A stretch of DNA of 64,000 nt, from the NCBI GenBank assembly GCA_030220185.1, contig JASPKZ010007303.1:1178001-1242000 (forward strand), written 5' to 3'. Every line of letters starts with the position of its first letter. Position 1 is the stretch's first letter. The stretch is from Diploptera punctata. Its lineage: Eukaryota > Arthropoda > Insecta > Blattodea > Blaberidae. A model generated the notes under the pieces. It made no database searches. It was not told the origin of the DNA and worked only from the letters and a program-made list of their open reading frames with translations. This document shows, one piece after another, positions 1 to 64,000 of the stretch. Position numbers and translations under genes: made by a program.

Positions 1-72
1 CAGAGTTTCAAAAATTCTTCAAGTATTTTCTAAACAAGTGAGTTTATTCGTTGCTTTTATTTTAAATTTATT

Positions 73-190
73 ACTTCTCATTGAGTGACAAATTATATTT
101 GAAGAGAAACATTTACACCTAAATTGGGATTTAAACCTGAGGTCTCTGGTTTTATACGTCAGTGTTCTACCAACTGTGCTATCCAGGCAT
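73..190 (-). other. decayed tRNA-like arm of a foldback element
   Basis: Read on the minus strand this matches the tRNA-like sequence seen well preserved at 2101-2173, including a B-box-like stretch and the flanking GAGAAA / TTTGAAGAG segments, but with many substitutions. It is a single arm; the opposite arm is not visible. It is a repeat relic, not a tRNA gene. Confidence 0.6.
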
Positions 191-225
191 ATCTATTTAA
201 ACATACATTTTTCTTTGAAATTACA

Positions 226-506
226 ATAGGAAGTAACATTATGAAGTTTTACTTAATAATTAAGTTTTGTCTGTGTATTCTTATCTCATATGGTTGTTTC
301 TGTTGGACATATGTTTCAAAGCATGTTTGCCCCATCCTCAACTAATACAGACTGATTTTTTCCCAAGTTGTCGGCCCTGGATCTCGACTCCTGCTCCCTC
401 TTTCCGTGGTCCAAAGAACTTGCTAATTAAGTTCCTCTCCCCAGGAATTTCAAAATTCATAATCCTCTCTTTGTTCTTCTGCATGTAGATTTTTTCCCAT
501 TATGGT
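226..506 (-). mobile_element. Penelope-like element (PLE), 5'-truncated
   Basis: On the minus strand the end of a GIY-YIG endonuclease ORF can be read (WEK at the truncated start, then YMQKNKERIMNFEIPGE), followed by a hammerhead-like region and the common PLE tail reading towards position 226. The tail ends in the GTTACTTCCTA motif. The left half of the ORF and all of the reverse transcriptase are missing. No clear target duplication was found. Same family as 13452-13874 and 35544-35954. Confidence 0.75.
300..345 (-). ncRNA. hammerhead ribozyme, one core change
   Basis: On the minus strand the order is TTGAGGA (consensus CTGANGA with the first base changed), a hairpin, GAAAC, loop ATAT, and GTC followed by CAAC. 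Helix III is the self-complementary ACATATGT and the cleavage triplet is the canonical GTC. The first core base is mutated, so activity is doubtful. Confidence 0.5.
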
Positions 507-523
507 AAGTTAACTTTAATGAC

Positions 524-754
524 TAAAATTCATCGGAGAACATATTGTTTAAACAACTCACCTCATCGGATTCATGCTTCCATGATATCGCGATTTCAAA
601 CATAATCGTCAGCTGACGATGAACATGATTATGTTTGAAATCGCGATATCATGGAAGCATGAATCCTATGAGGTGAGTTGTTTAAACAATATGTTCTCCG
701 ATGAATTTTAATGATTATACCTCATAATGTTTACTTCCCAACATTAATTAAATA
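524..754 (+). mobile_element. PLE foldback copy with 13-bp target duplication
   Basis: A near-perfect hairpin centred near 613 is followed, on the right side only, by the tail with ACCTCATAATG and TTCCC. The duplication TAACTTTAATGAC occurs at 511-523 and 755-767. A one-sided tail with a 13-bp duplication indicates retroposition. The + strand has CTGACGA at 613-619, GAAA at 637-640 and helix III ATCGCGAT, but helix I is cut off by the hairpin centre. Same family as 4452-4695 and 8120-8790. Confidence 0.85.
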
Positions 755-793
755 TAACTTTAATGACACAATTTTTTTTTCATCACTAGATTA

Positions 794-905
794 ATAATAA
801 TAAATTTTATTCACAAATAAATGTTGTACACAGTATTGACACCCGAATGAGCAAGTGCTCATGCTTGAGGCAGTTCAGTTACAGAAATAATACATATAGA
901 ATATA
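794..905 (-). mobile_element. possible LINE 3' end with (TTA)n tail
   Basis: On the minus strand a short GC-richer segment runs into AATAAAATTTATTATTATTA, the look of a 3' untranslated end with a short-repeat tail. No coding sequence remains. Weak call; the rest of 768-1030 shows nothing recognisable. Confidence 0.3.
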
Positions 906-1029
906 TACATTACATAGTTTTAGTGAGGGGAAAAAAAATATTTAAATAAATTTAGGAGCCAGTTTCAAGACAAAATAAATTTTGGCACATAAAAAGTTAA
1001 AATATAATACAAGGGGAAATAAAATAGAC

Positions 1030-1640
1030 AAAACAAAGTAGAATACATTAATACCAGGCTGAAGAAGGTAATTAAAGATATTAGGACATAATATAAAACA
1101 AACAAAAATTAGGAGAAAGTTTCAAAATATAAAACTCACTCTGACCCACAATGAATTAATGCACAGGAGAATGACAAAAACAAAACATTATGTAATAGAT
1201 TAATACCACATTGAAGGAAAGTAATTAAATGTATTAGGTAATAATATAAAGCAAAATAAATTTAGGAGGAAATTTTGAAAATATAAAACTCACTCTTAAC
1301 ATACACAAAGAATTAATGCAGTGGAGAATGATATAAGCAAAATAATATATCGTTGCTTAAGAAACAATACCGCGTAACTAACAAAATACAAATTTTACAC
1401 GAGAAACAAAAAACTTTATTTTTCTTCTTAGTACTAATAGATTGAAACCATTGTATCTATAAGTTTAGCAAGGTCATGGTACAGTGATGCTAACAGTATA
1501 AAAATGTAAATTTCACCAAAAATGTCAGTTATGCGGTATTGTTTCTTAAGCGACAATATATTAGATTAATACCAAACTGAAGAAAGTAATCAATACATTC
1601 GAAGTAATATAAACCAAAATATGTTACTATTTCAATGATT
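1030..1640. repeat. diverged tandem repeat, about 155-bp period
   Basis: The phrases ATTAATACC...GAA..AGTAATTAA, AATATAAA and AAAACTCACTCT recur at roughly 155-bp spacing from about 1045, 1200 and 1562. The third unit is split by the MITE at 1351-1554. Very AT-rich and non-coding. Confidence 0.6.
1351..1554. mobile_element. 204-bp MITE
   Basis: Terminal inverted repeats of about 29 bp share GCTTAAGAAACAATACCGC and are flanked by AATATAT at 1344-1350 and 1555-1561. It interrupts a tandem repeat unit, which gives the empty-site structure. No coding sequence; the superfamily is not clear. Confidence 0.7.
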
Positions 1641-1838
1641 GAATGAGTCACTTCTTATCTCACTTCATAGTTAATGTTTTTTAAACATGGGAACTGCAGT
1701 TTTTAAGAGAACATCTCTCTCATTTTCAACCAATATTATGACTACGAGATTTTCATTGTTGCCATCTGGTGTTGATTTGATGAACTTTGAGATCAGGTCC
1801 TGTTCATCAGGAATTTCAAAATTCATGATTTAACTATG
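1636..1838 (-). mobile_element. PLE, 5'-truncated, with hammerhead relic
   Basis: The minus strand reads MNFEIPDEQDLISKFIKS, the conserved end of the PLE endonuclease ORF, and then a degenerate hammerhead at about 1685-1745: TTGAAAA, a stem-loop, AAAA, the palindrome AACTGCAGTT with C at the cleavage site. The GAGGT-type motif is changed to GAAGTGAG. No copy of the terminal tail is seen. Confidence 0.6.
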
Positions 1839-1887
1839 AAGGTTACTATTTATTTATAAATATTATGAATAAAGTAATATCCTTAGC

Positions 1888-1990
1888 TTGTGTCCAACTC
1901 ATGGTCGGGTTGAGGGATGAGATGAGATGAGGCCCATATCTAGAGGTCTGTGAATGACAAGGATGTGGGCCGACCATGCGTGACACACCA
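1888..1990. repeat. short inverted repeat, unclassified
   Basis: A copy of GTGTCCAACTCATGGTCGG is answered by an inverted, slightly diverged copy near 1969-1990. The interval between is GATGA-rich. No family recognised; 1990-2070 holds nothing else visible. Confidence 0.35.
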
Positions 1991-2073
1991 TCACGGGACA
2001 GTTGAACCAAATTAAACAAAATAGATGAGATGAGTATGGAGAAATATGAAATAAATAAATGAACATTACCTCA

Positions 2074-2396
2074 TAATTATATTTGAAGAGAAAAATTTTC
2101 GCCTAGACCGGGACTCGAACCCGGGACCCTTGGCTTTCCGGGCCAAGTGCTCTACCAACTGAGCTACCGAGGCGAGTTACGATCTAGACGCAAATTTTTC
2201 TCTTATGTATGTTGTAATTCCCTCGCGCCAAATGCTTGAAACTTGGCCCGGAAAGCCAAGGGTCTCGGGTTCGAGTCCCGGTCTAGGCGAAAATTTTTCT
2301 CTTCAAATATAATTTATCCTTCAATGAGAAGTGTTGAATTAATAATAAAATCGTCAATTACCTCATAATGTTTACTTCCCAATTAATTTTAAATAT
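2074..2396 (+). mobile_element. tRNA-containing foldback element, family 1
   Basis: Two inverted arms each contain tRNA-like sequence bounded by GAGAAAAATTT / AAATTTTTCTC. The left arm is complete (minus strand) and the right arm lacks the D-arm. After the right arm comes a tail with ACCTCATAATG and TTCCC, as in the PLE copies. The boundaries are approximate and no clear duplication was found. Confidence 0.65.
2101..2173 (-). other. tRNA-like sequence in a foldback arm (anticodon position GGA)
   Basis: 73 nt with a cloverleaf: acceptor GCCTCGG/TCTAGGC (one mismatch), a D-arm with a perfect A box (TAGCTCAGTTGG), anticodon stem TTGGC/GCCAA, loop CCGGAAA, and a T-arm with B box GGTTCGAGTCC. The loop lacks U33, and a GGA anticodon would mean serine, yet there is no long variable arm. 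A T-run follows within 10 nt. Best read as tRNA-derived repeat sequence that may still recruit RNA polymerase III. Confidence 0.7.
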
Positions 2397-2735
2397 AATT
2401 GTGTCACATTCAGTACCGTAAACCAGTTAAGGCATTTAAAGAGACTATCGTGTATGCGGCCGTCGGTTAGTTAACTCATTTTAGAGCGGGCGCGAACAAA
2501 CTGCGTTTATATTCAGCGCCTAAATTTTGTATTGGCTTAGTATGTCTTGGAGATCATAGATGGCATGTAAATGTACATTTTCTATTCTCGTTTGACACAT
2601 TTAACCTTGGTGAATCCCCTTTTATTTTTAAAACAAACAACACATGGAATTCGTTCACCCAAACTTGCCTCCAGGCTCCAATGCAGTCGTATATCTTTCT
2701 CGTTATCGCGCTGTTGTTTGTGCATGAGTGAAACC
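2397..2735. other. unassigned stretch upstream of the MAKEK reading frame
   Basis: GC-richer than its surroundings, with scattered CpG-containing words. It may be the 5' end of the element or gene that begins at 2736, but no terminal repeat, TATA box or known motif settles this. Confidence 0.25.
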
Positions 2736-2867
2736 ATGGCGAAAGAAAAATATCTCACTGAAGAAGAATTAGTGAATATTTTGTATAATGATGATTCCGG
2801 TGATGAACTGATTCCTGAATTAGAAGATTCACAAAGTGAAAGTGATATATATACTATTTTAAAATAA
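2736..2867 (+). pseudogene. acidic N-terminal fragment, piggyBac-transposase-like
   Basis: An ATG in reasonable context opens 43 codons reading MAKEKYLTEEELVNILYNDD and then a Glu/Asp/Ser-rich run, closing at a TAA. The EEEL plus acidic cluster is typical of piggyBac transposase N-termini, but it is low-complexity evidence. Nothing downstream continues the protein; the sequence passes into a PLE 3' fragment (2871-2936). A first exon of a host gene is possible, but no donor in this frame gives the phase needed to join the exon at 3719. Confidence 0.3.
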
Positions 2868-2936
2868 GTAGAATATGAGGTGAGATGATGAAATTTTACT
2901 TAAATAATTCATATAATTTATTTACTTAAATAATTA

Positions 2937-3700
2937 ATTTGACTATTTAACTCATGCCCCAAATGGGAGTCAATGACTAATCACGTTTCAATGATTTCTG
3001 TTTTACAACCAATCACAGTCGTGTTTCACCAAATATTTATCAATATTAAATTTACCATATTAAAGAAAGCTCCTCCTTTTTAATATTCTGAACAGGTCTG
3101 ACCATTATTTTGCAATGGCTGACTCTGTAAGAAATACAGCTACCAGATTGTATATACAGTGCATGGATGTCAACACATAGCGCTTGCAGGAGTTAATATA
3201 AAACATTTGTAGCAATTGATTATACCACCAAAAATAGAAACCACTGTTTGCACTTTCTTAAATGTATTTTTTCCCAGGTAATAATCCAGAAAAATATAAT
3301 TGTCATATTTACATCATACGACATCAGAAATGAATTAATATACAGTTTGAAGTGTTTCATTTCTTCTCCACTAGAGAGCATTCTTACAATATTGTGTTCC
3401 TTTGGCAATAAATAGTATGATCTGGTTGCAGTGATAAACAAAAAAGCAGATGAAGCATACCAATCATTTCTCATTTGTTTTCAAACATCGCCATTTACAT
3501 TAAATATATAAATATTTTAAAATAACTATAGTTAAATAATGATTTGTGAGTAAACAGCTTAATTTTATTCATTAAATAGTCCTAACAAATGCCACTCTTG
3601 ATTTCCAAATTCTCTAGATAAATTCACTCCTCACTTCGTGAGTCGTGAATTTATTGATAATTTAGAAATCACTTGTGGCATTACTTATGATTAATATTCA
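2937..3700 (+). mobile_element. non-autonomous repeat 'N1', full-length copy
   Basis: Begins GACTATTTAACTCATGCC and has an inverted TTAAATAGTC near its right end, followed by a terminal palindrome (ACTCTTGATTTCC... / ...AAATCACTTGTGGC). Three other copies occur at 18239-19305, 44690-45010 and 50266-51463 (inverted). No coding potential. It ends about 20 bp before a host splice acceptor. Confidence 0.7.
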
Positions 3701-3718
3701 TGTGTATTTTATCAATAG

Positions 3719-3833
3719 GCTGTGATGATGGATGCACTTATATCTGGATTTGTTGAAGAATTGAAGCAAAAAACTGCAACATATACAGATGAGACTGATC
3801 GTCCTGTATATGACACGTCAACAGATAGTGATG
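3719..3833 (+). CDS. unidentified host gene, internal exon (third from last)
   Basis: Acceptor TTTTATCAATAG precedes 3719 and donor GTAAGA follows 3833. Frame opens in phase 0 with AVMMDALISGFVEELKQKTA and continues into an acidic, Thr/Ser-rich stretch ending DTSTDSD. The last G starts the codon completed by the next exon. The N-terminal part of the gene must lie before this exon, probably outside the window. I do not recognise the family; the visible C-terminus looks soluble and partly disordered, with no membrane segment. Alternative: initiation at the ATG at 3725, which would make this the first coding exon. Confidence 0.6.
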
Positions 3834-3912
3834 GTAAGAATAATAATTTATTAATTATTATAATGATACATATATCACACAATGAAAATTTAATATACAT
3901 ATCACATTGCAG

Positions 3913-4032
3913 CTTTTCCCTCATCTACAGATACACAAGTACCCCTGACAATGGTGAATCGTAGGGAGATGCCTCAGTCTTGCCTCAGTAATAAATTGAG
4001 CAAATTAACACTTGCAACATTTGATGAAGATG
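3913..4032 (+). CDS. unidentified host gene, penultimate exon
   Basis: Acceptor CACATTGCAG ends at 3912 and donor GTATGT starts at 4033. Joined in phase 1 to 3719-3833 it reads AFPSSTDTQVPLTMVNRREM and on to KLTLATFDED. The 79-bp upstream intron is very short, as is common in insects. The same phase links it to 6022. The open frame across both joins, with good splice signals at each boundary, is the main evidence that this is a live gene and not chance coding. Confidence 0.6.
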
Positions 4033-4154
4033 GTATGTAAAGCTATTAGTATATTAGCAAAATTGATTTTAGTAGTGTAATGTGCTTGCAGTAGTTTGTG
4101 TGTCGCTATTTTATTGGAAATATTATGGACAATTATTAATAAGAATTGCTGAAG

Positions 4155-4345
4155 TTACTTGAAGATTCTGGGCTATAACTGGTGTTTCTCCCAGATGTTT
4201 CTCTCTCAGTTATGGAGGGCATCTTCAGTGGCGAGTTCTTTTAGGTGTTGTTCCCTGGTCAGAAGCTCAGCTATATTTAAGCCACAGACTGCTGGAATCC
4301 AGTATTTATTCTTGTGTTGGTTCCCGAATGGCAGGACGAAGTCAT
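4155..4345 (-). repeat. left arm of a dispersed inverted repeat (partner 5509-5755)
   Basis: The minus strand aligns with the + strand at 5509-5755, both with AAATACTGGATTCCAGCA, AGCTTCTGACCAGGG and GAAGATGC.CTCCATA. A PLE and a tRNA hairpin sit between the arms. The wording resembles other PLE-type foldbacks (ACTGAAGATG, then GAAACAC), so it may be an older one. Confidence 0.55.
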
Positions 4346-4451
4346 AAGTCATTATGATAAGTTGATGTGTTTGGCTTGAAAAAGTTATTTTGCCTGTATG
4401 TTTAAATTACTGTATTTATTATTTTTATAATATTTAAACTCTTTTCTATAT

Positions 4452-4695
4452 ATTTAATTAATGTTGGGAAGTAAACATTATGAGGTATAATCATTAAAAT
4501 TCATCGGAGAACATATTGTTTAAACAACTCACCTCATAGGATTCATGCTTCCATGATATCGCGATTTCAAACATAGTCATGTTCATTGAGTCGGAGTTAT
4601 GGCTGACGATGAACATGACTATGTTTGAAATCGCGATATCATGGAAGCATGAATCCTATGAGGTGAGTTGTTTAAACAATATGTTCTCCGATGAA
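4452..4695 (-). mobile_element. PLE foldback copy with 12-bp target duplication
   Basis: Tail at the left (GGGAAGTAAACATTATGAGG), hairpin to the right; TCTTTTCTATAT is duplicated at 4440-4451 and 4696-4707. It lies in the last intron of the unidentified host gene. Both arms hold hammerhead sequence; the right-hand one is complete on the + strand. Confidence 0.85.
4598..4643 (+). ncRNA. type I hammerhead ribozyme, complete core
   Basis: Helix I TATGG/TCATG; core CTGACGA at 4603-4609; helix II GAACAT-GACT-ATGTTT after one unpaired T; GAAA at 4627-4630; helix III A-T and T-A around loop CGCG; cleavage predicted after the ATA ending at 4638. ATCGCGAT around helix III is self-complementary. Helix III is only two pairs, as in minimal PLE hammerheads, so activity may need dimer formation. 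Confidence 0.75.
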
Positions 4696-4904
4696 TCTTT
4701 TCTATATCTTATTATTTAGTGAACATATTTTGTTTAGTAAAAAATGGGCTAAGGTTATTAGATAATAAGTATAAGTTAAAAATAGGAATTGAACCTCTAA
4801 CATGTGCTTTCAAAACACAGCACTTTCTAAGATTTAACTTTACTTAATTAAATTATCTCATTATTTTGATAATTTAGTTAGCCATTGTCAACCTAGAATG
4901 TATT

Positions 4905-5230
4905 GATTTATATTTGAAGAGAAAAATTTTCGCCTAGACCGAGACTCGAACCCGGGACCTTTGGCTTGCCGGGCCAAATGCTCTACCAACTGAGCTACCG
5001 TAGTGTTAAATTCCCAATAAATGTCTTCTTAACTAAGAAGCCGCCATTTGCAAAGATAGAAGCAAAGTATGATGATCTTGCAGAAGATTTCCGGGCTGTT
5101 GGCTGTGGTCTTGAGGCTTGTAGTTCCCCAATGTTTCGCCGGATGCAGTCACTGGCAAAACGTTGGGGAACTACAAGCCTCAAGACCATGGCCAACAGCC
5201 CGGAAATCTTCTGCAAGATCATCATAGTAA
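4905..5230 (-). mobile_element. tRNA-like arm joined to a long hairpin
   Basis: A minus-strand tRNA-like block occupies 4932-5004, with diverged ends and the same GAGAAAAATTT border as other copies. It is followed by TTCCCAATAA, AAGCCGCCATTTGCAA and a hairpin whose arms lie at about 5070-5132 and 5159-5225. The order tail motif, leader, tRNA matches 16600-16910 and 22570-22830. No target duplication seen. Confidence 0.6.
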
Positions 5231-5508
5231 CTCCAGCCGTGAAAGCCTAAGTCAGTATAATAGAAGCAAAGGTTTCAAAGCCTCATTAGGACCAGCAGCA
5301 TCAAACAACATACTGGATGCTGTAGCGAAGAATGAACTGCTGAAGATGGGACGGATGTCCTGAAAGGCCTACAGGCATAAAGATTACATATTTTAAAAGT
5401 TGAGGATGACGGATTTTACCTAAGAAGGTATTTTAACTTATTTTATTTTATGACTCTCCACCTCAACGGTTTTTAACAATGAATTTTATTAGTATTAAAA
5501 ATAGCTAT

Positions 5509-5755
5509 CCAATAAGCTTTGACTTTATCCAACCATTTGGGGACCAGCACAACTATAAATACTGGATTCCAGCAATCTGCCACTCATACACAGCTAAGCT
5601 TCTGACCAGGGTGCACCATCTTGAAGATGCTCTCCATAGCCAAGGGAGAAATACGAGTTATGGACCACAGTCTTGTTGCCTGGAATCTTCAAGTACCATC
5701 TGTGAAAGCCGGCATTCTATAATTGCTGAGTTGTTTGGAACTAGTTTTAATATTG
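5509..5755 (+). repeat. right arm of inverted repeat (partner 4155-4345)
   Basis: See the partner arm. An ORF of 93 codons covers this arm but follows the repeat, not a gene. It lies in the last intron of the unidentified host gene. Confidence 0.5.
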
Positions 5756-6021
5756 ACTGAGTAAACTTACATGTAAATGACACTATTCTCTCTACTAAAA
5801 TATTAGTTTCCCCTTTAATCCTTAAGTTGCTCATATGAATATTATATTTTTTGACAGTGTATATTCTATTTTCACCAAATCCAGTAATATAATCTTATGA
5901 ATGATCTTGAAAAAAACAATTGGGTAATTGTAAAATTTTGACCATGTAGTTATCAATTTTTTGTTTAAATTTTCATATTCATTAAATTTGGGTGTTCTAT
6001 TTATTTGTTTTGTTTTTGCAG

Positions 6022-6056
6022 ATCCTTTGTTGGCAGAATATAAATCTATTTACTAG
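6022..6056 (+). CDS. unidentified host gene, last coding exon
   Basis: A long pyrimidine tract and TTTTTGCAG lead into a phase-1 exon that completes GAT and reads DPLLAEYKSIY before TAG at 6054-6056. The intron before it (4033-6021) has filled with a PLE, a tRNA hairpin and an inverted repeat. An AATAAA at 6232-6237 lies 176 nt after the stop. The short conserved-looking C-terminus after an acidic DED could be a docking tail, but no function can be assigned. Confidence 0.55.
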
Positions 6057-6231
6057 TGCATGCAGTAGTGGTTCACTTTTCACCTTATTCATCTAGTTAC
6101 ATTTGCACTTTGATAGTTGGGAGCACAGTTATTTTTAATATTGTGATTGTTACAATTCACCTAAACAGGTTTGTTTAATTTTTGTTTAGTATAGAACAAT
6201 AATCCTGACATGTCATTAGGAACCTGTTTAA

Positions 6232-6237
6232 AATAAA
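6232..6237 (+). promoter_or_regulatory. candidate polyadenylation signal AATAAA
   Basis: The first AATAAA after the stop at 6056. It also lies inside the 16-bp target duplication of the element at 6248, so the insertion landed just downstream of the presumed 3' end. Confidence 0.4.
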
Positions 6238-6276
6238 GATTGGAATTGTAAATCAATGGTAAAGAGAAAAATTTTT

Positions 6277-6349
6277 GCCTGAACCGGGAATCGAACCCCG
6301 AACCTTTAGCTTTCCGTGCTAATGCTCAGACCACTGAGCTAATCCAGGC
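6277..6349 (-). other. tRNA-like sequence, left arm of family 2 foldback
   Basis: Inverted twin of 7052-7124, with only minor differences. Intact A and B boxes; a T-run lies just downstream on the minus strand. Repeat-borne, not counted as a tRNA gene. Confidence 0.7.
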
Positions 6350-6593
6350 TTCATTTCCATCCAAGCAAGAATCCTTCCTTTACCTTTACTCTACTGGCCC
6401 CACATTCAATTACAATGAATCATCATTCACAAATACACAATGAATGGCTTCTACCTGAAGAAGACATTAATTTAATAAATAATGCTATAGCTGTGTGGAG
6501 TCCCTTCATGTCTTCTTCAGGTAGAAGCCATTCAGTGTGTATTTGTGAATGATGATTCATTGCAATTGAATGTGGGGCCAGTAGAGTAAAGGT

Positions 6594-7006
6594 CTTCTTC
6601 TTCTTCCTTTCAAGTATTAGGCCAAGGCCTGTTACGATCCTATAGAAAATTTTCCCTTATGGGAAATTCTCATATAAGACTTGAAAGCATAATAATAGTC
6701 CCTTCGATTGGTTGCTGGCCAAAGGAAGGCAAGACTAGTGATGGGGCTGCCATCTTATAGCCTCTGGTCAGGCTTTCTGGAGAAGAAAAGAAAATAAAGG
6801 AAAGAAGAAATGGAAGAAAGGAAGGACTCCCTAGCCCTCGGATGCCCTAATAGCAGCGGGGTCGAAAAAACAAGAGTTAACCAAGAGAGGTTAGATAGTA
6901 AAGTTAAAAGAGTGTAAAACACAAGTAAGTGGAAGAAATGTTTTGCACAGCTTGGGCACCTTGTGGTCGCCATCCACATATCCCCTAGATGAGGACCCCT
7001 GAGGGC
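6594..7006 (-). mobile_element. composite retroposon: repeat head plus LINE 3' tail
   Basis: The 13-bp duplication GTAGAGTAAAGGT brackets it (6581-6593 and 7007-7019). On the minus strand the head starts CCTCAGGGGTCCTCATCTAG, as at 16575, and the end matches the 3' end of the LINE at 54300-55345 (AGTATTAGGCCAAGGCCTG, reverse-complemented) with a GAAGAAGAAG tail. It is either an internally deleted LINE or a SINE that borrows the LINE tail. Confidence 0.75.
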
Positions 7007-7051
7007 GTAGAGTAAAGGTAAAGGAAGGATTCTTGCTTGGATGGAAATGAA

Positions 7052-7124
7052 GCCTGGATTAGCTCAGTGGTCTGAGCATTAGCACGGAAAGCTAAAGGTT
7101 CGGGGTTCGATTCCCGGTTCAGGC
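7052..7124 (+). other. tRNA-like sequence, right arm of family 2 foldback
   Basis: Acceptor GCCTGGA/TTCAGGC pairs over 7 bp; D-arm GCTCAGTGGTCTGAGC; anticodon stem TTAGC/GCTAA around ACGGAAA (GGA at 34-36, C instead of T at 33); T-loop TTCGATT. AAAATTTTTCTC follows, so a polymerase III terminator is in place. Structure is well preserved, but a decoding role is unlikely. Confidence 0.7.
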
Positions 7125-7225
7125 AAAAATTTTTCTCTTTACCATTGATTTACAATAATTTAATTGTGTTTATTAATTTACTTATTTCTATCATAGGAAT
7201 AGCTTTAGCTTCCCAATATTAATTT

Positions 7226-7464
7226 AATAAAGATTGGAATTTTCAGAACCTAAGAGAAAAATCTCAATAAATATCTCTTTCAATTGCATTGGTAAAATAA
7301 ATTGTTTCTACTGAAAGTTAACATTTTGACTAGAAATGCTGTTAAGCAAATTATACAAATTATACAAATTAATAATTTAAATAGGAAGTAACATTATGTA
7401 GTTCTTAATAAATAAGGTGCATCTGATTCATCTTAACCTTGTAATAAATTGACATGTTTCAATA
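7226..7464. other. no feature recognised
   Basis: AT-rich sequence between two insertions. Fragments such as AGGAAGTAACATTATG near 7381 suggest an old PLE tail on the minus strand. Confidence 0.3.
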
Positions 7465-7620
7465 CAAGATTAAATTAAAATGTTTCATACCTCACCTCAT
7501 ATCCAGTCCTTGGCTTTGAAACTGCAGTCTACTTAGAAGACTGGATATGAGGTGAGGTATGAAGCATTTTAATTTAATCCTAAATTAAACCTCATAGTGA
7601 TTTTTTCCTATAAAAGTTCA
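7465..7620 (+). mobile_element. short PLE foldback with 11-bp target duplication
   Basis: Hairpin arms share CATACCTCACCTCATATCCAG; the tail on the right has ACCTCATAGTG and TTTTTTCCTA. ATGTTTCAATA is duplicated at 7454-7464 and 7621-7631. GAAAC-TGCA-GTC-TACT is present, so helix III (ACTGCAGT) and the cleavage site survive, but the CTGANGA side has been lost at the hairpin centre. Confidence 0.8.
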
Positions 7621-8163
7621 ATGTTTCAATATGTTGTCCATACCATCGTCAGCTTGTTCTAAGCTTATGATTTTTATGTTGTTGGCCCTGGATGTCATCT
7701 CCCACTCCATCCTCTGGTTGACCGAAGAACTGGTTGGTTGGGGTCTAATGTGCTGCATCTAACACTGAAGTCATTAGCAGTCTTGCTCTCCAGTACTTTG
7801 AAGTTTTGGAAGTTTCCTCTTTGATGGCTGCACAGTTGTTGTGGTGTTCATCATCCATTTCTTCTTCTGGGTGGTTGCATAGAATGCATCTTGGTGTAGG
7901 CAATATGTTGATCTTGTGCAAGTGTTCAGCAAGGCAAGCGTGTCCTATAGTTAATCTGAATTGTGCAACTGCTGTCTTACGTGGAAGTTCTGGTATGATG
8001 TTTGTGTTTTGAAGGAGGCTTTTCTATTTCTTATCTTTTGTGGACAATTGAAGTCTGTTATCATTTATATCCTTGGTTTTAAATTTTATGTGCCTTTTTG
8101 CTGAAATATAAGATATAGGAGAACATATTGTTTAAACAACTCACCTCATAGGATTCATGCTTC

Positions 8164-8209
8164 CATGATATCGCGATTTCAAACATAGTCATGTTCATCG
8201 TCAGCCATA
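8164..8209 (-). ncRNA. type I hammerhead ribozyme, inverted arm
   Basis: Minus-strand copy with every core element intact: TATGG, CTGACGA, helix II GAACAT/ATGTTT, GAAA, loop CGCG, ATA cleavage site, TCATG. It faces the + strand copy at 8648-8693 in the same element. Confidence 0.75.
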
Positions 8210-8372
8210 ACTCCGACTGACGAAATTCTTCGGCCGTCAACTATTCTATTGTCGCCATCTTCAGTGCTGCCATCTATGGTTGAATTTATGAACTTCGAAA
8301 TCAATGTAATTTCGTTAGGGATATCAAAATTCATTGATCTATTTTTGTTTTTCTGAATGTATGTTAATTTTT

Positions 8373-8678
8373 TGTGAAATTGAAAAATCTGCAATTGCTG
8401 CACATAGTTTATTAGAACATCATAAAATTGGAAGAGAAGCTAAACTTTTAAAACAAGTAGAGAAACCTTTGGAATTGACAGTTTGGGAAAAAATATACAT
8501 TCAGAAAAACAAAAATAGATCAATGAATTTTGATATCCCTAACGAAATTACATTGATTTTGAAGTTCATAAATTCAACCATAGATGGCAGCACTGAAGAT
8601 GGCAACAATAGAATAGTTGACGGCCGAAGAATTTCGTCAGTCGGATTTATGGCTGACGATGAACATGACTATGTTTGA
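8373..8678 (+). pseudogene. PLE GIY-YIG endonuclease, C-terminal fragment
   Basis: The open frame reads EIEKSAIAAHSLLEHHKIG, KLLKQVEKPLELTVWEKIYI, then a basic KNK and MNFDIPNE, ending at the stop that overlaps the hammerhead. The AAH..E.H, WEK.YI and N (LLN-like) residues match the second half of the GIY-YIG domain of Penelope-like proteins. The GIY-YIG motif itself and all reverse transcriptase motifs are missing, so this is a 5'-truncated copy. Related fragments lie at 13561-13774, 22960-23275, 39650-39880 and 41690-41850. Confidence 0.75.
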
Positions 8679-8693
8679 AATCGCGATATCATG
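8648..8693 (+). ncRNA. type I hammerhead ribozyme, complete core
   Basis: TATGG / CTGACGA (8653-8659) / helix II / GAAA (8677-8680) / loop CGCG / ATA ending 8688 / TCATG. Identical to the copies at 4598 and 8164 over the core. It overlaps the stop codon of the endonuclease ORF fragment. Confidence 0.78.
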
Positions 8694-9210
8694 GAAGCAT
8701 GAATCCTATGAGATGAGTTGTAAACAATATGTTCTCCGATGAATTTAATGATTATACCTCATAATGTTTACTTCCCAACATTAATTAAATATATAAGATA
8801 TAGGTTTGGATGTTGGTGATTGTGTTATCAGGGAACCTTTCTTCGCAAGGAGATCGGCTGCTTCATTTCCCAGGATTCCACAATGTGATGGAATCCACAG
8901 TAGCATGATTTCTTTGCCGTAGTTATGGGGTTGTAGTATCATGTCATAACATTGTTTAGAGTCGTGTGTGTTTGGGTGACGGATTGATTGAAGAGCTGCT
9001 TTTGAGTCTGACAGGAGAACTAATCTGGAGAAGTTATCTGATCTTGTTAAGAGGTTTTAAGTGATGTTTTTATAGCATAAATCTCACCGTTGAAATGTGT
9101 TGTTCTTCTTCCAGCATGACAGTAGAAAGAGAAGAGGGGGCACGTTCTTCCTGCACCAGCGCCATTTTCAGGATCTGATAGTGAGCCATCTGTATAGACA
9201 TGGAGTCATT

Positions 9211-9407
9211 AATAAATTAATGAGTCATTTTAACATCTTACCTCATATTTCCGGTAGTCATAATGGCGGTTGAAAATGAATGACAAGATCATTTGAAAAC
9301 TATAGTTACCGTGTTTGATAAAACATGAAATATGAGGTAAGATGTTAAAATGACTCATTAATTTATTAATTAAGAACCTCATAATGGTTTCCCAATTTTA
9401 ACTTTGA
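9211..9407 (+). mobile_element. PLE foldback copy with 11-bp duplication
   Basis: Hairpin arms contain ATCTTACCTCATATTTC / GAAATATGAGGTAAGAT; the tail on the right has ACCTCATAATGG and TTTCCC. ATGGAGTCATT (9200-9210) and ATGGAGCCATT (9408-9418) flank it with one mismatch. Inserted in the RNase H LINE. Confidence 0.8.
9266..9312 (+). ncRNA. hammerhead ribozyme relic
   Basis: Helix I GCGG/CCGT, core TTGAAAA (two changes from CTGANGA), helix II GAATGA/TCATTT, GAAA, and the palindrome AACTATAGTT leading to a TTA site. The fold is recognisable but the core is damaged. Confidence 0.45.
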
Positions 9408-9661
9408 ATGGAGCCATTAGTTTTTAGGATTTCTGGTGTGGATAGTCTCTATGGCTGTATTCTTCAGGAAAGTGCTGTTGCATTCTGTTTTTTTTTTTTT
9501 GTTGATTTTTACAGTTAGATATAAGTTGCATGGGATTGATTTAAAATGTGCTGAATTAATTTTAGATAGAATTATTCTCGGTTTGTTGAAATATCAAATG
9601 TCTGTTCCAGTTCCTTTACTTTTCCAATAACCGAAGAACTTGTAAATCATATTGTCTACAC

Positions 9662-9844
9662 CAGAGGTCCTCAAACTTTTTTTATTCCTACCTTTCTAAT
9701 ATTGAATTTTTACAAATGCATCAACATCTGATGAATTTTTGTCGGCTGACACAGTGCTACTCACTTTTGTTTTTTCTGATATGGACCCCTTGAAGGTCAG
9801 AGTTGACCCCTGGGGATCGACGTAGACCACTTTGGGAATGACTG
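9662..9844. mobile_element. hAT-type MITE
   Basis: Ends CAGAGGTCCTCAAAC and, inverted, CAGTCATTCCCAAAGTGG, flanked by GTCTACAC / GTCTGCAC (8 bp, one mismatch) at 9654-9661 and 9845-9852. Terminal sequence and 8-bp duplication fit hAT elements. Confidence 0.65.
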
Positions 9845-9970
9845 GTCTGCACCAAAATGCATTTTATGCAATCACTCAAAGGAAGAAATGAATAACGAAC
9901 ACCTATACAAATAAGATTTAAATTAAAATTCTTTATACCTCACCTCATATCCAGTTTTCTAATTATATCA

Positions 9971-11416
9971 TCATCATCATCATCATCATGAACAAATTCG
10001 TTTTAGGCCATGTGGCCTGTACGGTAAACCTAGCGAAGATGGTCTTGATCTTTCCACCGATGTTTTGGTCTTCCTTGGTCCCTATGTCCAGTTGGGGTAT
10101 ATTGGAATGCCAATTTTGGAAGTCTATTTCTTGCCATTCTTCTGAGATGATTTTTCCATTCTTGTTGGTATCTTTGGATATCTTCATTTAAACTTGCTAC
10201 TCCTAGTTTTCCTCTGATAGTAGTGTTCCTTTGGTGATCCAGTCTATTAACTCCTAACAATGATCGTAAGAAGCGCATTTGGCTTACTTGAAGTTTATGA
10301 GAGTTTCTTTTATTTAAAATCCAAATTTCACTTCCGTATTTTAGAGCAGCTTTTGATGTGACGTTATGTAATCTTAGTTTTGTCTCTGTCCTCATCTGTT
10401 TACCAAAATGTCTTCGTATTACCCCATTCATTTTATTATATTTTTGTAATTTTGAATCAATGTCACTCTTATACTCTGCAAATACACTTCCTAAGTAAGA
10501 GAAATCTGACACTTGTTCTATAATTTTTCCATCAATCTCAATTTTCACCCGTTGTATGTTTTTTCCACACATTGCCATTGTTTTGGATTTTGATGTGGAA
10601 ATTTTCATATTATATTTGCTGGCAATTTTGAATAATTGATATGCTGCTATTTGTAAGCTATCTTCGGAATCTGATAATATTATTTGATCATCAGCATATA
10701 ATATTGTTTGAATTATTTTATTCCTAGTTATTGAAATTCCACTGTTTACTGTTTGTTTCCATTCTTGCACTATTCTGTTAATATATATATTAAATAAGAG
10801 TGGAGATAGTCCACATCCTTGTCGAACACCTTTGCCTGTGTTTATGTGTTCTGTTATTTCTCCATCTGGTAATTTAATTTTGATTTTAGAATTTTGATAT
10901 AAGCTTTGTATGGCTCGTATTACTTGTGAGTGTATATGTTCTTCATGCAGTATCTGCCAAAGTTTATCTCGGTTTACATTATCATATGCCTTTTCATAAT
11001 CTATGAATAGTATGTACAGTGGGAGATTAAATTCTCTCCTTTTTTTTCCATAATTTGTTGCAGGGTAAATATTGCATCTATAGTGCTCCTCCCTTTTCTA
11101 AATCCACATTGTTCTTCTTCCAAAATGTTTCAGTACTTACTGATAACTTATTTTTAATTATGTTGGCATATAATTTAGATGCAGTTGGGAGTAAGGTAAT
11201 GCCTCGGTAGTTATCACATTTGTTTTTCTGACCTTTTTTATGTATATTAATTACTAGACCCGTTTCCCAATCCGTTGGAATATTAAGACAATGCCAAATA
11301 TTGTTAAAAAGTTCTAATAGTTTCTCTTTCAAGGCAGTTCCTCCATACTTAAAAAGTTCTAAATTTAAATCATCTAAACCTGGACTTTTCCTGTTCTTGG
11401 CCTTCTTTAAAACTTC
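9971..11416 (-). mobile_element. 5'-truncated LINE with (ATG)n tail, 14-bp duplication
   Basis: TTCTAATTATATCA is duplicated at 9957-9970 and 11417-11430. On the minus strand the reverse transcriptase can be followed through one frame break: KNRKSPGLDDLNLELFKYGG, NYRGITLLPTASKLYANIIK, LFIDYEKAYDNVN, GVRQGCGLSPLLFNIYIN, LYADDQIILS, then the C-terminal segment ending in GRPKHRWKD. The catalytic motif is YADD. The endonuclease domain is missing. The tail is an ATGATG repeat. Same broad type as 54300-55345. Confidence 0.8.
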
Positions 11417-11609
11417 TTCTAATTATATCAGTATCTAATTATATCTAATTATATCAGTTTCAAAACTTATGTTGTTTCATCTTCAGTAATATCTCAACCG
11501 ATGTTATGTTGTTTAGGAAAACTGCTTCTTACTCCCTCTGTTGGTGGACTGATGAACCTCTGAATTTGATCAATTCTGAAGATATTACTGAAGCTGAAAC
11601 CACATAGAT

Positions 11610-11733
11610 AAAAGATATATTAGAAATGAAAATTGGAAATTGGCCAGTCTGTACCCAGAATAGATCCAGGTGGAGAAAAATTGTTGAGGAGGCCAAAACT
11701 TCAATGAGGTTGTAGTCGCCTACTAAAGAAGAA
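11610..11733 (+). mobile_element. LINE 3'-end insertion, 14-bp duplication
   Basis: GAAACCACATAGAT flanks it (11596-11609, 11734-11747). The 124 bp match the last part of the LINE at 39065-39648 (AAGATATATTAGAAATG ... GTAGTCGCCT.CTAAAGAAG) with a GAAGAAG tail. Confidence 0.75.
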
Positions 11734-11863
11734 GAAACCACATAGATTTTGAAACCAGTATAATTAGAAGACTGTATATGAAGTGAGGTATAAAGAATTT
11801 TAATTTAAATCTTAAATTAAACCTCATAGTGATTTTTCCTAAAAAAGTTCAACCTAGACAAAT

Positions 11864-12275
11864 GTACTGCCATTAAACAGGAAACATCTAAAATTTCAAA
11901 ATATTGGAGAGCAAGACTGCTAAGGGCTCATGTTAAATACAGCAGATTAGATATCAATTATTATTTAATAAGTTTTGAGTGGAGATAAAAAATGCAATTG
12001 GTTTTCATTGGAACACACACACACTCAATTTTTCTTCATTCAATCTCAAGTCATTATTCCGGAAGTCAAGGTACACACACACATTCTTACTCAGTCTCCA
12101 TCTTCCATCACCATATTGTGTTTTTGTGATAATGTTGTTGAGCACTAAGCGATAAATTGTAATGTTGTAAACAATTTTACATATAAATCAATGGGAAGTT
12201 TGCAATTCTTAGGGCAATAAATTAATTATCATAAATATTTTGAATTTACATTTGCCAATGGTAAAATAAAATCTG
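11864..12275. other. mostly unassigned; short LINE fragment at its left
   Basis: At 11865-11975 the + strand reads KISKYWRARLL, like the minus-strand LINE end near 7780. After that only short CA-rich tracts (12010-12100) and AT-rich sequence are seen. Confidence 0.3.
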
Positions 12276-12473
12276 TCCATTGAATGTGTAGAGAAGCTGT
12301 TCGAAATAAATCATCTATGCAGGAGACGGGCAAAAACGCACAACCAATGAGGCCACAGAAGAAAGTGCAGTATGGAGAACAGATCACGTGACATTACTCA
12401 TTTCGCTCTTAATCTTCAAGTGAAAAAGATATCTAAACAGAAAACCGGCAAATTTCTCTACACATTCCATGGA
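12276..12473. mobile_element. MITE with 20-bp terminal inverted repeats
   Basis: TCCAT(T/G)GAATGTGTAGAGAA occurs at the left end and inverted at the right end, differing at one base. About 198 bp, no coding sequence. No clear duplication, so superfamily undecided. Confidence 0.5.
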
Positions 12474-12664
12474 TGATCTTTAGTTGTGGATGGTCTGGGA
12501 TTGGGAAGTAGAAAAATCTTCATCTCTCCATATCTAGTGTAAAGCTGGCTTGTATGGAGAAAAAAATAGATTTCAAATTTTAAATTTATTAGTAATATCA
12601 ATTTGTTTTGATAAAAAATGTATTATTTTGAAATAGTGCACTAATATAAAATATTATTTGGATT

Positions 12665-12862
12665 TAATTAAAATTACAGGAAACACTATGAGGTATTTAC
12701 ATTAATGAATGAGTTGGAGAAAATGCTTTAATATCTCACTTCATAAAGTTGCGTGTCTTGATACCGGTTTCAAAAGTATAGTATTACTTCTATCTTCAGT
12801 CAAATTCCAACTCATGAGGTTATGAGGTGAGATGTTAAAGCATTTTCTCCAACTCATTCATT
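12665..12862 (-). mobile_element. PLE foldback copy with about 13-bp duplication
   Basis: Tail at left (AGGAAACACTATGAGG), hairpin arms with GAGTTGGAGAAAATGC. ATATTATTTGGAT flanks the left and ATATTATTTTGGAT the right, one base longer. A second copy with internal loss is at 23510-23665. Confidence 0.7.
12757..12804 (-). ncRNA. type I hammerhead ribozyme, complete core
   Basis: Minus strand: helix I TTTGA/TCAAG (five pairs), core CTGAAGA (complement of 12793-12799), one unpaired T, helix II AGAAGTA/TACTTTT (seven pairs), GAAA, helix III on the palindrome ACCGGT, cleavage after GTA. One of the best-preserved copies by base-pairing. Confidence 0.78.
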
Positions 12863-13257
12863 AATATTATTTTGGATATTTATTTTTCTTTATCTGGTAA
12901 TTTTAATATTTTAAATTATTTGTATTATTATTATTTTTGTTTTTGTTTTACATCTTAATATAATTTATGGTTGTATCTTAATGAAGTAATGGGTATTGTA
13001 CTTTTTTTTAGGTCGCTGCATTGGCCAAATGGGTTCCTGGTCTTTTAGTTACTAATAATTGTGGAACACTTTTGAAAGAAAATTAAAAATGGGAGAAATG
13101 AGACTACATGAATCTTAAAATTAACAAAAAAAAGGTTCATTAATAGTTATGAGTAGAGATCCGTGAAAGTGGTTTCATTTTTAGGGAAAATTCATTTTAA
13201 AATTTCAAGATTTCGATGTTATTGGGAATTTGGCGGTGTTATTTTAAAAAAATGTAA

Positions 13258-14056
13258 ATTTTTTGGCTAGACCTATGGTAGTGAAGCATGGACACTAAAA
13301 AGACAATATGAAAGCAGAATAACGGCTTATGAAATGAGATTCATGCGCAGAACAGCAGGTTACACCAGATGGGATCGGAAAAGAAACACTGATATATTAA
13401 AAGAATTGAAGACTACGCCAATTTTGGAATATATTAAACAGTACTAACTAATATTTGAGTTTGTATTTTTTAACATTCTTACCTCATATGTTTATTTTGT
13501 TGGACGATTGTTTCAAAGCTCATGTTTGGACAGAGAAACACAAAATAGATATAAATACAAAATTATTAAAACAGTTGAAAATGCCAATGCCCTCACAATG
13601 TGGGAAAAAATCTATATACATAAGAACAAGGAGAAAATTATGAACTTTGAAATTCCTGGAGAAAGGAGCCTCATTACCAAGTTCTTTGGAACACAGATCC
13701 AGGGCCGACAACTTGAAGAAAAGAAAAAACCAGTTTGTGAACAAGCTGAAAATGAAGCAATAGCTTTGAAATGATCGTCCAACTAAATAAACATATGAGG
13801 TAAGAATGTTAAAAAATACAAACTCAAATATTAAATGAAACCTCATAATGTAACTTCCTAATGATTTTAAAAAAAGTACCAACTAAATTGGAAACACCAT
13901 CTTGAAAGAATGTGTTCAAATCGGATCCCCAAAGCTGTTTATAATTATATACCAAGAGGATGAAGATCTCTGGGCCGTCCTATGAAACGCTGGAGGGAAA
14001 ATTTTCTATAGGATTTAACAGCATTGGCTAATACTTGGAAGGAAGAAGAAGAATGT
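13258..14056 (+). mobile_element. LINE 3' end split by a PLE
   Basis: The halves 13258-13451 and 13875-14056 join to give YGSEAWTLKRQYESRITAYEM, KRNTDILKELKTTPILEYIK, then the NWKHHLERMCSNRIPK segment and a GAAGAAGAAG tail. Matches 50766-51326 and the minus-strand copy at 54300-55345. Confidence 0.75.
13452..13874 (+). mobile_element. PLE with ORF remnant, 12-bp duplication, inside a LINE
   Basis: AGTACTAACTAA / AGTACCAACTAA flank it (13440-13451, 13875-13886); the unbroken target is seen in the LINE copy near 51150. The + strand frame reads TMWEKIYIHKNKEKIMNFEI and continues through RSLITKFFGT. The right-hand hammerhead at 13746-13780 has CTGAAAA in place of CTGANGA; the inverted left arm keeps GAAAC-AATC-GTC. 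Confidence 0.85.
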
Positions 14057-14060
14057 AAAT

Positions 14061-14340
14061 TTGAGTCTTTTTAATCCTAGTTTAGTATATGTTGTTTTCA
14101 AATGCTGGGCCTTGGCACCGAAGCCATTAGCATTCTTGCTCTCCAATATTTCTATATGGTGGATCCAACATCTGTGTAAGTCCTCCTGCGTTCCATTGGA
14201 GAATTTTAAAGATGTTCTGTATATGACATCCTGCAGATGTCCCCACCCGGAGATCCGAAAAGGGGACTGTTTTACCTCCGGAAAATTTGTCTGAAGGATT
14301 TGCATTGTTCAGCATAAATGTAACCGTTTTTTAAGAGGGC
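14061..14340 (-). pseudogene. LINE ORF2 start fragment
   Basis: The minus strand reads FKILQWNAGGLTQ, the usual opening of I/Jockey/R1-type ORF2 endonuclease, preceded by a separate frame that may be the end of ORF1. It stops after about 60 codons. The following 14340-14456 is GC-richer and unassigned. Confidence 0.5.
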
Positions 14341-14601
14341 ACCAATTTTTTATTTGTAATGGTGGTTACATCACCCACTCACGTAAACCCCCAGTATGAC
14401 TGGAGGGCCACACATGCCGTTGGTTAATTGGTCCATCGGACCTTGCCGGGAGGGAGTTTAGTATATTAAATCCAATAAGAATGATATATCCAGTAGTTTA
14501 AGGTCAACTTTTAGCTTGTACAATTGATATTGATTTTAATACTCTAAAATGCATAAAATTTTAATCATAGTCACTAATTTGTAAGCAAAATTTACCTTTT
14601 A

Positions 14602-14919
14602 AGAAAAAGCAACCATGGTGATTATCTCTGCATTCTCAGGTTTCAATCTCCGCCTTCAATCACTCACCACAACACCATACTGAGAAATAGATCTTTCTGA
14701 GTCCACATTTGAAGTTGGATACTAGATAGCTTCAAGAGATGTCTTGACAAACTCGGTATACTCTTCCCTCAAAGAGCAAATCATTTTGAAAATATCTACA
14801 TGGGTACACGCTGGTCGTTTCAACTCTTCTTTAATGAGGCCTTGGAGAACAACATAGTCTTCGTAGAATTTAGAAGATTCAATGGCACTTGCATAAAACA
14901 ATTTCTTCAATTCCACCAT
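14602..14919 (-). pseudogene. hAT transposase C-terminal fragment
   Basis: Minus strand: MVELKKLFYASAIESSKFYE... then, past a stop and frame breaks, SNVDSERSISQY, SD.RRRLKPEN and EIITMVAF. The VDSERSxSQY and RLxPEN residues are the hallmark of the hAT dimerisation domain. Catalytic region absent. Agrees with the termini and 8-bp duplication of the surrounding element. Confidence 0.7.
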
Positions 14920-15061
14920 GGCAGTTAAAAAGAAAATGGAATCCGAAAACAGTGTTTAAAAATGCATTATGAAAATTTTGCGAATAGAACATAAAAAATC
15001 CCCAGAATTTGTTGAAAATTTTGGTGTTATTTCGCATTATCATAGGATTTTGTGTTATTTT

Positions 15062-15412
15062 ATAATAATAATTTTATTGCAGCCAAATAGCCAGGATTAA
15101 AGTAAGATACATTTTTAATTTACATTTTTGCATATTAACAAATTTTCTTTGTTCTTTTTGTGCATAGCTCAATGTGATATTGGTCACATGTTTTTTCGCA
15201 TAGCATACATTTACAGTCTATATTTGGTTCATGGAATTTTTTGTTCTTGCATATCAGGTGGTGGAATCCATGGATTGCCAGCTTAGTGATGACGTGTCTC
15301 ATTTCGAAATTTTCTTTTGTCCACGCACGGTCCACCATGTAGGTGCTGTAGAATTCTGAGTATATTTCTTCTCTTTTTCTATTCAGTGTTGCTAGCAGCT
15401 TCTCAGATGCGC
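15062..15412 (-). mobile_element. LINE C-terminal insertion with 15-bp duplication
   Basis: ATTTTGTGTTATTTT at 15047-15061 and 15413-15427 brackets a minus-strand fragment with a (TTATTA) tail. It reads KLAIHGFHHLICKNKKFHEP, then a zinc knuckle CKCMLCEKTCDQYHIELC. A relative sits at 26758-27239. Confidence 0.8.
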
Positions 15413-15560
15413 ATTTTGTGTTATTTTGCGATTCATAAATGCTTTTTTGCTTTTTTTGAGGTTTTAGGAAGTGGAGTTAAGAAGTGATATAAGAAAATTA
15501 CAAAATTAGAGCATTTCACATTATCGCGACTTGCGAATTTCACGGATCTCTAGTTATGAG

Positions 15561-15820
15561 GCTTCAACATGAAAACAGTATTAATTGCAGTTACTGTTAC
15601 ATTTTAAAATATCTGTACTTCATACAAGTTGTAATTATGTAATTGAAATAAGACATCAGTGTGTGAGTGTTATATCAAAGTATAAAATATAGGAGATGCT
15701 GAAAAGTATCTTTTATTATTGCTACAACTACTATTTTTAATGTGTATCATTGGAAAACATTTAATTCTGTGTGAATAACTTCTACTATTATAAATTAATT
15801 TTTGTAATAAAATCTTATAT
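15561..15820. other. no feature recognised
   Basis: AT-rich spacer between the hAT element and a PLE; no open frame or repeat family seen. Confidence 0.4.
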
Positions 15821-15832
15821 ATAAAAATGAGT

Positions 15833-16069
15833 TATATTTAAATTAATATTGGGAAGTAAACATTATGAGGTTATATCATTAATAGTGAGTGTAGAATATA
15901 TTTTTAATGACTCACCTCATATGATCTAAAATTTCTTTGATACCGGCGGTTTCAGACTATCTTGTCCATGACTGAAGAGGGACAAGATATTGTCTGAAAC
16001 CGCCGGTATGAAAGAAATTTGAAATCATATGAGGTGATTCGTTACAAATATATTCTACACTCACTATTA
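15833..16069 (-). mobile_element. PLE foldback copy with 12-bp duplication
   Basis: ATAAAAATGAGT at 15821-15832 and 16070-16081. Tail at the left (GGGAAGTAAACATTATGAGG); hairpin with ACCTCATATGATC arms and a hammerhead on the + strand arm. Confidence 0.85.
15969..16011 (+). ncRNA. type I hammerhead ribozyme
   Basis: Core CTGAAGA (15972-15978), helix II GGACAA/TTGTCT with loop GATA, GAAA (15996-15999), helix III on ACC...GGT, cleavage after GTA (16008). Helix I is TGA/TCA in the opposite arm but TGA/TGA here, so this arm has one damaging change. Confidence 0.62.
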
Positions 16070-16075
16070 ATAAAA

Positions 16076-16184
16076 ATGAGTGTCTGTGAGTCTGTCTGTT
16101 CTTTATGGACTCAAAAACTACTTGACCAATTTAAATAGGAATTTTACCATCATTTAGAGAATTTTTTTAGGAAATTAACATATA
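16076..16184. repeat. GTCTGT-rich dispersed repeat end
   Basis: Begins with a GTGTCTGTGAGTCTGTCTG tract and the phrase ACTCAAAAACTAC. No coding content; it seems to be the target in which the PLE and the following retroposon inserted. Confidence 0.35.
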
Positions 16185-16575
16185 TAACTTACTTCTTCAT
16201 TACGTGTATCCATTGCATACTTATGCTGTAAGTTGCAAAGGGGCAGCATTTGAACATGCAGGTTATGTGGGCATTCAAGGTGAGTGTCCACGAGGTTAAA
16301 AGAAAGAGGTAAAGGAAAGACAGAAATGAACCCTTCGGCCTCGAATATTCTAATGCCATCAGGGTTGAAGAAAACAAGAGGTCAGGCAAGGTTGACTGGA
16401 CAGGAAAGTAAAAAAAGAGGGATGTGATACTAGAAAAGGAAGAATTACCAGATCGGTTAAAGATAAAAGTAAGGAGCAAAACAAAAGTAAGTGGAAGCAA
16501 TGTTTTGCTCAGCTTGGGCACCTTGTGGTCGCCATCCACATATCCCCTAGATGAGGACCCCTGAGGGTTTTAACA
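16185..16575 (-). mobile_element. retroposon head, same family as 6594-7006
   Basis: On the minus strand it starts CCTCAGGGGTCCTCATCTAG and continues for about 390 bp, longer than the homologous head at 7006. No LINE tail is visible at 16185, so this copy has lost or never had the 3' part. Possibly the 5' untranslated region of a LINE. Confidence 0.5.
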
Positions 16576-16599
16576 TAACATTTCATACATCTCATTGAT

Positions 16600-16910
16600 G
16601 GATAAATTAGTATAATTTTTCTCTTCACATATAAATTATCCATCATTGAGATGTATGAAATGAATAATAAAAACATTGAAAGAGGCCGTATTGGCTTTAT
16701 AATGTAATATAAAATTCTCAATAAAAAATCTTCTTAATAAAGAAGCCGCCATTTGCAAGATCGAAACAACGGTTTCGTAGCATTTGGCATTCGGGAATTA
16801 ACAGCATATATAAGAGAAAAATTTATGTTTAGATTGGCCTAGAAAGCCAAAAGTCCTGGGTTCTAACCCCAGTCTGAGAGTGTAATTTTTCTCTTCAAAT
16901 ATAATATATA
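16600..16910 (+). mobile_element. tRNA-containing element, decayed
   Basis: In + order: CTCTTCACATATAAATT, a GGCTTTATAATG tail-like motif with TTCTCAAT, a GCCGCCATTTGCAA leader with ATATATAAGAGAAAAATTT, then a shortened tRNA-like block (about 16825-16885) and TTTTTCTCTTCAAATAT. The D-arm is missing. Confidence 0.55.
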
Positions 16911-17545
16911 ACATACTATGGTACATACCATAGCTAAAAAAAAAGTGCATTGGTGCACTGAAAAAGTAACTTTTTTATGCTTAAATGGCTTAAGCAGTTT
17001 AAACTATAACAAATACACCAAATTAATGTACACAGAATAGATTATCTAAAAACATTTTTACAAAAAAAGTCCATGACAGCATAGTTAATCTTTTATGGAT
17101 AACTCAAAATAACCATTTTTGTCTTTTAGCTCATTGATGTCAAGAAGATCAGGGTTAGTAGATTCTCGGGCAATGTGGGGTATCTAAAAATAATTAAGAT
17201 ATACATTTATAATTTTTTTCTTTTTACTTATTCAACTAATATAAAATTATAGAATATTCACCTGAAAGGTCCGTCTCCTCAACTTAATTAATCATTTAAC
17301 TGTAGTGCTTTCGTGCCGATGATGGGACAAGTCCCGAAAGCGCTACAGTTAAATGATTAATTAAGTTGAGGAGACGGACCTTTCAGGTGAATATTCTATA
17401 ATTTTATATTAATCTTGAATAAACCTCAACGGAACACATCATGAATATTATAAAAGTTGATTATTCAACTAAACATAAAAACATAATTTATTTAGGCGTA
17501 CCAGCGCATACCAGTTGTTAGCTAGTTTGTTATATAATAATGATA
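16911..17545 (-). repeat. dispersed repeat 'Q', split by a PLE
   Basis: The minus strand shares the GGTGTATTTGTTATGG, TTTAGGCAGCGTAAGCC-like and TGATGTCAAGAAGAT segments with 58940-61110. The PLE at 17240-17460 splits it; 17473-17545 holds the continuing end (TTAGGCGTACCAGCGC). Confidence 0.6.
17240..17460 (+). mobile_element. PLE foldback, CCTCAACGG-tail family, 12-bp duplication
   Basis: TTATTCAACTAA at 17228-17239 and 17461-17472. Arms contain TCCGTCTCCTCAACTTAATT; the tail is ACCTCAACGGAACACATC, different from the main families. CCGATGA at 17316 and GAAAG-CG-CTA follow, but helix I is broken in this copy. Confidence 0.85.
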
Positions 17546-18238
17546 TGGAAAGTGAAAAAATAAATAAAGCATACCAGCCACAAAAATGACATAAAATTAA
17601 TACAACACATAGAACAAGGATTTGACTGAACTACCTAACTTCTATGACAATCTGAATGTTACTTGAAGTTAAAAATATTTATTTATTATGTGAATATAAC
17701 AAGTGAAGAAGCCATAGCAAGAACTTGTTAATTAAAATATAACAAAATTGAATTAACATGTTATAACAATTTTTGAGCATGGAATCTGTTAATTCTAAAT
17801 TCTATATTTTTTTATTTCTGCAAGAGCATGTTCAAGATGATATTTAAAAATTGACTGTGCACTTAGAGTGGTTGATTTCAACTATAATCTTATTTTAAAT
17901 CAGTGAGTTAATGTGTTATTGCCATGATTTCTTCATTTCTAAGGATTGTTATAATTTGAAAATGCAATTTAAGCTGTATGGAATAATAAGTAAAGTAGTT
18001 GTGTATGAAATGTCGGGCTTGGGGTTGTGGGGGGAAGAGCTAACCTACATATTAACAAAAAATTATATTTTAAGAATTTGTAAATCTGTGCCAGTTGCTC
18101 TATCTATATAATATGATCGCAGCATTGCAAAATAGCATTGCTACAATGAAAACTTTTTATTCCAGCGGTACTTTGATCCAATATTTTTTCATCTTCATTA
18201 CACAGATAAAGAATTAAAAAGTATGTGATAATAATTTT
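17546..18238. other. no feature recognised
   Basis: About 690 bp of AT-rich sequence without a supported gene or repeat. The 66-codon ORF at 17911-18111 lacks recognisable motifs. Confidence 0.4.
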
Positions 18239-19305
18239 AAATGACTATTTAACTCATGCCCCAAATGGGACTCAATGGCCAATCACGTTTCAATGATTTC
18301 TGTTTTACAACCAATCAGAGTCGTGTTTCACGAAATATTTATCAGTGTTATAATTACCATATTAAAGAAAGCTCCTCCTTTTTAATATTCTGAACAGGTC
18401 TGACCATTATTTTGCAGTGACTGAGCCTGCGAGAAATACGGCTACCATATTGTATATATAGTGCATGAATGTCAACACATGCCGCATGCGGGAGTTAATA
18501 TAAAAACATTTGTAGCAATTGATTATACCACCAAAAAAAGAAACCACTGTTTGCACTTTCTTAAATGTATTTTTTCCCAGGTAACAATCCAGAAAAATAT
18601 AATTGTCATATTTACATCATACGACGTCAGAAATGAATTAATATACAGTTTGATGTGTTTAATTTTTTCTCCACTAGGGAGCATTCTTACAATATTGCGT
18701 TCCTTTGGCAATAAATAGTATGATCTGGTTGCAGTGATGAACAAAAAAAGCAGATGAAGCGTACCTATCGCTTCTCATTTGTTTTCAAACATCGCCGTTT
18801 ACATTAAATATATAAATATTTTAAAATAAAGGTAAAGGTAAAGTGATCCCACAACAGGCCTCAGGAGGCCCTTGGGGTAGTAGGAGGTTAAGGCTCCCAC
18901 TTTTTCTAGACAATCGGCACTTTATGTCAGCTGGGTTGTCAGCCCTGCGTGACGGCCGCCTTTACCCCAGAACAAGCGTCTGGCACTCATTTCAGTTAGA
19001 GGCTGAGTCGACCCCAGGGCCACAGTGCCGCCAGAGGGTTTGGGTCAGTTTAAAAATCCTGACCCCAACGGGACTTGAACCCTCGACCCTCCGGCTTGTA
19101 GCTCAGTGCCTTAACCACTACGCTATGGCGTGCCAAATAACTATAGTTAAATAATGATTTGTGAGTAAACAGCTTAATTTTATTCGTTAAATAGTCCTAA
19201 CAAATGCCATTCTTGATTTCCAAATTCTCTAGATAAATTCACTCGTCACTTCGTGAGTCGTGAATTTATCGATAATTTGGAAATCACTTGTGATATTACT
19301 TATGA
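18239..19305 (+). mobile_element. N1 repeat, second copy, carrying a SINE
   Basis: Aligns along its length with 2937-3700, including the terminal palindrome at 19208-19300. The extra 300 bp is the SINE at 18834-19135. Confidence 0.75.
18834..19135 (-). mobile_element. tRNA-headed SINE with (ACCTTT)n tail
   Basis: Minus strand begins GGCACGCCATAGCGTAGTGG, with A box AGCGTAGTGGTTAAGG and B box GGTTCAAGTCC, then a 200-bp body and a CTTTACCTTTACCTTT end. AAATAA is repeated on both sides. The empty site is visible in the first N1 copy near 3525. An older copy lies at 42165-42440. Confidence 0.8.
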
Positions 19306-19354
19306 AAATTTAAATTGTACATTTAATTTACAATTTATTAGTGTAGTAATAATT

Positions 19355-20200
19355 GCTATTACTCGGCAGATAAGACGATAGTTGAACCAGAAGAAAAAGC
19401 CCCTAAAATCCAGGGTCGTCTTATAGGACAGATACAAAAAAATTAGATTGAAATTTATATACATTGAAACCATTATAAAATGAAAAAAACAACCACTGAT
19501 TGCGACTGACGTAATGATGCACGGTAACAAACCGATCAGTTGTCATGTGGGGGGGGGAACTATTTGAGATTTAGTGAATCCCCGTGAGTACAGCTACTAT
19601 CAAACCAGTCCTGAAAACATCCGGTTATTCATTTCTTTTGCAGTCTGTTTTGTGTAGTAAATAAACATGGACATTATTGCTTATATTGCATTGTTTCTTT
19701 TAATTATTAATATAGTTATTATTACTATGCATGCTGCAAAGGGCACTGTATAACATTTAAATACGCGAATAACTTGTATCTCTGGGTTTGATAGTAGCAT
19801 AACAAGAAATTTCTCACGTGGCAAGTCCTCCTTTCTTATCATAACAATCTCCTTTCCCCTCTACCGCCTTCCATGCGACAGGTCTTATCTCTCGTGCTAG
19901 TACAATGTATCAAAAGTGTTGCCGGTTGAATGAAAGTAAAATGTATTTATTTATCATAATGAGAGGTTAAAATATTAACAATATATAACATAAAATTTAA
20001 TTTGAAAAATTATGAATACGGTAATTTTGTATATGCTATACAGTAAGCTAGTAATGATCGCTGATCTAAACCTAAACTAGGCCGTTGATAGTTTGGGGGT
20101 CGTCTTATAGGACAGATATATGCTAAAACTATAAAACTTTGACAAAAATCTATACCTCGTCTTATCTGAAGGTCGCCTTATCTGCCAAGATATACAGTAG
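19355..20200. mobile_element. pogo/Tigger-like non-autonomous element
   Basis: GGCAGATAAGACGA at the left and, inverted, TTGGCAGATAAGGCGACC at the right; a second internal inverted word GTCGTCTTATAGGACAGAT occurs at 19407 and 20100. No coding sequence recognised. Family placement is a guess from the termini. Confidence 0.4.
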
Positions 20201-20206
20201 TTTAAT

Positions 20207-20425
20207 TTTTAATGAGTTGGATATTTTGATTCACCTCATATTTCTTGATTTTTATGCAGACGTAGGTTTTGTCGCTTTTGCGTGACATTGTCGATGCTTC
20301 CAACTGTCATGCAAAAGCAACGAAACCTAGGTCTGTATAAAAATCAAGAAATATGAGGTGAGTCAAAATATCCAACTCATTAATAATTAAAAGAAACCTC
20401 ATAGTGTTATTTCCTACATATATTA
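20207..20425 (+). mobile_element. PLE foldback copy (TTTCTTG family)
   Basis: Arms share CTCATATTTCTTG; right-hand tail ACCTCATAGTG and TTATTTCCTA. GAAACC-TA-GGTC is intact and ACCTAGGT is a palindrome, but the CTGANGA core is not recognisable (TCGACAA in its place). A longer copy lies at 41546-41870. No duplication found. Confidence 0.7.
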
Positions 20426-20797
20426 AATAAATGTTATTAGTTTTCTTTCTTCACCAATCCTGAAATGTATTCTTTTCGAAGGAAAGAAAAGCTGTGGTAA
20501 ATTTATGGCATGGATAAGAACCTCAAGCTTGAAATAAGGAGTCTGAGCAAAATTTGTCGGTACTTTCTTATAAAGATGCAAGTTATGGTGCTAAATAACC
20601 TGAGATATTCAAGAGAATTATTAAATAAAATACTAACTCATTAACAAACAAAATTATGCACTTTGCTCATTGTGTTCTAATTTAAGGGAAAGAAGGTCCT
20701 AACCCAGTTTTTTAAAATATTTTATTGATTTTGTTTACAAATAAACTTCCTTTAAAATAGTTTTTTTAAAATTATTATTCAATGCCACCACCTTGTC
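20426..20797. other. no feature recognised
   Basis: AT-rich spacer; no supported gene or repeat. Confidence 0.4.
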
Positions 20798-21142
20798 ATT
20801 TCGACATTCTGGTATGCTCTCCTGGCATGGCATTATTGTAACTCACATCTGAGGTTGGGGCACTTGGAAGGTGGGGTTACACTGCCTCGATGATATATGA
20901 TAGGTGATGATGATAATGATGCACCAGGAGAGGCCTTAATCCAAACTTAATGAATATGTTAATGATGATAATGATGGCTAGATGATGTTTGGGCCTTAAA
21001 GTTTCCTGACATTTGTCTTATAGGTGAGGAAAAACCCCGAAAAAAAACCATCATCCAGAAAACTGTCCTGACTGGGGATCGAATCCAGGCCTGTTGCATG
21101 ACTAAGGCAGCACGCTATCTCGAGACCACAGTGGTGGACTCC
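20798..21142 (-). mobile_element. tRNA-headed SINE (CTGTGGTCTCGAG family)
   Basis: Minus strand: CCACTGTGGTCTCGAGATAG head, B box GATTCGATCCCC-like, the shared body phrase CCTCACCTATAAGACAAATG and an ACCCCACCTTCCAAG 3' section. Other copies: 41222-41545, 46246-46555, 53165-53320, 61948-62292, 63668-63885. Confidence 0.7.
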
Positions 21143-21329
21143 TTTATAATAGCAATTCAGATTAAAAATATCTTAAATGAAAAATATAAAATAATTGATA
21201 AAAGTGAATTTGTTATTTATAACTCACTTCATGTTTTTCTTTCTTATCTGGGACATGTTTTAAAGGACATTTCCTCCATTTTCAACAAAAATAAATTATT
21301 TAAACAATACATTTATTGATGTTTTTATT

Positions 21330-21525
21330 ATTAATTTAACACTTCTCACTGAAGGATAAATTATATTTGAAGAGAAAAATTTTTGCCTAGACCGCAAATT
21401 TTGCATCTAGATCGCAACTTGCCTCAGTAGATCAGTTGGTAGAGCATTTGGCCAGGAAAGCCAAAGGTCCCGGGTTCGAGTCTTGGTCTAGGTGAAAATT
21501 TTTCTCTTCAAATATAATACATTTA
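21330..21525 (+). mobile_element. tRNA-containing foldback, family 1
   Basis: The left arm is a stub (TTATATTTGAAGAGAAAAA, then CCTAGACCGCAAATTT) and the right arm a complete tRNA-like copy ending TTTTTCTCTTCAAATATAA. No tail or duplication found. Confidence 0.6.
21421..21493 (+). other. tRNA-like sequence in a foldback arm
   Basis: GCCTCAGTAGATCAGTTGGT ... GGTTCGAGTC ... GGTCTAGGT; A box has one change. Same anticodon-arm layout as 2101-2173. Confidence 0.6.
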
Positions 21526-21966
21526 TTATTGTCATGATATTGTAGAATTTTCTAAACTTTCAAATAGCTTTTCTCAAAAGTACTTTTCTGTAATTTAGCT
21601 CTTTGTTTTCCCAAGCTCTTCAAATGTTAAAAAGTTCAATAAGAGGATACAATATTGAGAGAATTACAGATCATGATACTTAATATAAATTGAAGAAATT
21701 TTCATTCATGTGTACTGGTATATATTTTAAAATATGTTTTCATAAGTTTGTTGAAGATTGATGCTAGATTAGATCAATCTGGTTTCTTTAAGTGAATAGA
21801 TGATTTTTTAAAATTTTCTTTCTACTTTTTAACAAAAATACAGCAAACAAAAAAAAAATTGAATACTTTTAAGGTGAAGAAAAAATTGAGCCTTCAACCT
21901 ATCATGCAATGTAGACATTGTAAAAACTACAGTGTCTTCAGAAAAATATCACACTATCATTTTGAA
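21526..21966. other. no feature recognised
   Basis: AT-rich with no supported gene or repeat. Confidence 0.4.
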
Positions 21967-22310
21967 GTCGGCTGTGGTGGTCTAGTGGTTACATTCTTTG
22001 CCTCTAATCCTGAGGGTCATGGTTTCAAACCCAGCTGATGTTGATGGATTTCTTAGGATGGAAAAATTCCAAGTAACAAGTCTTAGAGAAGGTACTTTAA
22101 GTCATGGGTCCCAGGTCTGAATTTTCATGCTTGTAAAAGAACCTTCAGCCTGAAAAAAGGGGCATGTAAGCAAAATTTACCCATCTTCATCGTCCTAGCA
22201 ATACCTTATTTGCCTAGTAGATGTCAAATTGGATTAGTATGCTATCCACATGACATCTGTAGGGATATAAGTATAACTTCATTGTCTAGTTAAGAAACTT
22301 CCCACTTGGG
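21967..22310 (+). mobile_element. tRNA-headed SINE (GTGGTCTAGTGGTT family)
   Basis: Head with A box GTGGTCTAGTGGTTA and a B-box-like GGTTTCAAACCC, then body phrases ATGGATTTCTTAGGATGG and TCATGGGTCCCAGG. Further copies: 36398-36700, 41055-41221 and 45360-45545 (inverted). Confidence 0.7.
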
Positions 22311-22569
22311 AAGCACCTAAGTCCCTGCAATGGGACAAACAGCATAACAATAGTAGTAGTATCATTTTGAAAATATATATAATGGTAAGACAGCCTGACA
22401 ACTTTGTTATGGCATGCAGCATCACTTAGCATATTTACTTTACTTTTAGTCATGACATAATTATTATGTTTGTTCACTGATGAATTCAGTTTATTTATAA
22501 ATGTCATATCTTGTTATTGCATGATAGTGTGGATACTGTTCAATAAATTTTGAAAATGTAAGTAAAATT

Positions 22570-23285
22570 TTATCATATTTGAAGAGAAAATTATACACTC
22601 AAACTGGGGTTTGAACCCAGGAGCTTTTGCACTCTAGTCAAATGCTCTACCAACTGAGCTACCTGAAAAACTCCAATCTAAATGCAAATCTTTACCTTAT
22701 ATATGCTGTTAATCCCGTGCAGTGAATGCTATGAAGCCATTGCTTCTATCTTGCAAATGATTGGGAATTTTACATTACATTATAAAGCGAGTATGGCTTC
22801 TTTCAATGTCTTTCTTTAATTTTATCATCTCACCTCACATTCTTCTTCTTCTTAGACCAGTATTTTCACAACTGTCGTTTTGTCGTCTTAAAGAGCTACC
22901 CCCTGCTCCCTCTGTTGGTCAAATGAAGAACCTCAAAATCAAATAATTTTCCGTTTGAATTTCAAAGTTCATTAATTTCTCCTTTCCATTTTTTGAATGT
23001 AGATTTTTTTTCCCAAACCATGAGTTTTTTTTTTGGTTTTTCTATTTGTTTTAATAATCTAGTCTTTCTTTTGATAAGATGTTTTTCTGACATGCATGGG
23101 CTGCTACTGCAGATTTTTCTACTTCCACATTCTGGACATTCCTGAGATGTTCTTTCATACTGGTTTTTAAATTTGTCTTTGTTTTCCCTATGTAGACTTT
23201 TTCGCATTCTCTGCATTTAATCTGATAAATCCCTGATTTGTTTTCTTCTTCTGTTTTCTCATTTATTGGATCTAATTAATCTAAC
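22570..23285 (-). mobile_element. PLE followed by a tRNA-like unit
   Basis: Minus-strand order: GIY-YIG coding remnant (23275 to 22960), GAATGTGAGGTGAGATG near 22840, a tail GCTTTATAATGTAATG...TTCCC near 22755-22795, a leader with AACAGCATATATAAG, a tRNA-like block (22665 to 22596) and TTTTCTCTTCAAATAT. It links PLE tail and tRNA-like unit on one strand. Boundaries approximate; no duplication found. Confidence 0.6.
22960..23275 (-). pseudogene. PLE GIY-YIG endonuclease fragment with GIY and YIG motifs
   Basis: The minus strand reads KSGIYQIKCRECEKVYIGKT, the two defining GIY and YIG motifs with the Cys pair between them that is typical of Penelope-like proteins. EHLRN, then VEKSAVAAHAC follow, and after a frame break MVWEKK and MNFEI. 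It confirms that the shorter MNFEIP-type fragments elsewhere are PLE. Stops and frameshifts make it non-functional. Confidence 0.8.
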
Positions 23286-23509
23286 AGTGCTGAATTTTTT
23301 TTTTTTCCAGTGCTAATCATATGTTGAAATAAAAAAAAAGCTTATGGTGCTTCAATAGATGATATTTAAATTTCTTGAATTTTATGTTTTATTCTTTTAG
23401 AAGTGTACTTTGGTTAATAAATTTTTGTCTTTTGAACTTGTTTATTTTCTTGTGTAAGAAGAAGAAAATAAGGCAAGGTGATAAAATTTTACTTAAATAA
23501 ATAATACAT
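23286..23509. other. unassigned, ends in PLE-like tail
   Basis: T-rich; at 23465-23515 AGGTGATAAAATTTTACTTAAATAAATAAT resembles the 3' end of the PLE at 36755-36905. Confidence 0.3.
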
Positions 23510-23665
23510 CGTAATTTTTAATTAAAATTACAGTGGGAGGAAACACTATGAGGTATTTACATTAATAAATGAGTTGGAGAAAATATTTTAACATCTCACC
23601 TCACAAAGTTGTCATGATACCGGTTTCTATCTTCAGTTAAATTCCAACTGTTGAAATTTCGTCGT
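23510..23665 (-). mobile_element. PLE fragment, second copy of 12665-12862 family
   Basis: GGAAACACTATGAGGTATTT tail, arms with GAGTTGGAGAAAAT. In the hammerhead region CTGAAGA is joined almost directly to GAAACCGGTA, so helix II has been deleted and the ribozyme is dead. Confidence 0.65.
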
Positions 23666-23689
23666 TACATCGTCTTTTGAACTTTGTTC

Positions 23690-24058
23690 CATCATCAATA
23701 TACCTTCATGGAAATGTTTGACATATTCATCACTTATGTCACCACAATTTGAAGGGAAGACATCAAGGTGTGAATGCAAAAAAGTTTATTTTTCATGATT
23801 TTTTAACATATTGGACCTGAACTGTTTATACGAGTCCATTAGATCTACAATTTCTTTGAAATTTTCAGCTTTGAATATTCTTAAAGAATTTTCATAATAC
23901 TAATTTCTCCTTGTCACCTAGCTCTGCTTCAAACTGATGGTCTTTTAAAATATCTCTGATTCGTGGAGCAACGTACATTGCTGCTTTTAGTTTTTCAAAA
24001 CTTAGTTAGCCAAATGTTTCAAGCAAGTGATTGAATGCACTCCATGGTATCTTTACCT
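23690..24058 (-). pseudogene. transposon-derived protein fragment (LHSHLD..P type)
   Basis: The minus strand, with frame breaks, reads KLKAAMYVAPRIRDILKDHQ and later FLHSHLDVFPSNCGDISDEY and HFHEGILMMEQ. The LHSHLDxFPxNxGxxSDE run is common in repetitive arthropod proteins of presumed transposon origin. No full ORF. Confidence 0.5.
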
Positions 24059-24059
24059 T

Positions 24060-25690
24060 GTCGTGGTGGAGTGACTTGCGTGTTTAAATGACCTCTAGAG
24101 CTATACTGGTGGTAACATTGCTGCCAAAAGAGTTAACCATTTTGGACAGGTTGAAAGTGATAAGCCTGATGAAAAAAAGTATCTTGGTCGAAAGAGTGAT
24201 AATCTTTCACTGTAAAAATACAACCATCAAGAAATGCAAACATGGGTTCCACTAGGGTAAAATTTTCCATAGGTAAATTAGTCCCCCATTTTTTTCTCAG
24301 GGACCACATGGAATCAATGCCAAAGGCTCAAACACAGGGAATGTTCCTAGGAATATGGAATGTTAGTGCCCAATACAATAGCGAGCACTGCAGATATTAA
24401 CTTGGGAATTAGACAAATCATCCATGGATATAGTAGCTTTCAAGGAAGTTAGATGACCAGGAGAAGGTAGTCAGGAATCAGGAAGCTTTGCATTATACTA
24501 TGGGGGTGCAGCAAGACCTGAATTTGGAACAGGCTTTTTAGTCCGAAGGAGGATTCTCTCCACTATCCGAGATATTAAGTGTGTCAGCAATAGAATAACA
24601 TATAATTCTAAAGGGCAAACAACATGATTTTGTAATTGTAAATGTACATAGTCCCACAGAAGATACGGATGACAAAATCAAGGATGAGTTCTATGAAGAA
24701 TTATAATGCTTATGTGATATTCTTTCATGATATCATATGCAAATTGTCTTAGGAGATTTTAATGCAAAAGTAGGACATGAAGATATACTCAGGAACAATA
24801 GGCAAATTGGGAAGATAGTAACGACAATGGGGATAAATTAGTCACCTTTTCCACATCAAAAATCTTATTGTTAAGAGCACAACATTCCAGCATAAGGATA
24901 TTCATAAATATACCTGGACATTTCCAGATGGTGAAACTTGGAACCAGATAGATCATGTATTACTGGACAAATGCTGGCACAGTAGTATAATCAATGTTAG
25001 ATCAGTTTCAGACATTGAAGACTGCAATTTGGATCATCATCTGGTCAGGGTGAAAATCAGATAATGGTTATCGAACATGAGAGGAACAAACACTAAAGAT
25101 GATTTTTGAAAAATTTTAATTAAAAAACTTGAAAAATGATGAATTGCAGCAAGAATACCAAATCAAAGTTGATAATAGATTTGAAATACTGGAATCTTCA
25201 GATGAGAATTGGGTAACCGAAGAAGAAACTGATATAAATAAAGAATGGGAGCTAAAGAGATGCTATTAAATTGTCAACATCGGAAAGCATTGGTTATTTA
25301 AAAAAGAGGCAAAACAAGAAATGGTTTGATAAGGAATGTGCTACCATTGTAAAGAAAAGAAAGCAAGCAAAAATTAATTGGTTGCACGAGCTAAATGAAG
25401 TAAGTTTAGAAAAATTGGGTAGTATTAGATGGGAAACCACCAGGTTATTAAAGAATAAAAAGAGGGAATATTTGAGAGAGAAGATTAATATCTTGAAATT
25501 AATGCAAAAAATAGGAACATCAGAGAATTATATCAGGGAATCAGGATAGAGAAGAAAGGGTTTCAGGCTAGAACAAACATAATTAGGAACAAAAATGGGG
25601 ATATGTTTGCAGACTCCAAGAGTATATTAAATGGATGGAACAGTTCAACTCTGAAGAGCTAAAGCCATCTGAAATAGTTGCTGTTTCTGA
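24060..25690 (+). pseudogene. LINE 5' region and endonuclease, badly decayed
   Basis: Starts with CATGGTATCTTTACCTTGTC (also at 43475). Later frames give GIWNVSAQYNSEHCRY-like opening, KEVR.PGEGSQES, LGDFNAKVGHED with breaks, and FPDGETWNQIDHVL ... DCNLDHHLVRVKI, the order of an APE-type endonuclease. The 92-codon frame at 25271-25549 belongs to the linker before the reverse transcriptase. No RT motifs remain. Confidence 0.6.
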
Positions 25691-25754
25691 ATTATAGTTG
25701 ACAGAACATAAAACTAGTGATATTATTCTATATTGTGTGTATTTTATTGATACT

Positions 25755-26085
25755 TCTTTAGAAAATTGTTTTGCACTGCAGTTGAGTGGTCTAAAATATT
25801 ATTTGCGCAGAGCTATGAGATGCCCATGAGGGAAGAAATTTTCTCAATAAATTTTGGCCAGTGAATGGGATAGGTTTTGTGAGAAATTTTTGTAGCCACA
25901 ATCCCACAATATATAGAGACTCCAGGTGGAGAAACTGCTATAATGGCTGGGGAACCCAAATTGCTGACCACATGTCACATCTATATTGCCTGGATGATCA
26001 TCCACTTTAATGTTTAATACATTATATGTAGGGCCAGTAGCCAGCAGCCAAGAGTCTTTAAGGACTGTCGTGCCATAGAATTTTT
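25755..26085 (+). mobile_element. tRNA-headed SINE (ATGCTGACCACATGTCAC family)
   Basis: Phrases GAAGAAATTTTCTCA.., GAGACTCCAGGTGGAGAAA, CTGACCACATGTCACATCTA match the better copy at 40434-40776 (inverted). Also at 43024-43445, 46765-46999/49442-49510. Confidence 0.65.
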
Positions 26086-26741
26086 TCTTTAGAAAATTAC
26101 AAAAACTTAAATTTTTGAGATAACATTTATTCTAAAATCATTTTGAATTACTTCCTAAAAATAAATTATTCACTTGTAAGTTCACCTAAAAAGGAGACAG
26201 TATTTTATTTTTAACAAACAGCAAATTATGTCAGTTATTTCAATGAACTTGTATGTGTGTGTGTGTGTTCTAAGATACCCAAGGCACTTCTCGTGCTTCG
26301 AGTTCTGCACTAGGTGGATAAATGACATTAAACTCAGTGAACTTAATATTATTGATTTAAAATATATGAAAGGAAATAATTTGCACTTAAAATACATCTG
26401 AAGTGTTGTCAAAACCGACTGAGTTGGCTCAGATGGTAGTATAAACACATAACAAACACAATGATAGGTACATGCAGCCTGCCAACCATGTTCAAAAATA
26501 CTGTATACTCTTAGATGTTAAAGCATGTGTATGAGGGGCAAAAAAAATGAGTTGGAAAAAAAAACTGTGTATTTTTTTTTAGGCGAGTAATAAAATGTTT
26601 TACAATATTATTGCGTACTTTTTTGAGTTAGGCTTATTTCAATAGGATAGCAAAGCAGGCCGTTTTTACGATTGAGCCACTGAGATCAGTCGAAAGTTGA
26701 AATTTTAGAAGTCAATGCTAGATGGAACCAGAAACGCAATG
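26086..26741. other. no gene; short (TG)n tract and AT-rich sequence
   Basis: A short TGTGTG run near 26255 and a possible SINE head (GACTGAGTTGGCTCAGATGG) near 26412. Nothing else recognised. Confidence 0.4.
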
Positions 26742-26757
26742 GATTATCGGTGGATTT

Positions 26758-27239
26758 ATAATAATAATAATAATAAATGTGCACTCAGGTTGAGCATTAG
26801 TGGTGGTTTAGTCTTTGCTGTAGTCTGTAATGGGTTTTGTCCTTTTCGCACATGTTATGATGTGGTATTTGCCGCATCTCTGTCCACACAACACACACTT
26901 GCATTCTTCGGTCGGCTCGTGGAATTTCTTGTTTGTACATATCTTGTTGTGAAATCCGTGTACTGCGAGTCGTGTTGTGACGTGTCTCTGGGGGTTGCAC
27001 TCTCTGGTCCATCTGTCGTCCAGCATGGCAGTTGTGGTGTAGAAATCTATGTCTATTTCCTTCTTCTTCCTATTTCTGATGCTTATGAATTTCTGGTATG
27101 GTTCTGTGGATTGTAGATAGAATTGGGTTCTTATGTCCTCTATGAAGTAGGTCTCTCTCATGAGTTCATAAGCAAAACGAGATGGCGCTGTTTTTCCTAT
27201 TCTCAGGATCCGTTTCATGAACATTGCTTTCACTTTTTC
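26758..27239 (-). mobile_element. 5'-truncated LINE with 16-bp duplication, upstream of SAYSD1
   Basis: GATTATCGGTGGATTT at 26742-26757 and 27240-27255. The tail is (TTA)n on the minus strand. The 141-codon frame reads MKAMFMKRILRIGKTAPSRF, TAMLDDRWTRECNPQRH, then a zinc knuckle CKCVLCGQRCGKYHIITC. Open and undamaged over its length, so this is a fairly recent insertion, about 430 bp upstream of the SAYSD1 start codon. Confidence 0.85.
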
Positions 27240-27255
27240 GATTATCGGTGGATTT

Positions 27256-27669
27256 GTTACGTTGATCAGTACCAGAGATAACCCATCAGTACTGTAAGTA
27301 CTACTATTGGTACTACTGACCTCTGTTCTACTTGCTACTAAAACTAATCCTTGTTGATCGGTTCTCTACGTTGTTGATTATGTTGGTTTTACTGCAAATT
27401 TCAGCTGGTCATACTTGTCAAAATTAATGGCCTCATTTTAAATGTGACATTTCGACAATAACATAAAATAAGTAATTTATTTGAAGTCAATTTGGCATAC
27501 ATGATTCTAAAATTAATACGTAAAAGTGCTAATGATTTCGTAAATTCCGTAATACATTTACATTTCTTTGTTCTCAATGGTCTTATCAGATATCAATAAC
27601 TGAGTGACGTAACACAGGGATTAGTTCTTTTGATCTATGGACGTGACATATCTTAAGTAAAATTCCTAG
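27256..27669 (+). promoter_or_regulatory. presumed SAYSD1 promoter and 5' untranslated region
   Basis: Unique-looking sequence between the LINE duplication and the start codon. It contains GTACTACTA / GTACTACTG repeats near 27297-27318 and no clear TATA box or initiator. Function is inferred from position only. Confidence 0.35.
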
Positions 27670-27804
27670 ATGGATGTTAAACTTGCTGAATACAGAGCAC
27701 GTAAACGAAAGGAGGAAACCAAGCAATTGATATATAATATGATATTTAACTCTCGCCTAGAAGAGGAGACAAATAACGTATCTCATCATGCAATAAATCA
27801 AGAG
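27670..27804 (+). CDS. SAYSD1: SAYSD1 homologue, exon 1
   Basis: ATG at 27670 opens MDVKLAEYRARKRKEETKQL and continues for 45 codons in a basic, helical, cytosolic segment; donor GAG|GTGAGA. The opening resembles the N-terminus of SAYSvFN-domain proteins (short acidic start, then LAEYRARK). It joins exon 34886-35236 in phase 0 to give 161 residues, close to the usual 150-185. In vertebrates SAYSD1 is a small endoplasmic-reticulum and vesicle membrane protein reported to recognise stalled, UFM1-modified ribosomes at the translocon; that role is carried over by homology only. No upstream in-frame ATG is needed to explain the protein. Confidence 0.85.
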
Positions 27805-28101
27805 GTGAGAGAATGATTTATTCGTATTCACATTGGGATAGATAACCTTTTTTTTTTTTTTTACGGCGGCTAAAATTAATAAAACAATGTATATTATTGT
27901 TATAAAATGTTTGCAATGTAACTGTAAAATTTATTAAAAGACTATGGTTATGAAATAGGCATATTCTTAAGTTTGTTGTACCCCTGTGATTATAATACTC
28001 CGGAGATAAACTCATTGGTAAAGAACAGTTTTCAGCAATTTAATTTTCGAGAGAAGTTAAATTTTCTCTTTCTTTCAACAATATTTCCTTATTTAAATTA
28101 A

Positions 28102-30504
28102 ATAACCATAGGAGATTTCAACAGCAAAGTGGGCCCACGCAGCCACGAGGATGAAGACCCAGTGGGAAGATATGGGTATGGGGCAAGAAATGAAAGAGGG
28201 GAAAAGCTCGTTCAATTCGCACAAGAACATAAACTAAAGATAGCCAACACCTTTTTTAAGAAAATGCCTAGCTCAAAGTGGACTTGGCGCTCGCCAGACG
28301 GCAACACAAAGAACGAAATTGACTACATCCTAAGCGATAACCAAAGAACCATAAGAGATATCCAAGTAGTAGCCAACCTGAAATTCAGTACAGACCACAG
28401 GATGGTGCGGGCAAAAATGAAGATAGAAAGAAGAAGGAAGCATCCAGCAAAGCAACATAGACAAAATATAGAAAACATAGACAGCAACAAATTCCAGCTA
28501 CATCTTCGCGACAGAATTGCAGAGTCCAACCCCAACCGAGAAGCAGGTGCTCAGGAACTGTACAACTCCCTGGAACAATGTATACTACAGGCGACCAAGG
28601 ACTCCAGCAAAAATACGAAAGCTCAGAAAGAAGGCAAACTCAGTCAAGGAACCATTGCCTTAATCGAACGTCGATCGGAGATGCTACAAACCAGAGACGC
28701 TTCGGAGTCGAATAGAACCGCAATGGACAAACTGACGAAAAAGGAAATACGGAAAGATCTGCGAGAGTACCGCACAACCATAACTAGGCAAATAATAGAA
28801 ACCTCCAAATCGATAAGGAAAGCAAAGAGGGAAAGAAATGGTGACAAACAATGGATGCTAGGAATTAAGAACCAAGCAGGAGGCCGCAACACATTAAGAA
28901 CAGATATAATCCAGTCAGCCACAGATTTCTATAAATCCCTATATACAAGCTCCCTAACAACCCAGGCAACAAATCACATAGGCATATTCGATGCTAAACT
29001 CGAAAACCACGCCGACACCTTTCCCCCAGTACTGGCCAGCGAAATTAGAACTGCAATAGATGAAATGAAAAATGGCAAAACACCCGGAGAGGATGGAATA
29101 TACAACGAATTGCTAAAACTGGCTTCAGATCAAATACTACCATCACTCACAAACATCTTTAACAAAATTCTGCAGACAGAAGAGATACCCGAGCAATGGA
29201 AATCAAGCACAATCATTCTTCTCCACAAGAAAGGCACAAAAGATGACATGAATAATTACCGACCCATAAGCCTGATGTCCAATCTATACAAACTATTTTC
29301 AAAAGTGCTAACAAGAAGACTAACAAAAGTCCTGGACGAAAACCAGCCAACAGAACAAGCCGGATTCCGCTCAGGCTTTAGTACAACAGACCATCTCCAA
29401 GCAATTAACCAAATAATAGAAAAGACAGTCGAATACCACCATACATTATATCTAGCATTCGTCGACTACAACAAGGCATTCGACTCAGTAGAACATTCAA
29501 GTGTCCTCCAGGCATTACACACCCAAGGAATCGAACACAAGTACATCCGCGTTCTGGATAAGATCTACAGCCAAAGCTATGCCAAGGTGAAGACAGAAAT
29601 TGTGGGACAACCATTCAGTCTCAAAAGAGGAGTACGACAAGGCGACCCAATTTCTCCTAAACTTTTTACATGCGTGCTTGAAGACATATTTCGAAAACTA
29701 AACTGGAACAAGAAATACGGAATAAATATAAACGGGAGCAGGCTATCCAACTTAAGATTTGCTGACGATGTGGTATTGTTCGCCAGATCCCCTAAACAAC
29801 TCCAATCAATGCTACAAGAGCTCTCAGAAACTAGCAAAATTGCAGGCCTTTCGATGAACAAAAGCAAGACACAAATTATGTCTAATGGTCCGGAAAACCT
29901 TATCAAAGTCGATGGAATGGATCTTCAATATGTAAGCGAGTACATATACTTAGGACAACTACTCTCCTTCCATCAGAAAGTAGAGAAGGAAATAAGCAGA
30001 AGAATAGCTCTCGCCTGGAAGGCGTTCTGGTCACTGAAATTTATACTGCTGGACAAGTCACTCAACCGGAAACTCAAAATGGAAACACTACAAACCTGTG
30101 TTCTTCCAACACTGTTATATGGCTGCCAAACTTGGAATCTTACTGCCAAACTGAAGTACACACTCCAAGTATGCCAAAGGAAAATGGAGAGGAAAATCTT
30201 AGGCATAACTCTGAAGGACAGAATCTCGAATACAACACTTCAAGCGATATCCTCAACAACTGATCCCGCACAACAAGCCATCAGGAAAAAATGGAAGTGG
30301 GGAGGCCACGTCGCAAGAATACAGGACGACAGGTGGACAATAAAAACAACCATGTGGGACCCGTACACAGGCAAGAGACAGCGCGGAAGACCAAGACGAC
30401 GATGGGCTGACATCTTCAAAGAACGAGCAGGGGCGCAATGGTCCAGAGTCGCCAGATGCAGGAAAAGCTGGAGAACGATGGAGAGCCAACTGTGTATTAA
30501 CTAA
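28102..30504 (+). CDS. RTE-type LINE polyprotein, 5'-truncated, frame intact
   Basis: The frame is open from the TAA at 28099 to 30504, about 800 codons with no internal stop. It begins inside the endonuclease (IGDFNSKVGP), with KNEIDYIL and STDHRMV, then reverse transcriptase blocks NYRPISLMSNLYKLFSKVL, EQAGFRSGFSTTDHLQ, LAFVDYNKAFDSVEH, GVRQGDPISPKLF and catalytic FADD at about residue 545, and the C-terminal WKWGGHVARIQDDRW and GRPRRRW. The layout fits the RTE clade. The first part of the endonuclease is absent, so it is dead on arrival, but the lack of stops suggests a young insertion. It lies in sense orientation in the SAYSD1 intron, and its base composition is less AT-rich than the flanks. 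Confidence 0.88.
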   Translation: MTIGDFNSKVGPRSHEDEDPVGRYGYGARNERGEKLVQFAQEHKLKIANTFFKKMPSSKWTWRSPDGNTKNEIDYILSDNQRTIRDIQVVANLKFSTDHRMVRAKMKIERRRKHPAKQHRQNIENIDSNKFQLHLRDRIAESNPNREAGAQELYNSLEQCILQATKDSSKNTKAQKEGKLSQGTIALIERRSEMLQTRDASESNRTAMDKLTKKEIRKDLREYRTTITRQIIETSKSIRKAKRERNGDKQWMLGIKNQAGGRNTLRTDIIQSATDFYKSLYTSSLTTQATNHIGIFDAKLENHADTFPPVLASEIRTAIDEMKNGKTPGEDGIYNELLKLASDQILPSLTNIFNKILQTEEIPEQWKSSTIILLHKKGTKDDMNNYRPISLMSNLYKLFSKVLTRRLTKVLDENQPTEQAGFRSGFSTTDHLQAINQIIEKTVEYHHTLYLAFVDYNKAFDSVEHSSVLQALHTQGIEHKYIRVLDKIYSQSYAKVKTEIVGQPFSLKRGVRQGDPISPKLFTCVLEDIFRKLNWNKKYGININGSRLSNLRFADDVVLFARSPKQLQSMLQELSETSKIAGLSMNKSKTQIMSNGPENLIKVDGMDLQYVSEYIYLGQLLSFHQKVEKEISRRIALAWKAFWSLKFILLDKSLNRKLKMETLQTCVLPTLLYGCQTWNLTAKLKYTLQVCQRKMERKILGITLKDRISNTTLQAISSTTDPAQQAIRKKWKWGGHVARIQDDRWTIKTTMWDPYTGKRQRGRPRRRWADIFKERAGAQWSRVARCRKSWRTMESQLCIN

Positions 30505-30667
30505 TCACAGAACAAACAGTGTATACAAACCAAGTGCTACATCCAAGTCAACTTCTCACCACGGAGTAGCTCACCGGGTGACACTCTCAAATAGAGCTTA
30601 ACCCCTGTACAGGGAGGCCTTTGCCCTAAAGGGACATATCAGGCTTTATTTATTTATTTATTTATTT
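30505..30667 (+). mobile_element. RTE LINE 3' untranslated region and (TTTA)n tail
   Basis: About 140 bp after the stop lead to GGCTTTATTTATTTATTTA. Short-repeat tails replace poly(A) in RTE elements. No convincing target duplication was seen. Confidence 0.7.
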
Positions 30668-30959
30668 AACCAGAATATATGACATGCACCAATGAATCTT
30701 GCAAAGGACCACTAATTACAGACTATATCAATAGTTATTGACAGTTGCCAAGGCTCAACCGTAGATAAGCTTTCCCTTGACTATGTTCGATAGGCTGACA
30801 AGATAAAACACTGCTATTCGTTGGGAGTGCATGTGCATACGAGTAAAAGCGGAGGACTGCCTCTTCACACCTAGTGAGAACTTATTAACAGATCTGGCAT
30901 TTACCATAATTAACAATTTATGGTAATGTATCCTATAAGATTAAGAAACAGGGGCTCTT

Positions 30960-31210
30960 CATTAGAATAATTTACCCTTGATTTTTGAGTTTCTTGTTGT
31001 GAATTATATGTCTTCTTATGTATTTACTAACATTTTTTAATATATTGAATTTTTTCAAACAATTTTTATAACTTTGTTTTAGAATTTAAAGTATTTATTC
31101 AAATACACATATTGTGATGGCGACTTGCTGTTTTCTCCAGAGAGTATATTATATAGTTGAAACCAGGGGTTATCGATGGTTGCGATTATTAAAGAGTGAT
31201 AAAAAGGGCG
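30960..31210 (+). repeat. left arm of a 3.3-kb inverted repeat (partner 34040-34310)
   Basis: CTTGATTTTT, TGTATTTACTAACAT, AAGTATTTATT.AAAT, TGTTTTCTCCA.AGAGTATATTAT and GGGTTATCG recur in the same order on the minus strand at 34310 to 34040. Between arms are CR1, LINE and other pieces. It may be an old foldback or DNA element; no transposase seen. At 30668-30960 nothing is recognised. Confidence 0.65.
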
Positions 31211-31836
31211 TTTTATGGAATCTGCCCTAGGTTAGAGTAATTGTGAACCGAAAGTTCAATTTCGGTTTGTGACATCAGTGCCATTATCCTCCTTTAACTA
31301 GAAGATTTGTGAACTATGCCAATTTCCTTTCTGTCTGCATCTACCCCCACTCTCCTTTCTACTCCTCTCCTTGTGCTGTTTGTAGTGCACATCTTCCCCT
31401 TCTACCTCGGAATGCTCAAATACCCTATGCACATTCAGAACAGGATCATTCGATCGAAACTTTTGGGTTGGAACATTGTCGTCGTCTGGAGGACGCGAGT
31501 GGCATGCGTCGTGTTTTTTGGTCCGGCAGACCAGGGAAAGGCACCCTGGCAAGGACTGAAAGTATGTATGTGAGATTGTTTGTGTGAGATATGTTATTTT
31601 TTATGTTAATTATTATTTTGTCTTTTTTTACAAATGATCAAAAATTATTTAATTCTTTAATTCTATTTTTCTAACTTCAGACGTCCAATTTATGTTAAAT
31701 ACTATCTTTTATATAATGTTTCATGTTTAATTATTGTGCGTTAGACACTACATTGCTGTCTTGTATATTCCCGTACATAAAGCTTACTCAGAGGTCATAC
31801 GAGCTCCTTTATTCCTGTCTAGCTTTCATTGTTAAT

Positions 31837-31840
<4 letters not shown>
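31211..31840. other. no supported gene; GC-richer patch
   Basis: 31300-31580 is less AT-rich and has overlapping small ORFs, but they disagree between frames and show no known motif. Possibly part of the inverted-repeat element. Confidence 0.3.
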
Positions 31841-31885
<45 letters not shown>

Positions 31886-31955
31886 TCAGCTTAGCTAAGT
31901 ATCATAGATTACTACAGTGTTTCAAGATCTATTGCTGATTAATGTTTAAATATTC

Positions 31956-31982
<27 letters not shown>
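31838..31982 (+). repeat. (AAT)n microsatellites
   Basis: Two AAT tracts, at about 31838-31883 and 31958-31987. The second is the tail of the CR1-like LINE that follows on the minus strand. Confidence 0.8.
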
Positions 31983-31987
<5 letters not shown>

Positions 31988-32619
31988 GCTTTATTTTACC
32001 TGGCAGAGTTAAGGCCTTAAGGCCTTGTCTACCACTCAACCAGGTTTAAAAAAATAGTCTTAAATCTAAATTACAATATATATATATATATAAACAATTA
32101 CAAGTTATGAATACAATACAATTAATATTTATAATGTAATTTGATTTACTCTAAATTTAACGAATTAAATATATATGTACAAGATATATATAAAAAAAAA
32201 ACGAGGAAAAGATTAATGACATAGTATAAAATTAAATATATAGAGAAAAATTAATTATTAGACAACAGGTAACTGTATAAGCGTGACTTAAAGGTGCCAA
32301 GTGTGCGGCAACCCCTGATATCTTGAGGAAGGAGATTACAGGAGCGGACAGAGGCTACTGTGAAGGAAGTAGAATAGGAGGAAGTGCTATGAAGAGGAAT
32401 TGTTAGCAGACTGCTATCTTGTGACCTAGTGTCAATATTGTGGTAAGAGGATAACTTCTCAAATCTGGACGCCAGGTAAGTAGGAATGTAGGAATTCAGA
32501 AGCTTGAAAAGTAGTGAAAGAGAGTGCAATTTACGTCTGTCAGTAAGACGGAGCCAAGAGAGGTTATTAAAGTGTTCGGAAATATGGTCATAATGGCGGA
32601 TATTGAAAATGAATCGAAT
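31983..32619 (-). mobile_element. CR1-like LINE, 3' end only
   Basis: Nearly identical to 47403-48050. The minus strand reads LHSLSLLFKLLNSYIPTYLA and CNLLPQDIRGCRTLGTFK, then a 3' untranslated part ending ATAAAGCTATTATTATT. 5'-truncated at 32619. Confidence 0.85.
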
Positions 32620-33240
32620 AGGAAAGGTGAATCAATCTTTGCCTCTCATGGGCCCGGGCAAAGGCTTCTGGATAGTACTTATTGTTATGAACTCAAGGCT
32701 AATAAAATATATATACACAGGGTAATAGAAAGACAAAACACAGCGTATATATTTGTGATAGCTGTCAGCGGGGTTTTGGCTCTGGGTGTGGCTTTGAATA
32801 TTTTTGGTTACGAAGGGTAAATAAAAGAAGAGGTACGGCACAATTGGTAGCAGTCAGTGTAGTTGTGTTAACCCGCGGCACAATTGAATTTGGTTAAGTG
32901 TGAGTTAGTTAGCTTTTAGGTTCGTTACATTTTAAATGTGTCTAAATACATAAAACAAAAAACGATAATAATCGAAACAATGATAATAATCGATATGTGG
33001 TTTGATGGTGGGTTATCGCTGGCTCTATAAACTCTGGCGCATGTACACTGTTGTTCTATAGGACTTCGAAAATATATCAGATAAATTAAAGTGGAGAATC
33101 CCTGAAACAGATCTACAACAGATCAGATTTTTAGTATAAGATAGATTTTAGAAAAGAAATGGAAATATGATGGTACCGTACATCAAATATACATAGGCAT
33201 ACAATTCAATTTAGAGGGAGAAGTTATATAGTATCCTGCT
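32620..33240. other. unassigned, with inner inverted-repeat arm at 32985-33075
   Basis: The segment 32985-33075 (GGTTATCGCTGGCTCTATAAA) is repeated inverted at 33828-33915, around the LINE fragment that follows. The rest has no recognised content. Confidence 0.5.
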
Positions 33241-33249
33241 AGAGTTCAG

Positions 33250-33825
33250 AATTCCTAAAAAGTTAGTTAGACTTACACGAATGTGTCTAAATGGCACAAA
33301 GAGTAGGGTGTGTGTAGGCAAACAGTTTCCGGATACTTTTGAAATCTACAATGGGTTGAAGCAAGGAGCTGCAATATCTCCTCTACTATTTAATTTTGTA
33401 CTAGGCATGTTATCAAATCTTCAGAGGATGAAGAAGGCCTACAACTCAATGGTATTAATAAGCTATTAAATAATCAATTGAGTTGGTGTTTACTTGATGA
33501 AAATCCACATCCATTAATTAAATAAAAATAAAACGTAGTTTTATTTAATTAATAAGCTATTAGTTTATGCTGATGATGTAGTACTATTGAGCAATAGCGA
33601 AGAGGTACTAAAGGCCAACACGCACACACTATTGAGTAATACTAAGAAATTGGGACTGGAAGTAAATATCAGTAAAACTAAATATATGGTCACACATAGA
33701 AATACATTATATAATGGAAATGGACAGCTAATGACATATGAGGGAAATTTTGAGGAAGTGGCTGAATTCAAATACCTTGGAACAATAATCGGAAAAACTG
33801 CACTTAAACTTGCATGAAATATTTT
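33250..33825 (+). pseudogene. LINE reverse-transcriptase fragment with a 79-bp insertion
   Basis: Frames give GLKQGAAISPLLFNFVLG, then after the insertion LLVYADDVVLLSNSEEVLKA, LGLEVNISKTKYMVTHRN and FKYLGTIIG. The YADD box is intact. A 79-bp insertion at 33469-33547 is bounded by ATTAATAAGCTATTA (33454-33468, 33548-33562). Confidence 0.75.
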
Positions 33826-34039
33826 CAAAGTCCTATAGAATAACAGTGCGCATGCACCAGAGTTTATAGAGCCAGAGATAACCCACAATCGAACCACATA
33901 TCGACTATCATCCTCGATTACTATCCGTCGCTATGAAATTTAAATGACCAATCTTTGCAATAAATCCCCAAATCTATGTTAAAAAAAATATTAATCATAT
34001 TAAAATTACCAAATGTTTATTAAAAATGGGTGTACACTT

Positions 34040-34310
34040 ACTTATCACTCCCTAATTCCAATCCAACAGCGATAACCCATAACAGCGATAACCCATAACA
34101 GCGATAGAAAAATCATAGACTAAATAATATACTCTGTGGAGAAAATAACAGTTAGCATCACAATAGTGTCAAACAGTGTCATTTAAATAAATACTTCAAA
34201 ATTGTCTAATTGTTTGAAACAGTTTAAAATAATAAATAATGTTAGTAAATACAGAAGAAGAGCTATAGTTTACAATAATAAACCGAAAAATCAAGCGTAA
34301 GTAGAAGTGC
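34040..34310 (-). repeat. right arm of the 3.3-kb inverted repeat
   Basis: Inverted partner of 30960-31210; GGGTTATCGCTGTTAT is itself repeated two to three times near 34075-34105. Confidence 0.65.
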
Positions 34311-34429
34311 AGTTAAACCCAATAATCACAAATAGGAATGAGATGAACAAAGAAATTAAAAATAGGCTCAATTCTGGAAATTTGTGTTATTATACATTAC
34401 AGGGATTCCTTTAAAAAAACGTTAAATAT

Positions 34430-34575
34430 ATTAAACTGTTATTCTAACAGTTATATGGATGTGAAACATGGACTCTTACTTTAAGGGAGGAAAAGAGATT
34501 AAGAGGATTTGAGAATAAAGTTTTTGGACCAAAGAGAGATGAACAGACAGGTGAATGGAGAAGACTTCATAACAG
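34430..34575 (+). mobile_element. LINE 3' fragment (QTGEW family)
   Basis: Reads ILTVIWM.NMDSYFKGG-type frame and FGPKRDEQTGEWRRLHN with breaks; same family as 37783-38275, 43590-44050, 47016-47395, 51475-51935 and 56430-56580. Confidence 0.65.
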
Positions 34576-34650
34576 TGAAATCATATGGCCATCATCATCC
34601 TTATCATTATCATCATCATCCTTATCATTATCATCATCATCCTTATCATT

Positions 34651-34685
<35 letters not shown>

Positions 34686-34830
34686 TCACCAGTGTGGAAA
34701 GCAACGGGAAGCTACCACACCTACAATTCCCTAGTAAAGCTGCAAGCATAGCATGAAAATGCTATGATTGCAGTGAAGGACCTGCCTTCAGGCAGAATTA
34801 CTATGGATGGATCATTTTTAAATCACTATA
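34576..34830 (+). mobile_element. SINE 3' part with (ATC)n array
   Basis: CATATGGCCATCATCATCC, an ATC-rich array at about 34596-34685, then GTGTGGAAAGCAACGGGAAG and GAATTACTATGGATGGAT. The His-rich and Asp-rich ORFs here are microsatellite translation. Confidence 0.75.
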
Positions 34831-34885
34831 TTCTTTTATGTACAGCCAGTATTTCTGTGTAGTAATGTAACATTTTTCTTTTCAG

Positions 34886-35236
34886 GATGAGGACAAGTTA
34901 ATTTCAAGTGCTGATGATGATTCTGCACCCAGCTACATAAATGATCCAGAGTTAACCACTACCAAATTTAATTGGTTAACTATAGCAAACTATATTTTAT
35001 ACTCTTTATTATGGGCAACATTATATGCCATAGCTATACAGATGGAATTTGGAGCAGTTTTCCTTATAGTATCAATTCTATATGGCATTTGGTCAAATAC
35101 ACGGACACGACCAAAACAGGAAGGTGAAGTGAGTGCTTATTCTGTATTTAATCCAAACTGTGAAGCAATTCATGGTACATTGAACGCAGAACAATTTGAA
35201 AGAGAAATCAGATATGGTGCTGTCAGTGTTCATTAA
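34886..35236 (+). CDS. SAYSD1: SAYSD1 homologue, exon 2 with SAYSvFN domain
   Basis: Acceptor TTTTCTTTTCAG, then 116 codons and a TAA. Acidic linker (residues 46-66), two hydrophobic segments at about 75-97 and 100-114 that form a membrane hairpin, basic TRTRPK at 117-122, and the SAYSVFN motif at 128-134. NPNCEAIHGTLNAEQFEREI follows, the most conserved part of the domain. All expected family features are present without breaks, so the gene looks functional in spite of its transposon-filled intron. The first exon was found by phase and homology; splicing needs RNA evidence. Confidence 0.93.
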   Translation, partial: DEDKLISSADDDSAPSYINDPELTTTKFNWLTIANYILYSLLWATLYAIAIQMEFGAVFLIVSILYGIWSNTRTRPKQEGEVSAYSVFNPNCEAIHGTLNAEQFEREIRYGAVSVH

Positions 35237-35314
35237 AATTATTTTGTAAATTTTACAAGGGTAAGTGATTTTGAAAGAAAAATAATTATTATTCCAGTGT
35301 ATTTTGAAGATCAG

Positions 35315-35320
35315 AATAAA
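35315..35320 (+). promoter_or_regulatory. SAYSD1 polyadenylation signal AATAAA
   Basis: First AATAAA after the SAYSD1 stop (79 nt downstream). The remaining 35321-35480 is AT-rich with a T and G run and no other feature. Confidence 0.55.
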
Positions 35321-35543
35321 TTATATTCTCTATAGACTGTTATGTTATCACCAAATTGTCTGTTATGTTTAAAATATCAAGAAATAGACATGGAACACTT
35401 GACTAATTGTGAAAAACTTCAAATTATGAAGATTTTTTTTTTCAAATATTTGGGGGGGGGGAAAAGAACATCTTCATTATATTAAATTAATGTTGGGAAG
35501 TAAACATTATGAGATATAAGATAAAATCAAATGTTTCATACCT

Positions 35544-35954
35544 ATTTTAAAAATACAATAAGAAGTAACATTAAGAGTTTTGTTCAATAATTAAAACATT
35601 TTGTCTGTTCATTATTACCTCTTAGAGTTTTTTTTGTCGAACATATGTTTCAGAGCTTCTTGAATTTTCTCATGTTGTTGGCCCTGATTCTTGATTCCTG
35701 CTCTCTTTGTCTCTGGTCCAAAAAATCTATATACAGAAGAACAAGGAAAAAATTATGAACTTTTAAATTCCTGCAGAAAGGAACCTCGTTAGTAAATTCA
35801 TTAGACCAGAGACAAAGAGAGCAGGAATCAAGATCAGGGCTGACAACATGAGAAAACTCAGTCTGTAATCGCTGACGATGGGTTAAGAAGCTCTGAAACA
35901 TATGTTCGACAAAAACAACTCTGAAGTAAGAATGAACAGACAAAATGTTTTAAT
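35544..35954 (+). mobile_element. inner PLE of the nest, 12-bp duplication
   Basis: TGTTTCATACCT at 35532-35543 and 35955-35966. Inverted arms surround a short remnant of the endonuclease ORF. Same family as 226-506 and 13452-13874. Confidence 0.8.
35869..35909 (+). ncRNA. type I hammerhead ribozyme
   Basis: Helix I TCG/CGA, core CTGACGA (35872-35878), weak helix II, GAAA (35895-35898), helix III C-ATAT-G on the palindrome ACATATGT, site GTT. Weak helix II and a GTT site make this a less certain ribozyme. Confidence 0.55.
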
Positions 35955-36086
35955 TGTTTCATACCTCTCCTCATATTAATCTTCTAAGTAATTTCTGCGA
36001 TTCTGATCCAGAGGTTTATCGGTCCACCAACAGAGGGAAGAAGAAGAAGTGGTTCTTCTGATCGACATAACATCAGTTGGCAAGAT

Positions 36087-36131
36087 GGTACTGACGATGG
36101 GTTTGCCATGAATCCGAAATTGCGATCTACT
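36087..36131 (+). ncRNA. type I hammerhead ribozyme, best-preserved copy
   Basis: Helix I GGTA/TACT; core CTGACGA 36091-36097; one unpaired T; helix II GGGTT/AATCC (one G-T); GAAA 36116-36119; helix III A-T, T-A around TGCG; cleavage predicted after ATC ending at 36127. Every universally conserved core residue is present. Confidence 0.82.
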
Positions 36132-36397
36132 TAGAAGATTAATATGAGGAGAGGTATGAAACATTTGATTTTATCTTACATTAATCCTCATAGTGATTTG
36201 TTCCTATAAAAGTTCAATTATAAGGTATAATCATTGAAATTCATTGGAGAACATTTTTTGACAACTCACCTACTAAATTTTGTGTTTTTCACGATACCGC
36301 AATTTCAAACGTAATCGTGATCATCTTCAGCCACAACTCCAACTGATGAAATTCTTCGGCCGTCAACTCTTCTATTGTTACCATCATCCTCTGGTCC

Positions 36398-36700
36398 CGA
36401 GGGTCATGAGTACAAACCCGGCCGGGCTTGATGGATTTTTTTAGGGTGGAAAAATCCAAGTAGCAAGTTCTCTGGGAGGAACTTTTTGTCATGGGGTCCT
36501 GAGTTTGAAGATTTTCAGGCTCGTAAAAGATCCTTGAGCCTGAATAAAAAAGACCTCTAAGCAAAATTTAACCAGTCTCAACATCCTAGTAACACCTTAG
36601 TTGTCTGTTAGATGTCTCATTGAGTTGGTATGTTGACTGCATGCCATTCATGACATCTGTGGGCAAATAAAGTAACTGAATTAACTTGGTCTAGTAACTG
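36398..36700 (+). mobile_element. tRNA-headed SINE (GTGGTCTAGTGGTT family), 5'-truncated
   Basis: GGTCCCGAGGGTCATGAGTA, ACCCGGCCGGGCTTGATGG and later body phrases match 21967-22310 from the B box on. Confidence 0.7.
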
Positions 36701-36754
36701 CTAACAAAGGAGAAGCTATGGCTCAACATTGGGCTGCACCATTATAGATTATAG

Positions 36755-36905
36755 ATCACATTTTTCTTCTTAGCCATAACGACAGTGTGAAAATATTGAT
36801 GATGGAACCAAAGAAGGATCAAAAACTAGACTAAGAAGAGAGGATGAGGTGAAGTAATACAATTTTACTTAAATAAATAATACCTCATAGTGTCTATTCC
36901 TAAAA
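36755..36905 (+). mobile_element. PLE 3' end
   Basis: TTGATGA and a damaged hairpin, then GAGGATGAGGTGAAG, an AATTTTACTTAAATAAATAA stretch and ACCTCATAGTG with TTCCTA. Hammerhead core has C-to-T and GAAA-to-AAAA changes. Confidence 0.6.
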
Positions 36906-36924
36906 AAAATTTATATCTTCATTG

Positions 36925-37765
36925 TTAATTCTTGGCTATTAATTTTATAATGCATTCCCTAAAGCGACTTAAAAATTTTCTCCCTACAGCTCTTAAAAGA
37001 ATTTTAATCCAAACCTTAGTGATGCCGCATTTTGACTACTGTGACGTTCTACTAACTGACATAAGTGACGGATTGTCAGACAAACTGCAGCGTGTCCATA
37101 ATATGTGTATCAGAATCATATTTAATGTTTGAAAATACAATCACATTTCTCCATTATTCCACGAATTGTCATGGCTACATCTAAAAGAGAGAAGAAAATC
37201 ACACTGTCTAATTCTGCTATTTAAGATCCTACATACCTCGATTCCCAATTATTTATCATCCTGTTTCCAGTATCTATCCTCAAACCATAACTTAAACACA
37301 AGATCACAACATAGTCTCTTGCTTAATATACCGCAACATAGGACATCACATCACTCCATGTCATATACCATCTTCACTTCTCGCAACTGGAATTCTCTAC
37401 CACAAGAAATAAGGGGCTGCCGGACATTGGCATCTTTTAAAAGAAATCTAAATTTATATTTGCTCTAACCTCGACTTCATTATTATCCAGTGTAAGGTAT
37501 ATATATTAATTGGTGTTTCTCGTATAATTTATCATATTTATATTATTATTATTATTATCGTATCATTATTGTTATTACCCTATAAAATGTTGTTTGTACA
37601 TGACATTTACGTTGCTACATTTATTGTATACTTAACTATTTATAATTAGTATAGTGTATATCTAAATTTGTCAAACATTAATTTGTATTTGTGCTGGTTG
37701 AGTGGAAGAGAGGGCCTTATGGCCTTAACTCTGCCAGAATAAATAAAGTATTATTATTATTATTA
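36925..37765 (+). pseudogene. CR1-like LINE, C-terminal part and 3' end
   Basis: LIQTLVMPHFDYCDVLLTD, LQRVHNMCIRIIFN (one stop), then HCLILLFKILHTSIPNYLSS and NSLPQEIRGCRTLASFK. The 3' end CTTAACTCTGCCAGAATAAA runs into (ATT)n. Same clade as 47403-49412 but a diverged subfamily. Confidence 0.8.
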
Positions 37766-37782
37766 TTATTATTGTTATTATT

Positions 37783-38275
37783 ATATATATATAACTGTTA
37801 TTCTACCAGTTGTATTATATGGATGCGAAACAGGGACTCTTACTTTAAGGGAGGAAAGAAGATTACGAGTATATGAGAATAAAGTTCTCAGGAAAATTTT
37901 TGGGCCAAAAAGAGATGAACAGACAGGTGAATGGAGAAAGCTACATAATGGTGATCTGCATGGTATGTATAGGAAGCCATATATAATAAGAACAGTTAAG
38001 TCTCATAGATTGCAATGGTTGGGACATATGATACGAATTGGGAATGAATGAGGTGCATGGAAGCTTCTTGTAGGAAAACCGAGGGAAAATCCCCAGTTGG
38101 TAGACCAAGAATGATATGGAGGAGTAATATTATCCATGATTTGAGGGAGGTAGATATGCAGGGGATGATTGGAAAATGTTAGCCCAGGATAAGGAGTCTG
38201 GAGAGCTTATGTCCATGCAGCCATGAATCTATGGGTTATATAGAGCCAGTTAGTTAGTTAGTTATAGGTGATTCA
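37783..38275 (+). pseudogene. LINE 3' end (QTGEW family) with (GTTA)n tail
   Basis: ILPVVLYGCETGTLTLREE-like start, KIFGPKRDEQTGEWRKLHNG, then RLQWLGHMIRIGNE and GRPRMIWRSN with breaks; tail CCAGTTAGTTAGTTAGTTA. Non-functional. Confidence 0.75.
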
Positions 38276-38560
38276 TGAATCATATTTTGCCTCACTGTAT
38301 GCAAATTATTGAAATAGCCATGAATTTGATTATGCAGTCGTGTAAATGGTTAAAGATTCTGTATGCGGAGATTCTTTTCATTTCAGATTTTTGTATTTAT
38401 TAATTTTAGAGATATGACATTCAACAAATTTTTTAAAATGTAATTATTATTTTACTGTAATAGATCGAATTTACTCTTTTTGTGATTTGAATTATTCAAT
38501 TATCTTTATTTTTATGATTGCTATGAAATTTTCAGTCTGTGCTACACATGTGTTTCATCT
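38276..38560. other. no feature recognised
   Basis: AT-rich spacer. Confidence 0.4.
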
Positions 38561-38895
38561 ATCTATCTTTGGGTTTTTACAGCTGCTGCCGTCTTCCTAG
38601 CTTGCATTACTGTCTTCATGTTTTCCTTCCATGTTAACCTTGGTCTCCCTCTTTTCTTCTTTCTGTTCGGATGCCATTCATATAGTTGCTTCGGCCATCG
38701 CTCATCTTCCATTCGTAAGACATGTCCTAACCACTTTAATTCCTTCTCCTCAATTCTTTCAATTATGCTTTCTTCTGCTTCCATTATGTTTCTAATTTCC
38801 TTATTTGTGACATGTTCTAATCTAGACTTTCTGGCACTTCTGCGTAAATAATCCATTTCTAGAGCTATTAGTCTATTCTTGTAGTACTTATTGAT
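38561..38895 (-). pseudogene. LINE C-terminal fragment
   Basis: Minus strand reads MDYLRRSARKSRLEHVTNKE, ELKWLGHVLRMEDERWPKQL and GRPRLTWKEN, typical of the end of RTE/CR1-like ORF2. Open for 97 codons. Confidence 0.75.
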
Positions 38896-39064
38896 TGTCC
38901 ATACCTACATGTGTTTCATACTTGTGTATATACCAGTGGTAAGCAATACTAATCTTCCAGGGTAAGCTAAAGAAAAACAAAACATAGGAAAAACAAAAAT
39001 AAATTTGAAAACAAGGGTGAAAAAACATTTTAGAAATGTCAAAAATGAAGTGGAAAAGTCAGCA

Positions 39065-39648
39065 ACAAAATAGAGGAAGAAATTTATGAAAGAATTTCTT
39101 TTGGCAATAAAGCTTACTATGCAAATAGAATACTATTCAAAAGTAAACTTGTCTCCTGATTAACTAAAGTTAAACTGTATAATACAGTAATAAGACCAAT
39201 TGTAACTTATGGCTGTGAAACATGGGTACTGAAGGAGTCTGATAAACAAAAACTATTAATCTTGGAAATTAAGATCTTATGGAGAATTTTTGACCAATTA
39301 TAGAAAGTGATGGCACATGGCGTATATGAATGAATTCTGAATTAAATAATCTAATACGAAATAAAAATATAATAAACCACATTAAAGCTCAAAGACAGTG
39401 CTGGTTTGGACATATAAATATAATGCAGGAAGACAGGCTTGTAAGAAGAATATACAAATGGAGAAACCAATATGCGCCAGAACAGCTGGACGCCCAATAA
39501 ACAGATGGCAGGATGATGTTATAAAAGATATATTAGAAATGAAAATTGGTCAGTCTGTATCCAGAATTGATCTACATAGAGAAAAATTGTTGAGGAGGCC
39601 AAAACTTCAATGAGGTTGTAGTCGCCTGCTAAAGAAGAAGAAGAAGGA
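39065..39648 (+). mobile_element. LINE 3' end inserted in a PLE, 11-bp duplication
   Basis: AAAAGTCAGCA at 39054-39064 and 39649-39659. Frames give PIVTYGCETWVLKESDKQKL, RAQRQCWFGHI-like text and CARTAGRPINRWQDDVI; ends in GTAGTCGCCTGC and GAAGAAG. Confidence 0.8.
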
Positions 39649-39902
39649 AAAAGTCAGCAGTAGCTGCTCATGCTTGGACCGAAAAACATCTAATTGAATC
39701 AAAAGCCAGTCTATTTAAACAAATAGAAAGACAGAAAGAACTCGTGGTTTGGGAAAAAATCCACATTACAAAAAAAAAAAAAGACAGAAAAACTTATGAA
39801 CTTCGAAAATCCTGTAGATTCTGACTGGATCCATTTATCAGTTCACCAACAGAGGGAAGAAGAAGTAGATCTTCTGATTGACATAACATCAGTTGATGAG
39901 AA

Positions 39903-39947
39903 AGTACTGAAGTTGAGTCACCCAAGGCTTTGAAACCGCAGTCTACT
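39903..39947 (+). ncRNA. type I hammerhead ribozyme, one core change
   Basis: Helix I AGTA/TACT (four pairs); CTGAAGT (last A changed to T); poor helix II; GAAA 39932-39935; helix III C-CGCA-G; canonical site GTC ending 39943. Confidence 0.55.
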
Positions 39948-40047
39948 TAGAAGACTGGATATGAGGTGAGGTATGAAGCATTAATTTAATCTTAAATTAA
40001 ACCTCATAGTGATTTTTTCCTATAAAAATTCAGTATAAGCTAAAGAA

Positions 40048-40433
40048 GCGTGTAAAAAGATTTTATAAGAAGTCAATAAAAGACCCAAATCATCAAATTA
40101 AAATTTAAAAGAGCCAACTAGTGTCAATAGCAAAGCTATCATTTTCAAGATTAATTATTGACTAAAGAAAAACAAATTAAAATAGGTATACAAAATAACA
40201 TTTCAAATTTTGACTGCTTCTCATGACAACATTAATAATTTTAAATGACTTAGTGACATAATATATTTAATCCTCTTCTCTTTTAATTAAAGAAAAGGGG
40301 GCGCTGACTGGAATAGGACCCTAGTCATTATTCGTAATTTTATGTTTATTTTTATAAATTTCTAAACTTAAAAGAACATCAAGGAATTTGAAATTAATGA
40401 CCAATATAACCAGTCTGGGATTACTTTTATCAA
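40048..40433. other. no feature recognised
   Basis: AT-rich; no supported gene or repeat. Confidence 0.4.
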
Positions 40434-40776
40434 TAAAAGCTCCTGGCACAACAGGCTTAGAAGGCCCTTAGCCTACCAGCCGGCTGCTGGCCTCACATCC
40501 ACATGTGCAAGCACAGAGGTAGATGATCATCCACCCAGTGTAGGGGTGACATGTGGTCAGCATGCCGAGTCCCCCAGCCGTTATAGCTGTTTTCTCAACC
40601 TGGAGCCTCTACTTATTGTAGCTACCCAAATGCCTCACGATGCTGAGTGAGCATTGGTCCCATACTGGCCGAAATACCATGAGAAAATTTCTTCCCCCAT
40701 GGGGACTCGAACCGGTGCAAGTCCCATAGCTCTGCGCCAAGGTTCCTGCCTTAACCACTTGGCTATGGCACGGGAC
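40434..40776 (-). mobile_element. tRNA-headed SINE, well preserved
   Basis: Minus strand: GCCATAGCCAAGTGGTTAAG (A box), CCGGTTCGAGTCCCC (B box), GAAGAAATTTTCTCATGG, GGCATTTGGGTAGCTACAA, a 3' end GGCTAAGGGCCTTCTAAGCC. Reference copy for the family. Confidence 0.8.
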
Positions 40777-41054
40777 ACTTTTATCAATAGCATGACCATA
40801 ATTAGAAATATGTTGAGCCAACTCCAGATTTGTCAATTCTATTCAACGAAAATGGGCAATATGCTCTTTAAATCAGGTTAAAATAGATATGTAAAAAGAT
40901 GTTTTGGTCATATGTTTTTTTTAAATTCATTTTTAAATAAGCTTTTACAAGATTTCAAAGATTGCAAATCGGTACATTTGAAGTGTAGCCATGTTTTTGT
41001 TTTCAAACTGTAAATTGAAGAAAGATTAATGTCTGCTATGAACTAAATAGTTGG
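40777..41054. other. no feature recognised
   Basis: AT-rich spacer. Confidence 0.4.
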
Positions 41055-41221
41055 CCACAGTAGACTATTGGTTATGCTCCTTGTCTCTGGTCCCAAGGGT
41101 TGCGGGTTCAAACCCGGCCAGGGTTGATGGAATTTTTTTTAGGATGGACAAATCCAAGGAGCAAGTCCTCTGGGAGGGACTTTAAGCCATGGGTCCCGAG
41201 TCTGAAGATTTTCAGACTTGT
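41055..41221 (+). mobile_element. tRNA-headed SINE (GTGGTCTAGTGGTT family), 3'-truncated
   Basis: GACTATTGGTTATGCTCCTT, GGGTTCAAACCCGGCC, TTTAGGATGGACAAATCC, up to CTTGTAAAAGAAC, where the next SINE begins. Confidence 0.75.
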
Positions 41222-41545
41222 AAAAGAACTTTTTTTTTGCAAATGCCCCAGGTTGTCTTTCGACATTCCTGGTGTTCTCTCCTGGCATGGCGTACTTGTA
41301 ACCCACTTCTGAGATTATGGTAGTGGTGCGCCAGAAGAGTGTCTAATCCTAAGCTTAATCTAAGATGAATATGAATGATGATGATTGTGATGGCCATATG
41401 ATTTCAGGGATCATTTGGGCCTTAACGTTTTCCTGACATTTGTCTTACAGGTGAGGAAAAGCCCCGATAAAAACCTCACCCAGAAAAACTGTCCCAACCG
41501 GGGATCGAACCCGGGCCCGCTGCGTGACAAGGCATCATGCTGAGG
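41222..41545 (-). mobile_element. tRNA-headed SINE (CTGTGGTCTCGAG family)
   Basis: Minus strand shares GGGCCCGGGTTCGATCCCCG, GGTGAGGTTTTTATCGGGG and the ACCACTACCATAATCTCAGA/ GGTTACAAGTACGCC end with the 61948-62292 copy. Confidence 0.75.
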
Positions 41546-41870
41546 TTTATTTTAATTATTAATGAATTGGTTATTTTCACTCACCTCATATTTCTTGTTT
41601 TTTATGCAGACCAGGTTTCGTCGCATTTGTACGACATTGTCGATGTATTCCAACTGTTGTGTTGCAGTTGTCTATCCTCTAGGTTGATTTCTACTCCCTC
41701 TGCTGGCTGACTGATGATCTTCCATATCAAATGTTTTTTCTTTTTCTCCAGGAATTTCAAAATTCATGATTTTCTTCTTATTCTTGCAGATGTAAATTTT
41801 TTCCCAAATTGTGAGTTCTTTAGATTTTTCTAACTGTTTTAGTAACTCTTTAATAACCAACTCATTAATA
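41546..41870 (-). mobile_element. PLE with ORF remnant (TTTCTTG family)
   Basis: Minus strand ORF LLKQLEKSKEL, TIWEKIYICKNKKKIMNFEI, then the hammerhead region (GAAACC-TG-GTC, with the CTGANGA side again TCGACAA as at 20207), then GAAATATGAGGTGAG-type arm. Near 41855-41875 CCAACTCATTAATAATTAA resembles an inverted arm. Confidence 0.7.
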
Positions 41871-41879
41871 ATTAAGATA

Positions 41880-41975
41880 TTTGGTCTGTGTATTCTTGCC
41901 TCTTATGTTTTTTTTTTTTTGTTGAACATATGTTTCAAGGCTTCTGAGCCTCATCTTCAGCTTTTACAGATTATA
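41880..41975 (-). mobile_element. PLE 3' fragment with hammerhead
   Basis: Minus strand hammerhead followed by ACATAAGAGGCAAGAATACA, matching the family of 226-506. The terminal tail is missing. Confidence 0.6.
41921..41962 (-). ncRNA. hammerhead ribozyme, intact core, weak helix I
   Basis: CTGAAGA (complement of 41954-41960), unpaired T, helix II GAGGCT/AGCCTT, GAAA, helix III on ACATATGT with loop ATAT, site GTT followed by CAAC. Only one or two pairs of helix I can form. Confidence 0.55.
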
Positions 41976-42164
41976 AAAGCAGTCAAAATTATTTTATTAA
42001 TTTTTTTCCCTCCATGTTTTTCCCCTGTCTGCTTCAAAATTTCCATGTTTTGCTTTATATGTTTACTGTTAATTTAAGTATGTAGTGCTATGGTATTCTA
42101 GTAAGTGTTTTGGCAAGTATAATTTATTGCTGATTACACCAATATATGATGGTACACCAGTGTA

Positions 42165-42440
42165 TAATGGTAAAAGGTAAAGCAATACTTCTACAGACCT
42201 TGGGACGTAAAAGTTTAAGGGTCTCATCTTTCTCGACAATAAAACACGAAATGTCAGTTGGGTTGAGAGTCCTGCATGATGGCAACCATTACCCCCAGAA
42301 CATATGTCTGATACTCATTTAATTTAGAGTCTGAATGAACTTCAGTGCCAGAAGTTTTTTTTAGGACAGTTTAAAAATTGTAATAGCAAGTGGGATTGAA
42401 CCTTCAACCTTCTGGCTTGTAGCTTATTGGCTTAATCAGC
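42165..42440 (-). mobile_element. tRNA-headed SINE, old copy
   Basis: Diverged version of 18834-19135; GGTTCAATCCCAC-like B box near 42395 and (ACCTTT) end near 42175. Confidence 0.6.
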
Positions 42441-42452
42441 TATCTATCTTTT

Positions 42453-42703
42453 TTTTTTAATAAGAATTAAATAAATCGTGATTATTTCTTACCTCATACT
42501 TCTATGTTCCTTTAAACACAGCACTGCAGTATGGACGACTCCTTGTCACCATCGTCAGCTGTTTTCATGAGAAGGAGTCGCCGATACTGCAGTGCTGTGT
42601 TTAAAGGAACATAGAAGTATGAGGTAAGAAATCAATCACAATTTATTTAATTCCTATGAATTGAACCTCATAATGTTAAAAATTCCCAAATTTAATATAT
42701 AAA
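42453..42703 (+). mobile_element. PLE foldback copy with 12-bp duplication
   Basis: TATCTATCTTTT at 42441-42452 and 42704-42715. Long arms with TTCCTTTAAACACAGCACTG, tail ACCTCATAATG and TTCCC. ACTGCAGT is present but GAAA reads GATA and the site GTG, so the hammerhead is inactive. Confidence 0.85.
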
Positions 42704-42715
42704 TATCTATCTTTT

Positions 42716-43019
42716 GCCCAATAATGTATGATGGTAGGCTATCTATTGGAATTGAATATTTTTGAATAGGCATCTAATTATTACATTTGATACTTAGTGT
42801 AAATTTGTTAACCCCTAAGTGGTCGTGTAAGGACACCCAGACTTGGGACAGTTCATGAATGTAGAACATCTGTGGCAGTAATAATGATTCGGATAAATGT
42901 ATTTATAGGAAGGGCAGCAATCTTTTTTTTTTTTTTTTTCTTTTTTTGCTTTTGGTAAGGTTATTGTGTTATAAAATGAAATTCCCTAATATTACATTTT
43001 AACATGTAATTAGCTGAGT
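42716..43019. other. no gene; T-rich tract
   Basis: A long T run at about 42922-42947; otherwise nothing recognised. Confidence 0.4.
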
Positions 43020-43023
43020 GTCC

Positions 43024-43445
43024 TGCACCATAGCAGAGTGGTTAAAGCTAGATGCCTTGGCACAGAGCTACAGGACATGTTTTGGTTCGAATCTGCATGA
43101 GGGAAGAAATTTTCTCATGAAATTTCAGCCACTATGAACAGAGTGGTTAAGGCAAGATGCCTTGGTGCAGAGCTACGAGACTTGCATTCCTTCGAGTCTC
43201 CGTGGGGGAAGACATTTTCTCATGAAATTTCGGCCAGTATGGGACTGGTCCACGCCCAGAATCGTGAGCATTTTGGGTAGCTACAATAAGTAGTAGCTCC
43301 AAGTTGAGGTAACCAGGTATAACGGCGAGGGACCCGACATGCTGACCACATGTCACCCCTACATCTACCTCTGTGATAAACACATGTGGATGTGAGCCTG
43401 GCTGGTAGGACAAGGGCTTATAAGCTTGTCGCTTCAAGGAGTTTG
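43024..43445 (+). mobile_element. SINE with two tandem tRNA-derived heads
   Basis: Two consecutive AGAGTGGTTAA..GC...GATGCCTTGG heads (about 43030 and 43140), each followed by GAAGA.ATTTTCTCATGAAA, then one body with GACCACATGTCACCCCTACA. Either a dimeric SINE or a SINE inserted into its own kind. Confidence 0.65.
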
Positions 43446-43464
43446 TTTGTAATTAACTGAGTGC

Positions 43465-44050
43465 CCCTTCATGGTATCTTTACCTTATGGTGAAGTGACT
43501 TGTGTGATTAAATGACCCCGAGAACTCGATCGGTAGTAGCACTGTTTCCGAAAGTGTTACCCATAGCAAACGGGTCAACGTCCCTACGAAAAAGTTGAAC
43601 TGAAAATATATAAAACTGTTATTCCTTCAGTTATATGGCTGTGAAACGTGGAATCTTACTTTAAGGGAGGGGAAGATATCGAGTATTTGAGAATAAAGTT
43701 CTTAGGAAAATTTTTGGCTCAAAGATAGGGATAGGCAAACAGACAAGTTGATAGAGAAGACTACTTAACACTTGGCTACATAATCTTTTTAGGAAAACAG
43801 ATGAAGTAAGAACAGTTAAGTCTCTTAGAGTAAGATAGGCAGGATATGTGATATGAATGGTGAATGAAAGAGGGCCATGGAAACTCCTTGTATGAAAACC
43901 CGAAAGATAGAGCCCAGTAAGTAGGCCGAGAATGAAGTTGAGAATAAAATTAACCACGATTTGAGGGAGCTAAATTATACAGGGAATAATTGAAAAACAT
44001 TAGCCCAATATTGGGATGTATGGAGAAATTTTTAGTGTGACTGAGACATA
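43465..44050 (+). pseudogene. internally deleted LINE: 5' end joined to 3' end
   Basis: CATGGTATCTTTACCTTATG at 43474 is the LINE 5' sequence also seen at 24060; by 43610 the text is the QTGEW-family C-terminus (LYGCETWNLTLREG). Almost all of ORF2 is missing between. Confidence 0.6.
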
Positions 44051-44689
44051 CTCAGCTCGGCATCATGGGGATGTTTGCATTACAAGTCGGCGGGCTAGCG
44101 TCACCATGGGAACTGCACAGGGAAAGTCACTAGAAATAATAGTAGGGTTATAAGAGGTAATCGTGGAAATAAAGTATCATGATATAACATAGAAACAAAG
44201 AAAAGGAAACAAGCAGAGCGACAAAAATTACAAAATTGAAAATATAGTTCTTTAATAATTCAATAAATGTGAATGCTGAGGGGGAGAGCGATGCTCTTCA
44301 GGCCCTCAATAGTCACCCTACTGAATGGTATTATATTAATTTATAAATCTTATTTTGTTATTAAGTGACCAATGACTTGAAGGTAATTAAAATACATACA
44401 ATATTCTAAATGTTGTTGTACCACCTGAACTCCTGATAATATAATTTGGTGGAATGCAGGCTTTCACGGCTGGGTAATCCTACTATTTATAAGATTGTTA
44501 GGAATATGTGGCTGTGGTCTGTAACTGGTTTTGGTGTTTTTAATATTATGAGAAGGCGGTTGGACCATTATTTTTCTACCAACAAATACATTGAATATAA
44601 GAAATAATGAAATAATAAATTCAGTGAATTTACTGAAGCTGTTTATCCATCCTCCAAAATATAATTGATTAAACCTATAATGTTGTTTT
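44051..44689. other. mostly unassigned; PLE-like phrase near 44455
   Basis: 44455-44570 (minus) contains ACCCAGCCGTGAAAGCCTGC, also found near 5230. No gene supported. Confidence 0.35.
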
Positions 44690-45010
44690 GATTATTAATG
44701 TGCGATGTGTTTCATTATTTCTCCACTAGAGTGCATTCTTACAATATTGCGATTCTATTTGGCAATAAATAATATGATCGAGTTGCAGTGAACATATATA
44801 ACCTCACATTTCTAATTTGTTTTCAAACATCGCCGTTTACATTAACTATATCAATATTTTAAAACTCCGGTAACTATATTCAAATAATAATTTTTTAGTA
44901 AAGAGCTTAATTTTATTCGTTAAATAGTCCTAACAGATGCCACTCTTGATTTCCAAATTCTCTAGATAAATTGGAAATCACTCGTGGCATTACTTATGAT
45001 AATTTATTAA
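44690..45010 (+). mobile_element. N1 repeat, 5'-truncated copy
   Basis: Matches the last 320 bp of N1, including TTCGTTAAATAGTCCTAACA and the terminal palindrome, which is shortened here. Confidence 0.7.
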
Positions 45011-45355
45011 AAGACATCTTTTCTCCTGCTGACAATTCGGTAAGAAAATTCAAATAAAGCAATTAGATAGGTTTGCAACGAACCTTAATATACTACAAAA
45101 TGCCGTATAAAATAATTCAACTTACACGCGTAAATTCAACAGAAAGTTGTATAACCATCATAGGGTGTGTGGATGTGAAATTAAGGATGCTCTCGTTTAT
45201 TTCCCATGTCTATTTTTTTTTTGGTAAGAGTGATGCAGGAAGTACAGCCGGTGTGACAGATTTAGGACATAATGTGTTAATTAAAAACATAGTAAAAATG
45301 TGAAACACGCGATCAATGTTATAGATTTTAGTGTTTTAGTGAATGTGAAGATCTT
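45011..45355. other. no feature recognised
   Basis: A 76-codon ORF at 45073-45303 shows no recognisable motif. Confidence 0.35.
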
Positions 45356-45359
45356 TTAT

Positions 45360-45545
45360 TCAGGCTTAAGGATCTTTTACGAGCCTGAAAATTTGCAGAC
45401 TCGGGACTCATAGCTTAAAGTCTCTCCCGAAGGACTTGCTCCTTGGATTTTTCCATCCTAAAAAATCCATATAACTCGGCCGGGTTTTGAACCCGCGACC
45501 CTCGGGACCAGAGGCAAGGAGAATAACCACTAGTCCATCGCGACC
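45360..45545 (-). mobile_element. tRNA-headed SINE (GTGGTCTAGTGGTT family)
   Basis: Minus strand: CGCGATGGACTAGTGGTTAT head, GGGTTCAAAACCCGGCC-like B box, body to CTTAAGCCTG. Good copy of the head. Confidence 0.75.
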
Positions 45546-45955
45546 GAAAGTTGTATAAAATTATCCATATTTAGGTTATTCTTCCATTTTGTCTCCATTA
45601 TTCCATAAGTCCTAATTGCTGAAATAAAATTTAAAATAGGCATATCAATCGTTAGAAGCATAGCCATTTAATAGGCAATAAATACAAAAATGACCTTATT
45701 TTTAAAAGTCCATGATAAAGGATAGATGAGTTGTAAAACTCAAGGATTTAAATATATTAACAGCATCCATAGTCTAATTTTATGTACCATCTGCTTCTTT
45801 TAATGATAGAGTTCTTAGTTTTCGGCGAGTTTCAAGAACTGGCAAGTTGTCAGTTTTCGTTTTACCTTCAAAACATTGTTATTTAACCTTTTTTTTATGA
45901 TTCAAAACATAGTCATTTGACCTAGCTTTACATTCCATTTAATTCTGTATTCGCT
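45546..45955. other. no feature recognised
   Basis: AT-rich spacer. Confidence 0.4.
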
Positions 45956-45958
45956 TAA

Positions 45959-46065
45959 GGGCCAGTTTCACCAAGAGAGGTAACTGTATTACGCCAGTTT
46001 AAGCTATGCATTATACATGGGGAAAACTGGCGTAATACAGTTACCTCTCTTGGTGAAACTGGCCC
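45959..46065. mobile_element. 107-bp Harbinger-type MITE
   Basis: GGGCCAGTTTCACCAAGAGA and its inverted copy extend about 43 bp on each side of a short loop, flanked by TAA (45956-45958, 46066-46068). Termini and TAA duplication fit PIF/Harbinger. Confidence 0.75.
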
Positions 46066-46187
46066 TAAATATTTTACCGCAACTAAAATCAGAGATTTCA
46101 ACCGTAGATATTTTAAAATGGATTTTTTTACAATTGACAGGTATAATAGTAAAAACGCACAATTTATTGTAGAAGTATATAAATAAC

Positions 46188-46196
<9 letters not shown>

Positions 46197-46225
<29 letters not shown>

Positions 46226-46243
46226 ATCCATCCATCCATCCAT
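46197..46243. repeat. (TA)n and (ATCC)n microsatellites
   Basis: TA run followed by ATCC repeats; the latter is the tail of the SINE at 46246 (CATCCATAG, minus strand GGATGGATGG). Confidence 0.85.
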
Positions 46244-46245
46244 AG

Positions 46246-46555
46246 TAATTCTGTCCGAGGGCAAGTATTTCACTGCAATCATAGCATTTCCATGCTATGC
46301 TTTGCAGCTTTACTAGGGAATTATAGGTGTGATAGCTTCTCGTTCCTTTCCACACCTGTGAAGGATGATTATGACAATGATGGCCTGATGATTTTCGGGG
46401 ACCGTTGGGCCCTAAGCTTCCTCACATTTGTCTTACAGTTGAGGAAAAATCCCGAAAAAAACCTCACCCAGGAGCCTATCCGGACTGGGAATCGAACCCG
46501 GGTCCGCTGCGTGACAAGACAGCCCGCTACCTCGAGACCACAGCGGTGGACTATA
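46246..46555 (-). mobile_element. tRNA-headed SINE, complete, (ATGG)n tail
   Basis: Minus strand: CCACCGCTGTGGTCTCGAGG head, GGTTCGATTCCCAG B box, GTAAGACAAATG, GTGTGGAAAGGAACGAGAAG, GAATTACTATGGATGG tail. Confidence 0.8.
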
Positions 46556-46764
46556 TATATATCATCTTCCAAAGGCCCAATAACTGTTACGGTTTCAGTG
46601 GAGCTTTCTCGGTTCATATTCTTCTAGGACGTCTCAAATATCTATTCCCTTGAGGACGGCGTTGAAGCATGACTTTCGGAAGCTATTACGATTTATTCAA
46701 CTAACGCACAGAAAGAGAGAAAATTCAATTACTATTACAATTGATATAATTAAAAAAAACTTCA
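46556..46764. other. no feature recognised
   Basis: Spacer after the SINE head. Confidence 0.4.
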
Positions 46765-47015
46765 TTGGCTCTTGTCCTATCATCCGGTGGCTGGCCTCAC
46801 ATGCATATGTATTAACCACAGAGGTTGACAGTCATTCAACCAGTTACAGACGTGGCATGTGGTCAACTGATTCCCTAACCGCTAAGCCGATTTTCTCAAC
46901 CCGGAATCTCTACTTATTGTAGTTACCCAAATGTATCACGTTGATGAGGTGGGCACCGATCCCTTTCTGGCCGAAATTCCATGAGAAAATTTGTCCCCCA
47001 TGTGAATGCAAACCA

Positions 47016-47402
47016 ATAAAGTAGGGCCTACTTAGGAAAATTTTTGGACCAAAGAGAGATGAACAGACAGGCGAATGGAGAAGAACTACATGGTCTTTAT
47101 AGGAAGCTAGATATAATAAGAACAGTTAAGTCTCGTAGACTGCGATGGGCAAGACATATTGCACGTATGGGGAATGAAAGACTTGCATGGAAGCTTCTTG
47201 TAGGAAAGCCAGAGGGAAAACGCCCAGTTGGTAGACCAAGAATGAGGTGGGAGAATAACATTAACTATGATTTGAGGGAAGTAGATTATACAGGGAATGA
47301 TTGAAAAGCATTAGCTCAGGATAGGGATGTATGGAGAGCTTATGTTAGCGCGGCCGTGAACCTACGGGTTCGATAGTGCCAATGAGTAAGTAATAATAAT
47401 TA
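47016..47402 (+). pseudogene. LINE 3' end (QTGEW family)
   Basis: FGPKRDEQTGEWR, LHGLYRKLDIIRTVKSRRLR, WARHIARMGNERLAWKLLVG and GRPRMRWENN, then a TGAGTAAGTAA tail. One frame shift near 47085. Confidence 0.8.
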
Positions 47403-49412
47403 TAGCTTTATTTTACCTGGCAGAGTTAAGGCCTTAAGGCCTTGTCTACCACTCAACCAGGTTTAAAAAAATACAAACAAAAAAAAGTAGTCTTAAATCT
47501 AAATTACAATATATATAATTATATAAACGATTACAAGTTATGAATACAATACAATTAATATTTATAATGCATTTTGATTTACTCTAACTTTAACGAATTA
47601 AATATATAATATGTACAATATATATAAAAAAACGAGGAAAAGATTAATGACATAGTATAAAATTAAATAAATAGAGAAAAATTAATTATTAGACAACAGG
47701 TAACTGTATAAGCGTGGCTTAAAGGTACCAAGTGTGCGGCAACCCCTGATATCTTGAGGAAGGAGATTCCAGGAGCGGGCAGAGGCTACTGTGAATGAAG
47801 TAGAATAGGAGGAAGTGCTATGAAGAGGAATTGTTAGCAGACTGCTATCTTGTGATCTAGTGTCAATATTGTGGTAAGAGGATAACTTCTCAAATCTGGA
47901 CGCCAGGTAAGTAGGGATGTAGGAATTCAGAAGCTTGAAAAGTAGTGAAAGAGAGTGCAATTTACGTCTGTCAGTAAGACGGAGCCAAGAGAGGTTATTA
48001 AAGTGTTCGGAAATATGGTCATAACGGCGGATATTGAAAATGAATCGAACGCAAGCATTATGAACACGCTGCAGTCTCTGCGACAAGTCATAGTTTAGAT
48101 CATTATATATAATGTCACAATAATCGAAGTGTGGTAACACAAGATTCTGCACAAGGATTTGTTTGAACGAAACTGGGAGAAAATTCTTTAAACGTCAAAG
48201 ATAATGTAAGATGGGGAAAGTCTTTTACATATGTGTTTCACTTGTGTTTGCCAGGTTAAATTTGCGTCTAGATGTAGTCCAAGATCTATTACTGAAGAAG
48301 AATAAGGGCTAATTATATTATTTATAGTAATGTTTGGAAGTGTAGATATGTCAAAGGTTGTAAGCAGTTTTTGTTGTACCATTAGAATTACTTGTGACTT
48401 GTTAGGATTTAGATTTAGACCGATACTTGAAGACCAGTTAAAGATGGATATGAGATCGTCATTCATTTTTGTCTAGCTGTTATAGAGAGAATTAGGAGGT
48501 GAATGTAGGTAAATTTGGAGATCATCAGCGTAGAGGTGATAACGGCAGTGCTTTAGTACAGTTGGCAAGTCATTTATGTAGATTGAGAAAAGAAGAGGTC
48601 CGAGGACACTGCCCTGGGGGACTCCAGCCGGCACGTTGCGCCAAGAAGAAGATCTAGAGTTTAATGAAACGTATTGTTGACGACCGTGCAGGTATGATTC
48701 GAACCAGGATACAGCGCTGTCAGACAAGTGTAGGTGCTTGAGCTTTATCATAAGTAAGTCGTGGTCTACTGTGTCAAAAGCTTTGCTGAAGTCAAGTAAG
48801 GTTAAAGAAGTCAATTGACGTCTGTCCACGGCTTCACGAATATCTTCAGTAATTTTTAGCAAAGCTGTGGTTGTGCTATGACCATATCTAAAGCCGGATT
48901 GATAAGGATCAAGGAGGTGATTTTCTTGGAGATATTCAGTCATTTGCTTATGTACAATATGTTCCAGGGCTTTAGATAATGTCGGTAGGATGCTAATCGG
49001 TCGGTAGTCATTACAGTTAGTTGGTGTACTTATTTTTGGTATAGGCCGAACTCTAGACTGTTTCCATACAGTAGGGAAGATAGAAGTTATAAGGGAAGCA
49101 TTAAAAATATGAGTCACTGTGGGTAGTATAATGTCAATGATTTTATTTAGCATTAAAATGCTGATGTTATCTGTTCCTTGTGCATTGGATTTAATCCGCT
49201 TGAGTTCTTTTTTAACGTCTATAGGCGAAATATCGTTAAAGTAAAATTTATCTCTTCCTATATGGGGGGATGGGGATAAGTCTTTAAGAATGTCTATTTT
49301 AGTCTTGTTGTCTGGAGGTGTCATGGGTATTGAGGTAAAATGTTCATTTAAGTCATCTACAGAAATGTCTATAGAGTCAGTTGAGGGATCAACTGTCTAA
49401 GTCCCATTGCAC
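47403..49412 (-). pseudogene. CR1-like LINE, reverse transcriptase nearly complete
   Basis: Minus strand ORFs of 283, 92 and 156 codons join across two breaks near 48470 and 48185. The first carries RVRPIPKISTPTNCNDYRPI, YQSGFRYGHSTTTALLKI, LTLLDFSKAFDTVDHDLL, GVPQGSVLGPLLFSIYIND and catalytic YADD. The last ends NLLPQDIRGCRTLGTF.. and the 3' end is (ATT)n. The endonuclease is missing (5' truncation near 49412). GAGTAAGTAA-type repeat flanks both sides. Confidence 0.88.
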
Positions 49413-49510
49413 GGAGTAAGTAAGTATGTGAATGCAAACCAGCGCAAGTTTCATAGCCCTGCATCAAGCCATGATGCCTTAAACCGCTCGGATGCGGCGC
49501 TAATATACCT

Positions 49511-50030
49511 AATATAAAGGGCGGTTTTAGATGTTTGTGTATCGTTAATAAGGGTTAAAACATTAATAATGGCTGGTATTTAGGGTAATTTAAGCAGCAT
49601 TTACATTTTTTTGAACTGGTAGCTAAGCATGTTAGATATTATTCTTCTTCCTTTCCAGGATTAGGTCAATGCGACATGTTCAGGTCTCAAATCCATCGTT
49701 TCCTTGGCCGTCCCAAATATCTTTTTCATGCGGTTTGGAGGTGTTGATTGTTTGGGTAATCTTGTATTTCCATTCTTTCCATCGGTATCTGCACTCTTCT
49801 AGTTTATCGAGTGTTGAAAATATTTCTAGTCCATTTCTTATTGATTTCTTATTGATTGTTATTATGTATACCTAAAAATTATATAATTTAAATTATATTC
49901 ATACGTTTCAATTAAATCTTGGAAATAGCTGTAGGTAATTATAGGATACAGGGAAAATAATAAAATTGATAGAGCAACGATGCACAGGATAATATAAAGG
50001 ACAGATTAAACTTTCGGCTCAGTGCAGTTT
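49511..50030. other. LINE 3' scrap at 49636-49865 (minus), rest unassigned
   Basis: CTTCTTCCTTTCCAGGATTA.. resembles the inverted 3' end of the GAAGAAG-tailed LINE, strongly diverged. Confidence 0.4.
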
Positions 50031-50265
50031 TCATTTCCTGTACGACTCACTTCAGTGGATATGTTGACAGAATCCACCCGAAAGCCATCGTCTCTATCTA
50101 CTGTTACATCTATACCCCATCCACCACCTCTGTTCAACATCTAATGTACAGAATTGTTCATTTTATAAAAAGTAAGATCTTGTAATAAAATTACTGCAAA
50201 CAATTTAATTTAGAAACGTATAATTAAAGTCACTACCTATATCAGCGGAATTAAGTGTCCTGACA
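50031..50265. other. unassigned, GC-richer patch
   Basis: 50031-50150 is less AT-rich with no frame open on either strand for long. Not recognised. Confidence 0.3.
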
Positions 50266-51463
50266 TCAATTATCATAAGTAATGCCACGAGTGATTTCCA
50301 AATTGTGAGGAGTGAATTTATCTAGATAATTTGGAAATCAAGAGTGGCATTTGTTAGGACTATTTAACGAATAAAATTAAGATGGTTACTCACAAATCAT
50401 TATTTAAATATAGTTATTTTAAAATATTTATATATTTAATGTAAACGGCGATGTTTGAAAACAATGAGAAACAATTGGTACGCTTCATTTGTTTCTTTCG
50501 TTCATCACTGCAACCAGATCATATTATTTATTGCCATAGGAACGCAATATTGTAAGAATGCACTCTAGTGGAGAAAAAATGAAACACATCAAACTGTATA
50601 TTAATTCATTTCTGATGTCCTATGATGTAAATATGACAATTATTTTTTTCTGGAATGTTATTACCTGGGAAAAACAGTGGTTTCTTTTTTTGGTGGTATA
50701 ATCAATTGCTACAAATGGTAGCTGTATTTCTTAGAGAGTCAGTCACTGCAAAATAATGCTATGACCTATTGAATCTATCTCCAGAATAAAATTTAGAGAG
50801 ATCTAATCAATTTAAATATCTTGGATATTATCTCTCTCTCTGGGATGAAAAGGATATCCCTGAAAAAATTACTAGTTATAATAAAAGTTTGGGAATTATT
50901 AGTCAAGTTATGAAACTATCCCTTGTACAAAAAACACCAGATTACGTTTATATAACACTTTGGCTAGACCAGTGTTGACCTATGCTAGTGAAGCATGGAC
51001 ACTAAAAAGACAACATGAAAGCAAAATAACGGCTTGTGAAATGAGATTCATGCACAGAACAGCGTTTTACACCAGATGGGATCGGAAAAGGAACACCGAT
51101 ATCTTAAAAGAACTGAAGACTACGTCAATTTTGGAATATATTAAACAGTACCAACTAAATTGGAAACACCATCTAGAAAGAATGAGTTCAAATCGGATCC
51201 CAAAGCTGTTTACAATTATATGCCAAGAGGACGAAGATCACTGTGAAACGCTGGAGGGAAAATTTTCTATAGGATCGTTACAGGCCTTGGCCTAATACTT
51301 GGAAGGAAGAAGAAGAAGAAAAAGGAGGCACTTTCTTTATTATGATAAACTTTAGTTGGTAAACTCTAGGCGAAACACGACTGTGATTGGTTGTAAATAA
51401 AAAATCATTGAAATGTGATTGGTCATTGACTCCCATTTGGGGCATGAGTTAAATAGTCTGATC
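50266..51463 (-). mobile_element. N1 repeat, inverted copy with LINE inside
   Basis: Starts with the palindrome GCCACGAGTGATTTCCAAAT and ends ATGAGTTAAATAGTC. The LINE at 50766-51326 has replaced or split the middle. Confidence 0.75.
50766..51326 (+). pseudogene. LINE 3' end (GAAGAAG-tailed family)
   Basis: LERSNQFKYLGYYLSLWDEK-like start, then PVLTYASEAWTLKRQHESKI, ILEYIKQYQLNWKHHLERMS and the GAAGAAGAAG tail. Frame broken after NRIPK. Confidence 0.75.
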
Positions 51464-51474
51464 AAAATTCATTT

Positions 51475-51935
51475 CTCTTACTTACTTACTCACTGGCACT
51501 ATCGAACCCGTAGGTTCATGGCCGCGCGGACATAAGCTCTCATATATCCCTATCCTGAGCTAATGCTTTCCAATCATTCCCTGTATAATCCACTTCCCTC
51601 AAATCATAGTTAATGTTGTGGGCGTTTTCCTTCTGGCTTTCCTACAAGAAGTTTCCATGCACGTCTTTCATTCCCCATACGCGCAACATGTCCTGCCCAT
51701 CGCAGTCTACGAGACTTAACTGTTCTTATTATATCTGGCTTCCTATAAAGACCATGTAGTTCATTGTTATGTAGTCTTCTCCATTCACCTGTCTGTTCAT
51801 CTCTCTTTGGTCCAAAATTTTTCCTAAGTACTTTTAATATCCTTACCTCCATTAAAGTAAGAGTCCATGTTTCGCACCCATATAATATAACTGGTAGAAT
51901 AATTGTTTTATATATTTTCATTTCTCTAATTGTTA
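51475..51935 (-). pseudogene. LINE 3' end (QTGEW family) with (AGTA)n tail
   Basis: Minus strand reads IILPVILYGCETWTLTLMEV, FGPKRDEQTGEWRRLHNNEL and GHVARMGNERRAWKLLVGKP; tail TGAGTAAGTAAGTAAG. Open for 103 codons. Confidence 0.8.
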
Positions 51936-51939
51936 AAAT

Positions 51940-52505
51940 GTAGGACTATTTAGAAAGAAGGAACAGACTTCAAACATTTATTTTTCCCAAATTACAGAAA
52001 ATAGAAACACAATTCCAACGTTCCTGGAAAGAGAAAAGTTTGAAGTTCCGATTGCGGCCGCATTGGCGCTGTTGTTTGTCATATTGATTGTTTGTATCAA
52101 AATGTCGACACAATAGGACGTTGGATTTGAAGAGGAGGAGCAGAAAATTAACTTCATCGCCGGTGGCCTCTCAAGTCAGCAGACCTAACCGCGTGTGATT
52201 TTTGTGTGTGAGAATACGTAAAAGACTGTGTTTTTATCTGCCTCCCTATGCCTGACACTCTTGAAAATCTGCGACATCAAATTGTTGAAGCTGTGAATTC
52301 GATAACTAGAGACCAGCTGATTCTTGTGTGGCAAGAAATGAGCCACTGTTTTGGTATTTGTCGTGTAACACATGGTGCTCATATTGAATGCATAAAATAG
52401 TGAAATTTGAACTTTTCTCTTTCCAGGAACGTTGGAATCGTGTTTCTATTTTTTGTAGTTTGGAAGAAATAAATGTGTGAAAGTGCTTTCCTTCTTTCTG
52501 AATAG
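51940..52505 (+). mobile_element. mariner-type element, internally deleted, long terminal repeats
   Basis: Inverted repeats of about 100 bp: ATTCCAACGTTCCTGGAAAG occurs near 52011 and inverted near 52420. Between, a + strand frame with breaks reads FEEEEQKINFIAGG, ADLTACDFCVWEYVKD and TLENLRHQIVEAVNSITRDQ, then GICRVTHGAHIEC: the C-terminal end of a Tc1/mariner transposase. The DNA-binding region and first catalytic Asp are gone. Exact ends uncertain. Confidence 0.75.
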
Positions 52506-52600
52506 CCCTCTATTGCCAATTACTGACTCTTGTGATCTACTGTTATGGAAGGTCTATTTATATTTCATTGGAGTATCAAAACAAATTATTATTAATTCTT
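52506..52600. other. short spacer, nothing recognised
   Basis: AT-rich. Confidence 0.3.
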
Positions 52601-52835
52601 AAATCATTCGTTGCAGCAATTCGTTTGTAATGAGCATATCTCCATTTTTATTTCTGGCATCTTCATTATACAGTTTTTCCCTATTCTTCCATTAAAGTCT
52701 CCGAATATAATAACTTTTTCTCTATTGTTTATTTTTGTTACGTCATTTTGAAGAGTTTCATAGAACGCTTCTCTTTTTTTTTGCAAAGGTTTAGATATAT
52801 CAGGTGCATATATACTTATAAAATATATATTATTA
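52601..52835 (-). pseudogene. LINE endonuclease fragment
   Basis: Minus strand reads ISIYAPDISKPLQKKREAFY and EKVIIFGDFNGRIGKNC, the central APE-endonuclease motif GDFN. Confidence 0.7.
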
Positions 52836-53160
52836 TTTATTCAGGGGAAAACATTATTTGATAAGATACACAACACAGGAATTAGGGACAAGTGTCAGAT
52901 TCAGGGCATAACCAAATTTATTATAGATAAACGAAAATTTTGGAAAGGTCATATAGAACGAATGGAAGACAACCGACTTGCAAAAAGAGCTAAAGAAGAT
53001 AGACCAATGAACGGCAGAAGAACAAAGGGAAGACCAGCCAAGAGATGGATAAACTGTGGATGCACATCCAATAAGTCTTCCTCCGAGGAGTGATTTTGGA
53101 AATAAACAGGATGAAAATCCTACAAATTATGAATAATAATAAGAAGATAATTAAAGTCTA
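52836..53160 (+). pseudogene. LINE C-terminal fragment with (AAT)n end
   Basis: KFWKGHIERMEDNRLAKRAK and RRTKGRPAKRWIN, then AATAATAATAAGAAG. A different family from the neighbours. Confidence 0.65.
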
Positions 53161-53164
53161 CCGC

Positions 53165-53320
53165 TACTCGCTATATGAGCCCGGGTTCGATCTCCAGTCG
53201 GGAAAAGTTTCCAGGTTGATGTTTTTTCGGGGGTTTTCCTCACCCGTAAGACAAATGTCAGGAAACGTCAAGTCCCAAACGGTCCCCGAACATCATCTGG
53301 CCATCATTATCATCATATTC
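53165..53320 (+). mobile_element. tRNA-headed SINE (CTGTGGTCTCGAG family), partial
   Basis: GAGCCCGGGTTCGATCTCCA, GGGTTTTCCTCACCCGTAAG and CCCCGAACATCATCTGGCC. Head before the B box is lost. Confidence 0.7.
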
Positions 53321-53439
53321 GCCATGTTTAGTATGAATGTGTGTGTAAATGGTGTGTTTCGTCTTAATGTTGTGTTATCATGGAGGAGGCCTTGACATTG
53401 AGGTAATCTTTCATTCGGGGAGGCCACCCATGTCCTTGT

Positions 53440-54035
53440 GAGGTCAAAATAGTATATTACTATACGAGGTTGGGAAGTGGTTTTTACAGAATCGAGGAAA
53501 ATGTTTAAAGATCGAGCAATAGCGAGGTATGTAATTTCCGAGATTCTGTAAAACACTTCACAAACGTGCGTTATACATTATTTTTTGTGCGATGGTGTTT
53601 TCAAAATAATAAATAATAATAAAATGATATCTTTGTTGGAAATATTTGCGTTCATTATAAACAATTGACTAACGTTAACACTGCGGGCAATGCTTATTAG
53701 TTGAAACTACAGTAGGCCGTGAGACCAATCATTGATAAAATGGCCTCAAGTACGTATTTATTGTTTTATATTGTTTCAAATAAAGTTCAGTTCATTTAAA
53801 ATGCAGTGATTTGTTTTGTATAATGTATATTAACACTACCTTTTGGATATTTTTTGTATATACATAGTACGCAGTATACATGTGGTTTTACTTTCCACAC
53901 GCGTTTTGTAATGTGTAATATTACAGTATAGTTATTTCGGTTGGCAACCCCGAAACGTAGAAGTTGAACTTTCAATCATGGTCGCCATTGCTGTAAGTAC
54001 GACAAAACGCATTACCGCGTAAAAAAGTATGCAGT
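53440..54035 (+). repeat. dispersed repeat 'R', long copy
   Basis: AGTATATTACTATACGAGGT at one end and AAAACGCATTACCGCG at the other. Copies: 59395-59960 (inverted), 61617-61947 plus 62815-63085. No coding sequence; likely a non-autonomous element. Confidence 0.65.
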
Positions 54036-54299
54036 GTTCCATAGTTAAAATCCCTCTCCCGACAAGTCGTGCCACTGTAAGGTTCGGGTGGCGAGAGGTA
54101 CATAAAAAGTATCGTATCTATAAAACGGGTATTTAAACTGCGCTAATGGAATGGTATAATTAAGAATGAACAGCTATCTTATTCCTAAACATTGCGTATA
54201 CAATAAAATATTAGTATTCTAAACACGACACCAAAATGTGTTACCTATTGTCTGAATGCTAGGTGTTGAACCAAGTGTTGTTTTTATAATGTAATACCT
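54036..54299. other. no feature recognised
   Basis: Spacer, AT-rich. Confidence 0.4.
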
Positions 54300-55345
54300 T
54301 CTTCTTCTTTCTTCTTCTCCCTTCCAAGTATTAGGCCAAGGCCTGTTACGATCCTATAGAAAAATTTCCTTCCAGCGTTTCATAGGACGGCCCAGTGATC
54401 TTCGCCCTCTTGGTATATAATTATAAACAGCTTTGGGGATCCGATTTGAACTCATTCTTTCAAGATGGTGTTTCCAATTTAGTTGGTACTGTTTAATATA
54501 TTCCAAAATTGGCGTAGTCTTCAATTCTTTTAGATATCGGTGTTCCTTTTCCGAACCCATTTGGTGTAACCCGCTGTTATGTGCATGAATCTCATTTCAC
54601 AAACCGTTATTCTGCTTTCATGTTGTCTTATTAGTGTCCATGCTTCACTACCATAGGTCAACACTGGTCTAGCCAAAGTGTTATATAAACGTAATCTGGT
54701 GTTTTTTTTGTACAAGGGATGGTTTCATAACTTGATTAATAATTCCTAAATTTTATTATAACTAGTAACTTTTTCAGGGATATCCTTTTCATCCCAGAGA
54801 GAGAGATAATATCCAAGATATTTAAATTGATTAGATCTCTCTAAACTTTTATACTGGAGACAGATTTTACTTCCCATGAAATGCCATAATTTTAGTTTTG
54901 TTAATTGATATTTCCATAGCCTATTAAATTTGGCAGCTGTTTTTTGTAAATTATAAATTGATCGTTGCAAATCATTTTCGGAAAGTGCCAGAAGAGCTAA
55001 ATCGTCTGCAAAAAGAATAGCATCGAGTTTGAGGTTCCTATTGATGGGTATATATCCTCGTTGTGTTTTCCTCCATTCGTTTATTAATTTATTCATGTAT
55101 ATAATGAAAAAGCACCGGTGAGAGTCCACATCCCTGTCTTACTCCAGTGTTGATCTTTTCCCAAGAAGATAATTTGCCATCTTGTTTAACAGAGATTTCA
55201 TTATCTTTATAGATGTTGAAGATATTAGTAATATATTGTTGTCGAACGTTATCATCAGCTAAAATTTGTAGTAATATATTTCTGTCTACTTTGTCAAAAG
55301 CCTTTATGAAGTCAACGAAGGCGATATGAGTTTCTATATTGAATT
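54300..55345 (-). pseudogene. LINE reverse transcriptase and C-terminus (GAAGAAG-tailed family)
   Basis: Minus strand: KVDRNILLQILADD..., the QDGDSHRCFFIIYMNKLINE break, LDAILFADDLALLALSENDL (catalytic FADD), KYLGYYLSLWDEKDIPEK, TYGSEAWTLIRQHESRITVC, then the common C-terminus. Longest copy of the family here; starts inside the RT. One stop and one frameshift. Confidence 0.8.
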
Positions 55346-55555
55346 ATAATGTAATACCGAATACAATATTGAAACTAAGAAACTTGATCTGTGATCTAAA
55401 AATAATAATTATAAGCTTTCATTTGATATACAAGAAATATTAATTTTTTTTCATCTTTGACCATTTTCTCATGGACGTTCCCTTATGCAAAAACCTACAA
55501 TGTGTTCGCATGAATTGCGTAGGCCCTACTGTGTAATATGTTTAATATACAACTG
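55346..55555. other. no feature recognised
   Basis: Spacer. Confidence 0.4.
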
Positions 55556-56415
55556 TGTCAAATGGAATTAAGAGGAAATGTTACAACAAAACTTAAACAA
55601 TGTATAGCTTATGCAGATGATATACTGATTACGCAACAATCAGACAAGCGTTATGTGAAACCTTCACAAAATTGAAAGAGGAATCTAAACACATTTGGTC
55701 TAATAATAAATCAAGAGAAAACAAAATATTTAAAATGTAGCAATCACAATAGAAAATCTGAAAATCTACAAATTGATGATATACAAATTAAAAACTTAGG
55801 TACCAAAGTAAATGAACATAATACATTAGAAGAGGAAATTAAAGTAAGATTGGTAAATGGGAATAAAGCTTATTTTGCAAATAGATTCATATTAAAAATA
55901 AAATTAATATCAAAAACTGCAAAAATAAGGTTATACAAAACACTCATTAGACCAGTAGTTACATATGCTTGTGAAATTTGGGTCCTAAAAGAAACAATAA
56001 AACAGAAATTACTAATTTTTGAAAGAAAAATTTTAAGAAGAATATTTGGACCAAATAGAGGAACTGATAACTGTTGGAGAATCAAAACAAATAACGAACT
56101 AAACAAATTAATAAAAAACTAAACAAATTAATAAAAAATCAGAACATAGTAAACCATATTATCTCTCAGAATTGGTTGGCTTGGACATTTGATAAGAATG
56201 GATGATCAGAGACTGGTCAAAACAGTCTACAAATGGAGGCAGAGCTGTAGGAAGACCGAAGATCAGATGGGAGGATGGCACAATGAACGATCTAAGGAAA
56301 ATGAAAGTGACTAATTTGAATATGGCAAGAGACAGATTGGCATGGAGGAGGATTGTTGAGAAGGCCAAAACTTTCACTTTTGAAGCTGTCGCGCCTTAAG
56401 ATGATGATGATGATA
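55556..56415 (+). pseudogene. LINE C-terminal region with (GATGAT)n end
   Basis: IAYADDILITQQSDKR-like RT end with frameshift, GNKAYFANRFILKIKLISKT, LIRPVVTYACEIWVLKETIK, RRIFGPNRGTDNCWRIKTNN and AVGRPKIRWEDGTMNDLRKM. A relative of 39065-39648. Confidence 0.75.
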
Positions 56416-56429
56416 CAACTGTGTCAAAA

Positions 56430-56580
56430 ATGAGACAAAAGAATGATATTAACCATGATTTGAAAGAAGTGGTTTAAAGAGGGGATGATTGGAAAATATT
56501 AGCTCAGGATAGGGAGGTATGGATATCTTATGTCCGCGCGACATGAACCTACGTGTTTGATAGTGTCAGCGAATTAGTTA
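56430..56580 (+). mobile_element. LINE 3' scrap (QTGEW family)
   Basis: TTAACCATGATTTGAAAGAAG, ..GGGGATGATTGGAAAATATT and GTTTGATAGTGTCAGCGAAT. Confidence 0.6.
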
Positions 56581-56619
56581 GCATACAAGTATTCTGATTA
56601 TTATTATTTTTTTTGCAAA

Positions 56620-56815
56620 TGCAAGTCTTGAAGCTTCAAGAAAAAATAAAAATGTGGCCTGGCTAAAAATTCTGTTGGCTGATATGCTCAAGTACCCAGA
56701 GTTTGTCCAAGCAGCTCTTCAGTGCCAATAGCGTAGATGCTGAAAGACATTTCAGTAAATACAATTTAACTGTAAATGAATAGAGAACACGAATGACGAA
56801 TATATTATATGATTT
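56620..56815 (+). pseudogene. hAT transposase C-terminal fragment
   Basis: Frame reads LFSANSVDAERHFSKYNLTV, a stop, then RTRMTN: the hAT dimerisation motif. No termini found nearby. Confidence 0.6.
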
Positions 56816-56869
56816 AATACAACGGTGTTACGACTTGTGTTAGTTTTGGATTCTGTGTATTTTGTTTAT

Positions 56870-57340
56870 ACTGCCGCGCGGGAAGTGCTGTTTAGATCAA
56901 AACAGAATTTCTTGAAATTAACATTTCCACAAACTTTTCAAAATTTCTTTATCTATTTTACACTATTTCACCATGTTCACACACATAACTTGCGGCTATA
57001 AAAGTCTCTTCTCTCACAATCTATTTTTCAACTAAGTTCTTGACACACGCTGACGCCTTCACTTAACATAGCTACTCGACTTCACTATAAGGTCACCTTT
57101 ACTCACACAATTCGGGTATAACTGGCCGGCTTGACCTCCGAACCTCCGCACATACGCAAGTGCAGGGAAAATCCGTAATCCCATTCAGGATTCTCTTCGA
57201 ATGGAAGACTAGAGAAACAGACACTTCCAGAATGGAGGAATAGACGCATGTGAAAATTTCTCCGCAGGCTTACCGATTCATGAGTCATCAGGTCATAAAT
57301 CTTTCTTTGTCACATAAGGCGAGAACCGACTTTCGTTGCC
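56870..57340. other. GC-richer unassigned block
   Basis: CGCGCGGGAAGTGC at the left, ACTCGACTTCACTATAAGG in the middle, and a 61-codon minus ORF without known motif. Could be an LTR or non-autonomous element. Confidence 0.3.
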
Positions 57341-57625
57341 TTTAAAAAAAAAAGAAGCCCAATCTTGCGACCGCAGCGCCATCTACAACCGCTACTTCAC
57401 TCAGTGGGATTCCTTGACTGTCAAGAACGAGGTCCTGAAGAGGATATGGGAATCTGCCTACTAATAGGATGGGTAAAGTTTTGTAAACTTTTTTTAAATA
57501 AATTATTTTTATAATAACATCAGTCACTTCATTCTTTCGGAATTGCCTAATAACATGGATATCCTTCCAAAGACCGATCAGTAAAATAGTACTTGTTCAA
57601 CTCTTTGTCCATCTTTACAAAAATA
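57341..57625. other. no feature recognised
   Basis: No gene or repeat supported. Confidence 0.35.
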
Positions 57626-57870
57626 AAGTATGAACCAAGCGAGTTGGCTTAAACGGTAGCTTTCAAGCCTCATATTCGGAAAGTCCCAAACTGGTGCACA
57701 ATTTAGAGATTAAAAATTACACACAATACTATCCAACCTGAATTGAAATTTTATAATTAAACTAAATTAATTTTACAATTACAATTTTCAATTCCGCAGG
57801 GTACCGAACCCGGGCTCGCTAGTCAGACATGCTACTGCCTAGGGCAGTACGGGGGACTGCAACTTGAGAA
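57626..57870. mobile_element. two facing tRNA-like SINE heads
   Basis: AGCGAGTTGGCTTAAACGGT (+, A-box-like) and, on the minus strand, GGGTTCGGTACCCTGCGG with GCATGTCTGACTAGCGAGCC. Bodies short; weak call. Confidence 0.4.
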
Positions 57871-58330
57871 AGTTCTCTTTCTAATTGCAAAGAATCAAAG
57901 TAAATTTTCGACCATGTTTATTTAAACAAAATAATACATACAGTTGGCTCTGATAAAAAAAAGTTAGTAAAGACAACAATGATAATCGCATTGCATATAT
58001 ACATTATTTCTCAAGGAACTCTGATTTTTACGAAAAAAACCCTGTTTCGAAAATCGTTCGCTGACACAAGAGTAGATGGCAGTGCGATTACTAATATTAT
58101 CACTAAATTAGTTATTCATGATCTATGAGCAACGATTCATAGATACTTGTTAATTGTATGCTTACTTATCATGTTTAAATATCTTGTATTCAATCATAGT
58201 GAGAAATCCTTGGAGTTAATGCTACAGTATTTATATCATGAAACATTTACTGAATGTACCAACTACTGGGTTCCGGTCGCATGTTAAGCACCATGTATAA
58301 ATATTTTACGACCGCACACACTCGCAAATC
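57871..58330. other. no feature recognised
   Basis: AT-rich, no supported gene. Confidence 0.35.
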
Positions 58331-58730
58331 CATATACTAAATTTTTGGATAGGATTTTAGGTTCTTGCCTTAAAATTCTGAAATCTATTGATCCCGGCCG
58401 TTTTGAAACCGAGGACGAGAGACAAATGAGTTTCCTACTGGGATAGTGAACGTAATAAATAAATGTGAATTTTATTGCTGCTCGGAACCGAAATATGAAA
58501 AATGATTTTTGCCGGATGAAGTTCTTAATCCATATACCAAATTTTTGGATAGGATTTTAGGTTCTTGCCTTAAAATCCTGAAATATATTGATCCCGGCCG
58601 TTTTGAAACCGAGGACCAGAGACAAATAAGTTTCCCACTGGGATAGTGAACGTAATAAATAAATGTGAATTTTCTTGCTGCTCGGAACCGAAATATGAAA
58701 AATGTTTTTTGCCGGATGAAGTTCTTAATG
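58331..58730 (+). repeat. 200-bp tandem duplication
   Basis: Two units, 58331-58530 and 58531-58730, start CATATAC.AAATTTTTGG and differ at only a few positions. The small ORFs here repeat with the units. Confidence 0.85.
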
Positions 58731-58940
58731 TCTATATACTTCCTATAATACTTCATGTATTTACCAGAAATAATATACAGTACTTAAAAAATCAGTACTT
58801 AGAGGATACAAAAAAAAACATTGAAATCGTTATTCAGATTGCTATGAATGACAAACCAAAGCCCAAATGTAAAACATTTATAGAGAAGTTAAAAATACTA
58901 TAATGTGAGACATACAATGCACACATTTTTATTATTTCAC
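58731..58940. other. unassigned; 85-codon ORF end
   Basis: A + frame ends DKPKPKCKTFIEKLKIL at 58903. It starts inside the tandem repeat; no family recognised. Confidence 0.3.
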
Positions 58941-61110
58941 ACTAGCTAATACCCGACGTGTGCTGCTACGCCTAAATACATGAACATTAATATGTTTTAT
59001 ATTTAGTTGAATAAGTAAAAGGGGAAATAATTATAAATTTATATCGTAATTACTTTTACTCCGTGCTGATTTTCCGGCGTTGCCTGAGAATATACTTATC
59101 CCCATCTTCTTGACATAAATGAGCTGGAATACGAAAATTAATGTGTTTTTATGTCAAGTTGAATATGTGTGGAGAAAAATTTATGTCGTAATTATTTTTA
59201 GATACTCCGTGCTGATTACCCTGTGTTGCCCGGGATTCTACTTATCCCGATCTTCTTGACATAAATGAGCTGAATGACGAAATTCGTTATTTTGAGCTAT
59301 CCGTAGAAGAATACCCGACGTGCTCTGCTTACGCTTGCCCGGGAATGTACTTATCCCGATCTTCTTGGCATCAATGAAAGAAATTTTTTTTTGCGCGATA
59401 GTGGGTTTTGTTGTACTTACAGCACTGGCGAGCTTGATTGAAGTTCAACTTCCTACATTTCGGGATTTTCAACCTAAATAACTATAATGTAATATTATTT
59501 TTACACCCACGTGCGGGAAATAAAACCACTGCACTCTATGTATACTACGTACGATGTGTAAACAAATAATATCCAAAAGGTAGTGTTAATATACATTATA
59601 CAAAACAAATCACTGCATTTTAAATGAACTGAACTTTATTTGAAACAATATAAACAATAAATAAGTACTTGAGGCCATTTTATCAATAATTGGTCTCACG
59701 GCCTTCTGTAGTTTCAACACTTTTAACGTTAGTCAATTGTTTATAATGAAATAAAATTCCAACAAAGATTATATTATTTTAGTCTTATTTATTATTTTGA
59801 AAACACCATCCGCAAAAAATAATGTGCAACGCACGTTTGTGAAGTATTTTACAGAATCTCGGAAATTAAAAACATCGCTATTGCTCGGTTTTTGAACATT
59901 TTCCTCGATTCTGTAAAAACCACTTCCCAACCTCGCATCGTAATATACTATTGTGAGTTATCCGTAAAAGATAAACATATGCTGTCGCGGGTTTTTTGTA
60001 GCGTTTTTTTTAGATATTCAATTCTGTGTACATTAATTTGGTGTATTTGATATGGTTTAGGCAGCGTAAGCCATTTAAGCGCACAGAAAGCCACTTTTAT
60101 TTTACTTTTTACTACAAAGGGTGATTTTTAAGGGTGAAGGGCTTGAGAATTAAATCTTCCTTACAACCTATAAACTTCCCGGCAAAATCCTGAACATTTT
60201 GCAAAAAGCCCCATCACAATCGCTTGCCCGGGAATCTACTTATCTCGATCATCTTGACATCAATGAAAGACAAAAATGGCTATTGTGAGTTATCCGTGAA
60301 AGATAAACATATGTTGTCGCGGACTTTTTTTGTAGAGCTTTTTGAGATATTCAATTATGTATACATTAATTTTTGTATTTGTTATGGTTTAGGCAGCGTA
60401 AGCCATTTAAGCGTCCAAAGAACTACTTTTTTCCACGTTTTCCACTACAAAGGGCGATTTTTAAGGGTGTAGGAGTTGAGTATCATAACTCTCTTATAGC
60501 CTGTGTTCATCCCGGGAATAGCCTGAACATTTTGCAAAAAGCCCCATCACAATCGGATCAACGGTATGGCCGCGCATAATCGAACATACAAACAAATATT
60601 CATTTTTGTATATTAGACTAGCTAATACCCGGCGTGCGCTGCTACTCCTAAATAAATGTTAATGTGTTTTTACCACCAGCCTTCAACTGCCATGCTTGCC
60701 CGGGAATCAAATTATCCCGATCTAAAAATAGTTATTGTGAGTTATCCGTAAAAGATAAATATATGCTGTCGCGGACTTTTTTGTAGAGTTTTTTTTAAGA
60801 TATTCAATTCCGTATATAATAATTTGGTGTATTTGTTATGGTTTAGGCAGCGTAAGCCATTTAAGCGTGAAAATAGGGACATTATTTCACGTTTTTCACT
60901 ACAAAGGGTGATTTTTGGGGGTGAAGGGGTTGAGCATTACAACTCCATTATAGCCTATGTTCATCCCGGGAATCTCGTGAACATTTTGCAAAAAACCTCA
61001 TCAAAATCGGATCAACGGTATGGCCGCGCATAGAATACGAACAAACAAACAAAAAAACAAACAAACAAACAAACATTGATTTTTATATATTAGATTAGAG
61101 AATACGATTC
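58941..61110 (+). repeat. cluster of dispersed repeat 'Q' units
   Basis: Three to four partly diverged units with TAGCTAATACCCG.CGTGC, TGCCCGGGAATC, GGTTTAGGCAGCGTAAGCCA, CACTACAAAGGG.GATTTTT and GGATCAACGGTATGGCCGCG, the last ending in an (ACAA)n run and TTTTATATATTAGA. An inverted R repeat (59395-59960) splits the first two. A minus copy is at 16911-17545. Confidence 0.7.
59395..59960 (-). repeat. dispersed repeat 'R', inverted copy inside Q
   Basis: Reverse complement of 53440-54035 over its length. Confidence 0.7.
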
Positions 61111-61616
61111 AATTTGTAAAAGATTCAACCATAGTATACGTGAAAGAATTTCTGGACGTGAGGAGATTGCACGAATAACATTTCCTATGCTCCTATTAAC
61201 GTATCAAGATTGAAGTGTAAGGTGGGTTTGGATAGATAGGAATTCTCTAATGGTTGCTATTCTCTGCTATCCTTGCGAAAATTAGATTCTATTAGACGAA
61301 TACAGAGACAAGACGACACAGTAGCATTCCTGAGTGTCTTCCAGAAGAATTTAAGTAACAGTTGGAATTCACAGACCAGGAGCTAAGCAGATTGCAAACA
61401 TTCCATCCTAAACGGATTATAAAACATATTAAAGACAAAATATAGCGAGACAGGATGAGATAATAAAACTAAACATCGTTCATCAATAACTTTTATAACT
61501 GATAACGTAATAAAAATAATTTTATAGTAATTAAATTTAATCAACGAGTCAAAATCAGCCCTCCTAACTGCTTAATCATCACGTCAACTCTACTGAATTC
61601 CCATGAACAGGAACAA
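61111..61616. other. no feature recognised
   Basis: About 500 bp without a supported gene or repeat; possibly unique sequence. Confidence 0.4.
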
Positions 61617-61947
61617 TAGTATATTACGATGCAAGGTTGGGAAGTGGTATTTACAGAACCGAGGAAAATGTTTAAAATCCGAGCGACAGCGAGGTTTTTA
61701 ATTTCCGAGATTCTGTAAAACACTTCACAAACGTGCGTTGTGCATTACATTTTGCGTGATTTTTTTTTCAAAAAATAAATAATAGTAAAACAATATCTTT
61801 GTTGGAAATATTTACGTTCATTGTAAACAACTGACTAACGTTAACAGTGTGGACAATGTTTATTAGTTGAAACAATAGGAGGCTTTGAGAACAATTATTG
61901 ATAAAATGGCCGCAAGTAGATATTTATTGTATTGCATTATTTCAAAT

Positions 61948-62292
61948 GTCCACCGCTGTGGTCTCGAGGTAGCGTGCTGCCTTGTCACTCAGCGGGCCCG
62001 GGTTCGATCCCCGCTCGGGACAAGTTTCCTGGGTGAGGTTTTTTCGGGGTTTTTCCTCACCTGTAAGACAAATGTCAGGATACGTACTTTAAGGCCCTAA
62101 CGGTCCTCGAACATCATATGGCCTCATTATATTAAGTTTAGGTTTAAGGCCTGTCCTGGCGCATCATTATCCATCGTCATCACCCATCATATCATTGGGG
62201 CAGCGTAACCCCGCCTTTCAGGCGCCCCAATTTCAGAAGTGGGTTAAAATACGCCAATGCCAGGAGAGAATACTTGAAATGCTGAATGACAA
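61948..62292 (+). mobile_element. tRNA-headed SINE, complete
   Basis: CACCGCTGTGGTCTCGAGGT head, GGGTTCGATCCCCG B box, TTTTTCGGGGTTTTTCCTCA, 3' section GGGGCAGCGTAACCCCGCC and a GACAAAC end. Reference copy for the family. Confidence 0.82.
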
Positions 62293-62568
62293 ACAAACAG
62301 TTGGCATTGGACAAAAAATATATATACGTAAATAAACTTTTATAAAATTCATGATGTGTTCCGTTGAGGTATTATTCAAAATTAAAATATAAAATTATGG
62401 AATATTCACCTGAAAGGTCCGCCTCCTCAAGTTAATTAATTATTTAACTGTAGCGCTTTCTGGACTTGTCCCATCATCGGCAGGATTCAAAACTGGTGTT
62501 TCACTGAAGATCTGGTAGAGGGGGTTACATGTATTGGGTTAGTTTTCGTTTATCAGATTGTCGTTGTT

Positions 62569-62787
62569 GTGATAAACGTACTCGAAGAGATGGAAATCAC
62601 GAAAGCAGCTCACAACAACGACAATCTGATAAACGAAAACGAACCCAATACATGTAACCCCCTCTACCAGATCATCAGTGAAACACCAGTTTTGAATCCT
62701 GCCGATGATGGGACAAGTCCCGAAAGCGCTACAGTTAAATCATTAATTAAGTTGAGGAGACGGACCTTCCAGGTGAATATTCCATAA
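62569..62787 (+). pseudogene. PLE endonuclease C-terminus
   Basis: LEEMEITKAAHNNDNLINEN then NPLYQIISETP: the L..LEE.EI.K...N.LN and NPLY segment that ends GIY-YIG domains of Penelope-like proteins. 5'-truncated. Confidence 0.6.
62699..62734 (+). ncRNA. hammerhead ribozyme with CCGATGA core
   Basis: Helix I CTG/CAG, CCGATGA (62702-62708; T-to-C at the second core base), unpaired T, helix II GGGAC/GTCCC, GAAA, helix III on AGCGCT, site CTA. The same core change is in the copy at 17316, so it is a family trait, not a chance mutation. Confidence 0.55.
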
Positions 62788-63085
62788 TTGTATATTTTAA
62801 TTATAAATAATTAAAACATTCAAATAAAGTTCAGTTCATTTAAATTGCAGTGATTTGTTTCGTATAATGTATATTAACATTACCTTTCGGATATTTTTTG
62901 TATATACATTGCACGTAGTATACAAGAGGGCAGTGGTTATTACTTCCCGCACGTGGGTGTACATGTAATATTACAGTATAGTTATTTAGGTTGGCAATCC
63001 TGAAATGTAGGAAGTTGAACTTTCAATCATGGCCGCCATTGCTGTAAGTATGACAAAACGCACTATCGCGCAAAAAATTCTTTGC

Positions 63086-63164
63086 ATAGCATGACTTCAT
63101 AAGATTATATTCGTTTTTCGAGTTACAAGGAGCGACTTCATATGTAAGTTGAGAATTGTATACA
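63086..63164. other. no feature recognised
   Basis: Short spacer. Confidence 0.3.
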
Positions 63165-63660
63165 TTAACTAACAAATACTCGGCGTGCATTGCTATGCCT
63201 AAATAAATGAAACATTAAAAGTTAATTAAATTGTATGGTATTACGCTGAGACGAACCTAACATGGCAGTTGCTAGTCAGTTTTTAATGTCGGATTTCAGG
63301 TAAACGTCCACTTTTAATTGTCGGATTTCGCTCTTTTTTGGATAATACCTACATCGGTTTATTTTAATAGGATATACTGAGTTTCGTTGTGAAACATAGA
63401 AAATTGTGACTTCCAGAGCGATTTTTAAATTTTCACTTCAGGTGAACTCCTACACACAATGGTTTTAGAGGGTTCAATTGTGAATTAAAACCATTCAGAG
63501 ACCCACTCAATCGAAAAAAAAATCAAAATTGGTTCAGTCGTTTAGGCAGTTTTTAATTTCGGATTACAGGTAACTCTCCGCTTATAATTGTCGGATTTCG
63601 CTAATTTTTGGATAATACCTACGTCGGTTTATTTAATAGGATATGTTCAGTTTCGTTGTT
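63165..63660 (+). repeat. dispersed repeat related to Q
   Basis: ACTCGGCGTGCATTGCTATGC opening as in Q, then a twice-repeated block (GTCGGATTTCGCT..TTTTTGGATAATACCTAC near 63320 and 63588). Confidence 0.55.
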
Positions 63661-63885
63661 TTTTTTTGGGTGAGGTTTTTATCGGGGTTTTTCCTCACCT
63701 GTAAGACAAATGTCAGGAAAACTTTAAGGCCCAAACGGTCCCCGAAATCATATGGCCATCATCACCATCCTTATCATTATCATCATCAATATCATCCTTC
63801 ACCGGTGTGGAAAGCAACGGGAAGCTACCACACCTACAATTCCCTAGAACGACCTGCCCTCGGGCAGAATTACTATGGATATATC
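63661..63885 (+). mobile_element. SINE, 5'-truncated
   Basis: TTTTTCCTCACCTGTAAGAC, GTCCCCGAAATCATATGGCC, GTGTGGAAAGCAACGGGAAG, GAATTACTATGGATA. Same 3' section as 46246-46555. Confidence 0.75.
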
Positions 63886-63922
63886 TCTCTCTCTCACTAT
63901 ATATATCAAAATTTAATTGTAA

Positions 63923-63974
<52 letters not shown>

Positions 63975-64000
63975 ATAATTAAATCTTTAACATTGAGCAA
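63886..64000. repeat. (TC)n and long (TA)n microsatellite
   Basis: TCTCTC followed by about 20 TA units at 63930-63970, at the SINE tail. Confidence 0.85.

Follow-up and report, generated by a model that had tools for sequence, protein, structure and literature searches.

Hammerhead motifs in the window

The window (the whole stretch of DNA analysed, 64 kb in length) harbors hammerhead ribozyme motifs on both strands, pieces of an endonuclease open reading frame (ORF) and inverted repeats, in copies whose sequence looks like that of Penelope-like elements (Table 1). The motif at 36087-36131, read as a hammerhead from the sequence alone, indeed contains all parts of a minimal type I ribozyme in the expected order: helix I formed by GGTA (36087-36090) and TACT (36128-36131), the core CTGACGA (36091-36097) followed by an extra U (36098), helix II GGGTTT/GAATCC (36099-36104 paired with 36110-36115), GAA (36116-36118), helix III ATTGCGAT (36119-36126) and C17 (36127), with the cut predicted after the latter. 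This helix III, which includes one G-U pair, is absent from the seven palindromes that the sequence-only reading had listed. Three further sites that it had named, 4598, 8648 and 12757, proved to be real, the last one lying on the minus strand.

A strict descriptor scan of both strands revealed five complete sites (4603+, 8204-, 8653+, 12799- and 36091+), three of which are copies of one family; the figure of at least ten sites with the full order, claimed earlier, is reached on generous criteria only. When one core mismatch was tolerated, 60 dinucleotide shuffles yielded a mean of 0.08 sites (maximum 1); with the core required to be exact, they yielded none. A covariance model, R1, built from six copies and treating helix III as unpaired, gave 22 matches at E<0.1 (rough E-values, obtained without a shuffled control), namely the six training rows and 16 others; seven of the latter closely resemble training rows, and nine represent other subfamilies. 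The Rfam hammerhead models returned no match at the gathering threshold, at E<=10 across the window, or on slices of 68 and 76 bases. The sequence-only reading had itself named a lack of significant covariance hits as grounds for its rejection, and taken literally this is what Rfam gives, whereas the six-copy model recovers the 16 non-training sites. We take the silence of Rfam as a limit of its models for forms lacking a helix III loop, and in our view the custom model and the pair covariation outweigh it. Chance or a compositional artefact, to which the Rfam result and the shortness of each piece of the motif might point, is highly improbable in view of the shuffle controls and of the recurrence of the motif, in several families, with the same endonuclease C-terminus in front of it and the same donor-like sequence behind.

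In total, 26 sites were examined and 20 of them, one per subfamily, were kept for the pairing and palindrome tests; since the subfamilies are related, these do not amount to 20 independent events. Six near copies (8653, 8204, 613, 23636, 62480 and 17316) were dropped from the 20-site set, sites without a usable core (7521, 20288 and 4548, for example) were not included, and an eight-family mixed alignment (A4) was excluded, its helix III being misaligned. Among the 20 representatives, the core is exactly CTGANGA in 11, GAA stands at its assigned place in 16 and both occur together in 10; the remaining cores are CTGAAGT, CCGATGA, TTGAGGA, CTGAAAA, TTGAAAA (three sites) and TCGACAA (two sites). 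Thus only the better copies carry a type I hammerhead core.

Table 1. Positions of hammerhead sites, coding remnants and fold-back copies in the window
Feature	Position	Strand	Remarks
Hammerhead copy, helix III ATCGCGAT	603-657	+	E 1.8e-7; 5' strand of helix I lost at fold-back junction
Hammerhead-like, core TTGAAAA (U3-A8), A for G12, then AACTGCAGTT	1682-1738	-	E 7.1; blind phasing picked 9 nt, hence scored non-palindromic
Hammerhead, helix III ATCGCGAT	4594-4647	+	E 2.3e-11; training row; ATG 4609-4611
Hammerhead, helix III AGGCCT	5332-5380	+	E 0.01; one pair swapped relative to AGCGCT
Hammerhead, helix III ATCGCGAT	8160-8213	-	E 2.3e-11; left arm of fold-back 8115-8740
Endonuclease ORF, C-terminal piece	8373-8675	+	...MNFDIPNEITLILKFINST...GFMADDEHDYV, through the core; TGA stop 8676-8678 uses G12 and A13
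Hammerhead, helix III ATCGCGAT	8644-8697	+	E 1.6e-10; overlaps end of endonuclease remnant 8373-8675
Hammerhead-like, core TTGAAAA (U3-A8), helix III AACTATAGTT	9261-9317	+	Absent from R1 matches
Hammerhead, helix III ACTGAT, incompletely paired	11443-11495	-	E 2.5e-8
Hammerhead, helix III ACCGGT	12753-12808	-	Training row; ATA replaces ATG
Endonuclease C-terminal remnant	13544-13771	+	Runs into hammerhead copy 13737-13788
Hammerhead copy entered by endonuclease remnant	13737-13788		E 0.0016
Further copy of AGCGCT hammerhead-like motif	17307-17354	+	
Hammerhead, helix III ACATATGT	35863-35915	+	Training row
Left inverted arm of fold-back	35952-35990	-	Right arm 36128-36166; 39 nt, 97%
Hammerhead motif, helix III ATTGCGAT	36087-36131	+	R1 50.7 bits; training row
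ATG (A9, extra U, G10.1)	36097-36099	+	Frame stops after 4 codons in this copy
Hammerhead, helix III ATTGCGGT (two G-U pairs)	36286-36339	-	E 1e-6; helix II partly broken
Hammerhead-like, core TCGACAA (U3-A8, C4), helix III ACCTGGT (odd length)	41600-41652	-	E 0.083
Endonuclease C-terminal remnant	41675-41881	-	
Hammerhead, ACATATGT after GAA	41916-41969	-	Training row; weak helix I, palindrome missed by blind phasing
Further copy of AGCGCT hammerhead-like motif	62442-62489	-	
Hammerhead-like, core CCGATGA (U4C), helix III AGCGCT	62693-62740	+	Training row
RVT_1 open frames	10033-11097 (-), 28102-30501 (+), 48473-49396 (-)		Not joined to Penelope-like endonuclease
Fold-backs 1-7	517-717, 4496-4699, 7458-7589, 8115-8740, 9208-9370, 12701-12865, 13449-13833		
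Fold-backs 8-14	15878-16071, 17228-17422, 20201-20391, 35566-35978, 35952-36166, 42457-42660, 62371-62811		

Helix pairing and core variation

A first exact descriptor lacking the extra U found zero sites, and it was from this that the additional core base was recognised. The order of CTGANGA and helix II proposed by the sequence-only reading recurs, but with a base between A9 and helix II that it had not mentioned and that is U in 19 of the 20 representatives. When this base is skipped, 95 of 100 cells of helix II are paired (first five pairs, 20 sites), compared with a mean of 62.3 after shuffling of the 3' strands (0 of 20,000 shuffles reached 95); without the skip, 19 of the 20 sites are left without any contiguous pair. 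In a six-row alignment (A3), pairing reached 84.2% of cells, whereas shuffled versions gave 66.5% (0/500) and slid ones 31.6-44.7%; the value for helix I by itself was 66.7%. The covariation of helix II is strong and that of helix I weaker.

The core pair 3-8 is C3-G8 in 13 of the 20 sites, U3-A8 in five, U3-G8 in one and C3-A8 in one. The five U3-A8 sites were judged to form about two lineages (9270, 1729 and 21285; 41643 and 20294), that is, few independent events, and 1729, 20294 and 21285 also have G12 changed to A, which makes their activity doubtful. Three D. punctata proteins (P0001, P0002 and P0009) end in VENE or VENERDPSLEN, an ending that could fit a U3-A8 core. No natural U3-A8 hammerhead was met in full-text literature searches, which were of incomplete coverage and did not query the term itself.

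Host element and fold-back copies

Two partial Diploptera punctata proteins match the endonuclease piece, one with 66% identity over 82% of the query and the other with 69% over 74%. Pfam found nothing above cut-off in three endonuclease pieces, the catalytic half being missing from the piece in the window; sub-cut-off Pfam matches (E 0.03-0.07) and a PDB match at E 3 were taken as chance. One of the two matching proteins, P0002, hits the GIY-YIG family PF01541 at E 7e-4 with 20.3 bits, under the cut-off of 22.6, and an alignment search retrieved 101 relatives, 21 of them with a precomputed PF01541 assignment. The piece is thus assigned as a putative GIY-YIG endonuclease through its homologues only. 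No relatives in viral contigs were confirmed. Among six of the seven frames of at least 140 aa no Penelope-type reverse transcriptase was found; three match RVT_1, none adjoins such an endonuclease, and they are probably remnants of non-LTR retrotransposons. Since the copies are 5'-truncated, a missing reverse transcriptase is to be expected, and no full-length element was found in the 64 kb. The hammerhead architecture, the Penelope-like host and the dimeric action put forward by the sequence-only reading are all supported at sequence level.

Inverted repeats are dense in the window, and inverted arms carry the hammerhead region as inverted pseudo-LTRs. By eye, 14 head-to-head fold-back Penelope-like copies were distinguished, holding 15 of the 26 sites. 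Folding of four of them gave -163.0 (4496-4699), -436.2, -77.0 and -321.4 kcal/mol, and a transcript of both arms would, on this modelling, form a long hairpin. Tandem pseudo-LTRs were not found, and arrays with a period of up to 500 cover no hammerhead site. By inspection, the fold-back junctions fall at varied points, from the endonuclease region past A9 to just before the donor-like site, and the idea that they mark the ribozyme cut was dropped for this reason. Other short hairpin repeats, free of hammerheads by inspection, lie at 5068-5226, 6382-6593, 45955-46069 and 19174-19326. Five Rfam tRNA matches (2100-2173, 4931-5004, 6277-6348, 7053-7124 and 22596-22668) are possibly tRNA-derived repeats, and a perfect 150-nt inverted repeat (6245-6394 / 7007-7156) encloses two of them.

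A start codon and overlapping ORFs in the core

A9, the extra U and the neighbouring G10.1 spell AUG in 17 of the 20 sites, which places a start codon inside the ribozyme core. In a second reading frame, the core is read as the codons (x)CT GAN GAT at the end of the endonuclease ORF; a stop of the kind seen behind the piece at 8373-8675 also occurs in the frames of 36330, 15972, 41960 and 341. From the AUG, a frame remains open and in phase for 17-18 codons up to a donor-like site in six of the 26 sites, belonging to three subfamilies, the closing sites being MNMTMFEIAISWKHESYE, MNMIMFEIAISWKHESYE, MGQTCFETYVQQKQPYE and MSRKSDKTYVCIKIKKYE; two of the six have AT instead of GT. The other 20 sites have stops, shifts, or no donor found with the pattern used. 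Splice-donor-like TATGAG/GTRAG sequences stand behind many hammerheads, for instance at 4657-4670 (GTGAG from 4663), and the pattern has 42 matches in the window, double counting included; the donor-like site perhaps opens a first intron. Of the homologue tails, 46 of 101 were inspected by eye, with no control, and eight carry a motif such as AED, ADD, TED or VEN at most 12 residues from the end, a count that omits P0073 and P0036. Full-text literature searches, incomplete in coverage, met no statement that a start codon owes its U to a base inserted in the core.

Further downstream, 14 of the 26 copies have a CCTCA element between +77 and +115 from A9, whereas 10% of random stretches of similar length contain one; by eye, the element at 35872 and 7652 is part of a neighbouring arm. 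In PAc, a Penelope-like element of Anolis, reverse transcription begins 111-118 bp into the ORF according to excerpts of PMC11167929, and by analogy CCTCA may or may not be the counterpart of this start.

Palindromic helix III

Helix III was phased blind, with the core and GAA fixed, the cleavage position set by helix I alone, and a helix III of 4-12 nt with G-U pairs allowed. The resulting interval proved fully self-complementary at 10 of the 20 sites, whereas among the alternative lengths at these sites 7 of 160 were (p 3e-7). The test is not wholly independent because some of the sites were first spotted through the earlier palindrome list. The corresponding figures are 6/10 against 2/80 for sites with exact core and GAA, 9/14 against 2/112 for those with a helix I score of at least 8, and 3/9 against 4/72 (p 0.03) for the non-training model matches, the other six of which are non-palindromic. 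Palindromes are therefore frequent, and helix III is reduced and palindromic in about half of the sites, but the cross-family rule claimed by the sequence-only reading does not hold. The palindromic sites are 4603, 36330, 12799, 36091, 62702, 5340, 35872, 9270, 41643 (odd length) and 42558; this last site, where CAT replaces GAA and base 17 is G, is unlikely to function judging from these bases. The 10 non-palindromic sites include some with a weak helix I (41960, 341 and 13746) and some with one broken pair (39907, 20294 and 11486). As for the seven palindromes listed before, ATCGCGAT, ACCGGT and ACATATGT do accompany an exact CTGANGA plus GAAA, and the other four do not: AACTATAGTT goes with TTGAAAA, AGCGCT with CCGATGA and a copy of ACCTAGGT with TTGTCGA, and the copies of ACTGCAGT are without core or without GAAA. 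AGGCCT at 5340 was missing from that list.

Among fits upstream of 30 donor-like anchors, 9 of the 30 best ones have a fully self-complementary helix III of at least 6 nt, and a good motif is missing at many anchors; the self-complementary share of all A...T stretches in the window is 15% at 6 bases, 7% at 8 and 3% at 10. Related families show coordinated changes of the palindrome, as in AACTATAGTT/AACTGCAGTT and AGCGCT/AGGCCT. Cofolding of nine RNAs, chosen with their palindromes known beforehand, gave the complete swapped double hammerhead as the best structure for two (9270 and 1729); in five the palindromes pair across strands within an incomplete hammerhead, and in two they do not pair across strands. 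Across the 36 pairs among nine palindromes, cross-pairing over more than four contiguous bases is confined to ATCGCGAT/ATTGCGAT (8 bp) and ATTGCGAT/ACTGCAGT (6 bp).

It is unlikely that the palindrome is a signal for RNA dimerisation, or a DNA-level feature of fold-backs, unrelated to cleavage. A self-complementary 6-10 mer could pair two RNAs with no catalysis needed, and several copies have a fold-back junction close by; however, in the palindromic sites the palindrome spans exactly the interval from GAA to base 17, as phased without using it, and the junctions are scattered.

A possible, if somewhat doubtful, alternative is that the motifs are ribozyme fossils, in which an ancestral hammerhead has lost cutting and is kept mainly by other constraints, namely the endonuclease C-terminus, the start codon and an RNA signal for the protein of the element. 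Consistent with this, nine of the 20 cores depart from CTGANGA and four sites are without GAA at its assigned place, three of these having A for G12; moreover, excerpts of PMC11167929 state that hammerhead mutants of PAc were without effect on insertion in vitro and that its minimal RNA lies within the first 172 nt of the ORF. Nevertheless, the pairing of helix II and the blind-phased palindromes exceed coding needs, and coding leaves the self-complementarity unexplained. The fossil reading is compatible with the explanation favoured below, and many copies in the window are probably inactive relics.

Proposed function

We consider it likely that the window contains minimal type I hammerheads in Penelope-like pseudo-LTRs, with helix III pairing between RNA copies and an ORF junction in the core. 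This explanation draws on the motif, the covariation of helix II, the extra U, the palindromes in about half of the sites, the overlap of ORFs and the kinship of the endonuclease, all evident at sequence level; from them we infer cleavage, dimerisation, tandem source elements and a role in the life cycle. Helices I and II would form in the usual way, and in the better preserved copies helix III would be a loopless palindrome of 6-10 nt, which can thus form a stable helix only between two RNA copies. The partners could be two molecules, or both pseudo-LTRs of one tandem transcript acting as a double hammerhead. In the source elements, the ribozyme would sit at the junction of two ORFs, where the endonuclease ORF of one unit ends and the ORF of the next unit would start within the ribozyme, because it is here that A9, the extra U and G10.1 make up an AUG. 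A cut 23-32 nt behind the A of this AUG would resolve tandem transcripts into units and part the start codon from its ORF.

More speculative, and rather improbable, is an abundance sensor, in which the start codon is built into the core and cutting requires a second RNA of the same family through the palindrome, in about two lineages with a U3-A8 core. If so, scarce RNA would stay whole and be translated, whereas abundant RNA would be paired, cut 23-32 nt behind the AUG and serve as a unit-length template, not as mRNA. Given the near orthogonality of the palindromes, each coexisting family would for the most part sense only its own RNA.

Comparison with known systems

Lunse, Weinberg and Breaker in 2017, and Cervera and De la Pena in 2014, reportedly described small hammerhead variants from Penelope-like elements, which cleave in dimeric form. 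The hammerheads in the window are a real set of this known kind. They share with the dimer-type Penelope hammerheads the minimal type I form, the diminished helix III, the Penelope-like host and the supposed dimeric action, as described in excerpts of PMC7761336, PMC6466107 and PMC6155905; what stands out here, relative to what these citing papers relate of them, is the extra U after A9 and the U3-A8 cores. The palindromic helix III, put forward by the sequence-only reading as its new point, is already in print together with dimeric action (PMC3088659, legend of Fig. S8; PMC6466107; PMC7761336, each as excerpted).

According to excerpts of PMC11167929, the ORF of PAc starts at stem II, with C3 and G8 upstream of the start codon and the cut 26 bp behind it, much as the ORF start at stem II and the predicted cut shortly behind the start codon are placed in the window. 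In the same excerpts the PAc hammerhead is protein-assisted, its RNA being uncut without the protein and no RNA-seq ends falling at the cut site; they describe stems I and II and loop II and, unlike the case here, do not mention a palindromic helix III. The repeat-type hammerheads of Aedes aegypti likewise have a palindromic stem III, which with loop III makes a 10-bp stem in the dimer, but in the context of the Fig. S8 legend of PMC3088659 no Penelope ORF is mentioned. Newt satellite and axolotl retrozyme hammerheads also have a weak helix III and cleave better as dimers, and axolotl Amex1 has a palindromic tetraloop; they differ in being tandem non-coding repeats with contacts between loops 1 and 2 (PMC7229834 and PMC6155905, in part). 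The Penelope insertions of Adineta vaga, as excerpted from PMC3846280, resemble the copies studied here in being 5'-truncated and flanked by inverted pLTRs. Finally, one viroid hammerhead has an additional A at the corresponding position of its core, and replacing this A by U raised trans-cleavage 3-4 fold (PMC3705267, in excerpt).

In our view, these systems cover less well the U3-A8 lineages and the way in which the start codon overlaps the core, and both are worth following. Numerous families whose palindromes differ occur together in this one window, along with natural U3-A8 cores and an added core U that doubles as the U of a start codon, and the RNAs of the window form a ready set for probing whether dimerisation, cleavage and translation are coupled.
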